The notes under the pieces were generated by a model, which had not been told where the DNA came from, did no database searches, and worked only from the letters and a program-made list of their open reading frames with translations. 64,000 nucleotides of DNA from Buxus sempervirens (taxonomy: Eukaryota > Streptophyta > Magnoliopsida > Buxales > Buxaceae), in NCBI GenBank assembly GCA_947561395.2, contig OX387192.1, positions 8,158,221 through 8,222,220 of the forward strand. Reading direction: 5' to 3'. A program made the translations under genes and the position numbers. Positions within the stretch are counted from its first letter, which is position 1; the number at the start of each line of letters is the position of its first letter. Positions 1 through 64,000 of this stretch are shown piece after piece.

Positions 1-1040
1 AACATACCTCTATTCTTCATATACAAGGTAGATTCACTTTTGCTCTTCTTGAAACCCTTTTCATCAAAGTACCTATCAATTTCATTACACCATGCTCTTG
101 GAGCTTGCTTTAGCCCATAAAGCGCTTTCCTTAGCTTGTATACTTTCTCTTCTTCACCTTGAACAACAAATCCTTGAGTTTGCCCTACATATACCTCTTC
201 TTTTAACTCTCCATTCAAAAATTCTGATTTGACATTAAGTTGGTATAATGACCAGCCTTTTTGTGTAGTTAATGAAATGAGGTCTCTTACCATATCTAGG
301 CGGGCTACTGAAGCAAATGTTTCATTGAAATAAATACTGGACTGTTGTAAATATCCCTTGGCAACCAATCTTGCTTTATTTCTTTGCACCAAGCCATCCA
401 CATTATATTTTACCTTGTAAATCCACTTCATTCCAATGATTTCCTTGTCTCTTGGCCTCTCAACTAGCTCCCATGTCTTGTTATTCTCAGTTACTTTAAT
501 TTCTTTTTCCATGGCTTTCTTCCAATACTCTTCCTTTATTGCTTCTTCAAAATTTTTTGGTTCAACGATACAAAAGTTGCATCTTGCATAAATATCATCA
601 AAGTTTCTTATTCTTATCGGGCTCGAGCTTGGTAATGAAGAACTTGAGCTTGGACATGTTGATGGGCTTGATGGTGCATCTGAACTAGATGAAGATTGAG
701 AACCTTGATTTGATTTTGATGAGCTGTTTTTGTTAAACAATGGTCACCAGAACAAATTTTTCTTCATGTTTGATTTCCTTCCAATTCGACTTGGCCTTTC
801 CATCAAATATGACATCTTGGCTAATGATCATCTTCTTTGTTCTCAAGTTGTACAACATATAGCCTTTTGATATTGAGCTATAGCCGACAAAAATGCACTT
901 TTCACTTGCTTCATCTAGCTTTTATCGCTTCTCCTTAGGAATTTGAGAGTAGCAAACACATCTAAGTACTTTAAAATACTTCATCGATGGCTTTCTTTCA
1001 CTCCAAACTTTGCAAGTTAGTTTACATTGAGCGGTCTTCA
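1..1040 (-). pseudogene. Ty1/copia pol fragment (end of integrase region plus 5' part of reverse transcriptase)
   Basis: Read on the minus strand, this stretch gives typical copia polyprotein text. From 1040 downward there is the region after the integrase core (KCIFVGYSS, KGYMLYNL), then a serine-rich linker near 620-720, then the reverse transcriptase start (WIYKVKYNVDG, ARLVAKGY, ALYGLKQAPRAW). The catalytic YVDD motif would lie just beyond the left edge of the window, so the element continues outside. Breaks are visible: a stop at about 917-925 (KEKR then stop), and a stop with loss of frame near 735. It is therefore dead. The family call is firm; the exact lineage is not determined. Confidence 0.88.
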
Positions 1041-2116
1041 TATACAATAGGGACTCATTTCAGATTTAGCTTTACTGGTGAGGCTCACATAAGGAGGTTA
1101 TCCCTGTATGTGGTGATAAGTGGCTACCCCATGATGTGAGTACATGTCAACTCCATATTTCGAGATTTAGTATGCTGGTATGTGAGTTCTTGCACAATAA
1201 GTCGATGTCCAGGGCTCCATATTTTTAGATTGATTTGCTGCTGGTATGTGAGTGTTTACTGGCTTCACTCATAGGTCGTAAGGTGGGATAGTGAATGCAA
1301 AGTGGTTACTCAAAGACTTATTTACTTCACGAGTCCTACTAATATTATTATGCATTGGTTTATATTATGATTTTAGTATGGTATTGCTCTTGAAACAATG
1401 AGAATTATATGGTTGATTATCCACATTCAATGATTTAGCTTGCCTGTATGTTGAGGAGTACATTGAGGTATTTGGCCGTGATTGGCCGGCATTGTTTTCT
1501 TTCACATTATTGATTTGTCTTGAGCTGTTATGGATTGATTTTATTTGATTTATGGTTTGGTTTATCTATTGAGATTCTTATCGTTTAATTAATCGTTTAT
1601 TTTGCTGAGCATGAAAGAAAGTTATTTTTGTATATGAACTGTTTATACATGCATGTGCTGTTTACTGGGATATTTATATCTCACACCGCATTTTGTTTTA
1701 TTTTTAGCCAATCCACGTGAGGACGTGACAGGGGTTAATCATCAGAGAGGAGAGATTCTTAATTTTGTAGCTGAGGATTATTATTATCCAAACGAGATTA
1801 CTTTTTTTTTATTTGAGGTTATTGTTATGGTTTGACCTTATATTGATGGATTTATTATTTGACTTGTTTATGAGAGAGAGAGTTTAGTTTTACTCATTTG
1901 TTACCAGACTTAGAGATTATTTTTATTTATATGGTTTGACTTTATTTGGAGACCATGCTTATGTTTATTTGATTAATTGAATTTTATTTCTACTCTCTGA
2001 CATTAATTGGAATTGTATAATTTAATTGTCTTGTATTTAGTTGCTTTGGCCCATAGTAGAACTTTGGGTATGGATTTGGTGCATGTTTTGCATAGACCCG
2101 GATTCAGGGCATTACA
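1041..2116 (+). mobile_element. Degraded LTR related to the Tekay-like LTRs of this window
   Basis: The 3' part (about 1640-2116) follows the same plan as the two intact Tekay-like LTRs: a GCATGCATGTGCTG word, a weak hairpin around GATATTTATATCTCA, a pyrimidine-rich stretch ending TTTTTAG, a short acidic reading frame (PREDVTG ... EDYYYP), and an end ACCCGGATTCAGGGCATTACA. No clean left end is seen and the sequence is much diverged from the other copies. I infer an old LTR or LTR fragment. The start given is simply where copia coding stops. Confidence 0.5.
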
Positions 2117-2431
2117 TGTGTCTTTGGTTCTCAAGTTGAGTTGTAAGGTCATTGTACTCACTAAAAATCTGTTGGCAAAATTTCAGAAAGTAAGATAATG
2201 CATGTGACAATAGAGACTTGCTTTTCAGTTATAAATGATCTAGAGATGAACAAGAGATTTGAGATCTGTTGAACAGATAAAAATAAAAATGCGATAAACA
2301 CGATGACTAAGTTGAAGCTCTTCTCTTCATATTGCTAGACAGATTTACTACTTCAGATCTAAATTTTCAACAAATTGTTCGAAAAAAAACAAAGGAGACT
2401 TGGCTTTTCTCTATCTAACTCATAGGTTAGT
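2117..2431. other. Intergenic stretch without recognisable feature
   Basis: AT-rich sequence with no coding, repeat or RNA signal that I can recognise. It lies between the degraded LTR and a copia-like LTR fragment. Confidence 0.5.
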
Positions 2432-2898
2432 GTTGGAGAATTAGCCGTAAATAATTTGATAACAGGAAAACAAATAAATAAATAAATATCGCAAACCACC
2501 ACCGAGAAAGATGGCATCGATATTTTACGTGGTTCAACCAAATTCTTGCTTATGTCCACAAGGCGTGCTCCAGTCACCTTCTTCACTATTGAGAAAAATT
2601 GCGTACAATGGTACAAGCTCACCACTAGAATTTTGTATTCTAAACCCGAGCTAATTTTACAACTTTATACCTTATTCAATTTTCAACCCTCAATAAATAA
2701 AGAAGATAGAGTTACAAAACTCTCAAAAACTCACACTCCAATTGCACCACATCTCTCTGATTGCACCTCACTTCTTAGGCAAAACCAATTGTGAGGGAAT
2801 AAAGGAATAAGCCTATTTATAGGAATTTTTGGGTTGTTGGTGCATCAAATGTGCTACGACTCCTTTTTTACTATTATGAGGCTTTAAAGTTTCTTTGT
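2432..2898 (-). mobile_element. Partial LTR of a copia-like element (minus orientation), cut by an Ogre-like insertion
   Basis: It begins TGTTGGAGAA, which is the reverse complement of an LTR 3' end. It contains the phrase TACGTGGTTC common in plant copia LTRs and a minus-strand TATAAATA box at 2814-2821. A second copy of the same repeat lies at 21226-21626: both share the block around AATAAATAAAGAAGA, the paired CAATTGCACC motifs and the TATA region. The left copy is interrupted exactly at 2898/2899 by an LTR starting TGTAGACACC. Lineage is inferred only from general appearance. Confidence 0.55.
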
Positions 2899-4475
2899 TG
2901 TAGACACCCCAAAATTGCACGATTTTCGATAAATCTTGAAGAAGAAAAATATTTTATTATAATTTTCAATTCTTAGCATTGGATTTGAGATCCTCAACCC
3001 ATTTGAATCTAAAACCGCAAAGGAAAAGGCCCAGATTCAATCTTTTGTGCAAAGTCAAACTTTTCCGATTGAATTTTGTTGACTTTTGACCCCAAAAAAT
3101 GAAATATTTTTTAAGGCAAGATTTCAAGATAATTTTTTCCGATAATCAAGTTTTTGGCAATGTTACTATGTTACTGCATAAATGAATTTTTTGAGCCTTT
3201 AAATCTTGACAGATACCTTAGTATTAACATGTTGAATCTTTTTACCGGACCTGAAAAATCGGAATTTAGCCTTGAACTGGAAAGTTGACTTTTTATTCAC
3301 TTGGAATTTGGTTCTGGAACTATTTTTAATGGATTCAAATTGGGGGGGATGTTTGCTTATTTACATGTCATATCTTAAGTAAATGAAGATTAAAAAATAC
3401 GAGGACATTTACTTAAATGATATTACATGTAAATAAGTATTGCCTGAGTCAAAAACCCAAAATAAATCAAGAAAAAGTGATGTCCGCATATATACTGCGG
3501 TTTTGGCTAATTTTGTCCTGACCGCATACAAGGTGCGGTTGAGACCGCACATATAGTGCAGTTGTGTAAGACCCTTATTTTTTTGGTAAGTTTTATTGTT
3601 TGTTTATTTATTTATTCTTATATATATAACTGTGTTTATCAGGTGATTTTGTGGTTCGAGGGCTTAGCCCATACTCGTATGTACAGGAGTTATATAGCCA
3701 TTTTTCTGAAAAATCGTATTATTATCATTATTATTATTAAAGTATAGTTGTGTGCTTATTAACGTAAATGGATGCGGAACATGTAGTGTTTCCGGTGGGC
3801 AAGCATGCATAGGATCAAGGGGTTAAAAGGGTTGATCGAGCGGCGTATGCATCTCGCAAGGTAAATGTACAAATAGGGAAAGTAGGGTTTTGGGTTTAAA
3901 CGAAATACGGGTATTACTTACGGAAACATTTTTTCGCTAGTCTGAGTATCCGGAGAATTGAGCGATTTCGGCTGGAGTGGCGATTAGGGCTCTGCTCGTG
4001 AAGAACAAGCATCGCAAGGGCTAAGGGAAGGATTTTGGAGTTTAACTTCAGTGGGTTATCTCTCTCTGCTCGAGAAGTTTTGTTTGGAGAGATTTTTCAT
4101 TCGCGTGCGTGGCCGGAGTGGTGATCGGCCGAGGTTTTGATATAGTCGGGAATAAGCGCATTCAGCATTCAGGTGAGTAGCACTGATTTACAACTGGGTT
4201 TTGTGTTTGAGGTTTTCGTGAGCTTATTCTGATGCATGTTTTGTATCTTAAATGATGTATGAGTTTTCTGGTTTTCTGGTTTTCTGGAAATGACATGAAC
4301 AGAGTTCGGAGATTGAATTTTATCATTTATTTAAAAGTGTTTAGATTAAATCCAAATATGGTTGGGAAGTCTTCTGGGAGTATTAGGAGTGTAGTGGAAC
4401 AATTACAGAGATAAACAAACCGGCCAGTCATGTAGATCTTGGAATAACAGAGAAATGAAAATCACAGGGGGTATC

Positions 4476-4740
4476 CGCTCACCTCGCGCTCACCGGCGCT
4501 CACCTAAGAGGTAGGCGCCCCGTTAAATACTACCCACCGCCGAGCTCACACCCGTCTGGCGCTCAGCTCGCGCTCAGTAGAAAACCCGGCGCTCATCTCG
4601 CGTGAATCTCGCGCCCACCTCACGCCCGTCTCGCGCTCAGCTCGTGCTCACCTAGCGTCGAGTGAGCGCTAGGTCTATTTTTACCTGTTTCCTTACCGCC
4701 GACCGGCACTCACCTCGCGTCCACTTCAGGAAGTGAGCGC
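4476..4740. repeat. CpG-rich GCGCTCACC array in Tekay-like LTR copy A
   Basis: About 265 bp of degenerate repeats of CGCGCTCACCT and its complement, strikingly CpG-rich within AT-rich surroundings. Paired segments include 4495-4519 (GGCGCTCACCT facing AGGTAGGCGCC) and 4651-4673 (CCTAGCG facing CGCTAGG, 7-bp perfect stem). The same array occurs at the matching place in the copy at 55473-57877. Confidence 0.8.
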
Positions 4741-5344
4741 AGACCCTATTTTGCTTACTGAATTGGAGATTTGATTTAACTAAGAGTATTTGGGTTACTT
4801 GAGGGTTAAACCACTTCACTATTCACTTGTTTGGGAACCCTGGGAATCTATTTTGCCTAGGAAATTATTAGAGGAAAATTTGGTGAACTTCTTAAAAGCT
4901 TTCAAGTTGAGTTTAGGTTATTTATGAGTGTTGTGCCGGATATCAAACCACTAAGAGTTACTAGTTACATTTCCTCTGTTTTATACACTGTTTTGATTGA
5001 GGAGTTATTCTATTCTGGTTTCACTTGTTTGGAAACTTTAAATGTATTGTAAAGATTTCCTTGGTATGAATGAATTGAGTTTTACTTCCAAATGACATGT
5101 GTTACGGAAATGAGAAAATACTGAAAGTACTTGAGGTACTGCTTGGTCCAGAGGGACAGGTGATGAATTGTGATGAGTTTTACATGATGTGGAATGAATG
5201 GTTTTATTTTGATATTGGAATTGAGATTATACGATGTTTTACTGTTTTGGTCTAGCTTGTCCTGGATCCAGATGTTTAAGCTTAGTAATGTGATGTTATT
5301 GTTGGTTGTTGGAATTGCATGGCCTTGTGTGTTGCCACGACCGG

Positions 5345-5475
5345 TGTAGAGCAGCCAGAAACCCTGAGTAGGCCTGACATGCAGAAACCCGGGGAGTAGG
5401 CCTGCATTGGATGACGAAACCCTGAGTAGGCCGTCATTTCAGAGTATCCGAAACCCTGAGTAGGCCGGAACTGTG
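5345..5475. repeat. CCCTGAGTAGGCC minisatellite (about four units)
   Basis: Units of roughly 35 bp centred on GAAACCCTGAGTAGGCCG. Copy number differs between LTRs: about four here, two at 57232-57292, about four in inverted form at 11540-11662, and two diverged ones at 61048-61112. This is a variable-number repeat confined to this LTR family. Confidence 0.8.
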
Positions 5476-5752
5476 TACATGGAGGTGTTGAGTGTCTACT
5501 TGGCATGCTTAATTTATCAACTAAACGATAGTCATGACATTGACCAATCGATGTGTTGCCGTACTTAACTGAGATGTGATTTGTTTGATTAGAACAAGTC
5601 TTGATTTTGATTTGAGAATTTATGTTGGTTGTTTAACCGTATTCGGTGTTTGTCGATGCATAGTTTAAATTGTGATCAACTATTTCTGCATGCATGTGCT
5701 ACTCGCTGAGATATTCGTATCTCACTCCGTTGTTTGTCTTGTTTGTTTTTCA

Positions 5753-5830
5753 GATACTCGTGGTGAGGCGATTACTGAGGTAGATTCTGCTGAGGCTTAT
5801 AGGGAGGAGGATTACTATTACCTTCCTTAG
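5753..5830 (+). CDS. Conserved 26-codon frame in the LTR (possible 3' exon of a spliced LTR transcript)
   Basis: The frame follows a polypyrimidine tract and CAG (5751-5753). It reads DTRGEAITEVD through REEDYYYLP and stops at 5828-5830. The same frame without indels is found at 57555-57632 and, on the minus strand, at 11181-11258. Between this copy and 57555-57632 I count three synonymous and two amino-acid-changing differences. There is no internal ATG, so translation would need an upstream exon; a donor-like AG-GTGAGT lies at 4173. Function is unknown. It could be a chance frame in a structurally constrained part of the LTR. Confidence 0.35.
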   Translation, partial: DTRGEAITEVDSAEAYREEDYYYLP

Positions 5831-8324
5831 ACTAGTAGGTTATCTGTTCTGAATTTGAGAACTTTGAATTAATTGAGATGTATTAAAGTTTAATTGGGGT
5901 TGAACCATACGATTCTAGTTCAGTTTAAATGTTACAATTTTGCATAAATGGAAATGTGCACTCTGTCAGGTTATAGCTATATGATTATCCAGCGATCATA
6001 AATTGATTAACGATCCTTGCCTAACCTCCGTGAGACGTGTTATATCTTTATTGAACAACACAGATCCGGGGCGTTACAGGTTGAGTTCACGCTTTGTGCA
6101 TGCGCACAAGTGGGCTGCCAGGTGGCCCTGGCCGTTAAGCCGCGCCAGCAGCAATCATGAGGTGTAACTGAATTTCGACCGCAGTAAGTGTGCAGTTTTC
6201 AAGGGGTTTTGCCATGACCGCATTCAGAGTGCGGTTTTGTCTAAACCGCACTATGTATGCAGTTGCGGTCATTTTGCACATTTGCGGAAAGGCTCGAGAT
6301 CTGAGCCTTAGTTACGCATCTTACCTCTTTCTGGGAGACATGATCTCCCTGTTTTGCCCTCCGAAACTTGTAGAATTACATCAATTCATGCCTTTAATTT
6401 GAATTAAAGTAATCTAGAAGCATTTATTGGCCTACCCTTGGGTCTTTTATACCCTTGGCTATGCCTATAAATAGAGAGGTCCTCCTCTTGCAAATGGCTG
6501 CTCATCTAAAGTTAGAAGAGCTCTTGAAGAAGAAGGGAAACTCTGCCCAATTCTCCACTCAAGTGTCCAAGCTACCAAGGTAAGGCTATTCACTTGTTTC
6601 TTCTTCTTTCTAATTACATTCCAGCACTCTCTCTTTCTACCTTTCTGTAGTATAAGGTCATTGCTTGTGCTTGCAACCCCAAACCACTTCTAAAGTACCT
6701 AAGAATCCTCTCTAACCGTAAAACGTGAAGAGAGAGCTTGGGGAAACAGATGATGGCATGGACCTTCTAGGCTTAGAACCATCCTGTGATGAAGAGCTTG
6801 CATATTCATTGTTTTGTATATGTGGTTGTTGTCCTGGAGTGATGTTATTTTAAACCTAGAGAGAACAATGTGATCTATGCTCTCTATAGCATTTGATCCC
6901 CGTTTGCTCCTAGAAATCTGGCTTCCTACACAATCACACACGTTTCACTTCTTTTTGTCAAGAATAGGCTTAGATCTTGATTCACCATGCTCAATATGGT
7001 AAATCTAAGATCCATTGACCTTAGAGTAAATTCTTAAGACTTCATGAGAGTATTCTAGTGATTTCAAGCCAATTTAGTTGAATCCATTGCACACATGCAC
7101 TGGTTTTGCTTTTTTTTACTCAAGGTTTTCAAATCTGGACAGCACCTGTACCCTGTCTTAGAACACTCATAACTTCATCATCCGGATGAATTTTTGAGTG
7201 ATTCCAAAAACATGTGATAGGTGGATATGTCTAATATGTGTATGAAAAATTCGGCAATTTATATGGAATGGATTTTTGACACCATCTGATCAAATTTGGC
7301 AGGCCAGTTCAGATCAGATTACTGAACTTGTCACTTTGATCGAGCACCATTAGCTCATTTTAACTCCGATTTAAGTGATTTTAATCTCTGTGTTTTCCTT
7401 GTTGAGTCTATTTTCAAATCAAACTAGTTTCAAGAGTTTTTACTTTGATTTGTGTCTTGTGTATTTGATTGACTCAGAGCTGCTCAGTAGTAGATTTCAG
7501 AGTCAATCTGTGATCCTCTAGGAATGTTTGAGAGGTCACACAAGTCACAAATGGATGGAGTTTTGTATGAGGCTATTTCATTTGAAATATGGCACCTCAT
7601 ACTTCATTCATGCAAGTTTTTAAGGATTTATATGAAGCCAATCTCCACAAATAGAATTTCAAAATTGGTTACTCGCCGCTTTTCCAGATTTACAGCAGTA
7701 GATTTGATGGAGTATTTCTCTCTCGTTTTAAATCGAATTGAGCTGATTTTTTTATTGAGTCTTCTACTTCATATTAGCTCTCTATTGGCTTTATTTTCAT
7801 TTGATTTGAGTTTAAATCAAAGGATTTATGATTGATCAAAGTTTTCAAGCTAATGTAGCTTCACCTCTTATTGATTTTTCCAGATTTATTTTGGTTTGAT
7901 TTTCTTCAATCTTTACTTTGATTTTTTACCTGATCATGATGTCCTAGAGGTGATGCACTCATGGAGAGAGTCCAGGATCAATGGGACTACTCTTATGAGA
8001 AAATCACACAAGTGTTCGTTCCTTTTTAAGCCTTTTTTTTTAGTGATGTTAATTAGCAAGCAATTATTTGAGCATGAGCAGCATATGGCAACCAACTTGT
8101 GTGGATGAGTGGGGGTGCCTAACACCTTCCCCTACTCTTAACCCAACCCCCTTACCTGATCTCTGGATATAACCATGAATTAGAGCCACTTAGGCTCTAT
8201 TCTTACATTTTTATGATCCCTTTGGTGCCCATTCACACCTTAACTTGAATGGTGGTGACTCCAAACTTTTTTAAACCCCGCGTGATGATGAGGAAGTCAT
8301 CTAGGTGATTTTACATGTCTCACA

Positions 8325-10930
8325 ACTGGCGACTCCGCTGGGGACTAGTGGAATTGAGCCATGACTTGATTGCTTGTTCATGTTTTGTTGATTTTATTGA
8401 TTGCTTGCTATTTTGTTTGCTTCTAATAAGTATGATTGATCTGTTTGCATCTATTTTTAGAGGATATGTGATCTATGAGAATAGGGCATGTGGGTTGTAT
8501 AGGTTTGGTTGGACTTAGAACCATGTTTATTAGATTTATCATGTCAAATCAATTTTTTTTGTCTTGTTACCATGATATCATGCCTTGGTTCAGATTTTAA
8601 TGACATGTGTTGATCATAAGCATAATGAGCATGAAATCTGAATTTTGGTGGTTGTTTTGAATGTTTAAGCATGATTACCATGATTGGTTCTCTCTTTGTA
8701 TAATAACATGCTTACATGCTTGAATGATGTTGGGGAATACATGATTATTATGAGCATGCTTAGGTATTAACTACCTTGTTTATTTGTGTATATGCTTCAA
8801 TTATGATCTCTTTATCATGCCTTGGTGAATGTGGTTGTGTATGGATGGCTACGAAAAAGGGTGGCAAGGGTGGGACGTTGTAATGAATGTTTCCCAATCT
8901 TTTCAAATGCACTTGTGCACCTTTTTCTATTTTTTACATAGCCTACGTATCACCTATAGGAAGTTGAACCCGAATGTGTGTAGTTTGGCGCATCGAGGTC
9001 GTTACTTTGGAAAGCGAAATTGAAAACTTTCACCTTAAAGCTTTGAGCCAATGATGTGATGACATTTGTGGATCTTGAATTCTGGTCATAGACTACACTT
9101 GAGATCTAAGTTGCCATTTAAGCCAAAACCCAAAACCCCTACGCTTGAAGGTGGAGAAACATGTTTTCAGCCAAAGTAAACAATTACGATGGGGAAATAG
9201 GTTTGTAATTGAGGTAAGGCCATTTTGCATGGTTCACATGGCCTGAGGTATGATATGGATACTATTTTTGAAGGTAAACACAAGGAAACAAGGTAATTTC
9301 AGTTTTATTTTTAAACACATGCTTTCATACTTTGTAAAATCATGTTCATGGTGTCCATATGTTGGGGTATCATTTTTCCCAAGGGATTGCTATATCCTAG
9401 GATAGGTGTAGCCCATAGGAAGAGTTTTAACTCTTCTTAGATGTCATTCTACCCAAATGTCCATAGGAGGCAACCTAAGGTTCAAAATACATGCATTTGG
9501 TGTCTATTGTTGGAGGGAGCATATGCCTTCCTTTGTGTGAATGCTACTAATCCTCTTTTTGTAGGAAAATTGAATGGGAATTACATCCAAGAGGTGCTAG
9601 TACAGAAGGCAATTTTTGTAAATAGGATAGGAATTTTATTTTCTTTTGAAAGCCCAAGAAGGCGAAGTTGTAATCTTATTTCATGCCCTTGAAGGCAAAT
9701 TTGTATTTTTCCTCTTTTCTATAATAGGCTTACATTTCTGTGGAAGGCATGAGAAGTCTTTTGTATATGTGTATGATGTATTTGTTATCAATTACCTATG
9801 GTTCATTACTACACATGCATTGTTGCAACACTTGAAGTGTCAAAAGTCCAATTTGGGACAGTTCAGAAGCCACCCAATGGTGAACAAGGAGTTTGTACAA
9901 GTAACCAAACTGATAAAATCAATTGGGAAAAGAAAAAAAAATTTGAAAATCTGTTTCTGGTTTAAAACCGCTCTGATTCTGCAGTTTCAAGCACTTTTAA
10001 CTCTGTTCGCAGAGCATGTGCGGTTGAAGCCAAACCGCTCTGAGTATGCGGTTTTAGACTTTAAATAAGCTCCAGCCATCTTTAACAAGCAAATCTGGTT
10101 TCTATTAATCTATGAATGATATGAACAGATAACCAGGAATTCTAGAAGGATAAATGGCATTTAAATCTTTCCAAACTCATCCAAATCAAAGAGTTAAGAT
10201 CATTTTAGGCAATTTTCACCTAAATTGAACAATTGGCTTAACTAAAGGGTGCAAATGACAAAGTAAAAGCCTGTTTAAATCAGAAACCAAGTCAAGCACC
10301 TCAATTTTAGGGTTAAGCCCGTATTAGGCAATTTTCACCTAATTCGAGCATCTAACCCATCTTAATGGGAGCAAAGGGTTAAAGGAAAATTGGTTTAAAC
10401 TAATAAACCTAATCACACTTCAACTTTAAGAATTGAACATGGAAATAACACTAGGCTTTCAAGACATGTTTTAAGCTTAAGCTTTGAAGTGTAATTCAAT
10501 TTAAAGAAAGGAAGCTCAACCCATGTCTTCTCCAAAAGAGCAAATCCCAATCGAAAATCTATCTTTAATAAGAAGTCTTTAATCATAAAGTGTTCAAACT
10601 TTTAAGATTTCTCCCAAAGAGCAATTTGATTTGCAAATCGTGGGTCACTTGGAAACCATTGAATTCCAAGCAATTAATCATTCAAAAATCAAATAAATCA
10701 TCTCTTTAAAGCAACTTGAGTTTCTTTTTAACTCAAACACTTAATAGAAGGTTCAAAATTATTTTAGGCATCTTAAAACCCTGGAATTTCAGAAAATCAA
10801 TTCATAGGACCTCTGAAAGCCTGAAATTTCAGAATATATCTCTTGGGCCATCTATAAGCCTTTAAATTATAGACATATATATTGGGCTGTAAAAGCCTCT
10901 GAATTTTAAACACAACCTTTTTGGGCCGTC
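8325..10930 (+). mobile_element. Untranslated 5' internal region of the Ogre/Tat-like element, starting with its primer-binding site
   Basis: TGGCGACTCCGCTGGGGAC at 8327-8345 lies 2 bp after the LTR end. From memory it resembles the tRNA-Arg-type primer-binding site of Ogre/Tat elements. The following 2.6 kb has no long frame, as expected of the long 5' leader of such elements. It contains the phrase CCTACGTATCACC (8943-8955), a ~119-bp imperfect repeat around TTAGGCAATTTTCACCT (10205 and 10324), and three ACCGC/GCGGT palindromes at 9967-9985, 10006-10024 and 10034-10052 that repeat the stem word of its own LTR. It is cut at 10930/10931 by the inverted chromovirus. Confidence 0.65.
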
Positions 10931-11180
10931 TGTAACACTCCGGATCCGTGTTGTTCAATAAAGGTATAGCACATCTCACGGGGGTTAGGTATGGGCCCAT
11001 GACTCATATGATCGCTGGTTTAATCATATGAGTATTTCAATCAGAGTGCAACAACTATCAATTAGGAAGCATGGTAAAAATATTTGATTAAAGGGACATC
11101 AACCAAAATCTGCATATCATTTATTACAATTACCCAAATCCATCCAATCAATATCTCAATCAAAGAATAAACCTACTAGT

Positions 11181-11258
11181 CTATGGAACGTAGAAATAAT
11201 CCTCCTCCCTATAGGTGTTAGTAGGATCTACCCCAGCAATCGCCTCACCACGAGTATC
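11181..11258 (-). CDS. Third copy of the 26-codon LTR frame
   Basis: On the minus strand, a CAG (11258-11260) is followed by a frame reading DTRGEAIAGVDP, then REEDYFYVP and a TAG at 11181-11183. Its length is identical to the copies at 5753-5830 and 57555-57632. Compared with the 57555 copy there are several synonymous changes (GAA/GAG, GAC/GAT, TAC/TAT, CCT/CCA) and conservative ones (Y/F, L/V). A donor-like GTGAGT on the same strand is at 18612, but two later solo LTRs now separate it from this exon candidate. Confidence 0.3.
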   Translation of the reverse strand, partial: DTRGEAIAGVDPTNTYREEDYFYVP

Positions 11259-12173
11259 TGAAAGCAAATCAAAACAACGAGTGAGATATGAATATCTCAG
11301 CGAATAGCACATGCATGCAAAATAGTTATCTCAATTTCTAAAATATGCCACGATAAATAAGCGAACAAAAGTAATCAGTGGAATCACAATTGACAATTCA
11401 AATTAATCATACTCTCAATAATAGATTTAAACAAATACCAATTGCAACATCAAACAATCATAATAAGGTCAATGTCATGTCTATTTCTTAAATTAGTCAA
11501 TCAACATGCCAATGAGACATCCACACTTCCATATACACAGTTCCGGCCTACTCAAGGTTTCAGAACTCTGAAATGACGACCTACTCAGGGTTTCGTCATC
11601 CAATGCCGGCTTACTCATCGGGTTTCGGCATTGACAACCAGGCTTACTTAGGGTTTTTGGCTGCTCTACACCGGTTGTGGCAACACACAAGGCCATGTGA
11701 TTACACCAACAAGCAATAACATTTCATTACTAAGCTTAGACATGGATCCAGAACAAGCTAAACCAATAACCCATCTCAATTACCGCGTTAAACATAATCC
11801 GATAAAATTCTGTGAAAACCCACATTCATGTGATAACAAATCATGCATAGGTACTGCTCATCATGGGTCACTCCGGATCATAATACTCCATCATGAAAGT
11901 CACAACTATAATCCATACACATCGACAAAATCTCAGCAATATATATATAGTCTCAAGAAAGCTCAATCTTGAAATCTGCTCATAATATAAAGTTACTAAA
12001 ATCAGATTTAACAAGATGTATCAAATCTGGATTTTAAAGTATTAAACATATATGGATTAAAGGCAACAATCAATGGAAATATTTCAATCACTTATAAATA
12101 TATGAGTGCAGAAAATCAGCCCCTTCTTACTTCCTTAATCTTAGTTATCTTTCATTAAATACTAACATGGTAG

Positions 12174-15144
12174 TGTGAGACATGGAAAAATCACCGGGAT
12201 GATTCCCCTCCGTCAACACACGGGCTCAACGTAAAATGTGGGAGTCGCCACCATTCAGATTTTCGGGTGTGAATGGACACCAAAAGATTCAAAATAAGCA
12301 AAAAGAGCTAAAAGGCAAATACTAGAGTAAAAATAACTCTACTTGAAAATCAGATCCAGAGATGGGTAAGGGGATTAGATTATGAACGGGGAAGGTGTTA
12401 GGCACCCCCATTCACCCACACAAGGTGGTTGCCAAGTGTTGTTCATGCAAAAAAATGAAAAAGCTTGCTAAAATCATCAAAAACCTTGGAAAAGGGTTAA
12501 ACAAATATGTGATATGTCCACATGAGAAATCCAAATGAATTCCAGATCCTCTTTTATATCAATATCACTTCTAGAATATTACTAATAGATGGCAATCAAA
12601 GCAAAAATTGCACAAAACCAAGTTGAGTCAAATCCGGAAGATTCGGTAAAAGATAGTGCCATTTGTCTTGAAATCATTTAAATCCAATTTAAATGGAGCC
12701 AAACCAAATCCATTTAAAAAATTATGGTAAATAAGAGACTCATGCAAAATTCCAATTAAATCCGGTTGAAATCCTAGGAGCTATGCTTCTTTTAAAAGTG
12801 CTGTTGAAGGTAGTAAAAAGTGGCAAGTGTGCAAGTTTGGAGAATTATCTAGAAAAATCGGCTCCATATAAATTCATGAAATTTGGTGTGAATGAAGTCT
12901 GTATGGCCATCTTTCAAATGAAACTAGCCTCATACAAAAATTCATTCGGATGTGCCTTGGGAGGTCTCCCGAACAGGCCCCGAAGATCACAGATTTACCC
13001 AGAAAAGTGCTGTTGAGCAGTTCTGAGTAAATCTGCTACCAACGACACAAATGGAGTCAAAAAATTATGAAACCAACTGGTTTTGAAACTATACTTCCAA
13101 AGGAAAACACAGAAACAAGAATCATTCGAATCAGACTTAAAACGAACACATGGCGCTCAGTCGAAGTGACAGGTTCCGTATTCAGACCTGAACTGACCTA
13201 TCAATTTCGACAGAGAGGTGTCAAAAATCCGCTTGATAGAAATTCATGAACTTTTACAGACATAAACTAAACAGCCCCACCTTTCCCATGGCTCTGAAAT
13301 CACTCCAAAATTCATCCAGACGATGAAGTTATGAGTATCCGAAGTTGAGGTACAGTTGCTGTCAAGTTAAGCCTTTTTTGAAGAAAATCAACTCAAACAG
13401 TAACAAAGTGTGTGGCATCTGTGCAAGATAAATCAAAACCATTTTGAAAAGATATTGAAGAACCTTTAGGAAGAAATAAGGCACAAGTTCGGCTCACCAT
13501 CCTCTCCGATTGGAAAGGATATGCCAAAAACCCCAAAATTGAACAAAAGTGCCCAAAACCGAGAGGTTAGACCTAGAGGCCTTCAAGATTTGAAATAAAC
13601 TTGATTGAAATCGATAACAAACATTCCAGAATTGCTTGGGGCTATTTATTTTAGATCTACCACAATGACGGCAATAGATCCAAAATACAAGCCAAATCCG
13701 ACAAAACAAGTGCTATGTGTGTAAGTGTAAAAATCCATTATTTAACAATATAATAATATATAGCATGCATTTAAATCAATCAAATGGGGTTCTAAAATAA
13801 CCTAGGGTTCCATTCTATTATCGTTTCCCTTAGTTCTCTCTCCCCGTTAAACACGGTTCTTCAAGATAATCTTGGGGTACTTTGAATATGAAACGGTTTT
13901 CATAGAATCAAAAGGCTTATTCCAATCAAGGTTCTAGCACTAGGATCAATCCTCAGTCTCGTTTCCCCTAGATCCTGCCTTCACGTTTTACGGCTGGGGG
14001 GAGTCTCGATGTACTTTGAGTAGGGGAAGGGTTTTCATACACATAGAAGAGACCTTATTCTACAGAAAGGTAGAAGAAGAGATCTAGATCTAGAATGTAA
14101 AAACAGAAAATAAAGAGAGGTTTGAGGCTTACCTGGGCTTCTGGAAGAAAAATTGCAGCGGTTCCCCTCTTTACTCAGATCTCTTTGATCTCCAACTTCT
14201 TGGCAAAAGTTCTTGGCAAGAGTTAATGGCCATTTGCTTAAGGAGGAGCCTCCTATTTATAGGCCAAGGCTAGGGTTAGGGTTTGCATGATGCTAAACAC
14301 AAAATGATGTCTAGAGTCCACCAACCTAAACCCTAAGGCTATTTCAGAGATTTCCACTCCTTTAATGAAGGATATGAGGGTAAAACGCGAAAACTCTCGG
14401 AAAACCCTAATTTTGAGCAAAAACCTTGTATCCGACAACTAAGGTCGGATATAAGCAATTCTCTTTGTATCCGACATTATCTGTCGGATACAATAAAGAT
14501 CCTTTGTATCCAACATTATCTGTCGGATACAATAAAGATGTTTTGTATCCAACATTATTTGTCGGATACAAAAAAAAGAAACTTTTATCCGAATTTTAAC
14601 ACAGGCAATACTTATTTACATGTAATATCGTTTAAGTAAATGTTCTCGTATTTTTTAATCTTCATTTATTAAGATATTACATGTAAATAAGCAAACACCC
14701 CCCCCCCCCCATTTGAATCCATTAAAAATAGTTCCAAACCCAAATTCCAAGTGAATAAAAAGTCAACTTTCCAGTTCCAGGCTAAATTCCGGTTTTTCAG
14801 GTCTGGTAAAAAGATTCAACATGTTAAAACCAAGGTATTCGTCAAGATTTAAAATCTCAAAAAATTCTTTTATGCAATAACATGGCTAAAAACCTGATTA
14901 CCAAGAAAAATTATCTTGAAATCTTGCTTTAAAAAATATTTCATTTTCTAGGGTCAAAAGTTAACAAAATTCAACCGGAAAAAGTTTGACTTTGCACAAA
15001 AGATTGAATTCGGGCCTTTTCCTTTACAATTTTGGATTCAAATGGGTTAAGGATCTCAAACCCAATGCAAAGAATTGAAAATTCCAATAAAATATTTCTC
15101 TCCTTCAAGATTTATCAAAATCGTGCAATTTTGGGGTGTCTACA
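12174..15144 (-). mobile_element. Solo LTR of the Ogre/Tat-like 'family 2' (copy B)
   Basis: The 2971-bp LTR reads on the minus strand from TGTAGACACCCC at 15144 to TGTCTCACA at 12174. It is flanked by perfect 5-bp duplications GGTAG (12169-12173 and 15145-15149). No primer-binding site follows, so it is a solo LTR. It matches copy A (2899-8324) at both ends. A minus-strand TATAAATAG box is at 14253-14261. Upstream of it lies a 39-bp-period palindrome cluster (14428-14569). A C13 run lies at 14698-14710. Confidence 0.92.
14428..14569. repeat. Four-unit palindrome array CCGACA/TGTCGG, 39-bp period
   Basis: Four 25-bp inverted repeats at 14428-14452, 14467-14491, 14506-14530 and 14545-14569, spaced exactly 39 bp. 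Each has GTATCC(G/A)ACA, a 5-bp centre and TGTCGGATAC; the first is the most diverged. The array lies 575 bp from the LTR start and ~170 bp upstream of the TATA box. TGTCGG is also the known high-affinity core for plant ARF transcription factors; whether that matters here is unknown. Confidence 0.9.
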
Positions 15145-16514
15145 GGTAGCGTAGGACTTTATCTCTCACTAACTGTAAATAAGGAATGTATCTATTTCAG
15201 AGGAATAAGAATAATTGTCTAAGCATCAAAAATAAAATCAACATCTCGAAGTATTAGCTAACCAATTAGGAAGTTTCTGTTTCCACATAAGACTTCAGAT
15301 TCTCCATTTATATTTTCATATATATACAGGGGTAGTAACCCCCAAATTCCATCACAACTACTCAGTAACTGCTTACTTAAGTTTCTGGGGTTTGAACCCA
15401 ACCAGTTTAATCAACCATTTAATCCTAATGAGTCAGCTGCATAGAATTGGAAATTAGAAGGGTTGGCGCTGACCTCCAATTTTGGTGTTAAATTCCTCTT
15501 TAATTTTTGGTGTTAGAATTTCTGAGTTTCCAACCCCTTACACATCATTTCCAAGTCTTAATTAATCTAATGGAACAATTTAAATGGGCTTTGAACCAGA
15601 TTTCTCAAGTTGGCAAGTTTGCCGAAGTTTTCTGGAAATAATACACCTGGCGCTCACCTCCAGAGGTTGGCACCAGGTCTATCAGGTTAGCCCCAGACTA
15701 AATTTGAACTGGTGCTAACCTCATATAGGTTAGCGCCAGGTCCACCGCGCTTAGCGCCAACCCAACTTCTGACTCAGTAAATTTTCCACACTCTGTTAGG
15801 TGAATTCTGACATGTCTAAACCCAAATCCCTTGCCAAACTCGACCACAATCCCTTCCTACATCTCCTAACATACCGATTAACCCTAATTGAAATTAATCC
15901 AAACAGAAATCACAGATAAATCACTCGATCTTCACTAACAGGTCTGTTAGCACCTGATTTTTGCACTCCCAAAAATGCAGAAAATAAAAATTTTAATTAA
16001 AAAGTCAAACCTTGAGGGGTCAAATTTTGACTTTTTGATCCAAAGAGAATTGGCCATCAAACTTTCTCTTATTAAAAAGAGCATTTCGACACGGTTCCAA
16101 CGCAATTGAGTTTGTTGGAATCGGAGTCCAGATGAGGAAGTTATGAGTCGGTCAAACTTTTGGGGAGCGAAAAGTTGACTTTTTGCTTGACCCCAATTCA
16201 TCTGCCCAAATTGATTCCAATGGATAGGTGGTTCGGAGCTGATTCCAACGACACCAAATTTGCTGGAATCGGACATCGGACGAAAAAGTTATGGGCAATT
16301 GAAGTTTCCAGAAAGCTGCCCATGTGGCAAAAAGGCAGCAGAAAGCAGTATAAATCAATAAAATAAATAAAATAAAATGTGTTTTTTAATATATTAAATA
16401 TTTGAATTAAAGAATCTCATTTTATAATAAAATAATCAAAGAAATTGGATGAAAATCTTGCAAAAAATCAAATTTAATAAAAGGTTTGAAATCCAGTATT
16501 TAAAAAACGTGCTC

Positions 16515-16563
16515 GCCTGTATTTGAAGTACAGGCAAGGCATGCCCGCACTTCAAATACGGGC
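16515..16563. repeat. First palindrome cluster of family-3 LTR (plus copy)
   Basis: Two 21-bp units with 7-bp arms and 7-bp spacers: 16515-16535 (GCCTGTA facing TACAGGC) and 16543-16563 (GCCCGCA facing TACGGGC, one C-A mismatch), 28 bp apart. They lie ~105 bp upstream of the TATA box. Confidence 0.8.
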
Positions 16564-17624
16564 AAGGCTTCTAGAAGCGTGACACGCGTCCCGTACGGCG
16601 ACAGCTGGTCGATTCGGAGAGATTTGAAAATGTGAATAATTTGTCCGTATTTGAACAAAATTTTGCCTATAAATCGGGGGCCAGCGCCCCCCACCCCCCC
16701 CCCCCCCCCCCCCATTTCAACAAGCTGGCCCCCCAAGCCTTCCCCCCTCTCCTTCTCTGCTCCCTGCTCGTCCAACCCCTGTCTAAGCTCTGCCAAAATC
16801 CCATTAGCCCAGAAAAATCCCCATTTTGCCCTTAACCCTTGCCAAATCCCATCCTTTTCATCTCTTTCAGCATAAGAAGCTAGTGGGCCCCTTTTCAAAC
16901 CCATTTCGGGAAATCAACAGGAGCACGGAAGCGCTGCCAAAATCCACCCACTGTCCCCACCTTTTATCTCTCTCAAGCCAAAGCAAGGGAACTCCTTTTC
17001 AAACCCATTTCGGAGAATCAAAGGGAGTGCGGAAGCGCTACCAAAATCATTCGGAGAACCTCCACTCCTCAGAACAAGGTAATAATAGCACGGTAAGCTT
17101 TTAATTAGCTTTGTATTTAACATATATTGTTATTAGATTCCCTGAATAAATTATCTTCTGATTATTTTAAGGCTATTCTTTATTTTCTTTTCTAACTAAT
17201 CTGTTACTTGGTGTATATAAGCGGGGCTCCCCAGGAGGGGGAGTTCGCCCATGCGAAATAACAGAAAGAGAGAGAATCCTTGTTAAGAAAAGGGTTTTCT
17301 GAGCTAATCCCTTTTATGTTCATTTATTCTATTTTAAAAGAGGGGTTTTGTCCTCTTCAAAGTCTAATGTACCCCATAATCCTTCCCTCTTTCCTTTCTC
17401 GGTAAAATCTCCACGCATGCACGGCTTAAACAGGCAAGAAGAAGAGTTAAAATCTCTCTTTCTATGGAACATCAAAAGAAAAAGAGAAGACATTTGAACC
17501 AAAAGTAAGAGGTTGGAACCATTTGATAGGCTGGAAATCGCCAGCCGAAATCGGTAGAAGGCGAAAAGGAACCGATAAACCAAATTTGTCTAAAATCGCG
17601 GCGTTTTTTGGAAATTCAGGCGAA

Positions 17625-17701
17625 AACCGTATTTCAAGTACGGTTCAGGCTCGCCCGTATTCAATATGCGGGCAAGCCTGAACCGCATTACATTTACGGT
17701 T
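17625..17701. repeat. Second palindrome cluster of family-3 LTR (plus copy)
   Basis: Three 21-bp units, again 28 bp apart: 17625-17645 (AACCGTA facing TACGGTT), 17653-17673 (GCCCGTA facing TGCGGGC) and 17681-17701 (AACCGCA facing TACGGTT). The first and third also pair with each other as a larger stem (CGGTTCAGGCT at 17641-17651 with its complement at 17675-17685), so a nested cruciform is possible. The unit design is the same as in the first cluster of this LTR. Confidence 0.85.
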
Positions 17702-19316
17702 CAGCCCAGCCTATATAATAAATACGGGCAAGTTAAAGAAAAGCTTAAAAATCATATTTTTTTGACCCGGTCGGATCCAATCCGACCCAAATAGGCTTAA
17801 CCCGATCCACTGGGCTTCTTGGACCTTTCCAAGCCCATTTTGTGACTGTGAGCCCAATGGACCCATCAAGGCTTCGTGGGCCCTCCAACGGGGCCCACAT
17901 CCAACCCGGCCCAACCAAGGCCCGTTTTCAATAAATGGGCCCAAGGCCATTTATTAACTGCCCATGGGCCAAAACCTAGCCCATTGGGCCCCTAAAAGCC
18001 TAAACCAACTTAATTTGCATGTTTTAGTAAATCTTTGAACCAAATAACCAAAATCCAATAAGGGTTACCCAATAACCCAAATTGGGCCTTGGGCTTGACT
18101 TAAGCCCAACATGGACTCCACTGAGCCTTCCAACAGGGCCCACATCAAACCCACTTCATTAAATGGTAAGAAGATAAAATCAAATAAAAAGGGGACCCAC
18201 ACCATCAGTGGTCCCCACCAGACCAAATAAGTGTGCATGCTGGCCTAGGAATTGGGTAAGAATTAAGTTGACTCAGAACCAGGGAGACCCATGGGACCCG
18301 TCAACCAATGGGGCAGGCTAGGGTGTCTTCGGACTTCCCTAGACGTAACCAAGAACTTGCTCAGATCTCTAATAAGCCGCAGACCAGAATAATTAGGCCT
18401 GAATAGGTGCCCCTTTTGTGTCTGCCTGCACCTCTCAAGCAGTGGCGACTCCAAAATAGTCCTGAGGCACGCATCATTTCGCATGCGCCTCGTTGTGCGA
18501 CCGAAATCGGGTGCGCACAAGGTCAAAAACAGGTAACTCAACACACTCGACTGTAATTCGATTCTTAAATCACATCCATATGCTAAAATCGACTAAACAG
18601 AGTACTACTCACATGATACAAATTATCCTCACGATCGATCACTCCCAAACCCTTCCAGATCTCGCATGGCAGCAGCTCCAAAACACTCTTCGACCAACGA
18701 TCGGCTCCCAATCTTGACTCCTAATCCAACCTTGATCGCACAGCCAAAATGGGCAGATATTAGTAATTGTTGGTCGCTACAGAAATTGGACAGAAGAATT
18801 CCTCCTTCCAAATTAACCTTCTGTCAACTCCAAATGATCAATCTCTCCTTACTTCTCTTCTTCCCCAATTCGTTTGGAACCAGCAGCAACTTCTTCTCCA
18901 ATCAAATGAGCAAAACCCAAACTCCACAATATTTCGGCTATTTATAAGGTAGTTGGCGCCAATTCCTTCTCGCGATATGCTGTGTGCTCGCCCACAGCTC
19001 TTCCTATGCAACCAGCTCATTAACCTTGATCCCATATTTCATTTTTCGCCAAAATTACCTTAAATTAGCCCAACACTTAATATCCATTAAATCACCACCC
19101 TGAATTTATTAAACAGAACCATGTCTGCTCACCTTAGCTTACCCTACGAAATTCAGATTTGCGAAGTTCCAAGTTACCCTTGACCTTGATTGCCTGAATT
19201 TCCACCAATTTAAAACATAATAAAATTATTAGATAATTCTTACAATATCATTTATTAAAACCCGGGGTTTTACATTCCCCCCCCGCTACAAATAAATTTC
19301 GTCCTCGAAATTTACC

Positions 19317-19727
19317 TCATGAAGGGACGAACAACTCTGGATACTTCTTCCTCATCTCTTCTTCACTTTCCCAAGTGGCTTCTTCAGTGGAATGGTTCTG
19401 CCATAATACCTTCACCAAAGGAATTACCTTGGTGCGGAGGGTTTGTTCGCGATGATCCAAAACCTAAACCGGTCTTTCCTCGTATGTCAAATCTTCCCGA
19501 ATCACCAAAGGCTCGGGATCTATCACATGGCTAGGATCCAAGATATACTGTCGTAACATGGAAATATGGAATACGTCATGTACTCCTACCAAATGATCTA
19601 ATAAAGCTAGCTTATAAGCCACAGGATTAATCTCTTTCACAATCTCAAACGGACCAATGAATCGAGGTGATAACTTCCCTTTCTTCCCAAATCTCATAAT
19701 GCCCTTGGAAGGACGATTCCTGCGGGT
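19317..19727 (-). pseudogene. C-terminus of Ty3/gypsy chromovirus pol (integrase end plus chromodomain-like region)
   Basis: The minus-strand reading PSKGIMRFGKKGKLSPRFIG, then GPFEIV, then GVHDVFHISMLRQY, is the standard end of Tekay/Del-type chromovirus integrase. It is followed by a chromodomain-type segment (IPLVKVLWQNH, EEATWESEEEMRKKYP) and a stop at 19317-19319. An in-frame TAG interrupts it just before 19464 (after EERPV), so it is inactive. A polypurine tract and the 3' LTR follow directly. The upstream remainder of pol is missing: at about 19728 the sequence changes to an unrelated plus-strand LTR end. Confidence 0.88.
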
Positions 19728-19729
19728 AG

Positions 19730-19899
19730 TTGCTCGTTCATGTGAGTTTATTTCAGTTTGGGATTTTAGCGTACTCTGATTATCTAGTTATTGTTATATC
19801 CATGTCTTTCCTTCACTCTGATATTGCAATCCTGTGTTATATGTTAACCTCTGGAGATGAGTTATGGTTTCTCTACGTAACTCGGACTCGGGGCGTTAC
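19730..19899 (+). mobile_element. 3' fragment of a Tekay-related LTR
   Basis: This short piece ends ACTCGGACTCGGGGCGTTACA at 19899, like the ends of LTR copies A and C. The preceding 150 bp has only general resemblance. It adjoins the broken pol end, suggesting a deletion or rearrangement joined two elements. Confidence 0.5.
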
Positions 19900-21225
19900 A
19901 AATGGAAGATATAAGGAGGGTGATAAAGCCTTACTTGGAGGACATGCAACCGTTTCGTTTGGAGGGTGTAGAGAGCACGCATGTTGTCTGCTGATATAGC
20001 AGACGATTTCATCCCATTGATCAGCCATTTCTCTCCCAGGCAATTAAAACTAGTGTAACAGGCCAAGGGGACCTCAAATTTTGGACTCTTCTTTATCTCT
20101 AGAAGGTGTTGGTGCAGTTGTGAAATTGCGGGCCCCATTAAGGTTTATTAGTGGATTGAGATGGTTGTAGTAATTAGAGTTTTGATTGCGAAAGGCGACA
20201 ATAATTGCAACTCTATAGCACTTTCCACGAAAGAAGTATCTTGTCATACCTTCGTCTTTGTCGAGCAAAACTACGAAAAAAGTTTGTTTTTGAGGAGATT
20301 TTTTCCTTGAGGCCTATACTTCAAATTTAGAAGTCCGTAGGCTTCGTATTAGTGAAAATTTATGAAAAAGACCTCACATGAACAATATGTGAGCACTAAT
20401 TTTCAGATCTACCTTCACTTGTTTTTATGATAATATATTACATATAAATATACTTGTATCATATTATAATTATGCCTGTGTCCTCATATGATTGTGGTAT
20501 CCTACTATGCTATATCCCGTATGATTGTGCTTGTATCCTGTTATGATTATGCTTATATTCCCTATGTTATATCTCGTATGATTGTGCTTGTATCCTGTTA
20601 TGATTATGCTTATATCTCCCGTATGATTGTATTTGTATTGAAGCGGATTAAAAAGCCCTCAAAGGAGAAAACCATCTTCGTAGATGAAGAGGTGATTGGA
20701 AATAGGGTAATGATAGGAAACAGGGTAATGATTGGAAACCTGATACTAATCCTGGCATAGAGCAAATACAAACAGATGGTGACATAGACTCTATGGCTAT
20801 TGACAGCAAACATCAACATAAAAAACAAACAGCACCTGCCAAGCTTAATAGACAAAACCTAGAACAAAACAAAGCAAACTAACTTGTGCAAGCCAAACTC
20901 CAAACTATACAAATTGATGACCACAAAATAACAAGACAAAAAGGGTTATTCGATCAACGAAACAAAACCTGACAAAGGCGGAGTAGCAAATGGCTTTCAG
21001 AGATGGTCAATCCAACAATTGCTAGCCGACCACGAACCATCACTCTCAGCTTCATCAATTGCATCATCGTCTTCTTCGGTAGCCATTTGACGTAGCCCTC
21101 TCAAGGCAAACCATAGATGTCTCTCACACATGATCCAGCATGATTTGAACCTAAAAGTCTTCGTCGATCGTCAGCTCCGGCTACCACTACCAAAAGATGC
21201 GCCACTTCAAAACCCTAGCACCTTC
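19900..21225. other. Unassigned stretch with a short tandem repeat
   Basis: No gene is recognised. At about 20475-20640 a 40-55-bp motif (GTATGATTGTGCTTGTATCC ... GATTATGCTTATAT) is repeated three to four times. On the minus strand, 21040-21110 has an acidic reading (MATEEDDDAIDE) that resembles the acidic segment near 25560 and may be a LINE remnant; this is weak. Confidence 0.4.
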
Positions 21226-21626
21226 GAAACCTGAGCTAATTTTACACCTTGATACCTCAGTAAATTCTCACCTGTCAATAAATAAAGAAGAGAGAGAGTT
21301 ATAAACTCTCAAAAAACTCTTACTCCAATTGCACCACACCTCTCCAATTGCACCTAACTTCTTAGGTTTGCAAAACCAATGATGAGGGAACAAAGGAACA
21401 AGCCTATTTATAGGCATCTTGGATGATTGGTACATTAAATTTGATGCCAAACCTTTGTGACTATTATGAGGTTTTAAAGTTTCTTTGGTTTGCAAACTTT
21501 TTTACAACCACACAATAGCATCGCGATAGTGCACGCAACGACGCCCACAATAGCGCTGGATTTTATTTGTTGAGGTGAAGCCGAATTTGTTGAATTTGAG
21601 CCACCTTCCTAGAATTTACTCCAACA
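21226..21626 (-). mobile_element. Partial copia-like LTR, second copy of the 2432-2898 repeat
   Basis: On the minus strand it starts TGTTGGAGTAAATTC at 21626 and has a TATAAATA box (21405-21412). Its lower half aligns with 2640-2898. The homology stops near 21226, so its 3' end is missing. Together the two copies define one LTR family beginning TGTTGGAG and ending CCAACA. Confidence 0.5.
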
Positions 21627-23223
21627 ATTAGGGTTTCGCTTGAAGTCACTAGAAAAAAAATGTAGTGATAAATTGATGAAGATCACTCACAATCACGAAG
21701 ATCTACAAAAAAAAAAACAGATAGAATCAAATAGAATAGAAAGGATCAATACCTCTCCATAGATAACATTGGAAATTTGGATTCCGATTGGAAAGTGGAG
21801 TTCTGCATGCTCCATTATTGTGAACCATGGTGTTATTGTCTGTTTCAATTGAAGCTCTTATTCTCTTTCGCAAACGAAAACGAAGGCATTGAAGAGAGAG
21901 GGAGATATATCTTTGAGAAGTGATAGAGAGATTGATAGATAGAGAGACACGAAGAGACCAATAGAAGCCAAGACATAGAGATGTAATCATCATCATTATC
22001 AAAAGCCAATTCCCACCAACAGAGAAATGCAAAAAATAATAAAACTTTTAGTCACAATATATGTTAGCTATGGAGATATCCGAAGAAAATCGATTTTGCA
22101 TATGGTGCTTGTTCAAACAACATATTTTAATAAAGCTGAGGATAATAAAGCATTTACTAGAGTTGTTCAATTTGTGTTCTTTCCTACAAAAGTAGTAGGG
22201 AAGCTAGGGTTTTAGACACCTAGGTGACCTTTTGTCCCCTTAACATCTAAATGCCAAATAAGGGGATATTCTAGATAGAAAAATACTAACTTTGTCCCAT
22301 TTAGGTTTTTTTCCCAACGTTATAAAACGTTATATATTTTTTACTCGATTGCTAGCTTAAGCTACTATGCCATACCCATTTTGGCACAATTTCTGATTAG
22401 AAAAATGGGGTTACAATCTTTAAATTATAGTAGGTAGGCAATGGATAGGACATCCAACGGAAGAAAATTAGACATGCCATGCTGAAAGGGAAGCTTTTAG
22501 AATATGGGAATAATCTCATACAAAGGAGTCCAGTTTTTGCAAAAATCTCATTACACACGGTGCTACAGTTCTCAATTGCAACAAATCTAGGGTATATCTG
22601 AGAGTAGAAACCCGAATCGTATTAGATTTGAAGTAGGTCTAGTTCTTCTGTAAGGATGAAAGGTATTAGAGAAGAAGAAGATGTGATCTCTAAGTTGAGT
22701 TCTTAATGCTTAACAGGATGATTTCTCCTTGCAGATTGTTCTCTTGTCTCTAGGACAGTATTTCTAGTCTCTCAAATCAGTTAAATGTGCCACCCCAATC
22801 TCTAGGGAGGGCATTTTATTCATAGACCTTAGGATGCTCTAAGATTGTGGCGTGTGTCACAATCAAGCCATAAGGTTGTTACTAATAGATAGGAATGAAC
22901 TTCAACACCGTTGAGGATAGATTCATTATAAGTGTCACATAAGTATCTTTAATAGATGAATTTGACACAGCGTGCTCTTTGATTTGCTGCTTTTCAAGGA
23001 TTGCTATTGGATATGGTGGATGAAAATCATAAGATTGATTCGCACCGTGATGTTGGTTTCTATCCTTCCTCAGCAGATTTTCAAATCCATCCTTTGACGA
23101 AGTCGGCTGTCTTGGTCACTTCCACTGACAAAACTTGACGGCAGATTTTTCTTGTCAGCACTCTCCACAATAGGCGATGTTGGATCAGCATTTTGTTGAT
23201 ATGAACTGTTTGAAATAGTTCTG
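21627..23223. other. Intergenic stretch without recognisable feature
   Basis: AT-rich, with only short chance frames. I see no family motif, RNA gene or clear repeat. Confidence 0.45.
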
Positions 23224-23608
23224 TGTTACGATCCTAAATTTTAAATGTTTAACCAATAAAGTCTCCTTAAGCCCCAGGATTGTTGGAGCAATGGTTAGGC
23301 ACGTAACAAATGGTATCAAAGCCAACCATCACGTTCCGAGGTCAAGTTATGGGAGGGGCAACCTATAAGCTGGATTAAAATGCTTTGGTATTACGTATGA
23401 GCATGGTGCTAAGTCATTGTATACTAATAAGTGAGTGGAACCACCGAAAGAGAAATGGCTACCATCGGTTCAGTGTCGATGGAGTGGGTTGTCGTGGACA
23501 TCGACTACGGAAGTGTAGTGAAATTTTGCAGACCTAGATGTTAAGTTATTAACTAATGAAGTCTCCATAAGCCCTGGGGTTGTTGGAGCAACAGCTAGGC
23601 ACGTAACA
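23224..23608 (+). mobile_element. TRIM-like miniature LTR element (candidate)
   Basis: A terminal segment starting TGTTACGATCC at 23224 ends CACGTAACA at 23308. Two bases later comes TGGTATCAAAGCC (23311-23323), close to the initiator-tRNA-Met primer-binding site of plant retroelements. A diverged second copy of the terminal segment (about 23538-23608) ends with the same CTAGGCACGTAACA. This would be a ~385-bp element with ~85-bp LTRs and a ~215-bp non-coding core, the right architecture for a TRIM. The LTRs are short for the class and the second copy's start is unclear. Confidence 0.5.
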
Positions 23609-23771
23609 GTGTCAATGGCGGTATCATCGACAAACACTTTGGAGAATGGCAATGCACAATGCCATTGAATTGAGAAAGGAGCCAAAGGTAGGAACAAATA
23701 CGAAGCCCGCCCTCTCGCTCACAGCTTTTCAAATTTTGTTTTTTTTTTTTTTCCTTTCTTTTTTGGCCTTA

Positions 23772-23999
23772 CTAGGGGACTACACGCATTATGCGCGTAG
23801 GAATGTATTTATAATGCTTTTTGAATTTGAATTTAAAGATAAATCTCATATTAAGCAACTAATTTTAGATGAAAAATGAAACTTAGTAGTTGATGACACA
23901 TCAAAATCGAGAATAGTGTGTGGGAGGTAAGTAGGGGATATTTCGGGCATAGATTATCAAGCCAGAATCTTGGCAATTCCCTTTATATATTAGTATAGA
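23772..23999 (-). mobile_element. Non-autonomous Helitron, 228 bp
   Basis: Read on the minus strand, it starts TCTATACTAATATATAAAG at 23999 after an A, and ends with CTAG at 23772 before a T: the A/T insertion and TC...CTAG ends of plant Helitrons. Just before the end lies the required hairpin (23780-23800; CTACRCGC facing GCGYGTAG around a 5-bp loop). There is no coding capacity and no terminal repeats. The combination of three diagnostic features makes the call fairly secure. Confidence 0.8.
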
Positions 24000-24904
24000 T
24001 CAAGAGAGGGTGATGGACATCTCCCTCAGGCATCACGTGATGCTTGCGTGCTCTCTTGTGGGATGCGTAGAGCTCATTTAGGAAAAATTGATTTTTAGTA
24101 ATACTTTTTGAAACATAATTCAGTCCTAATTCTTGACAATTTAAAAATAATGATACTTTCGAGCATTTGAAAACAAGTGTCATTTTACTCTTCATAAACC
24201 ATAATGCCCTTAATTACCAAGTCCTTTTGGTGGTTTACAAGTCAATAAATAGATTGTTATAAATCATTAAACAAGGTGTACAAGTCAATGGCTTATTACA
24301 AATCATTTAATGAAGTTTACAAATTTAAAATTTGACTGTTAAAGTAATTTATGCAGTTGAGAGTAATCTTGTCATATTCATATCCAAGGACTCATTTCAA
24401 AACCTGCCGTAACAAAATTAAAGTGACTGTGCTCGGTAACTTTCATCAATCTTTAAGACATCATGTGCTACGCCTACAGGTTCCCCTTGAAACTGCGTTC
24501 TCCCCAAAGAGATGTATATAGAGATGTGTTTATTGCCTATTTGTCACTAAAACAATGCCCATAATGAACTTACCACACAGGAAGAAAACAGATAGTAATT
24601 TATTCAGCTCAGGGCTTTGTGGTCCATGAATTGAAAAATATTATTTATTTCGAAATTATCAATAATTTGGTGACTTGCGTTTACATATCTTTTTTATTAA
24701 AAGAAACTTAACCGTGAGATACCCCACATAGCAGCTTCTCACTAAGGCTGTATTTGTACATGCGAGGAGAAGGTACCATTCCCCTTCAAGGATCGAAAGT
24801 GTTTTAAGATTAATCAGAGATCTTCATTGAGCCGTAGAACAAGATTAACGTTTCCAACCGCGGCTTGTTAAAAGTTAGAGACATTTTGTTAATTGTCATG
24901 GTTT
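24000..24904. other. Intergenic stretch without recognisable feature
   Basis: No gene or repeat family is recognised. Several near-repeated phrases about 60 bp apart (CAAGTCAATAAATAG, CAAGTCAATGGC) occur around 24240-24290. Confidence 0.4.
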
Positions 24905-25640
24905 TTTTGGGTAAATATTTAGGCTAAGCCCTTTCATTAACAAATAACAGCATTACAAGAGCATAGGCCAGAAGCCATGAATAATACAAAGACCAAACAT
25001 GAACACAGAAAAAGAGAAGATGCAGAATAACCATAACATCCATAAACCCAAACAGTGTTGCAATTTTTAACAAAATGTCAAACTTGTTGCCAAAACCACA
25101 TAAAACCACTTGAAAAACAGCGGTAAAGTCTGATGGAAGGTCCGTATACAAATAGATTGAAAGTGTAGTTAAAGGGGATAAAATCATTCTCGTCAAAGAT
25201 GTGATGAGAAGAGGGAAAGTACTAGGCAAACCGGTACTCGTCCCAAAGAAGAATGGCAACATGCAGAGGGTATAGAAAATGCCACGGCAACCTGCATCAT
25301 TCTTCGACATAACCACCCAACTAAAACAACAAAAAACGAAGATAAAAATAAACAGATAACTTGCTCCACTGGCAAGGAGCTGCAACATTGCAAACCACAT
25401 TCCGAGGCTGACAAGAAACACAAAATGGATTCAACTAACAAACCCCCAAAACAAAGCAACCATCAACCAACAAAAATAGGCCAGACAAAGAAAACATAGA
25501 GGAAGCAATATCCGATGAACCACTAAGGCAGATCCATCAGCAATTCCCCCCATCAGGGTCATCTGCGTCTGCATCATCCTCCGACTCCATAGCCATTCAG
25601 GGCGTCTACAAATAGCAACCACCAAAACGTTAATGTAACC
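24905..25640 (-). mobile_element. Probable 3' end of a LINE (non-LTR retrotransposon)
   Basis: On the minus strand the sequence ends TTAATGAAAGGGCTTAGCC ... TTACCCAAAAAAA, a form typical of plant L1 3' ends with a short A-tail (24905-24911). Further up, an acidic C-terminal-like reading (MESEDDADADDPDGG, about 25545-25595) precedes a stop. The long hydrophobic frame between is read from 3' untranslated sequence and is not considered a gene. The 5' boundary is not defined. Confidence 0.45.
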
Positions 25641-26652
25641 AAACCCTGACTCAGACGGATTCTTTTCTCTCTCAAGAGCCTAACCCGAAGAAGAAAGTGG
25701 AGAGTCGGATGAAATCACCTCAAAAAAACTTCTTCTCTCATCACAAGTCGATGATCTCCCTACGATTGAGTAAACAGAGCGAGCCGATTTGAGAACCTTG
25801 AGGTCGCAGGAGGTAGTCAATAACTAAGAAAACCAGCGAAGAGCGGCCAAGAAACAATACACAGAAATGTCAAACCGCTCTTCAAAACCATTAAAAAAGA
25901 AATGGGAAGAAGAGGATATTGACAGTCTAGTCTGAAACCGACAACACCACTGTCTCAACTGCCACAAAACCGCCTCGAGCCCAACAACACAATTCGCCAA
26001 ACAATCGCCAAAGCCCTCTACAGTTGGGGTCTTGTGCTAGTTTATAGAAGTCCAATAATTGGAGCCTATGGCCTTCCCCTCGTATTGGTAAAATGTGATT
26101 TTCACTGTAAATTATCTTATAACTCGTTTTTCTAAAATGACCAAAGAAACAACATGTGCATTTAAAAGGCAAACATAATTTAAATGACCACAGAAACCCA
26201 TCATTCTTTGCATTTCAATGAAACCATCTTTCTACCATTACCTCTCCCATATATCAGATTCTCTCCAGCAATCCTACCTCGTTAGAAATATAAAACCTGG
26301 AAACAATTACTACAATATTGAGTATTAACTTTCATGTCAGAAGAGCAAAGATCAAAAGAATCTTGTTACTGATTAGAGAACTGTACGTAGAAACAAAATT
26401 GAAAATTTCAGAACTTCCTCAATTCAATAGATATATTGAGCAGGCTGTGGAAGAGAGTACAGATGAAATGCGAAGTACTGAAAAATAATGAAACTTTTCA
26501 CTTAAAATGATTGAAGAATATTTTACAAAAACATGCTTACCAACCTCGACAGCCCAAAGTGGCGGCAAAAGATTACAGAAATCCATTGCAACAGGTGCTC
26601 CTCTCCATTTTGCAATGAGATATAAACCAGTATTATCAGGGAATGAGAACAT
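25641..26652. other. 3' flank of the UTP4 gene
   Basis: It contains the gene's 3' untranslated region next to the stop codon at 26653; its end cannot be placed from sequence alone. Nothing else is recognised. Confidence 0.45.
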
Positions 26653-29600
26653 TTATGTCCCAAAAATATGTCTGTGCACAGGAGGTGCATCAATGGTCTT
26701 GACTACTTCCATCCATGGCTTCTCTATGATCAACAATGAATTTTTTGACAGATGTCCTACAAATAAAACAGAATCTCTAAAAGAACTAAAATCAAAATTC
26801 TTTCCACCACTGAGTTTAACCTCCATGTTCTTCAGCTTTCTTTTTATTCTTGAATTGTTGCTATAATTTTGTGAGTTCTTCAATGGTAAGCCAAATCCAT
26901 TAGCTGTGCCACTTTCGTCATCTCTATCAACCGGCATTCCAAAGTCAATTAAGCACATTGCCCTGTCAATATTGAAAATCCGATGAACTAGATTACATTT
27001 TGATCCTCAAATGCTCTGTACTATGGGAGTTATTATATTCACAATACAGGAATGATTAAGTTGCCAGTGAATGGCTTCAATATAAAAAAAAATGCCATTA
27101 CATGGCAGTTGTTGTAAGTCCACATCACACTACATGTAGATGAGAGCCCAGGTGAAAGGGCAGTTTCCTGTCACCTAGTACCAACTGGAGATCAGTCTAA
27201 AGTGGAGAACTGATCATTATTAAACAAGGTATAATGTTAAATCTGCAGTTTCAATGAATGCTTACTCCAGAATATTGTTCTAAGCCTGTCAATGTTGGCA
27301 TTCACATGCAGTGGGATTTTACCTTTAACAGGCTTAAGGTTGTCGAATAAGAGGATGTTTGATAATGTCTTTAAAACCAGTTTTTTCTGTTGAAAACAGA
27401 AATCCAAAAATTTTGTTTGTTAAGGACAGTTTTCAAATTGATTAAAAAAAACTAAAAAAACAGCCCTATTTTTTAGAAGCTGAAACTCACGTTTTAAAAA
27501 CTGAAAATCATTTTCTGATGTTAAGGAAATTTTGTAACTTCTTGTTTGATTAATAAAATAACTCAAGGCTTCATTGACCATCGACGTAAACCTACCACTA
27601 TCAACACCATTTCTACCATCAGGTCAATCACCAACATTACCACTATCATCGTATCACTACCATCACTATTACCGCCATCACCACCACTACAATTACAACC
27701 AATGCCACTACCACCACACCATCACTACCACATCATGACCACCAACACCATCACACAACTACCAAATTCATTACTATCACCATCACCATACCACTTCTCT
27801 ACCACTGTAGCCACCACTACACAACCATTACTACTAGCATCAGAACCACCACTACACCATTACTACCAACACCACTACCACCAATGCCATTACTACCAAC
27901 CAGCACTACTGCCAACAATGCCACCACAACTGCCAATACCACCACCCAACCTACCAACATGCATCCATCACTACAACTACTACCGCCATCGCCATCACCC
28001 CAATACTATCACTACTATCACAATCATATCTACCACCACTACTATCACCACAAATGGCTTTTATATCATAATCATTCCACTAAACAAACACGCTTTTACT
28101 GATTTTTAAAAGTATAATTGATTTCAACTAAATGTTATCAAATGGGTTTTCCCTTCACTTGTAAATCACAAAAAACAATTGAAAATTTTCTGGTTTTCAA
28201 ATTGCTTATAAAAAAACATTACAAACAACCTCTAAAATATCAGGATACAGTACACATGCACGGTAAAGGGATCCATTGTTCAATCTGTATTATATCTGGT
28301 TGTACTTGTTCATGGGGTTTTCCACTGGTTATGGTCATCCAATCAACAAGGGATACCTCAAAATTTAAGGAAATTTGAACAGATCTCACCTCCCTGCATG
28401 TGTCACAGGTCCTGGTGATCCATTTATAAGCATTGTTTCTTTCAATGACAAATGGAATATAAATTTAATAAAATTCTATTGACTAATATCATTGATGCAC
28501 TGAGATTTTGATTGGTTGGTGGTAGACTGTAAAATCCCAAAGGAACAGAAAAAGTCAGATACCAAAACTCAGCCTCCAACATAAGTGATCAAATCTTCAC
28601 GGTATATGGAAGGAAAGCAGAGTACCTGGCACTGTAGATCACAACAGAATTTGATCCTGAAGGTGGAAATGAAAGCCCGATAACTTCCCCAGGAAATTCC
28701 TGAAATCTTCTAGGCAAAACATGTGTGTGGCGCATTGACCATTCTCCCAACTGTCTGGCCTCCACATCAAAAGCGAAGACCTGATTTGCTGACGTTGTGA
28801 TTATAAGCACATTGCTGTTTCCAGGAGGAAACCCACCAGCAGTAACAGAAGCCCCATCCAATCTTGATATGAACCAATGCTGCCTATCAGACATAAGTAT
28901 GAACCAATTACTCCCAAAATCACACGATTAAGCAAGATAAATGAATATTATGAACTGGAAAAATGTTCAAATGGAACTTGTATCAATAAAATGAAGTCAC
29001 AGAATCAATAGAATGACGGAAACCAGTCATATGAGCATGTAAATAATAAAAGAAACAGGATATATGAAATAACTCAAAAATTATAAAACATGGGAAATAT
29101 AGAGATTTACCATAAATTGCCAGAATTTTGTATAAAGCCTATGAATGCATGCTAGGCTAGACCATAATAACAGCAAGATGTCTAAGACCTGATGCTATAT
29201 GCCAGGCCAATCTGTGAACGTAATCAAAATATGTAATATCTGAGGAACCAGGACAGGAAAATTAAGAATGTGACAGAATGTAATAAAGAATTTCTGAAAC
29301 AGGTTAACCTATTTAAGCCATGTTGTGCCATGAGCCATGCAAAATATACATATTGGTGTGTGGGAACAAAGTAATGGTGAATTCTTGTATACATGATTGA
29401 TTATGTATGACCGAATGTTTTGACTGCGGTAACTGTGATTATATCCCTTGCAAGTAAACATTCTGATATTAAATGATGAGGATGTTGTGAAGGAAGGGCT
29501 CATTAAGTTAGAAGTCATCAATTTACGATGGGAAAATAAGTAATTGGCTAAATGTAAGGGATGGCTATTGGCTAATCAATAACTCGGAAACCTAAAACAA

Positions 29601-32600
29601 AGGAAGGAAGGAAAGTCGACAGTATAATTCATATTGGATGCATTGATTGCTTTTTGCAGTTGATATGGTCTGAGGTAGCACTTACAAGAAGCAGACTACC
29701 ATAGACACATCCTAGAGATGGCAGCATAGGCAATAGACCAGCAGTGTCATCCTGAGTGTATCGGTATTATAGGAGCCATCTCAGACTACATATTACATGC
29801 TTTGAGGAAACTTGTTAAGGAGTGCCCTAATGGTCAATCCCCGCCTAAAATGGGGGATTCATGAATAGTTTGACCCACTTAAAGGATAAAAAGTGGATTA
29901 CCCAGGAAATCTGGCTCCAGTTTAGGATTAAAAATTCTAGTCCCCTAGCCTATTCAATCCCCTTCTTACAGCCCCACACGCCTGTGTTTATTGGTCTTTT
30001 GCATGTCAATATTAACACGAGAGCTTGCTTGCAAATATGGCAAGCATACAAATATATTGAATAGTGTTGGCAGAAAATGTCAAAATTATGATCATGGTGT
30101 CACAGTAATCGAAATCAGACTCAAAATATGTGGATTTCAATTACTTCCAAGGACTTATAAGCTGTGTGCTGATTTGAGGGATTGCCCATATACTGAGATG
30201 TGTTGGCTAACTCCTTTGAGTCATATCTTCTTTAGGTGTATAGTGAATTAAAAAGCTGAAGTTACACAGCCAATCTACCCTAAAGGAAAACTTGATATGA
30301 GCAATAAAAAGAGAGATAATCATGAGGTTTAAGTTGAATGAAAATTTTATGAAATCCATTTTGTATGAACTTTGATACAAGCAAAGAGTAGTGTTCTCAA
30401 AAAATAGTTATTTTTCAGCTAGCAGCATGTTTCAAGGGTGAAATGCTGCTAGCTTGAAAATTAACATTGCTTTTTTTTTCACGCACATGTGCGCACAAAA
30501 CAGAGTTAAAATAAGGTCGATTTGGGAGAAATCTTTGCCCAAATCAACCATACGAAGAGAGATGCCAACCGAAACTCCCTATTCTTGATTTCTTCTTCAA
30601 AACTCCCCCATTTGCTACAAAATCTCTCCTAAACCTCTTCAAATCTCAAGATCTTGGTGGTAGAGCACATTAGACATGATTTGGAGTGGCATTTAGAGTT
30701 CTACCATGATTTGGAGTGACATTTAGGTAAAACATGTTTTTCTTCTACTTTATAGACTTAAAGGTAATAGAATGAGCTGATTTTTGGATATGTTATATAG
30801 CGACACCCGCTCTATCGATAGGTATCGCCATCTATAATTATTTTATTTAAATTATTTTTTAATTATTTGTCGTGAAAATTGATTAAATATAGGGAAATAT
30901 ATATAAAAATACAACAAATAATGTTACAAATTAGTAAAAATTACTATGAATTATAATGACAATATGCTGTTTTATTTTGTTAATATTTATATACTTTACA
31001 GATTTTTAAATTACTTTATATATGTTAATATATAACTATTTAAATAATATAAATACTATATATACAATGAAAAAATCGAGACTTAACAAAAAATATGAAC
31101 AATTGATTTAAAAAATAAAAAAAATAAATGATTACATTTCGACAATTATTTAATTATATAATACAATAGAAGTTCAATAAAAAAAATAAAGAAATTAATA
31201 TAAATTTATTTATAAATCTGAAAAAATATATAAGAATAACAATATGTCGCAATAAAAATTATAAAAACTTGTGGGAATGAAATTTATGATTATATTATTT
31301 TTATTAACATTTTAAGTAAATAAATATTTAAAAATGTAAAAATATTTAAAAATATACAAAAAATTACAAAAAAGTTTGTTCAATCAATTGAAATAAATAA
31401 TGCACTATCTATAAAGTTAAAAAAATATGAAATTATGTTTATAATGCCTTACTAATTTGTTTTGTAATATATCTAACTAAGCTGTTGCAGGTATTTTATT
31501 TGTTCATTGTACAGGTCTCCCTCGCATTTTTGATTGTTTACGATTGTTACTTCAGTGTATTGATCTAATATGGCTTCGGGCAGTGGAGGTAATCAGTAGG
31601 GTCGAAAGCAACTAGATATTGGCTGGATCTACTATAAGAAAGTGGATGGGGACGGAAATAAAACAGAATGCAATTATTGTGGCCAGAGATTTAACGGTGG
31701 TGGGATTTCATGCCTGAAACAACACTTAGCACACGGCTACAAAAACGTAGTGAACTGTCCAAAAGTGCTTCCAAAAGTAAAAAAGCAGATGAGATCATCT
31801 ACAGGCAAGGACGACTGGTCGCAAAGAGAAGAGGGCTGTAGAGGATGAAATCAGACGTAGGCTAAGAGAGCCAGTACGCCCACCTGCTGGGGTTGAGGAT
31901 TCAGACAATAACATTGTCTACCCCGCTGATGTCAACACTGAGGCAAAGGGGGCCACATTTCGAGCCACCATTCGAGATTCCTTACAGTCCGAGTACGAGA
32001 GGAGGGAGAGCCACAGATTGAGCTTTAAGAGGGGTGGTAACTCTGGAGGTAACCATGCTACTGGTGCTGAAGGTTCAGGGCACGGGGCTGAGCTTGAGTT
32101 AGGGCGGACACAAAGCATGAAGATGCCAGACTATCCTACAAAGCCCTCGTTATATCGTTCTTCTGGATCAAGACAGAAGAGACTGAGGGATATTTGCAGC
32201 AAAGGATCACTGAAGGAGAGAATGAGAAAGTACATATCAAAGTTCTTCATCTTTAATCACATCCCAGCAAATGCAACAGCATCACCCTACTTCAAGAACA
32301 TGGTCGACACTATTCAGGAGGCAGGTCTAGGAGTCCAGCCCTTTACATCCCATGACATTATGAGCAGATATCTAGATGGTGAGGAGAGGGAGATGAAAGA
32401 TTTTATTGTATCCCTACAACCACACTAGAAGCAGTTTGGGGTGACTATCATGTATGATGGTTGGACATGTCCTACTAGATTGTCCATCATCAACTTCATT
32501 GTATACTGTAAAGGCAAGGTAGTATTCTTGAAATCAATTGACGCATCAAATAAAATCAAGGATGAGAACTATACAACACAAGGTTTTTAAGTATCGGCCG

Positions 32601-35600
32601 ATACCAAGAAGTATCGACCGATATGTATCGGTATCGCCATAAGGCGATACAACTCGGTATCGGTCAGTATCGGCCAGTATCGGTCAGTATCGGTCTAGTA
32701 TCGGTCAGTATCGATTAGTATCGGTCAATATCAGATTTGGTATCGGACGTATCGGCTGATACAACTCGGTATCGGGCTAGACCGATGCCGAACCCGATAC
32801 CGAGTTTTTAAACCTTGATACAGCAGGGCTACTTGAGAGTGTCATAGCAGAGGTCGGTATACAGCATGTGGTTCAGGTTGTCACAAACAATGGAAGTAAC
32901 TTCAAGAAGGCCGACCTGAAACTACAACAGAAGTATAGTTTATATTGGACACCGTATCCAGCTCATTGCATCAAATTGATGTTGGAGTCGATTGCATAGA
33001 GGAGCAGAGTAGTCAGTGTGTTACGAGATGCACAAGCCTTGACGATATTTTTCTACAACCAAAACTTTTTAATGGCAAAGATGAGAGATATGTAGTGGAG
33101 ACATAGTTCGGCCGAGTATTACCAAATTTGACACGAATTACATTGCCTTGGAGAGTCTTTTAAAGCACTGGCCAAGATTGAAGACACTCTTTACTAGTGC
33201 CGATTAGTCTAGTTGCTCTCATAACAGCACGGAGGCGGGCAGGAGAGTCAAGGATATTGTATTATCTGGTACATTTTGGGATAATGTCCGAGACATTGTA
33301 GGAAATTTGGAACCTATATACCATTTATTGATAGTTGATATAGATGCCTATCCCATGATAGGGTCTATGAGAGTCATGAAAACCTAGATTAAGGCTGCAG
33401 CACCTCGATTATACCTTTGGGTACACAAGATTGTCAACAAAAGATGGACCAAGACTTTGGTGCATCCCTTACATTTAGCCAGTAAGTATGAATATATTTA
33501 TGTTATTATACATTTATATTATAGTTTATCAATTGTAAAATTTTCCTCTAATACAACACATTATCTAAACCCCAAGTATCACTATAAGAACCATCTTGGC
33601 ACATGTCCTAGAGTTGTGTAGCACAGTGCACCAAGTATTTATGAAGTTGGACCCTCAATGGGAAGCAACTGACCAATTCGGAGAGGAAGGATTAGGAATA
33701 GGATACTTATTAAATATAAGTCCATGACATTTTATTAAATACTAACGTTTAATTCTAGTTTTCCTAGTTGATACTATTTAGAGATGCATTGGGGTCATTT
33801 GGATCAACCACGGCAATTGCATCGAGGGACACGATGATGCCGTATATGTAACTCCATAACTCTTAAAGTCATAAGTCTAACTTTATAGACCTATATTTTG
33901 ATATTTTCTGATAACCTATTATTCTTTTCAAATCACAGGCAATGGTGGGCGATGTACGGGTACGATGCACCTACTTTGCGCAAGTTAGCTGCTAGGGTCC
34001 TAGCTCAGAATACCTCTTCTTCTGCATGTGAGCGGAATTGGAGAACATTTGTTCTTATTCATACGAAACAAAAGAATAGATTGGCGTACATGAGATTGCA
34101 GAAGCTCGTCTTCTGCCATTATAATGTGAAGCTATAGACGAAGCAACTACAGATTAAGCATCATACTATGATCATCAAGGATCCTCTGGAGATGTTATTA
34201 AGCAATGAGATTGACGAGGAGGATCCATTTGCAAAGTGGGTTTGATGTACTGTTGAGATGGACCAACCAGATAATAGACAGCCCAGTCATCACTCATGCA
34301 GCTACAGATCTGGGCATAGATGGCGATGCTGTCATGGAAGAGGAGAGGGGGGAGGACAGCGGAGACTCATTAGATCGATTGTGCTTAGAGTCGTTCCTCC
34401 CTCAATTTCAGCAACCCCAACCCCGCCCTACCCCAGCCTCATCCTTAGGCCCACATGATGATGAGTCATCTAATAATGATGACGATGATGGTGATGGTGA
34501 TGGTGATGGTGATGAGTCAAACAACGACGACGATGATGTTGCCCAGGGAGGTGTTACTGGCGGTATTGCCCCAAGTTTGAGTACATTTACTCAAACGGCA
34601 AGGTACTATCATGCCACGCAGGACTGAGACCATGAGGTCAGGAAAAGCCTAGTATGACACAGACATTTCAAAAAAGGGGCAAGAGAAAGAAGCAGCAGCA
34701 TACTGGTGAGCACAATGACGAGTTCTCCATAGCTCAGAGTTTTGGATCACTGGATGTTAAATACAGTTCATCTTATGGGGACCACTATCCACATTACGGC
34801 CATGGACATTACGGTTCATATTATTATGCTAAGCAGCCTAGCCTAACAGAGTCGTCAGATGCCAATAGCTATGGGTCCTATGGATATCTTGACTTGAAGC
34901 AAATTCAGACCGCTGATCCATTTGAGTTCTTTCTAGTGAACCCATTTCCATATGGATACTACGCCGCACCAGGTGGATTGATGCCCGTTGGATACGACAT
35001 CATTGCTTATCCTCCACCACCACCGGCACCGCCTTAGCCAGTATGACTACCATGTTAGGTTGATCAAGAAAGATTACATTTATAAGATGTCATGGAAGCA
35101 AATTTGCCACTCCATCAAGGAGCAGGCAAGGTTTGAGCCTCCTATGTTCCAGTCAAGACGTCACTCCATTGATGGTATCATTCATTATTGTATTTAACTA
35201 TGTATGAATTGAATGTTATGTTTGTTAACTTTGTTATTGTTTGAATTCTAATTAGTTGCCCTTTAGTTTTAGTTATTAAGTATTAATTTATTACATTTCA
35301 TATTACGATGAGTCCATGACTATGCATGATATTAGTATTACCATTTATTCAGTGATTATTTGTACATGTGCTTATGTTATTCATGTATTATAACTATATA
35401 ATCATCTTATTTATCTTTTTGATCAATAATCTTTGATTTTAAGCAACAAAACAAAAAAATCAACTTTCTGGTGAAATTCCGGAAATTTCGACAGAATTCC
35501 ATTTTCCGATGGCATGCCCTTTTTTTCAAGTAGCGGCATGCCCAGCGGCACCGATACTAAAAACCTTGGCAAAGAGTGATAAGGTGTCATAATCCAAATT

Positions 35601-36077
35601 ATGTTATTTTATACATAAATAGGATGATATAAAGACACATGTGACAAAGGTTATAGTAACCACATTCTCAAAGCAAATAAAAAAGTAGGGCCGTAAAAAA
35701 AACAAATCCTAAGTCACCACATCTGGGCAATAAACAGAAATAATACTAGGGAGAGTCTGAAGAAACATTGGAAAAATGATCATCCCAATCAACAGACAAT
35801 AAACATGAATCTAACCTATGGAATAAGGACTTATTTGCATACTTTAGCAAGTGTAAAGACCCCTCTAACTGGGTAATCCATAAATTCAGGGTTACTAACT
35901 AAAGAGGGAAACTTGCTCATGTAGCCCAACTCCAACACATTTACCATGCTCATCCACAAAACAAAAAATACCAAAATCCTTCCAATAGCAATCTATTAGG
36001 GACATAGACATCAAATAGCACCCACTCAAACTAATAATCAACATAGACACCATAGACACCAAAAAAAGGGGGTTGAG

Positions 36078-36150
<73 letters not shown>

Positions 36151-39120
36151 CAGAAACCAGAAACATCAATGATGGCATTGTAGCAAGAAGAAAAAAAGTG
36201 GTTGAAATTTCCACCTTTGTATCTCCAGATTGAAGACATATATATCTCCAAAGCAATTGATGGCTGCAAGCCACTGTCCATCTGCACTAGCAAACATTCT
36301 TGTTACAGGAAGCTCACTAGGTGGCAAATTCTCATCATTTTCTTTACGGCAAGGGGTAAAGGTGTGCAACAGTTCTCCATTTTCAACATCTACAACCTGC
36401 AGCAACAGCAAAAGGTGAAGTAGTGGAAAACATATGGATAAGATCTACCAAATACAATTCAGTCGATGGACGTAAATGAAATCACTTTGGTATCAACTAC
36501 AAGTAAACATATGAGTTAAGTGAATGCAATCACTTTGCTATCAATTGTAATGACGTCATATAAAATGAGTTTCAGGATGCATGATAAATATGAATGACCA
36601 TTGGGACCTACTACTGGCTTCGCTCCACATTAAATATCCCCTTCCTAAAAAATAAGCAAAATATATTGAACCTAATTATTTGATTCTGCTAGTCCTATTT
36701 ATCTAATGAGATACCATGCACAAATTTCGATAAGCAACAGGATCAATGCAACTATAATATTGAAAAGAGAAATAAATAAATAAATTGTTAACCAAGCCAT
36801 AAGGATATCTTACGTATATCCTTCTGTCATGACCTGCTATCATTAACCGAGAAGAATCAGAACTGAACACCATGGAATGAGCGAAAGGTACTTTCCCAGG
36901 AAGTTTCCTTTTATTAACAGCCCACACACTTCTTCCAACTCCACATTTCTTCAATCCAAACAAGCTAGGTTTCACATGATCAGAATATGCAAAAAAGGTC
37001 CCTGTACTAGAGATGGTACTGCAAACGATCTTCCGAGACACCTTACTTTTGACTTGAGCCAGCAACTCCATGACTGCAACCTTCCGAGAAACACCGCCAC
37101 TCTTTATGTCAACACACAGAATATCTAAGCTGTTAGATCTTTGGATAAGAATCAAAGGAGCCCCATTGATCGCAGTATTAAGCACCAACTGAATTGGCAC
37201 TCTCTGAGGTGCAGGGCAGATATCATGGGGAGAGAAATTGGTGAACTCCTTGGCAGAGTAAGCAAAAATCTTTGTATCATCACCAGATGATATAAGCATG
37301 GGAACTCCCAAATGAGCCCACTTACAATAACTGAAATCCAAAGGTTTCTCTCGACCCCGGACCCTCTTTACCTTTTCATCAGGTAACAAATCTGTCAAAG
37401 ATAAGGACACAGTAAAGTGAAGTTATTGAAAGAATTGGACATGGAATAATAGCTACACAAAAGATGTTAAGAACAGGGTATAGAGATAACCTTCACGGCT
37501 AATAGGCATTGCAACTGTTAAGGCCCTGACATCATGGGTATGAGCTCTTGTATAGCCAACATAAACCCATTTCTTAATCAAATCAGTAGAGAACTTGTCA
37601 TTTCCAGACTGAACTGTGACACTAGAGAGCTTATATAAAATAACCTGCAATGGTAAGTTAATTCTTAGTTGACTATCAATGTGATTGATCAAAAAGGAAC
37701 ACCATAAAACACACAAAAATAATAATAAACAACAACAATAACAATGATAATACAGAATTAAGAAGAAAAAAAGTACAGGGGGGGAAAAAACATCATACAA
37801 AGTTTAAGGGAAAAAGAAAAGGAACATCAAATCAAATGCCATACCCAATTTAGTCAATAACAGTCTCCAAACAAATAAACTAGAAATGTCAAAATTTCTT
37901 TGGTGCATTACAATGATACTTCTTAGATGGAAGGACAATCATTTTAAACCAGACATATCATATTCACAAACTTGGCAGGACCGCTCCTTCTCCCTACCCC
38001 CAGCCACTCTATCTAAACATATCCGCAATAAAGCAGAGTAATAGGTTACCCATTTTAAAGGTACGGATACACATAGGGATGATGTGACCCAATCCATCAA
38101 CTCATCCAATATTCATACAGCTTAGGGTTCATACTTTCAACCAACCAATCAGTGGGTTGGGTTGGGTTGATACCAAGGCATTTAACTCATTCGACCCAAT
38201 TATATCCAATTAAACATTTTCACCAAGTGTAAGATAACAGGGTTTTCTCATACCAGATAACTTTTGTAAGTGTAAAAATTAAAAAAAAAAAAAGAGTTGA
38301 ATGCGTATGGCTACTATATATAGAAGTTTGAAGAGATTAGGCTTTAGGTACTTCAAAACAGTTTGGATTCATGTTGGTTGAGACTGATTAATATCAATGC
38401 TCTACTAACATAAACCAACCTGTTCCCTACCATAGCAACAAGTCTTCCAGGTAATAAAATTCCCTACCATAGCAATAAGTCTTCCAGGTAATAAAATTAT
38501 GCAAAAAGCATTCAACTCTACCTTACCTTTTTTTTTTTGGTGAAGGGAATCTAGCCTGCCTTACCAGGTTTAGTTTCCTGGTATGGATTTTATTTTTTTC
38601 CCCCTTTTCATATAGGAAGATTATGTGGCTAATGCAGATAGACCACGCAGAAGCCTCACTTATGAATGAACAGTTCTGTAACAGTGGCCTTCGTATTTTT
38701 TAATATTTCAAACTTCTAAAGGAGAAAGACGTTAGGTTTAGAAAAGACCACCATATAGCAAACGAATCTAGGTGAAAAACAGTCTGCCTTACCTAGTATC
38801 TTAAAAAAATAGACTTAATGATATGAGAAACAACCATTTGCCTTCTGAAGAAAAGAAGAATAGACTTGCACGCTGAGCATGTACCATAAGTGGTTAGGCA
38901 ATGTAACAGCTTCACCCAATCAGTTTTATTCAAACTAGCAGTTGAAACCATCACAGGTGAGAAAATAATAATATAACATTTTCTTTCAAAAATGTTTTTT
39001 CAATGTTATCAGTCCTTGTATTATGTATGGCATAGAATTTTGGGCAATAATGAAGCAAACATATTCATGGGATGATTGTTTGCTCTTTCTTCCGTTACCC
39101 TTTACCCTTTTTTCTTTTTT

Positions 39121-39151
<31 letters not shown>

Positions 39152-42100
39152 GGGGGGAAGCAGAAGATTAATAAATCAGAGAATTGTAATCAAGCAGTAA
39201 GTACATAAAGAGTATACCTAAGAAATAAAAGAATTGCCAAAATAACATATAATAGTAATCCATCTTCCCAATCTGCAAAAAATTTTCAAGCCATACCCAG
39301 CATATTTTTTTTTTGATCAATAAGTATATAGTGTTATATATTTATAGATAAAAATAGCATGCAGAAGTTACAGGTACACACACTGTGTACCAGAATAAAA
39401 TACTATTGGCTACATTTCCCTTTTTAAACCCATCACAACACCCGCCCCCCGCTCTCTCATGAACACTATATATTCCTCTCAGGTACCAAACAAAACCCAA
39501 CCTAGATCAGAGAATCTATTACAGTTTAGGAAATCTTCTAGGGGAATTCTAGCTCCTTTCAGGCAGCAAGCGAACCAACTGTAGAGCATTTTCAAGACAT
39601 TTTTTTTCCACAGATAACAGAAACTACAAACTTCTATTATCTGAACACAATCCCCAGCTGCTAGTTCTGCATACAAACTTCTAGGCATAACCCTTCATAC
39701 TTCAAATTAATTCAGCAAATAACACCAAATTAAACAAGAAAAAGGATAACAGAAAATTGATGAGGCGGTCTACTGCTGCTTCATCACATTCACAAAAGAC
39801 ACATCTTTTGGGCACTTGCAATCCTCTAGACATCAGATAATCTACCATATGAATTTAGCCCGGGCCACAGTACAAACTAAGGAAGCCACTTTTCATGGTC
39901 AAGGAATTGTCCAAATAAACTTCCCAGGGCAAAACTAGCAATAGTGTCATACACAACCTGTTAAAAAGATATAACAATGGAACTACAGATCTCAAAAGCA
40001 CCTACCTTCATATGTCATGTCTCACAAGTCCTTTCAACTGCCTGAATTCCCTCAAATGATGCCAAAAAGTATACAACTTCTCAATCAGAAATTTATTTTC
40101 TTTTATTTATATTTATGAGATACTAACATTTCATTTTATAATCCCAAGTAAATGGTGGCAAATGTATGGGTTTGACACCTCTACATTGAGAAAGTTAGCT
40201 AGTAAGATCATGGTTCAGACATCATCATCTTCTGTATGCGAGCAAAATTAGAGCACATTTGCTCTCATACACATGAAGCAGAAGAATAGATTAGCATATA
40301 AGAGATTGCAGAATCTAGTGTTCTACCACTATATTATGAAGAGGATAAAGCAACTGGAAATTAAGCAGCACAAAACTATCGTGAAGCACCACTCGATGTG
40401 CTATTCAGTAACAAGGTTAACGATGAGGATCCTTTTTCAGACTAGGATAGATGTGTTGACGAAGTTGGCCATCGATGTTTGTACTATTATAGAGGATAGG
40501 GGGAGAGGACAATTCAGACTCATTTGATGGAGCAAAACAAGTTCTTCCTCCCTCGATTTCAACAGCAGTAGCAAAATCAGCCCCATGTGGAGAGCGATGT
40601 GATGCTAATACATAAAAGGAGGAGAGAGATGACACAGAAGAGGACGAGTTAGAGCCAGATAACAACAATGCTCATGGTGGTGTAGGCACAAGTGCCCTCG
40701 GGGTTGAGTCCTTTGATTGGAGAAGAACAGTTCAAGCATGCCATCAAGTTGAGTCCTTTCATTGGAGAAGCAGGGTTCGATCATGCTATGCAAGATCAAG
40801 ACCATGGTTATGCATGAGGTTTTAGAAGTTATCAAATAAAGCTACAAGCTGTCTTGACAATTTAAATTCTGTTTCTAAATAGGTTCCTATTTTAGTAGTT
40901 TCCTATTCGAACAATTTCCTATTTCAGTATTAGGAAAGTTTTTCTATTTCTGTTTCAGCATGAGGGAAGGTTGCTGTAGTTTCCTATTTCAATAGCTTCT
41001 TATTTCAGTATGAGGACAGTTCCTACTTCAAAATTAGGAGGGTAGTTGTAGTTTCCTTATTTCAACTTTAAAAAGTTTCTGATTCCTCTTTTAGGAAACT
41101 TTGTAACCCTGTATAATAAGGGAACAACTACATAGTTCAATACACACAGAATTATACAACAACTCACTTGTTCAATGGAGAGACTCTTAGTTTTTGTTCA
41201 AGGGGAGAAGCCAAGAGCTTGGAGGCTTGGAGGGTGAGACTCTTTTCTTTGGGTTTTTCTTTTAAGTTTTATGTTCTATAATTCTTGGATATACCAGCTT
41301 CAGAATTTATCAAAGAATTCTTAAGCTACATCAGCTGGTATCGGAGCCTTAGTGTCAGAAAATTAAACCATGTTTTTTTCTAGAGGCGAGACTCCACGTG
41401 TTATTTGATAATGGTGAGACTGCACAACTGGTAATGGTGAGACTCCGGTATCAAACCTTATTAAAGGTTGGTGAAACTCCAATCTTTTCAAGGATACATT
41501 CATTGGTTATGCTGAGACTCCATTACCAAGCCTAGTGGAGTTTGGCGAGATTCTAATCTTTTCAAGGGTAAGCTGTACTGAATCAACTTTGGAGCTACCT
41601 GATGGTATACAGATCAGCCCACTCTTTAATGTGATGGACCTTACATGTTACTATGGAGAAGACGGCATTTCAACAAGCACAACGAAACCACTCATTCAAC
41701 AACGAAAGGAAGTTGAAGATATTTTGGATGATCAAATTGTTGCCACTCGTAAATGTGGTTATCAAAAGTTTTTAGTAAAGTAGAAAGGGCATTCAGTGTC
41801 TGATTGTTCCCTAATCATTACAATAGAGTTGCAGCATCAAGCTCTTGAACTTTATGAGCAGTACATTTCCTTATGCTCATCAAAGCCAAGTCTCGTGAAG
41901 AGGAAAGGAAATTGATACAAGAGATTTTAGAAGTTACCAAATAAAGCTACAATCTGTCTTAACAATTTAAATTCTGTTTTTAAATATTTTCCTATTTCAG
42001 TGGTTTCCTATTCCAACAGTTCCCCATTTCAGTATTAGGAAAGTTTTTCTATTTCTTATTTCAGCATTAGGAAGGTTTCTTATTTCAGTACTAGGACAGT

Positions 42101-45100
42101 TCCTATTTCGACATTAGGAGAGTTGTTGTAATTCCTTTATTTTAACTTTAGGAAGTTTTTGATTCCTCTTTAAGGAAACTTCTGTAATCTCTATAAAAGA
42201 AAAACAGCAACATAAGTCAATACACACATAATTATACAGCAAATTACTTGTTCAATGGAGAGATTCCTTAATTTTTGCTCAAGTTGAGAAGCCAAGAGCT
42301 GCGTGAGCCTCCTTCCCTTAGGTTTTTCTCGAGTTTTCTGTTCTACAATTCCTGGATATACTAGCTGCTTGAGAATTTAATCAAAGAATTCTTAAGCTAC
42401 ATCACACATGACCAGACTAGTATGGTGGCAGTAGCAGTGGGATACAGATTGTTCAAAATAGGAGGAACGTAAAGGAGAGGCAGAATACTAATTTGCATAA
42501 TGATGAGTCCTCTATCGCACAGAGCCTTGGAGGGCAGATTATTCTATAGTTCTTATTTGGGGAATTATTCACAATAGGGCCAAAGAGACTATCCACAATG
42601 CTGTCCTCAGTAGTTAGCCCAACAAAGTCATCTGATACAAATAGTTACAGTTGATACAAATATCTTGGACCGCAAATGCAGACATCTAATACATATGTAT
42701 TATTTACAATGAACCCTTATTCATATGGTTCCAATGCTACACCAGGTAGAGTGGTAGCCGCGTTATATGGCTATATTGGTTTTCTTCCTATACCACCACC
42801 GCCTCACTAGAATCAGAGCCAAATATTTTGGTAGTTAATTCTTACCATCCGGATTATCCTCTGGTTGACATCATGAGACATGACTAATGAGGAGTACGAG
42901 GATCATGTAAAATTATATAAGTATAGATTTCTAATGTTATGAAAGCAATTTTTCCAATTTTTCAGCGAGGGAGCAGGGTTCAAGACGCCTAGACACTTCT
43001 TTCAGCTTTGACAGCATCATCTCCACCATTATATGTTTTCTTTTACCTGTTATTATTGTTTGAAATTTCCAATTTACCACCATTTGAATGTCGTTTAATT
43101 TATACGTTCCAGAATCCATCATTTTATGACCCTATAACAGATTACGACTTACGATTAATCTAATTCTGATTTTTTTACATATATTATCATGTATTCTGTA
43201 TATATAAATGAAAATGATGTTGCATCATATGTTGGAAACCAATTAATATGGGTATTTCAGTAGAAAAAACACAGGAAAATAGGTTTTGGCAAAATTTCAA
43301 TTTCTCTTGATTCACCTTTTTTTTATTTTTATTGGTGAATTGTCAAAACTTTGACCACATGTCGCCAAAATTTCATTTTGTACCCTGGTTGCCATGCCCA
43401 GCGGCATTGGAACTGATAACCTTTTTTAATACTAGATCCACTAATAGGATTCTTTTTGTGGCAAATTTATGCCATAATAGGTTCCATAGGAGTAAACTAC
43501 CAGATTTATCTTGTTTTACTTTGCCCTTTGCATAATTTCTCTCTTTCCTATCATTTCCTAAGTCACAAAAGAAACACATCATCCATTCTATTTTCTTATG
43601 ATCTTTTAATTCTTGATCTTTTTCCTAGCATTTTCTTAACAGTCCCTACAGATAAATTTATTGTATTTTTCCAAGCAACTGTATAACTTAATTATTCTAG
43701 TGAAATAAAGTTTTCGCTATTACCATGTATCCATTGTTGTCACTTTCCAGTTTTTGTTGAACCTTCCATTCCCTCCATACTTTTCTTCCATCTAACCTTT
43801 CCTTTACCCAAAGATGTTCCTTTTTTCAAGATTCAATCTTTTGCCTAACCCTGTCAAATAAAATATTATTAACTGGAATGTGATATCTTGCTTTAGATTG
43901 GGCTTCACACCACTGGCAAGAGCCATGATAAGCAGGGTATAAAAATGTAACATTGAATTTCAGATGGACAATCCAAACTCATTAGTTACTTCCTGACAAG
44001 GTTAACTACATTCATTAGGAACAAAGCTTTCTACAAGTCACAGTATCAATTCCTGGCTACACCAATTTATACTGACTAGTATGCATCAGCACTAAATTTT
44101 AAATATTGGTCTTGATCAACTACATAGCTATCAGAGATCAATGTAACCAAATAAACTTGGTTGAGTAAGATTCAAATTGCATACATTCAATTAAATGAAT
44201 TAATATTTATGTAATTACCAAATCTAAATAGGGTAATAGAAACTAGTGCTTTCTGACTTGGAACTGTGAGGCAAATCAAATTTCAATGTAGATACCTAAA
44301 GGTAATACAGAAAGTTATCATATAACTGAACTGTAAAAATAACTTAGGATGTACCTGACCATCTGAACCGGCAGAAAATACCCTGTTATGACCAGGAACT
44401 GCTGCAAGAGCATTGACATCACCCTTATGGTAAGAATGTGCCTGCAGAAGTGTTCCATGCCGGCTGTCCCAAAATTGAACACTGCCAGTACTGTCAGCAC
44501 TAACAAGTGTTCCACACCTGAAGTCAAATTTCTAATAACCATTAGCAATTTGGAGTACAAAAACCTTGAACCACACCACTAAAAATATGAGAGTGCAGCA
44601 TCGAACTGTTGGACAAACCATTTATAACAGTACAAAAAAAAATAATAATAATTCTCTCTTACCTCAGGAAAAGTAATGACCATACACAAAGATCTGGTCC
44701 ACTACCCAATCCTCCAAGCCCAACTGTTATCCTATATACCTCATGAGCTGATTTAGCATCCCAACATCTTATAAACCTAAGAATCCATATTGCATAAGAA
44801 AAGAACAATAAATACATCTTTTTTGGATAATTTCTAAGTAGTTTAATTTAAAAAAAAAACATAAAATAATGCTAAGCCTTATGCAAAGAAAATAAAAACA
44901 AAATGTAGAAAAAATAAAAGTGCTTTCTAAAATGGTGAACCCAATATATCTGATCTAAACGTATCCAAGATGCATGATAAATCTACCATAGTGCAGTGAC
45001 TGCAGTCCATCAAAGCATAAGGCATTTATCAGTTGAAGAAAATGATCACACAAAAGTATTCTCAGTATAAATATATTGTTTGAACATACCCATCACTACT

Positions 45101-47083
45101 CCCAGAAAATATTAGCTTTGCATCAAGACTCCAAGCAACACTTAAAACACGTCCTGCCAGCAATAAGGGGAAAAAAGAATGCTTCATGAGAATAATGACA
45201 CAGTTCAACAATGACCAACATCATTGGCAAAAAGGCAGAGACATCTCACCACTAACCCTAGGTAATGATCTATTGAAAATTAGTCCATCTGAATCAGATA
45301 CATTATATACTCTCACACAACCATCATCACAACCAATAGCCACACGCGGAATTCCAATAATAGGTTGCTCATGGACCTCAACAGAATCATCATCATCATC
45401 ACTACCACTGGTTTCGTAATCATTATGACCACTGGCATTTTCATTTGCATATCCATTAACAACATTCAGGGTATCACGTCCTTTACGTGATAATGACTCA
45501 TCAAATGGTTCCGCAGCCATCTGCCAAATGGAGACCCCAATTGAGTCTAACACAAGCTGCACATACACATAAAGTAAATAATTGTCTTAAAAAATATTCT
45601 CAGAGATAACAAATACGCATCTGTGTAAAGGACAGCAGAATCTGAAATAAATCAACAACCAGAGATCAAGATCCCCATTTCCTGGGAAGGAGGGGAAGAT
45701 AGATAATATCTTCATATGTAAGAAAATCATATCAAAGTCAACTAAGCTAGCAGATACGACAAAGGAAATTTGATGATTCATTTATAAGGAACATTTACCA
45801 AACTGTGATAAGGGTTTGCCAAAACCCATTAACACAGATGGGAGTTCTAAACTCGGACCTATACACAAGAATGGGAAATTAGTAAGTTGAAATTATTTAA
45901 CAAGACAAATAAGAAAACCATAATGCTTTGCATGAAGGAGAAGCATCAATTACAAGTTAATTAAAACCATGATTCACAACATGATTAAGAAAGTAAAACA
46001 CATCAAAAGATCAGAAAAAGATAACCTAAAATTTTTCCTCTTCCGAGGCAAGAAATAGCTTAAAACCACCACTTTAGAGAATTATAGCATCAATCTGTTT
46101 CTCATAAAGTTTCTGCATTCCACAGAACTTTAAACAGGAGCATAGTATGTATCTTGTGGTTGAATAAGATGACAAGCTTTCTATTGAAAATGCCACTATA
46201 AAAGTTGGTAATGGCTATATTTGCACCTATATCTGCGAATTCTATTTCCATGAAAGTATTGACCAACAACTCTCACTTTAAATTTTCAACTTCAGGAGTC
46301 CCATTGTCTAACCCGTGAGCTAAACAACGTACCACAGTTAAAATCAAAATCTTATAAGACAGACAAGAAAGTTTCTCCCAGGAATAAAAATGAAAATCTG
46401 TTTTCAATGCTTCTGAATTCTAATTGAACAATTACATGATAAATTAGCTGCCAAAGCACTTGAATGAACTTCTACAAACTAGACTCCATTGCACAAATGA
46501 ATAGTCACTTGTAATGGAAACCAACAAACTACATCAACGAGTAATAGTTGAGCTTCTTTAGGTTCAAATATAAATAGGCAATGAAGATTTTTTTAAAAAT
46601 GGAATTAACAGACAAATACTGTAGAAAACAAAAGAAACGCAAGCTTCAGTTAATAATCCCATCAACATCTGAATATACCTTTTGCTTCAAATCAAAAAGA
46701 TCCCACTCAGAAATCGATCCATCGAGACTGGAAGACAGCAGACGCCCGGAAGGAATACCAACCGAACTCGAACGGCACCAAAGAAGCGACGATACTCTGG
46801 AATTGGGGTTTCCATGTATTGTCTACACATAAAAAACAAAACACTAACATTAATCAAATCAAGCCAAAACACACTAAACAACCAGAGATCGATTCTGTGA
46901 CAGAAGAGAAGATACCAACTGACAGTGCCATCCAACTGAACCCGGCGAGACAAGCCAAATCTCGAGCGAGCCATCCTCGCGAGCTGCGGCGACCTGGGAG
47001 GCGTCGATGCTGGTAGCGAGGGCTACGACTGGAGATGGTTTCCATTCAATGGAGCTGTTCCTATAGATTTCGAAAGCATCCAT
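26653..47083 (-). CDS. UTP4: UTP4/Cirhin (POPCORN-type) WD40 protein of the small-subunit processome, 11 exons
   Basis: Nucleolar WD40 protein of the t-UTP part of the U3 snoRNP/SSU processome, needed for pre-18S rRNA synthesis and processing. In Arabidopsis the orthologue is POPCORN (Cirhin). Exons (minus strand): 47083-46916, 46822-46679, 45556-45250, 45153-45090, 44776-44663, 44517-44355, 37644-37491, 37391-36814, 36396-36215, 28883-28626, 26962-26653. All introns are GT-AG and all junction phases agree, giving 2442 nt and 813 aa, the usual size. It begins [20 protein letters not shown] and ends [13 protein letters not shown]-type ends include EDGSLEIW (37-44), [37 protein letters not shown] and GSDGQVILY. 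An acidic run ([12 protein letters not shown]) sits in exon 3. There are no stops or frameshifts, so it looks functional. Introns 6 and 9 (6.7 and 7.3 kb) are swollen by transposons. Confidence 0.95.
26963..28625 (-). other. UTP4 intron 10
   Basis: 1663-bp GT-AG intron. Its middle is occupied by a TIR-flanked element with a CAC/CAT-rich core (27351-28232). Confidence 0.85.
27351..28232. mobile_element. MITE-like element with TIRs flanking a degenerate CAY/ACC repeat
   Basis: Left end GAGGATGTTTGATAATGT; right end, reverse-complemented, GAGGTTGTTTGTAATGT. These are clear terminal inverted repeats similar to plant hAT-type MITE ends. Between them, about 27580-28075 is a degenerate trinucleotide-type repeat (ACC, CAT, CAC). 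It produces a spurious 187-codon frame rich in P, H, T and I. No convincing 8-bp target duplication is visible. Confidence 0.55.
31571..35037 (+). pseudogene. Broken hAT transposase with BED zinc finger, DUF659 and dimerisation domain
   Basis: The ATG at 31571 is followed by a stop after nine codons, then a BED finger ([17 protein letters not shown]; 31640-31760). Next come a linker, the N-terminal part of DUF659 ([20 protein letters not shown], 32230-32290), the core ([25 protein letters not shown], 32450-32560) and, after the [15 protein letters not shown] (32870-32910). The C-terminal hAT dimerisation segment is at 33940-34137 ([28 protein letters not shown]). The tail has an Asp-rich run (34460-34540), a Tyr/Gly-rich part and a proline end at 35037. 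Frameshifts, stops and possible introns separate these pieces, so no intact product is possible. Confidence 0.85.
32579..32817. mobile_element. hAT-type MITE, 239 bp, built of GTATCGGTCA repeats
   Basis: Terminal inverted repeats CAAGGTTTTTAAGTATCGG and (complemented) CAAGGTTTAAAAACTCGG. The flanking 8-bp duplications are ATACAACA (32571-32578) and ATACAGCA (32818-32825), one mismatch. The core is mostly the decamer AGTATCGGTC repeated 6-8 times. It splits the DUF659 motif of the surrounding transposase. Its ends resemble the right end of that hAT element (CAAGGTTTTTAGTATCGG), so a related transposase may have moved it. Confidence 0.85.
36078..36146. repeat. (TA)n(GA)n compound microsatellite
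   Basis: About 9-10 TA units (36078-36096) run into about 25 GA units (to 36146) in UTP4 intron 9, about 70 bp downstream of exon 9's donor in gene orientation. Confidence 0.97.
38424..38497. repeat. 37-bp direct tandem duplication
   Basis: Two nearly identical copies of a segment beginning TTCCCTACCATAGCAA and ending GTAATAAAA (38424-38460 and 38461-38497), differing by one base (C/T). Confidence 0.9.
39115..39157. repeat. T16-G27 homopolymer run
   Basis: Sixteen T are followed directly by 27 G in intron 6. The G-run is on the plus strand, so the UTP4 pre-mRNA carries poly-C. Lengths of such runs are often wrong in assemblies. Confidence 0.9.
39305..39960 (-). mobile_element. LINE 3' fragment with zinc-binding reverse transcriptase end (zf-RVT-like)
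   Basis: Minus-strand reading near 39900-39770 gives [11 protein letters not shown], then [20 protein letters not shown] and DEAAVDRLI, the usual Cys-containing end of plant LINE ORF2. The lower border has TTATTGATCAAAAAAAAAA (39300-39320), an A-tail. Stops in the reading show decay. The 5' end is truncated and not precisely placed. Confidence 0.65.
40815..42404 (+). mobile_element. Non-autonomous LTR element derived from a chromovirus, nested in the hAT copy
   Basis: Two direct repeats of ~0.5 kb (about 40815-41333 and 41919-42404) share TTTTAGAAGTTA, CAAATAAAGCTACAA and the end AATTCTTAAGCTACATCA. TGGTATCGGAGCC (41336-41348), a near-perfect initiator-tRNA-Met primer site, follows the first. 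A purine-rich stretch (GAAGAGGAAAGGAAATTG) precedes the second. The ~585-bp core keeps only a chromodomain relic of pol. The exact LTR starts and target duplication are not certain. Confidence 0.75.
41535..41783 (+). pseudogene. Chromodomain relic in the non-autonomous element
   Basis: The frame ends [25 protein letters not shown] and then a stop where a Trp codon would be expected. It continues [11 protein letters not shown] and, after a shift, [17 protein letters not shown]. This is the typical chromodomain and tail of chromovirus integrase, and the only coding remnant between the two LTRs. It is non-functional as read. Confidence 0.7.
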
Positions 47084-47520
47084 GTCGAAATGAAAAACCC
47101 TAAAGAAGTTCTCGGTCTATACTCAAAACAATGACCATGATAGAGAATTGTATAAATGCTCGCTGTGTTTGCAAATATTGGAAGGCAATGACGATAGCAA
47201 GGGGAGGAAAGCAAAGGGCAAATAAAGCTGAAGCAAAAGACTGGAAATGGCTGCTGCCCAAGGGTTTAAGCGAAGCGGTCGCTAGGGTTTTGAAAAACGT
47301 CTCTTTGTTTACTTTTAATTTTCTTTTTTCTTTTTTACTGCAGGCACACGCAGGCGCTTTGCCTCTGCAAGCCTGTACAACAAAAGCACCTCCAAACAAA
47401 CCCCTCAACGGTGTGATTAGGATCCCTCGGTGGAGCCCAAAGGAACCTTGTAAAGCCACTCGTAATATAATATCCATAAAATGAGCCGTACCAAATTGCG
47501 ATAAACGCATAACCAATCTC
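47084..47520 (-). promoter_or_regulatory. UTP4 5' flank with telo-box-like and site II-like motifs
   Basis: Next to the start codon, AAACCCTAAA on the plus strand (47095-47104) is a telo-box core (TTTAGGGTTT in gene sense, about 12 bp upstream of the ATG). A second, AAAACCCTAGC in gene sense, is near 47282-47292. A site II-type TGGGCT (gene sense) lies at 47434-47439. Telo-box plus site II pairs are well known in plant ribosome-biogenesis promoters, which fits UTP4. No TATA box was identified. The start of transcription cannot be placed. Confidence 0.6.
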
Positions 47521-47874
47521 GTTAATTAGGGTTAATGGAACTTATAAAACGATGTAAAGATATTCGTGTAGAACAATTAAGAAAAGGAATGAATATGAAA
47601 TATGAAGTTAATGGCTGAAACCATTCAATAAATTGTATTGAGAAGCATAGATTCAATAAGGATTGCGTATATCAATAAGCAAGTTAAGTCAGTGTGTTTA
47701 AGTAGCTCAAATTATGAGTAAGTTGGACTCCAAGTAATAATAATATAATAAAGAAAAATTGTACCTTAATAATTAAGTAGAAACGAAAGATTATAGAGTG
47801 TTGTAATCCTTTTGGTCCCAGTATTAAATTGTGTAAGAATACTTGAAGTAGTATAAATTAACATAAATATGTCA
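47521..47874. other. Intergenic stretch without recognisable feature
   Basis: AT-rich sequence between the UTP4 5' flank and copia coding sequence. It may be a decayed part of the copia element, but no motif was recognised. Confidence 0.4.
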
Positions 47875-48536
47875 GCATAATTGATAGTTTGAGATTTGCT
47901 ACTGATTGTACTAGACCCGACATAGCTTATGTTGTAGGAGTACTTGGAAGATTTACTGTTAATCCTAATTTTGAACACTAGAATGCTGTAAATCGTATTA
48001 AGAAGTATCTGAAAAGAACTTTGAATTATGTAGTTCATTATTATAAGTATCCTGTGGTCCTTTAAGGGTTTAGCAATGCCGATTGGAATACCCTATCGGA
48101 CAATTCCATGTCTTCCAGTGGTTATGTGTTTACTATTGGAGGAGGAGGGATTTCTTGGAAGTCAAAGAAACAGTCTATAATTGCTCACTCTGCTATGAAA
48201 TTTGAACTTATAGCACTTGCCATAGCTAATGAGGAGGCAAGATGGTTGAGAAACCTGCTATTTGGCTTTCCTATGTGGAAAAGACCCATTGCTCCAATAT
48301 TAATGCATTGTGATAGCACAACTACAGTTGGCAAAGTGCAGAATAAGTACTACAATGGTAAATCCAAACCTATTAGATGTAAGCATTGTGCTATACATGA
48401 GCTACTAACTAATGGTACCATTACAATTGACTTTGTTAGATCCGCAGATAACATTGCTAAAACCATGACTGAAGCTCTAGTTAGAGAAAAGGTTTGGAAT
48501 ACATCTAAAGGGATGGGATTGAAGCCCATTATATGA
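47875..48536 (+). pseudogene. Ty1/copia pol C-terminus (end of reverse transcriptase plus RNase H)
   Basis: The reading LRFATDCTRPDIAYVVGVLG, then RIKKYLKRTLNYVV and ADWNTLSDNSMSSSGYVFTI, GGISWKSKKQSIIAHSAMKF, then KHCAIHELLTNGTI and SADNIAKTMTEAL is a complete copia RNase H region ending at 48536. Stops near 47982 and 48065 show it is dead. The 3' untranslated DNA and polypurine tract follow. Confidence 0.9.
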
Positions 48537-49113
48537 ATTATATATGATGGATACCCAACCTAGGGGATGGAGATTCGAAGAACTAGATTCAAATGGAAAA
48601 ACAAAGTCGTAGTAGAGTTGAGATTAGCATGCACTATATTTATTTTATTTTGTCCATCCCTAGATTGAGTGCATGGTCCTATAACGATGTTAAAGGATGA
48701 GTATTAAACTCTTAATGAGTACTATAGCTATTATGAGTGGGATGTTTAGCTGCAGGAGCATCCTTGATAGTCTCACCTATGTAAGTGTATGAAAGTGGGG
48801 CCACTTCCTCTAAAAGTGGAGGCTTAATCACTAAGAACACTTATGAATCCAAGATTAAGTACAAGGCCGTAGTAGGCTTGAGAGCATGTGTAAACACTAG
48901 TGAACACTTTGTGTGTTTCTATAAATTTTGTATACCTAAGAAACTTTGTTCACTATTGTTTCTTATACAAGAGTTATAGTTACACTAAGTAGAGGTTGAA
49001 GACATTGTGAGCTCTATTATGCAAATTATCCTAGCTTCACCCAGTATTTCAGTCTTTTTTTTTTTTTTATTTGCCTTTCAGTTTTTCTATTTTTATTAAA
49101 ATAAGTGGGGGAT
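48537..49113 (+). mobile_element. Copia 3' untranslated region ending in a polypurine tract
   Basis: Non-coding DNA between the RNase H stop and AAGTGGGGGAT (49103-49113), the usual polypurine tract directly before a copia 3' LTR. Confidence 0.75.
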
Positions 49114-49292
49114 TGTTAGATTATTTTAATAAAATAAAAAGAAAAAAAAATTTTGAACCTTTTATTAGACCTTTGTTGCACTTGATGGACCCTTTTTTTT
49201 TTATAACAAAAACGTGATCCATTGGGTACGTGCAATGCAACAATAAGTTTTTATTAAAAAGAAAAAAAACCACAAAAAAGCCTAAAGCCTCT
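49114..49292 (+). mobile_element. Copia 3' LTR, first part
   Basis: Starts TGTTAGATTATTTT immediately after the polypurine tract. It is interrupted at 49292 by an Ogre/Tat-like solo LTR and resumes at 52866 after the duplicated CCTCT. Confidence 0.75.
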
Positions 49293-50396
49293 TGTGCGCG
49301 CGTGGGAAACGCGGCACGGGGTGATTCGGAGTCGCCACCGCCTGATGGGGTGCAGGCGGACACCTGGGTGCCTAATTTTGCCTATTAGGGCTTTTTGGTC
49401 TGCGGCTTGAGATTCTAAGTCTGTTCTCGGTTGTGGTCCGGGGAAGTCCGTAGACACCCCGGTCCACCCCGTCGGATGACGGGTCCCGTGGGTTCCCTGG
49501 TTTGAGTCAGCTTACATTGGTCTCACCTGTTTCCTAATCCGATATGCAATTTGGTTAAGTCTGGCGGGACCACCTGAGTGGTGTGGGTCCCTTTAGTTGC
49601 TTTTATCTTGATTACTTAGGTGATCTGAGTCTGGTTGGGTGGGCCCCGTTGGAAGGCCCACGGTATCCTTGGTGGGCTTAGTCAAGCCCGTGTGCCCTTG
49701 TGGGCCTTGGCCTATCCTAGGAGGCCCTTTGGGCTTTGGTTGGTGCATTGATTTTACTTTAGATTCAGATTTGAAGGCTAAGTGTTTTTCATGCATAAGT
49801 GGGCTGGATTGGTTTGTGGGCCCCTAAGGTGGGCCCACATGGTGGCCAAGTATTTTTATTAGATTTATCTTTTTAATCTGTCAAAGTGATCTGGACACTG
49901 GGCTTGGGGCCCGTAGTCCAAATCTGGGCTTGTAAGCCCAAGTTACCGGAAGTTAGGGTTTGCACCCTTCCTTGGTTCGGTTGGTGGGCTTTGTCGGGCC
50001 CGGTAGGCCCTTGCCCTTAGTCTCGGCCAAACCACGCAATTCATGCATCAATTTCACATAACAAGGCTCGGGTGGGCCGCATTGGGTTTGGCCCGCCCGG
50101 TTCAAATTGTTCATTTTACTTAAGTTATTCTAATGGCATGCTTTTGGTGTTTTATTGGGCTTGGTGGGCCCCGTTGGAAGGCCCACTGGAAGTCAAGTTG
50201 GACCGGGGGTCCAAGTCCCACATTGGGTTTCCGGGTGACCCGGAAACCCTACTGGTTTATTCGGTTCGGTTCGGAAATAGCATTCACATCTAGCAATAAT
50301 CACAAAAAAACACAAGATGGACACTCTGTCAGAAAAAAAACCGGTAAGGGGTATTTTTGGAATTTTCAAAAAAAATGACAATTCGGCCTGTTTTGG

Positions 50397-50672
50397 ACCT
50401 GGCGCTCACCTCCTGAGGTGAGCGCCAGGTGGGCGCCAGAATCCGGGCGAAAATTTGACCTAGCGCTCACCCGATACCAGGTGAGCGCGAGCTGGGCGGG
50501 AGGTGAGCGCGAGATGGGCGCGAGAAGAGCGCCAGAATTTCGCTTGGTTCTAGGTAGGCGCGAGCTGAGCGCCAGGTGGGCGCCAGGTGGGCGCCAGCTC
50601 GGCGGGAAGTGGGCTGAAAGGGGCGCCCACCTCCTAGGTGAGCGCCAGGTGGGCGCCAGGTGGGCGGCAGGT
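50397..50672. repeat. Second hairpin cluster of family-3 minus copy (GGCGCTCACC word)
   Basis: Begins with a 34-bp near-perfect palindrome (50397-50430): 16-bp arms containing GGCGCTCACCTC with a 2-bp centre. It continues with GCGCTCACC/GGTGAGCGC units, including one at 50622-50646. The same word characterises the Tekay-like LTRs of family 1. CpG density is far above the surroundings. Confidence 0.9.
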
Positions 50673-51591
50673 CACTGCTCTCTGTTTTTTTGAGATCTCC
50701 AACTCTGGCCGATTTTTTTCGGTCTGTAACTGTTCCACTAGCCTCCTAACATGCTTAGAACACCTCCCAACCAATCTTGGATTTAATCTAAACACATTTT
50801 TATTTCAAGTTTTGAAAACCCAGAAATCTCACAGTACAAACATGCATTCAAATAATATGCCTAGGACACTCCCCCGGGCTTCGACCACTCCCCAGAATGC
50901 ACTCACACTTGTATTCAAATTAACTAAAATACTTCAACCCACAACTCCCAATCTCTTTAAAGGGAAAAGAAACCAAACCCGATAAAAAAACAAACACCTA
51001 CAGATGCATTAACAGCTTATAAAAAAAAAGGGGGGTGATGGGAGCATGCTCAAGGGTACACAAACAGCAAATGGCATGTTAGCGAGTCCAGCACAACAAA
51101 AAACAAAGAAAACAACATGCAGACATTACATGCACTTTCATCCACAGACTGGTCCTTCAAGCATGCATACTAACATCCGAAGAAGGGAGAGAGGAGGGGG
51201 GTTTACAGGGATACATCAGATGAAGGGAACTTGGGAACATGCTCCCTTTTCGGCGCGAGCAACACATGCCTCTTCCTCTTCCTTACTTGGTGGTCTTCAT
51301 CAGATGGAAGTGAACAAAAAGAAACATGGTTTCATGGCTGTGGCCTCATACCACCGAATAAGACCGGCTTACGAAAAAAAACATCACATACTCATATAAC
51401 AGGGATGTTTACCTGGTGGTTCTTGAGTTCTGGAGCTGAGTGGGGGAGCCTCCTCGAAGTCGGACAGCGGCGGGATCCTCCACTTCACCGCACCAGCAGT
51501 AGCAAGCTCCCACTTGCTTGGGTGGAAATGGAGAAGAACCAAAGGACGGTGATGAGCTTGGGGTTTTCTGGGAGGCAAGCCGGAGTGAAGA

Positions 51592-51614
51592 GGGGGGGGG
51601 GGGGGGGGGGGGGG
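51592..51614. repeat. G23 homopolymer run
   Basis: Twenty-three G within the minus-strand LTR (C-run in LTR sense). The plus-strand family copy has a C20 run at the matching place (16694-16713). Confidence 0.9.
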
Positions 51615-51752
51615 CTTCGGGTGAAGGAAGAAGGAAGCAAACCAAAACCCTTCGAACTCTCAAAAACTCCGAACACTTAGTTTCTTTTTCCGAATTTTTC
51701 CAACCCCCTGCGCGAGAAGTCGCGCGGGTTATATAGACAACAAAAAAGGGTA

Positions 51753-51788
51753 TGCGCCCACCTTGGCGCCCAGCTCAAGGTGGGCGCA
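51753..51788. repeat. First hairpin of family-3 minus copy
   Basis: Perfect 12-bp arms TGCGCCCACCTT (51753-51764) and its complement (51777-51788) around a 12-bp centre. It lies just upstream (LTR sense) of the TATA-like box. It uses the same word type (GCGCCCACC) as the second cluster of this LTR. Confidence 0.9.
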
Positions 51789-52111
51789 AGCCCGCTCGCC
51801 ACGTCCGCGCGAGCGGCAAAATGATGAAAATCATTTAATGCCGCCGCTCGCCGGACGTAAAAATCTTTAAAATTAAGATTTAGTCCCTGACAATTTTTGG
51901 TAAAATCCGATATTCTTGGATTTTTACAGATTTAGTCCCTGGGATATTTCGAATGTTCGGATATTTACGGATTTGATCCCCGAGATATTTTCCTGCGCCA
52001 CTCGCCACGTGTGCAGCTTTTTGCCACGTGCGCAGATTGCCGGTTTTGCTGCCCGGGAATTTCGTCAGCTCATATTTCCTCCATCCGGACTCCGATCTGG
52101 GCAAACTTAGT

Positions 52112-52735
52112 TTCATTAGAATCGTATCGGAGCCCTCCATCCCATGACCTAGGGGTAGGCCTCTGGATCGGATTTTAGCAGAAAGTCAACTTTTGGCTCT
52201 GCTCAAGTTTGACCGCCCGCAGAACCTTCATCCAGACCCCGATTCCTGCAAACTCGGTTGCGTTGGAACCGTGTCGAGACTCTCTATCCAATGACCTAGG
52301 GGTAGGTCTCTGGATCGGATTTTAGCAGAAAGTCAACTTTTGGCTCTGCTCAAGTTTGACCGCCCGCAGAACCTTCATCCGGACCCCGATTCCTGCAAAC
52401 TCGGTTGCGTTGGAACCGTGTCGAGACTCTCTATCCAATGACCTAGGGGTAGGTCTCTGGATCGGATTTTAGCAGAAAGTCAACTTTTGGCTCTGCTCAA
52501 GTTTGACCGCCCGCAGAACCTTCATCCGGACCCCGATTCCTGCAACCTCAGTTGCGTTGGAACCGTGTCGAGATTCTCTATCCAATGACATCAAGCAAGG
52601 TACTTGGCACGGAATTCGAGGAAAAGTCAACTCTCAGCTTTTCCTTAAGTTTGACCGCCCGCAGAACCTTCATCCGGACCCCGATTCCTGCAAACTCAGT
52701 TGCGTTGGAACCGTGTCGAGATTCTCTATCCAATG
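52112..52735. repeat. 147-bp tandem repeat, about five units
   Basis: The phrase GTTGCGTTGGAACCGTGTCG recurs at 52261, 52408, 52555 and 52703 (position of CGTTGG), with a diverged version near 52114. Spacing is 147-148 bp. The units from 52144 to 52437 are nearly identical, so the expansion is recent. The other family member has only two units (16095, 16243) with 148-bp spacing. Confidence 0.92.
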
Positions 52736-52865
52736 GCATAAAGCGAGGTGGCCAAATTTCACTTGATCAAAAAGTCAACTTTTCACCCCTTAGGGTTTGA
52801 CTTTTTGTCCAGGGTTTGCATTTTTGGTTTTTCTGGGAGCGCAAAAATGAGGTGCTTACACCTCT

Positions 52866-53079
52866 TTTCTCTCTCTCTCGTCTTCTTCTTTCCCTCTCTT
52901 TGTTATTTTGGGAAAAAAAACCCTAACTCTCCTCTTAGTTTTCTTACTGTGGGCAAAGCACTAGTGCGGTTCTTCTACTCTTTTCTTGATCTGTGTGTGC
53001 ATCAAATTCAAGCGGTAACGGTGGTGATATTGGGCTGTTGTATCTTGGGGGTGACGCATTTGGGTTCGATGGTTGCACT
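52866..53079 (+). mobile_element. Copia 3' LTR, continuation
   Basis: The sequence after the duplicated CCTCT continues with a CT-rich segment expected of the interrupted LTR. Its true 3' end is unknown because an Ac-like hAT element begins at 53080; some of the sequence after 58978 may belong to it. Confidence 0.5.
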
Positions 53080-56000
53080 TAGGGTTGCTAATCAAGCCAG
53101 ACCGACATGGCACAGACACGTTTCGCCCGTGCCTTGCGGGCTGTGGATTGGGTACGACACAGCTAAGGCTGTGTCTGCGGTGGCACATGGGCTAGCGCGT
53201 GGAGGGTATTTTTTCGAATTTGTTGCAAAAAATTAGGAAAAATAGAAAAAAAAAAGAAAAAAATTAATAAACAAACACAAAAAATTCTGAAAAATATATT
53301 TATTATTCACACAAATTTCTTACACATATTAGGATACAATTTTCTCAAAAAAAAAATTAAATAAAGTATTTCTATTACAAAAAATTGTAATTTTGCATTT
53401 CCACAAGTACAACTTTGCAATGCAATAATACTTATGCAGTTACACAAATAATACTGCATCACTATAATATGAGCATATCCCAACTAAGTTGGCACCCACT
53501 CATCTATCTTTCATTTGCAGTTTTAGAAGAAAAAAAGAGAGAAGGAAATTTTTTAAACTAAAACTTTTACATTAATTATAAAAAATATAATAAAACTTTG
53601 ACTAATCTGGAAGATTCAATTCTTCAATATTCTAATCATTGAAGTCTCCAACAAATTAATCATCAGTAACTCTTGATCTCTCAGTTCTGCCCTTAGCCAA
53701 TTCGTCAAATATACACATACTTGCACCATCTCTAACGTTAATATGCTCCTATATATAGTCGTCCACCATCCATCCACCTTCACTAAAAACTGATTCCGAT
53801 GTAACTGTGGATACCGAACCGTTAGTAAATCACGTGCCATGGAGGAGAGCACAGGATAAGTAGCTGATTTTGCTTCCACCATGCCAAAATATTAAAAGAA
53901 TTACACTCCTCTGAACTATAACACCCTAGTGGGGGGCATTCTAAATATATCCTTAACTCAGACGATGCACCACTACCAGATGCTGGTTGTTTCCCCCTTC
54001 TTCTACCACTTAAAAAATTCCAGGAGGAACTATCTGGTAGTGTTGGTTGGGTTTGAGTTAGAGCCTGTCAGGTAGTATCATATTCTAAGAAAAGGTTTTT
54101 CTTAAAGGTTTTTTTATTTTATTTGTATCTTATTGAAAAGAGGATTTCATTTTTTTTTCATTAATTACGTCTATTAAATCTTCTACTATTGCAATAGCTA
54201 AACAATATAAAGTGGGCATTTCTTGCCAATATTTTAAAATTTTATATTCTATTGCTAGGCAAATAGCCCTAGCAACATGCATCTCTCTATATTTTTCAAA
54301 GCAACAACTTATTTGAAATAATATATTTAAAATATTTGGGGATGTTGGGTAAACCACCGATAAGAATGTTATTGTATCAAAAAAACTTTTAAGAAATCTC
54401 TTAAAAGTTCTACTATTTGCCAGTCAAGTTCTTCTAGTTAGCTTTCAAGTACTTCTGTTTTATAAAATAGTGTAAGTTCCTTTTTAAATTCTAGTGCAAC
54501 ATCTAATATTAAATATGTTGAATTCCATCTATAGTCGACATCTGGGGTAATTTTTTTATGTTGTTTTCCAAAACATGCACAATAATTTTTAAATTTTCTA
54601 AAAGTTGTGCTAGATTGTTTTAAAAATCTTACTATGTTTCTAATATTCATTAAATTATGTGATAATCCATCCTGTGCAACTAAATTTAGGATATGATGAG
54701 CACATCAAAATGAAATAAACATCCGTCTAAATTTAAGTTTAAGTGTTCTCTAGTATGTCATTGCAACATTATTAGCACTTGAATTATCAAGTGCTACAGC
54801 CATTATTTTATTTTGTAATTTATACTCTCTTATATTCTGTGCTATAGAAGTTGCTATAGCTATTCTAGAATGTCTAGACTCTAGTGATGCAAAACTTATT
54901 ATTCTTTTTTCCAGGCTCCAATTCTCATCTATATAATGTGCAGATATAGCTAAATAACTTATGTTTTGTCTACTTGTCCAAATATCTGATGTTAAAGTTA
55001 CCTTAAAACTACAATTTGAAAAAGTTTCTATTAATCCTTTTTTCTTTTTTCGTATATAATTTATATGCATCATTTCTTTTAATGTGACGTGAGAATAGTT
55101 AAAATTGTGGTGCTAGATATTTGGTTACAAGACGGACAAATCTTTTACTTTCTATTAGTCTAGAGGTAATTCGTATTGTATTACTCACTTGACAATTCCT
55201 TCCTTAGTCTCTTCTTGGTTAAACATAAAGCTGGACAAATTGGAGCTACTGGTGGAGATTTGAGCTTGCCTAGGGTCTACTTGGTCATGTTCTGGAAGGC
55301 ATTTCTGCAAATGCCACTGCAAGAGGCTTGTACCCCCTGTACTTTTGTAGCTAAATTATTTATTTATTTATTTTTTGTAGTGGTTACAAACTGCCCTTTC
55401 TTCCCCTATACAGTTTGAATTGAAAATTTTTGCCAGACACCATAGGTATTAGTCCTCTTGCCGCTCCTAAGTTGTAAGACCCTGAATTTTGTGAGTATTT
55501 ATTTATTTATTTAGTTATTTATTCTGATGTATAAACTGTGTTTATCAGGTTATTTTGTGGTTTGAGGGCTTAGCCCATACTCATATGTACAGGCGTTATA
55601 TAGCCATTTTTCCGAAAAATCGTAGCATTATCATTGGTATTATTAAGGTGTAGTTATGTGATTTTTAACGCGAATAGATGCTGAACATGTAGTGTCTTCC
55701 GTAGGCGAGCATGCATAGGATCAAGGAAATGGGAGAGTATTCGAGCGAGTATGTAACAAGTAAGTGGACTAAAATGGAAAGTAGGGTTCGGGTTTATGAG
55801 AATACGCTTAGCATAATTTCGGCAACATTTTCGTTAACTCTGGACATAAGGAGAATTGGCGATTTCGATTGGAGGGCGACTAGGGCTTTCGTTCGTGAAG
55901 AACCATATATCGCAAGTGCTGGAAGAAGGAGTTCGGAGCTGAAGTTCCTTGGGTTATTTCCCTCTGCTCGAGAAGATTAGTTCGATAGGTTTTTCATTCG

Positions 56001-56355
56001 CGCGCGTGGCCGAGAAGTGATCGGCCGGGGTTTTATCATTCGTGAATAAGCACAGGTGAGTAGCACTGTTTTACAACAGGGTTTTATGTTTCTCGAGCTT
56101 ATTATGATGCATGGTTTGTATATTGAGTGATAGTATGATGTTTTCTGGTTTTTCTGGTTTTTTGGAAAGTTACATGAACAGAGTCTCCGGATTGAAGTTT
56201 TAATTGAAAATGAAAGTGTTTAGATTAATTTCAAATATGGTTGGGAAGTCTTCTGGGAGTATTAGGAGTGTACTGGAGTAGTTACAGACCTTCACAAACC
56301 GGCCAGTCATGTAGATCTCAAAATAACAGAGAAATGAAAACTACAGGGGGTATCC

Positions 56356-56625
56356 GCTCACCTCGCGCTCACCGGCGTTCACCTCGGAGGTAGGCGCCCT
56401 GTTAAAAATGACCTACCGCCGATCCCGCGCCCACCTCGCGCTCATCTCGCGCGAAGTAGAAAACAAGGCGCCCATCTCGCGCGAATCTCGCGCCCACCTC
56501 ACGCCCATCTCGCGCCCATCTCGCGCTCACCTAGCGTCGGGTGAGCGGCAGGTCGCTTTTGCCCATTTTCTTCACCGCCGACCGGCGCTCACCTCGCGCC
56601 CACCTCGATAGGTGAGCGGCAGACC
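56356..56625. repeat. CpG-rich GCGCTCACC array in Tekay-like LTR copy C
   Basis: Counterpart of 4476-4740 at the same distance from the LTR start. It includes the pairing segment 56374-56398 (GGCGTTCACCT facing AGGTAGGCGCC, with changes relative to copy A). Confidence 0.8.
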
Positions 56626-57554
56626 TATTTTGCTTACCGAAATGGAATTTCTGATTTGACCAAGAGTATTTGCACTTCTTAGGGGTTAAACCACTTCACT
56701 ATTCACTTGGTTAGGAACCTGGGAAACCATTTTGCCTATGAAATTAATAGAGGAAAATTTTGTGAACATCTTATGAGTTTCAAGTTGGGTTTAGGTTACT
56801 TATGAGTATTGTGCCGGACACCGAACTAGTAAGAGTTACCAGTTACTTTTCCTTATTCTATACACTGTTTTGATTGAGAAGTTCTTGTATTTCTGGTTTC
56901 ACTGGTTGGAAACTTTATACGTATTGAATGGTTTTCTTTGGTATGAATGGATTGAGTTTTACTTTCATATGACTTGTGTTATGGAAATGAGAAAGTACTG
57001 AATGTACTTGAGGCACTGCTTGGTCCAGAGGGACAGGTGATGAATTGTGATGAGTAATTACATGATGTGGAAATGAATGGTTTGTTTTGATATTGAAATC
57101 GAGATTATACGATGTTTACTGTTTTGGTCTAGCTTGTCCTGGATCCAGATGTTTAAGCTTAGTAATGTGATGTTATTGTTGGTTGTTGGAATTGCATGGC
57201 CTTGTGTGTTGCCACGACCGGTGTAGAGCAGCCAGAAACCCTGAGTAGGCCGTCATTTCAGAGTATCCGAAACCCTGAGTAGGCCGGAATTGTGTACATG
57301 GAGGTGTTGAGTGTCTACTTGGCATGTTTAATTTATCAACCAAACGATAGTCATGACATTGACCAGTCGATGTGTTATTGTATTTAACTGAGATGTGATT
57401 TGTTTGATTTGAACTTGGGAAATTGATATTGGTTGTTTAAACGTATTGTAGTGTTGTCGATGCATAGTTTTAAAATGTGATTCAACTATTTCTGCATGCA
57501 TGTGCTACTCGCTGAGATATTCGTATCTCACTATGTTGTTGTTCTATTTTTTCA

Positions 57555-57632
57555 GATACTCGTGGTGAGGCGATTACTGGGGTAGATCCTGCTGAGGCAT
57601 ATAGGGAGGAAGACTACTATTACCTTCCTTAG
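57555..57632 (+). CDS. Second copy of the 26-codon LTR frame
   Basis: After CAG at 57553-57555 the frame reads DTRGEAITGVDPAEA through REEDYYYLP to a TAG at 57630-57632. It equals the 5753-5830 copy in length, with three synonymous and two replacement differences. A donor-like AG-GTGAGT at 56056 would give a 1500-bp intron. Function is unknown. Confidence 0.35.
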   Translation, partial: DTRGEAITGVDPAEAYREEDYYYLP

Positions 57633-58978
57633 ACTTGTAGGTTATCTGTTCTGAATTTGAGAACTTGAGTTAATTGAGATGTATTAAAGTAATTGGGGAT
57701 GAACCATATGATTTCAGTTCAGTTTAAATGTTACAATTTTGCATAAATGGAAATGTGCACTCTGTTAGGTTATAGATGTATGATTATCCAGCGATCATAA
57801 ATTGATTAACGATCCTTGCCTAACCTCCGTGAGACGTGTTATATCTTTAACGAACAACACGGATCCGGGGCGTTACATAAGTGGTCTGGAAGGTGATCCC
57901 TTTTCTGTAGGATCTTTGAAGGGAGGACACTCAGGGTCATTATCTTGGAAGAGAGGGTCACTATATGGGGGTTGGGTCTCATCAAAATCTTTAGAAGACG
58001 GTGAGTTAGAATGGGTTCTAAGAAAATCCCTTTCCTCGATGTTAAAGTAAATAGGCTGCCTAGGGTCCATTTTCAAATTTTTTTTAGAATGCTTAATAAA
58101 TAATATAATAATAAATATTTTGGTTATACACTGCCATATAGTAAAGTGAGGAATAATGTACGCAAAAATGCACCAGGAAAATTCCTAGGTAACTAGAGGT
58201 GTTACAAACAATCTCACTTAAAACCCAATTTCCTTAGGCAATTATCTCATCTTTTGTGACAGAACTTTCCTAGAGATGCACTTAGCTATACAATATATCA
58301 TCCACTATACTAGGTTTACAAATAATATTAAAGGTAGAAGGAGAGACTTACTTATATATGTAATATTTATAATGAATTTAAACGAAAAGTTAAATAGAAG
58401 AATACCTCTTCAAACTTGAAGCCAGAATGAAGCTTGAACTTTGTAGTTGAAGCCTTCAACCTCCAGCCCCCACTTCCCAACTTTGATGCTTGAGCAATTC
58501 AAAAAAATAAATATTTACTTGAAAGCTAAAGAGATGAAAAGAGCTTGTAGAAGAGAGTAAGAGAGGTTGTAGAAGAGGTGTGGTTTGGAGTGGGAAGGGT
58601 TAGGCCTATTTATAGAAAACCAAAAGGGGCTTTTTACCACATCTACCTCAAATATAATTTTTATTTGGCTGTTGGAAGGGTAGAAATGATTATTTACAGT
58701 CAATTACAAGTATACCCCTCTAATATGGATGTTATATAGCTGTTGGGGGTAAAATGGTAAAAAAACCCATAAAAAGCACTTTTTTAATGAAAAAAAGTCT
58801 AGCCACGTGTAGTGGCACGACGAGCCCCAACGGCAAGCACGCAGGCCCGTTGGGCCATTGTGCCTGGCGGGCCATTCCTTAACGGACCCAGTGCCTAGTA
58901 CCCTAGGCACAGCACGACCTGCTAATAGGTTTTGGGCCGTGCCATGCCCGTGCCAGAGCAGCCAGATTATCAACTCTA

Positions 58979-60760
58979 GCTACACTTGATCTTCTCTTAA
59001 GAGTGCAAATCACCTTAAAGAGAGCGACCTAGTCTGTGCCTTAACCCATCTCCACTGCTTTCTGATTTTCAACATCTGCAATAGCCACTACAACAGCCTC
59101 GGTTTGTTTGAATTTGTTAATCACATGTATTCTTTTATTGTGGAAATTTTATACATCATCACCGACATCTAATAGCATGCTTTCCTAGGAATTTTCAATT
59201 TTTTTCCTGAAAGCTTCACTCTAGTCACAAAGTAAGTTCCTTCTCTTGTTACTTCTCAAATGAGTAATATGTCCAACCCAAATAAGCTCTTCAAAATGAT
59301 AGCAGGTCGGGATCGTGGCAAGGAAAATAAAATTCTTAAGCTTGTTATTTCAGGCACTTCTGTGAGTATTACAATGTGTCTAATGACTCATCATGTGGTC
59401 TTTTAGATTGTTTACAGTTAATTTTTTAACACCTAATATGTTTGACAAAATAACTGTTTCATGTTTTTTTTTGTTGGATTTTTTCAATTTTTATGAATTA
59501 CTTATGGCTTGCTTTGATTTTGGTTTTTTTAGCAAACTATACGGGGTGTGGTAATGTTGACTTTGTTTTTTTTTTAATCTTTTTTAGCATGTCCATTATG
59601 ACATCTGGATAATTCGTAGCCACTATTCTATATGGTTGCAAAATCTGTGGCTATCTGGTTTTGTTGTGTTCTTGGGTTTTCCTGGGAAGCAGTTGATGTT
59701 TCTCCATCACACCCTCCTTTTGATTTGATTCCCATTGCAAAAAATCATTAAAAATAACTCAATGGATCTATATTTTGTTTTTGACAAATTACACTTTTTA
59801 ACTTAGCTTATAAATATAAAACTTGTCAATTGTTCAACTCTGTTGTGAAACTTTGTGATCTGTTCAAGAGAAAGGCACAGTGACCTTTAAAGTTGGTGTT
59901 TAGTGGAGTTTCATATCCAAACCTTTCTTAGCTTTTGAGGAAGGCTCAATACTTAATTTTCTCATCCTCTAAACATGGATATCAATTCTTCAGACATACT
60001 TTTTATAATTATTGAGGTTACTTTGAGATTTGAGTATTTAGTTTCGCCTTCATAGTCATTGTCCTCTTTGGACATTCGATAATTTGAGCATCATCCTCAT
60101 CAAAGGAGCATATAAGCAAACCAAGTAGAGCACCATGCCCAAGTAAATATTTGACCAACCAGTACTTGAAAGTTCCCAGTAGAAGGGATGCTTTCTTTCA
60201 ACACCATTCATCTTCATCTTTTGTAACCTAGTTTTGATTTTATATCAACACCACCTCCATTATCATCTTGGTTGGGATCCATATAATTGTTGTCTTATCT
60301 TACACTGAAAATTCAAGAATGCCATCCTAAGTGCCATAACTGAGCTTGCAATCCAGGAAGGTCAAGAAAATTTAAAATGGGACAAGGGTAACCTTGGCCA
60401 ATATTGATGACCCAGCTTTTTGTTGTTCTTGGTAGTACTTAGGTGCCATACATAATGCATTCAAAGTTTATGGCTTTTATTTCTGGTGGAGAGACATGAT
60501 GTTGCAACCAAACTGAAATAACAAATAATTTTTTTCTATTGCTAAGACACTAGATGAGTTGCTTTTACTTTATTAAAGTGTGTGTTTTATATATCATAAG
60601 CATGTGATGATCTTGATACAAAATCATTAAATATAAAACATACCAATTTAATTAACAAAATATTTTAAAAAAATGAAGAACAAAGAATTAGATTTCATCA
60701 CAAAATTCTAAAGTAAACTTTATAGCATATAAAAAACAATTGCAAATCATTTTGCAAGTA
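58979..60760. other. Intergenic stretch without recognisable feature
   Basis: AT-rich. It may include the rest of the copia LTR interrupted by the hAT element, but no motif confirms this. Confidence 0.4.
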
Positions 60761-61047
60761 AGACACAATTCTCATATGAGTTTTATGACAAGGCATTCAT
60801 TTAACATTATCTTGCCATTGATGGTTATACCCGAGTACAAGAGTATGGGCTTCAATATGCATTGAACACTATCAATTTGAATATTGAACCATCCAACATT
60901 TTGCTGTGAGGGAGAGGCTATTCCAAGAGAGAATGAGACCAAGATGGTGAGGTCTTTTGTTGGATATGTTGCAGCGTTGTTCTTTGATTGGATTGTACTT
61001 GCCAACTTAATACCTATATCAGGTTTAAGTGATCCGTTGTGTAAAGC

Positions 61048-61795
61048 GAAGTCCAAAATCCAGAGTAGGCCGGCTTCGTGGTGACTGAAACCCAGAGTAG
61101 GCCGATTCATCACACGTAATAGCATGAGGGGGCAATTGGGACTGGATTTAACCTCTTAAAGTGGTCATATTTCACGAGCCCTGTGATGTCATAATTGTGT
61201 GGTTTGTTATGTGAATGTTATGTTGGTTTTGGATTGTAACTTAATGGATTTGGATTTTTATATTGTATTTTCTAGTTATGAACTTTTAGTTTAATTGTTG
61301 TACCTCATGAAAAATGGTTTATAAATTATATGGACTGTTTTATAGCATGCATGTTGCTACTTGCTGAGATTTTATTTCTCACTCTTGTTTTTAATATTTG
61401 TTTTCAGATATTCTTGGAGAGGACATGCAAGTCAGGGTAGAAAATACAGAGGGTACAACAGAGGACCTTAATGAGCATCTTATGGATTATTAGTTTTCTT
61501 TTATTTTTTTATTAGGAGAGTTGTTTTGGAGTTGTTTATTTTATTTAGGGAGTTGTTTTAGGGAGATGTCAGTTAGATAGTATATCCTTTTGAGTTCAGA
61601 AGTCATGTATTGAGTTAAGAAGTTTATTATGAAAATAATTAGCCTTTTATATTGAATTACTAAAAGAGTTGTTTAAATTCTTGCGTACTCTGATTTACCT
61701 TTATCTTATTATGCTTTTGTTCTTAATTGCTTTATTATCATTCAAGTAATGCCTTGATCTGTTGAAAAAAAAAATACCGGATCCGGGGCGTTACA
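61048..61795 (+). mobile_element. 3' part of a diverged Tekay-related LTR
   Basis: Contains two CCAGAGTAGGCCG units (61048-61112), a GCATGCATGTTGCTACTTGC word, a decayed hairpin (TGAGATTTTATTTCTCA), a TTTTCAG acceptor-like site followed by an acidic frame (DILGEDMQ ... EDLNEH, ending 61492), and an end GGATCCGGGGCGTTACA at 61795. Order and spacing follow LTR copies A and C. The 5' end could not be located. Confidence 0.65.
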
Positions 61796-62060
61796 GGTTC
61801 AAACCATTCTTTCAGGGTATTTTCTTAGCATTTTGAGGGGTGCAAAAATTGGATGTCCATAGGTGGATTACTACAAGATGATTTATTTCCTATTTTGTGT
61901 CAACAAAGAGTTAATAAATCTATTTTCCTACATTAAAAGCCAAAAGAAAATTATTAAAAGAGGAAACCAAAAAACCTTGTTGCACAAGGTGGTTGATTTT
62001 GTGTGTCAAGTTGGTTTCGTGTTTTTTAAAACAAAGTGAAGAAAAAACGCATTTGCTAGC
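61796..62060. other. Short spacer between two LTRs
   Basis: No recognisable feature. Confidence 0.4.
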
Positions 62061-62311
62061 TGTCAGCACCCCATTTATGCATTATAAAATTGCCCAAGAA
62101 GCATATCTTAAACCGGCATATATGTGGGCACGTAAATCGAGGTTTTTATAGTGGACTCGTCTTTTTGAAATAACAAGCCCATAATAAAGAGAATTTTTAG
62201 CCAATTCCGATGCACCAAACCGTGCTCAAATCGGATCTCAAACGACTAAGTTATGAATAAAAGAAATACAATGGTAGTTTGGGGATTTTTACAAAACCGA
62301 AATTGGACGCC

Positions 62312-62349
62312 ACATGGTAGCCACGTGTACGCCATGGTGGCTGCCATGT
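62312..62349. repeat. 13-bp-arm inverted repeat in the right-end LTR
   Basis: ACATGGTAGCCAC (62312-62324) faces GTGGCTGCCATGT (62337-62349) with one mismatch and a 12-bp centre. It is placed upstream of the TATA box like the hairpin clusters of the other large LTRs. Confidence 0.8.
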
Positions 62350-62618
62350 AACCAATGATAAATTAAAATTTTGTGGAGTTGTTTTAGTAAATAAGTAAGT
62401 TTCCTAATGGGGTTTCTTATGCAAATAAATAACAAAGTTAATAAAAGTTTAAGATAAAAAAATAATAATAATAAAAATAAACAAAGAGAAATGAGTTGGA
62501 CGAATTGGTCCAACTCATATTCTCTTGAGATATTAAGACAAAGTTTAAAAAAATATATAAGCCTAATAAAAATGTGGAACAAAATAGACTTTGACCAAAC
62601 CTAATTGAATGAGGGTAT

Positions 62619-62760
62619 TTAAGAGAGGAAGATGAAGAGTTAAGGGTTTAAAGAGAGGAAGAGGAAGGGTTAGTAGTTTAAGAGAAGAAGAGGAATGGTT
62701 AGTTGTTTAAGAGATGAAGAGGAGAAGTTAAGGAAATGAGAGGTTTAGGAGAGGAAGAGG
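62619..62760. repeat. Purine-rich minisatellite, ~29-bp period
   Basis: TTAAGAGAGGAAG-like units begin at 62619, 62648, 62678 and 62707, with a diverged one near 62743. They lie directly upstream of the TATAAAAG box. Confidence 0.8.
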
Positions 62761-62800
62761 AAATGTTAGGAGTTAAGAAGTTGAAGGGGTGAGAACTCTC

Positions 62801-62808
62801 TATAAAAG
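62801..62808 (+). promoter_or_regulatory. TATA box of the right-end LTR
   Basis: TATAAAAG after a purine-rich repeat block; the position fits an LTR promoter. Confidence 0.55.
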
Positions 62809-63167
62809 GGCTTGAAGTTGGGAGCAAAAGGAGAGGAGAAAAAGTAAGAGAGTTCTTTGAAAAAAGAGAGAGCAAGTTAGAGAGTTCTTTGAAAGAAAAA
62901 GCAGCAAGTAGGAAGAAATGGAGAAAAGCAGAGGGACGTCTACTAGTAAGGAGGGAGAAAGGAAAACTGTTGTTCACGACACACCAAGGTTCCAAGACTT
63001 GATTTGAAGTGTCAATCCATAACAGGTGAGTCATTTGTTTAATACATTGTATGAGACATCTCTTTCATTACAATTTTTGAGATAAGATTACATGATTGGT
63101 GAGAGACATGTATATATTTTTTATGGCTTTGAGTAATTTTATCATGTAAAAAAAAAGAGGCAAAAAT

Positions 63168-64000
63168 GTAACGTTCTGAATTTTTTTTTTCCTGCATTAG
63201 GTTTGCATCTGTTTTCCAGATAAACCAATTTTTTTCACCTAGTTCTAGTTTGATTCAAGTCTGGAGTCATGCATGAGATTTGTGGTATTTTTATTTTAGT
63301 TTAATCTAAACATATGCTCGAGACCCTACACTATGAGTAGGTATTTTATTTTTAATTTTCTTTGGTTCAGATTTTCAATTGGAAATGTCTAACAGTAAAT
63401 TTTGGAGCTTCATATCTCTTAAATGAAAGTGAATTTTTGAAAACTGCTATAGGTTATTTTAGTGTTTAAAGTCATGATTCTAAGGAATCAAATTTCGCAC
63501 AATTTGGTTAAGAATTGAGGGAGATATGAATCTTTGAATGTGGATAATGCAGTAATTCAGGTTGTTTCAGTTTTTTTTGTTTCCTTTGTAAATTAGTAAT
63601 TAGGCCATGGTTAAAAATAGTTCAGGTGGTTTCATTTTCTTACCTTGTAAATTATTAATTAGTTAATCTTGCATGATAAAAACAATAGAAAACAAAACAA
63701 AACAAAAATAATAAATAATAAGAAAGGGAAAAAGCAAATGAAACAAGCATTGAAGTGATGATTCTTTGTTGTGGTTGAAAATGTTTCTTCTTTTGTCTCT
63801 TGTGATTTTTTTCTTGTTTTGTTTTCTTACTACATGAGATGTACATAGTGTCCCTCCATTCTCCCAATGTAGATATGTTATTATGAGAGGCTAAAGCATT
63901 TTATTTGAAGTGGCCAAATTGTACATGTTTAGTTTTGTTAGTTTTATTTAGTTTACTAGATCATTTTAGTTTGGTTTCATCATTGATGTTATAATTTGTT
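63168..64000 (+). mobile_element. Possible start of a Tekay-related LTR
   Basis: TGTAACGTTCTGAATTTTT resembles the TGTAAGACCCTGAATTTTG start of copy C. No further landmark is reached before the window ends, so the call is weak. Confidence 0.25.

Follow-up and report, generated by a model that had tools for sequence, protein, structure and literature searches.

Arrangement of LTR elements and hairpin arrays

The window, a 64,000-nucleotide stretch of the Buxus sempervirens contig OX387192.1, contains LTR retrotransposon sequences of families 2 and 3 and of a chromovirus type (Table 1). The solo LTRs F3p, F3m and F2B have TG...CA ends and exact 5-bp target site duplications (TSDs), which are general traits of LTR elements and not specific to the Ty3/gypsy Tat clade, to which families 2 and 3 may belong. 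T1 is inserted within the hairpin cluster of the F2A LTR, while the internal region of F2A is interrupted by T3 at position 10929. T1, T2 and T3 are putative chromoviruses of the Tekay type. An interior piece of T3 (19464-19787) matches SH3_Tf2-1 (Pfam, E 5.7e-22), the sole match among 10 ORF pieces picked from 135 listed. The coding region of families 2 and 3 was not found within the window. The F2A primer site is presumably of the tRNA-Arg type. Non-Met tRNA primers, Arg among them, are used by non-chromoviruses (PMC6317226).

Table 1. Coordinates of LTR elements and hairpin arrays in the window.
Feature	Position	Strand	Description
F2A, family-2 copy A 5' LTR	2899..8324	+	interrupted by T1; primer site TGGCGACTCCGCTGGGGA next
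F2A LTR cluster, left half	3482..3563	+	dyads at 3482, 3520, 3543
F2A LTR cluster, right half	6177..6264	+	dyads at 6177, 6216, 6244; TATA-like site 6466
F2A leader cluster	9966..10053	+	dyads at 9966 and 10033
F2B, family-2 copy B	12174..15144	-	solo LTR, TSD GGTAG
F2B cluster	14429..14592	-	four dyads TATCCRAC-N7-GTYGGATA (14429-14568), 39-bp spacing; decayed half-unit
F3p, family-3 plus copy	15945..18519	+	solo LTR TGTTAGCACC...GTGCGCACA, TSD AGGTC on both flanks
F3p cluster 1	16515..16563	+	two 7-7-7 dyads (16515-16535, 16543-16563), 28 bp apart
F3p cluster 2	17625..17729	+	dyads 17625-17645, 17653-17673, 17681-17701; decayed fourth unit 17709-17729
F3m, family-3 minus copy	49293..52860	-	solo LTR, TSD CCTCT on both flanks
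F3m cluster 1	51753..51788	-	one hairpin, 13-bp perfect arms, word GCGCCCACCT
F3m cluster 2	50397..50672	-	direct repeats of 11 bp plus four hairpins with short loops, word GCGCYCACCT
F3m module	50399..50805	-	cluster 2 with ~130 bp of flank upstream; homology to T1/T2 LTRs
T1, chromovirus-type solo LTR	3565..6078	+	TSD AGTTG/GGTTG, 1 mismatch; own array 4476-4745
T2, chromovirus-type solo LTR	55473..57877	+	TSD TAAGT; own array ~56355-56625
T3 LTR pieces	10930-12173, 15150-15944, 18525-19274
T3 array	15640..15770	-	words GCGCTAACCT, GCGCTCACCT and close variants

Chance hairpins were ruled out by comparing predicted sense-strand folding with dinucleotide shuffles: none of 200 shuffles matched in nine of the 11 cluster pieces, with one and two matching for the left half and the leader cluster of F2A, respectively. 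A scan of the window for exact inverted 7-mer words returned 14 clusters (mean 1.0, maximum 4 in 30 simulated sequences), and was overly strict, missing the F3p, F2A and T3 clusters and F3m cluster 1.

The F3p units have the geometry given in the earlier note, with a 7-nt arm, a 7-nt loop, a second 7-nt arm and a 7-nt spacer adding up to 28 bp, at the positions given there; the decayed fourth unit is in register and was identified by eye. The word CCGTA/TACGG forms a perfect dyad in only one of five units; three others carry a single C.A or T.G mismatch and one reads CTGTA/TACAG. Cluster 1 lies upstream of a TATA-like site at 16668, and its two units are imperfect inverted copies of each other (arms 16512-16536 and 16542-16566). 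Cluster 2 is palindromic around its middle unit (17641-17660 and 17666-17685). A segment of ~50 bp, comprising two units with their loops and spacers, aligns between the two clusters.

In F3m, cluster 1 ends 18 bp upstream of a TATA-like site at 51735. Cluster 2 does contain the expected word, GCGCYCACCT (10 occurrences, compared with two in cluster 1), but is mostly an 11-bp direct repeat, and the word stands in both arms of three of its four hairpins. F3p and F3m also carry arrays of a third word, GGGCC/GGCCC, with 18 and 19 of the 59 sites that the window contains; in F3p, 14 of these 18 fall within 17878-18137. Thus, no single word is used throughout an element.

The F2B cluster occupies the same position within the LTR as that of F2A and consists of tandem copies of a 39-bp unit that are 91% alike. 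Its word contains CCGAC, which we take to be the DREB core. The LTR and leader clusters of F2A share a word as proposed, but the arm differs, being AACCGCT in the leader and GACCGCA in the LTR. Across the eight F2A units, the two arms are 83% and 92% identical, while loops are 37% and flanks 32-33% identical, as measured on units selected by their arm pattern. Loop identity increases to 53% when pairs are compared in whichever orientation fits best, suggesting some kinship among loops.

Cluster position is set by the family only loosely. The first cluster ends between 18 and ~200 bp upstream of a TATA-like site in F3p, F3m, F2A and F2B, distances that depend on the analyst's choice of box, as F3p has four such sites and F2B three. 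The second cluster of family 3 was correctly located but, since both copies are solo LTRs, it sits inside the LTR.

Words within and between elements

The central observation of the earlier note, that one word is common to two distant clusters of an element, is borne out in F3p, F3m and F2A, where the similarity exceeds that of nearly all of ~2450 background windows. For clusters 1 and 2 of F3p, no window out of 2453 scored higher by either 6-mers or alignment; for F3m, one of 2462 did so by 6-mers and none by alignment. The F2A leader cluster was surpassed in one of 2440 windows (6-mers) and none (alignment) when compared with the right half of the LTR cluster, and in none (6-mers) and 1.6% (alignment) when compared with the left half. 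A shuffle test of shared 7-mers gave p=0.0033 for both F3p and F2A, and 0.06 for F3m. Sister copies differ in word at the same LTR position (2A from 2B, 3-plus from 3-minus), and comparisons across copies within families 2 and 3 are close to background.

The words nevertheless cross family borders, and the view that each is private to an individual element is rejected for this reason. Two classes can be recognized. Class I comprises three words, in F2A, F2B and F3p, which have a 7-nt centre and share a CCG-N11-CGG core in the same register. A single degenerate dyad fits the F3p units and the F2A LTR units, leaving out the two F2A leader units, and F2B joins through the core. The core was selected as a pattern after the words had been seen; it has 12 hits in the window (1.35 expected), 10 of which are within these clusters, and none of the six arrays or half-arrays of class I lacks one. 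Direct comparison of the F2A and F3p clusters is near background (fractions of background windows 7-67% by 6-mers and 5-59% by alignment), and the case for a common word therefore depends on the degenerate pattern.

The class II word, GCGCYCACCT, occurs in F3m (12 copies), T1 (two), T2 (five) and T3 (one); the remaining units of T3 differ from it by one letter, as in GCGCTAACCT. In F3m the shared sequence extends beyond the word. Cluster 2 and its flank match the T1 and T2 LTRs by blastn with identities of 71% (E 2e-46) and 70% (E 1e-44), in agreement with alignment. Six loci in viral contigs carry the class II hairpin pattern (L001-L006) and one the primer-site pattern (L007); none has a blastn match to the window at E 1e-3. 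By eye, all of these loci resemble phage or bacterial DNA. The T3 integrase piece gave four pattern matches in viral contigs and no confirmed relatives, and an Rfam scan at gathering thresholds returned no matches.

Dyad sites, modules and alternative readings

We consider the clusters to be arrays of dyad sites in LTR regulatory DNA, probably docking a factor, which have spread by module exchange and unit copying; we give this reading a probability of just under one half (roughly 0.48). One array would lie just upstream of the TATA box, in U3, and the other in the transcribed leader. Several copies of a putative factor that recognizes a specific DNA sequence would most likely bind to each array. 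This factor would probably be a transcription factor of the host and, judging from the symmetry of the dyads and their fixed spacing, may act as a dimer. The arrays may in this way influence transcription. They would travel as modules from one LTR family to another, probably when reverse transcription switches template among RNAs packaged together. Units would also be copied from one array to the other, U3 or leader, within an element, and either process would make its two arrays match. In favour of this reading are the F2A arms, which are conserved while the loops drift, the nearness of the first cluster to a TATA-like site in F3p, F3m, F2A and F2B, and the core common to the three class I words. 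Counted for module exchange are the ~70% identity of F3m cluster 2 and its flank to T1/T2, and the F2A and F2B LTRs, which are 80-95% identical per 75-column stretch over the first ~555 bp and then fall to ~45% from the cluster edge. Unit copying is suggested by the segment shared between the F3p clusters, where similarity beyond the arms is significant (p=0.0005). The earlier note had named copying of one segment as a circumstance that would undo its proposal; this describes F3p, applies more weakly to F2A (p=0.0085 for the right half of the LTR cluster against the leader, 0.27 for the left) and is not evident in F3m (p=0.066), where the shared word alone suffices.

Palindromes with variable centres could alternatively originate from hairpin-driven mutation, in which reverse transcriptase switches template or snaps back at palindromes, leaving inverted copies and spreading one word with no function. 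The inverted duplication that makes up F3p cluster 1, the palindromic cluster 2, the tandem F2B units and the end of F2A/F2B homology at the cluster edge speak for such a process. The F2A arms, however, have been kept while the loops drifted, which argues against plain unit duplication, as this would carry the loops along; the centre remains constant at 7 nt, and the CCG-N11-CGG core is common to three words. We regard a purely mutational origin as unlikely. Slightly more doubtful is a role at the RNA level, in which the U3 cluster at one end of the genomic RNA would pair with the leader cluster at the other (cyclization), or the clusters of two RNAs would pair (dimerization, packaging), forcing the words to match. 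Predicted U3-leader pairing within an element is indeed strong (z of -5.9 for F3p, -6.7 for F3m and -2.4 for F2A; 60 shuffles each), and four of the other 21 U3-leader pairs are below -2. Precedents are the short 5' palindrome through which Ty3 dimerizes and the CYC5/CYC3 cyclization sequences of Ty1 (PMC11381356). The predicted pairing is, however, not strictly element-specific: F2A U3 pairs more strongly with the F3p leader (-3.5) than with that of F2A itself, the U3 of F3m pairs with T1/T2 (-3.0, -3.3), and the F3p leader also pairs with the U3 of F2B (-2.1). Four of the eight F2A units have a C.A mismatch in the stem, and the stem mismatches on the sense strand (14 G.T and 18 A.C) reveal no G.U excess of the kind that selection for pairing of the sense RNA would leave.

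Two readings give the word itself the role of a code. We find it improbable that the U3 and leader arrays form a two-site recognition code, with one dyad word in fixed geometry (CCG-N11-CGG, 7-7-7), in which the whole code may be switched by a module from an unrelated family (as F3m from T), changing the serving factor, Gag or anti-silencing protein. The element-specific tag of the earlier note, in which the word would be read by the element's own co-evolving recogniser, such as an encoded VANC-like protein, and could change only in both clusters, is the least probable. Words do agree within elements and disagree between sister copies, and the VANC proteins of VANDAL transposons are a precedent (PMC5735166). 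The words are common to several families, however, the window shows no coding region for family 2 or 3, and segment copying explains the agreement in F3p. With three two-cluster elements, all concordant, random re-pairing would give the same outcome with a chance of 1/6 if three words are counted, or 1/3 if two types are, so the tag cannot be established here. The matching arrays look like regulatory modules swapped or copied between elements, and not like a private tag of each.

Relation to known systems and significance

Regulatory U3 sites are known from plant LTR retrotransposons, as in the U3 repeats of Tnt1. Although the earlier note knew of no described counterpart, in principle one exists in the VANC targets of Arabidopsis VANDAL elements, where one motif is present in several noncoding regions of an element and repeat units diverge together (PMC5735166). 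Like the arrays described here, these consist of a dense short motif in several noncoding regions and differ between related families (PMC5735166, PMC10398659). VANDALs are DNA transposons with a known binding protein and same-orientation arrays, whereas the present arrays are dyads of LTR retrotransposons with no known protein. The present motifs are likewise dense, their words are common to several families, and both orientations occur within the dyads, with direct repetition only in the 11-bp repeats of class II.

Comparable in placement are the U3 sites of plant LTRs, such as the heat-shock element of ONSEN and DREB/CBF sites, which lie upstream of the TATA box and depend on the family; transcription-factor sites, including those for DREB1, are described as features of plant LTRs (PMC11656987). 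A matching second array in the leader was not found in the passages on these sites. The Ty1/Ty3 sequences (PMC11381356) also involve 5' leader palindromes and possible 5'-3' pairing; they are single short sites of yeast elements and not arrays, and here pairing specificity fails for F2A. Onsen elements acquire hybrid LTRs through recombination, trading modules with one U3 junction among the cases (PMC5668417). That exchange takes place inside one family, whereas the present module is common to two LTR families. Among the literature matches listed, outside supplements and most of the subscription literature, no title or opening of an abstract mentions LTR retrotransposons with two hairpin arrays that share a word.

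Should the arms prove to be binding sites, the factor that drives or silences a given retrotransposon family could be read from its matched U3 and leader arrays, which would also reveal families changing masters through swaps of LTR modules. An array exchanged together with its flank between two LTR families would be a concrete case of such a swap. If the cause is only hairpin-driven copying, the arrays would still show how repeats of this kind originate in LTRs.

The elements and their hairpin clusters

The window looks like plant DNA that holds nested LTR retrotransposons. It holds plus and minus copies of family 3 (F3p, F3m), two copies of family 2 (F2A, F2B) and three chromovirus-type LTRs (T1–T3). 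T1 and T2 are 83% identical, while the identity of T3 to T1 (77–79%) is confined to the downstream third. T3 is interrupted by F2B and F3p, and an integrase piece adjoins it. Clade names of Tat type and Tekay type are presumptive, being based on LTR ends and the primer site.

LTR elements and element parts in the window
Element	Coordinates	Strand	Description
F3p	15945-18519	+	solo LTR; target duplication AGGTC, exact on both sides
F3m	49293-52860	-	solo LTR; target duplication CCTCT, exact on both sides
F2A	2899-8324		5' LTR, followed by primer site and leader to 10929
F2B	12174-15144	-	solo LTR; target duplication GGTAG
T1	3565-6078		chromovirus-type solo LTR within the F2A hairpin cluster
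T2	55473-57877		chromovirus-type solo LTR; target duplication TAAGT
T3	10930-12173, 15150-15944, 18525-19274	-	third LTR of the T1/T2 kind, in three pieces

The hairpin clusters are real, with folding beyond nearly all dinucleotide shuffles in 11 cluster pieces; sense-strand folding was matched by 0/200 shuffles in nine of the 11 pieces, and by 1/200 and 2/200 in the remaining two. The F3p clusters are built of 28-bp units (arm, loop, arm and spacer, 7 bp each), two in cluster 1, before the TATA box, and three in cluster 2, after it, where a decayed fourth unit in register was read by eye. F2A carries six dyads in its LTR cluster, which T1 splits into left and right halves, and two in its leader; the four dyads of F2B are spaced at 39 bp. 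The T1 insertion (3564-3565 / 6078-6079) abuts a dyad end, and a weak palindrome preference of LTR elements is described in PMC6911290.

Other repeats occur in the window. GGGCC/GGCCC arrays in F3p (17878-18137) and F3m (49641-50180) hold 14 and 19 of the window's 59 sites, and this word is unchanged between the two copies. The F3m U3 contains a 147-bp tandem repeat (52055-52783; 4.5–5 copies), the homologous stretch of which is present once in F3p. A 68-bp segment occurs twice in F3p (16877-17048; 104 bp apart, 82% identical), downstream of a TATA-like site at 16668, and a direct duplication of ~500 bp (1.1 kb apart, 79% identical) lies at 40810-42404. Outside every LTR identified in the window is a GTATCGG/CCGATAC array (32598-32801; ten copies in one orientation, two in the other), the ends of which (AAGGTTTTTAA...TTTTTAAACCTT) resemble, by eye, the inverted repeats that bound a small transposon.

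Words shared within and between elements

Cluster-pair similarity was scored by shared 6-mers and by alignment against ~2450 background windows. As the earlier note proposed, clusters of the same element share a word, their similarity exceeding nearly all background windows in F3p (0/2453 by both measures), F3m (1/2462 by 6-mers, 0 by alignment) and F2A (leader versus LTR right half, 1/2440 and 0; versus left half, 0 and 1.6%). Tested by shuffling, the shared 7-mers gave p=0.0033 for both F3p and F2A, and a weaker p=0.06 for F3m. Cross comparisons within a family are near background by 6-mers and alignment: 59% and 58% of windows for F3p cluster 1 versus F3m cluster 2, 9% and 20% for F3m cluster 1 versus F3p cluster 2, 78% and 94% for the F2A leader versus F2B, and 77% and 93% for the F2A LTR right half versus F2B. 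Three two-cluster elements are too few to establish a pairing rule for the words: random re-pairing gives full concordance in 1/6 cases with three words and 2/6 with two word types.

The proposal that the word is private to the individual element is contradicted, as the F3m word is found in T1, T2 and T3, and the F2A LTR and F3p units fit one degenerate dyad. GCGCYCACCT has 20 sites in the window (F3m 12, T2 5, T1 2, T3 1), compared with 0.05 expected for a pattern derived from these very sites. The exact ten-letter word is present in F3m, T1 and T2 alike; T3 holds GCGCTAACCT, differing by one letter, ~930 bp into the LTR (T1 counterpart, ~910 bp). F3m cluster 2, together with ~130 bp of upstream flank, is ~70% identical to T1 4333-4716 (E=2e-46) and T2 56208-56622 (E=1e-44), and has 7-mers in common with T1, T2 and T3 (p=0.0033, 0.0033 and 0.0066). 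Searching the window with a profile of these three flanks recovers the flanks themselves and next only a stretch inside T3, at E 0.68. For F3m cluster 1, the match to T1 and T2 is clear by alignment (0.0004 and 0.0000 of background) and less so by 6-mers (0.032 and 0.117), and the 7-mer shuffle test found no match (p=0.14 and 0.19).

The degenerate dyad CYGYA-N7-TRCRG has 11 matches in the window, namely the six units of the F2A LTR and five of F3p (0.33 expected), and CCG-N11-CGG, common to F2A, F2B and F3p, has 12 (1.35 expected), ten in the clusters of these elements and two elsewhere in F3m; these chance levels are a guide rather than a test, since the patterns were picked after the words were known. 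The two F2A leader units, with T as inner letter, do not match the former. Compared directly, F2A and F3p clusters are near background (6-mers 7–67%, alignment 5–59%), with one of four 7-mer tests, F3p cluster 2 versus F2A leader, giving p=0.017.

Shared segments and homology breaks

The F3p clusters align across ~50 bp, comprising two units with their loops and spacers. When the arms were kept and the remainder of cluster 2 was shuffled, the observed score was never reached in 2000 trials (p=0.0005); thus, the F3p clusters share a segment, beyond the word alone. In the same test, p was 0.0085 for the right half of F2A, 0.27 for its left half and 0.066 for F3m.

Across the first ~555 bp, each 75-column stretch of the F2A/F2B alignment shows 80–95% identity; this drops to ~45% at a point no more than ~27 bp from the first dyad, and varies between 43 and 86% beyond. 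Homology of F3m with T1 and T2 stops at the cluster's last hairpin. A break is present in four LTR comparisons, and in these two it lies at a cluster edge; between F3p and F3m the blocks stop ~220–710 bp away, and the T1/T3 break is not at the edge either. Recombination between LTR RNAs in Onsen yields hybrid LTRs, with one junction within U3 (PMC5668417).

Interpretation of the arrays

The earlier note's statement that the system has no described counterpart fails because VANC/VANDAL motif arrays have been described: PMC5735166 reports a short motif densely arrayed in several noncoding regions of a single element, the repeat units diverging together. VANC/VANDAL is the nearest described system in principle, but differs from the LTR arrays in element class, motif orientation and having a known protein. 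Matched dyad arrays in the U3 and leader of LTR retrotransposons are not described among the literature matches listed.

Identity over the eight F2A units is 83% for the 5' arm, 92% for the 3' arm, 37% for the 7-nt centre (53% taking each pair's better orientation) and 32–33% for the flanks; selection of the units by an arm pattern favours such a contrast. An origin of the arrays by mutation only is not favoured, since copying of whole units would bring the loops too, yet the F2A loops diverge. It is possible that the leader and U3 clusters pair as RNA; the predicted pairing is strong inside F3p (z -5.9) and F3m (z -6.7) and modest inside F2A (z -2.4). However, the F2A U3 is predicted to pair more strongly with the F3p leader (z -3.5) than with its own, and the F3m U3 with T1/T2 too (z -3.0 and -3.3). 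Stem mismatches on the sense strand (14 G.T versus 18 A.C) give no support for selection on the sense RNA.

The arms at fixed spacing, with freer centres, look like half-sites, and a TATA-like site follows the upstream arrays at a distance of 18 to ~200 bp. The F2B word includes CCGAC, the DREB core. DREB1 sites are among the LTR features in a machine-learning study of plant LTRs (PMC11656987); a DREB site in F2B is thus a lead rather than a test. Arm conservation, TATA proximity and the lack of a sense-RNA signal therefore lead us to favour, at slightly under even odds, the reading of the arrays as DNA dyads for a putative binding factor.
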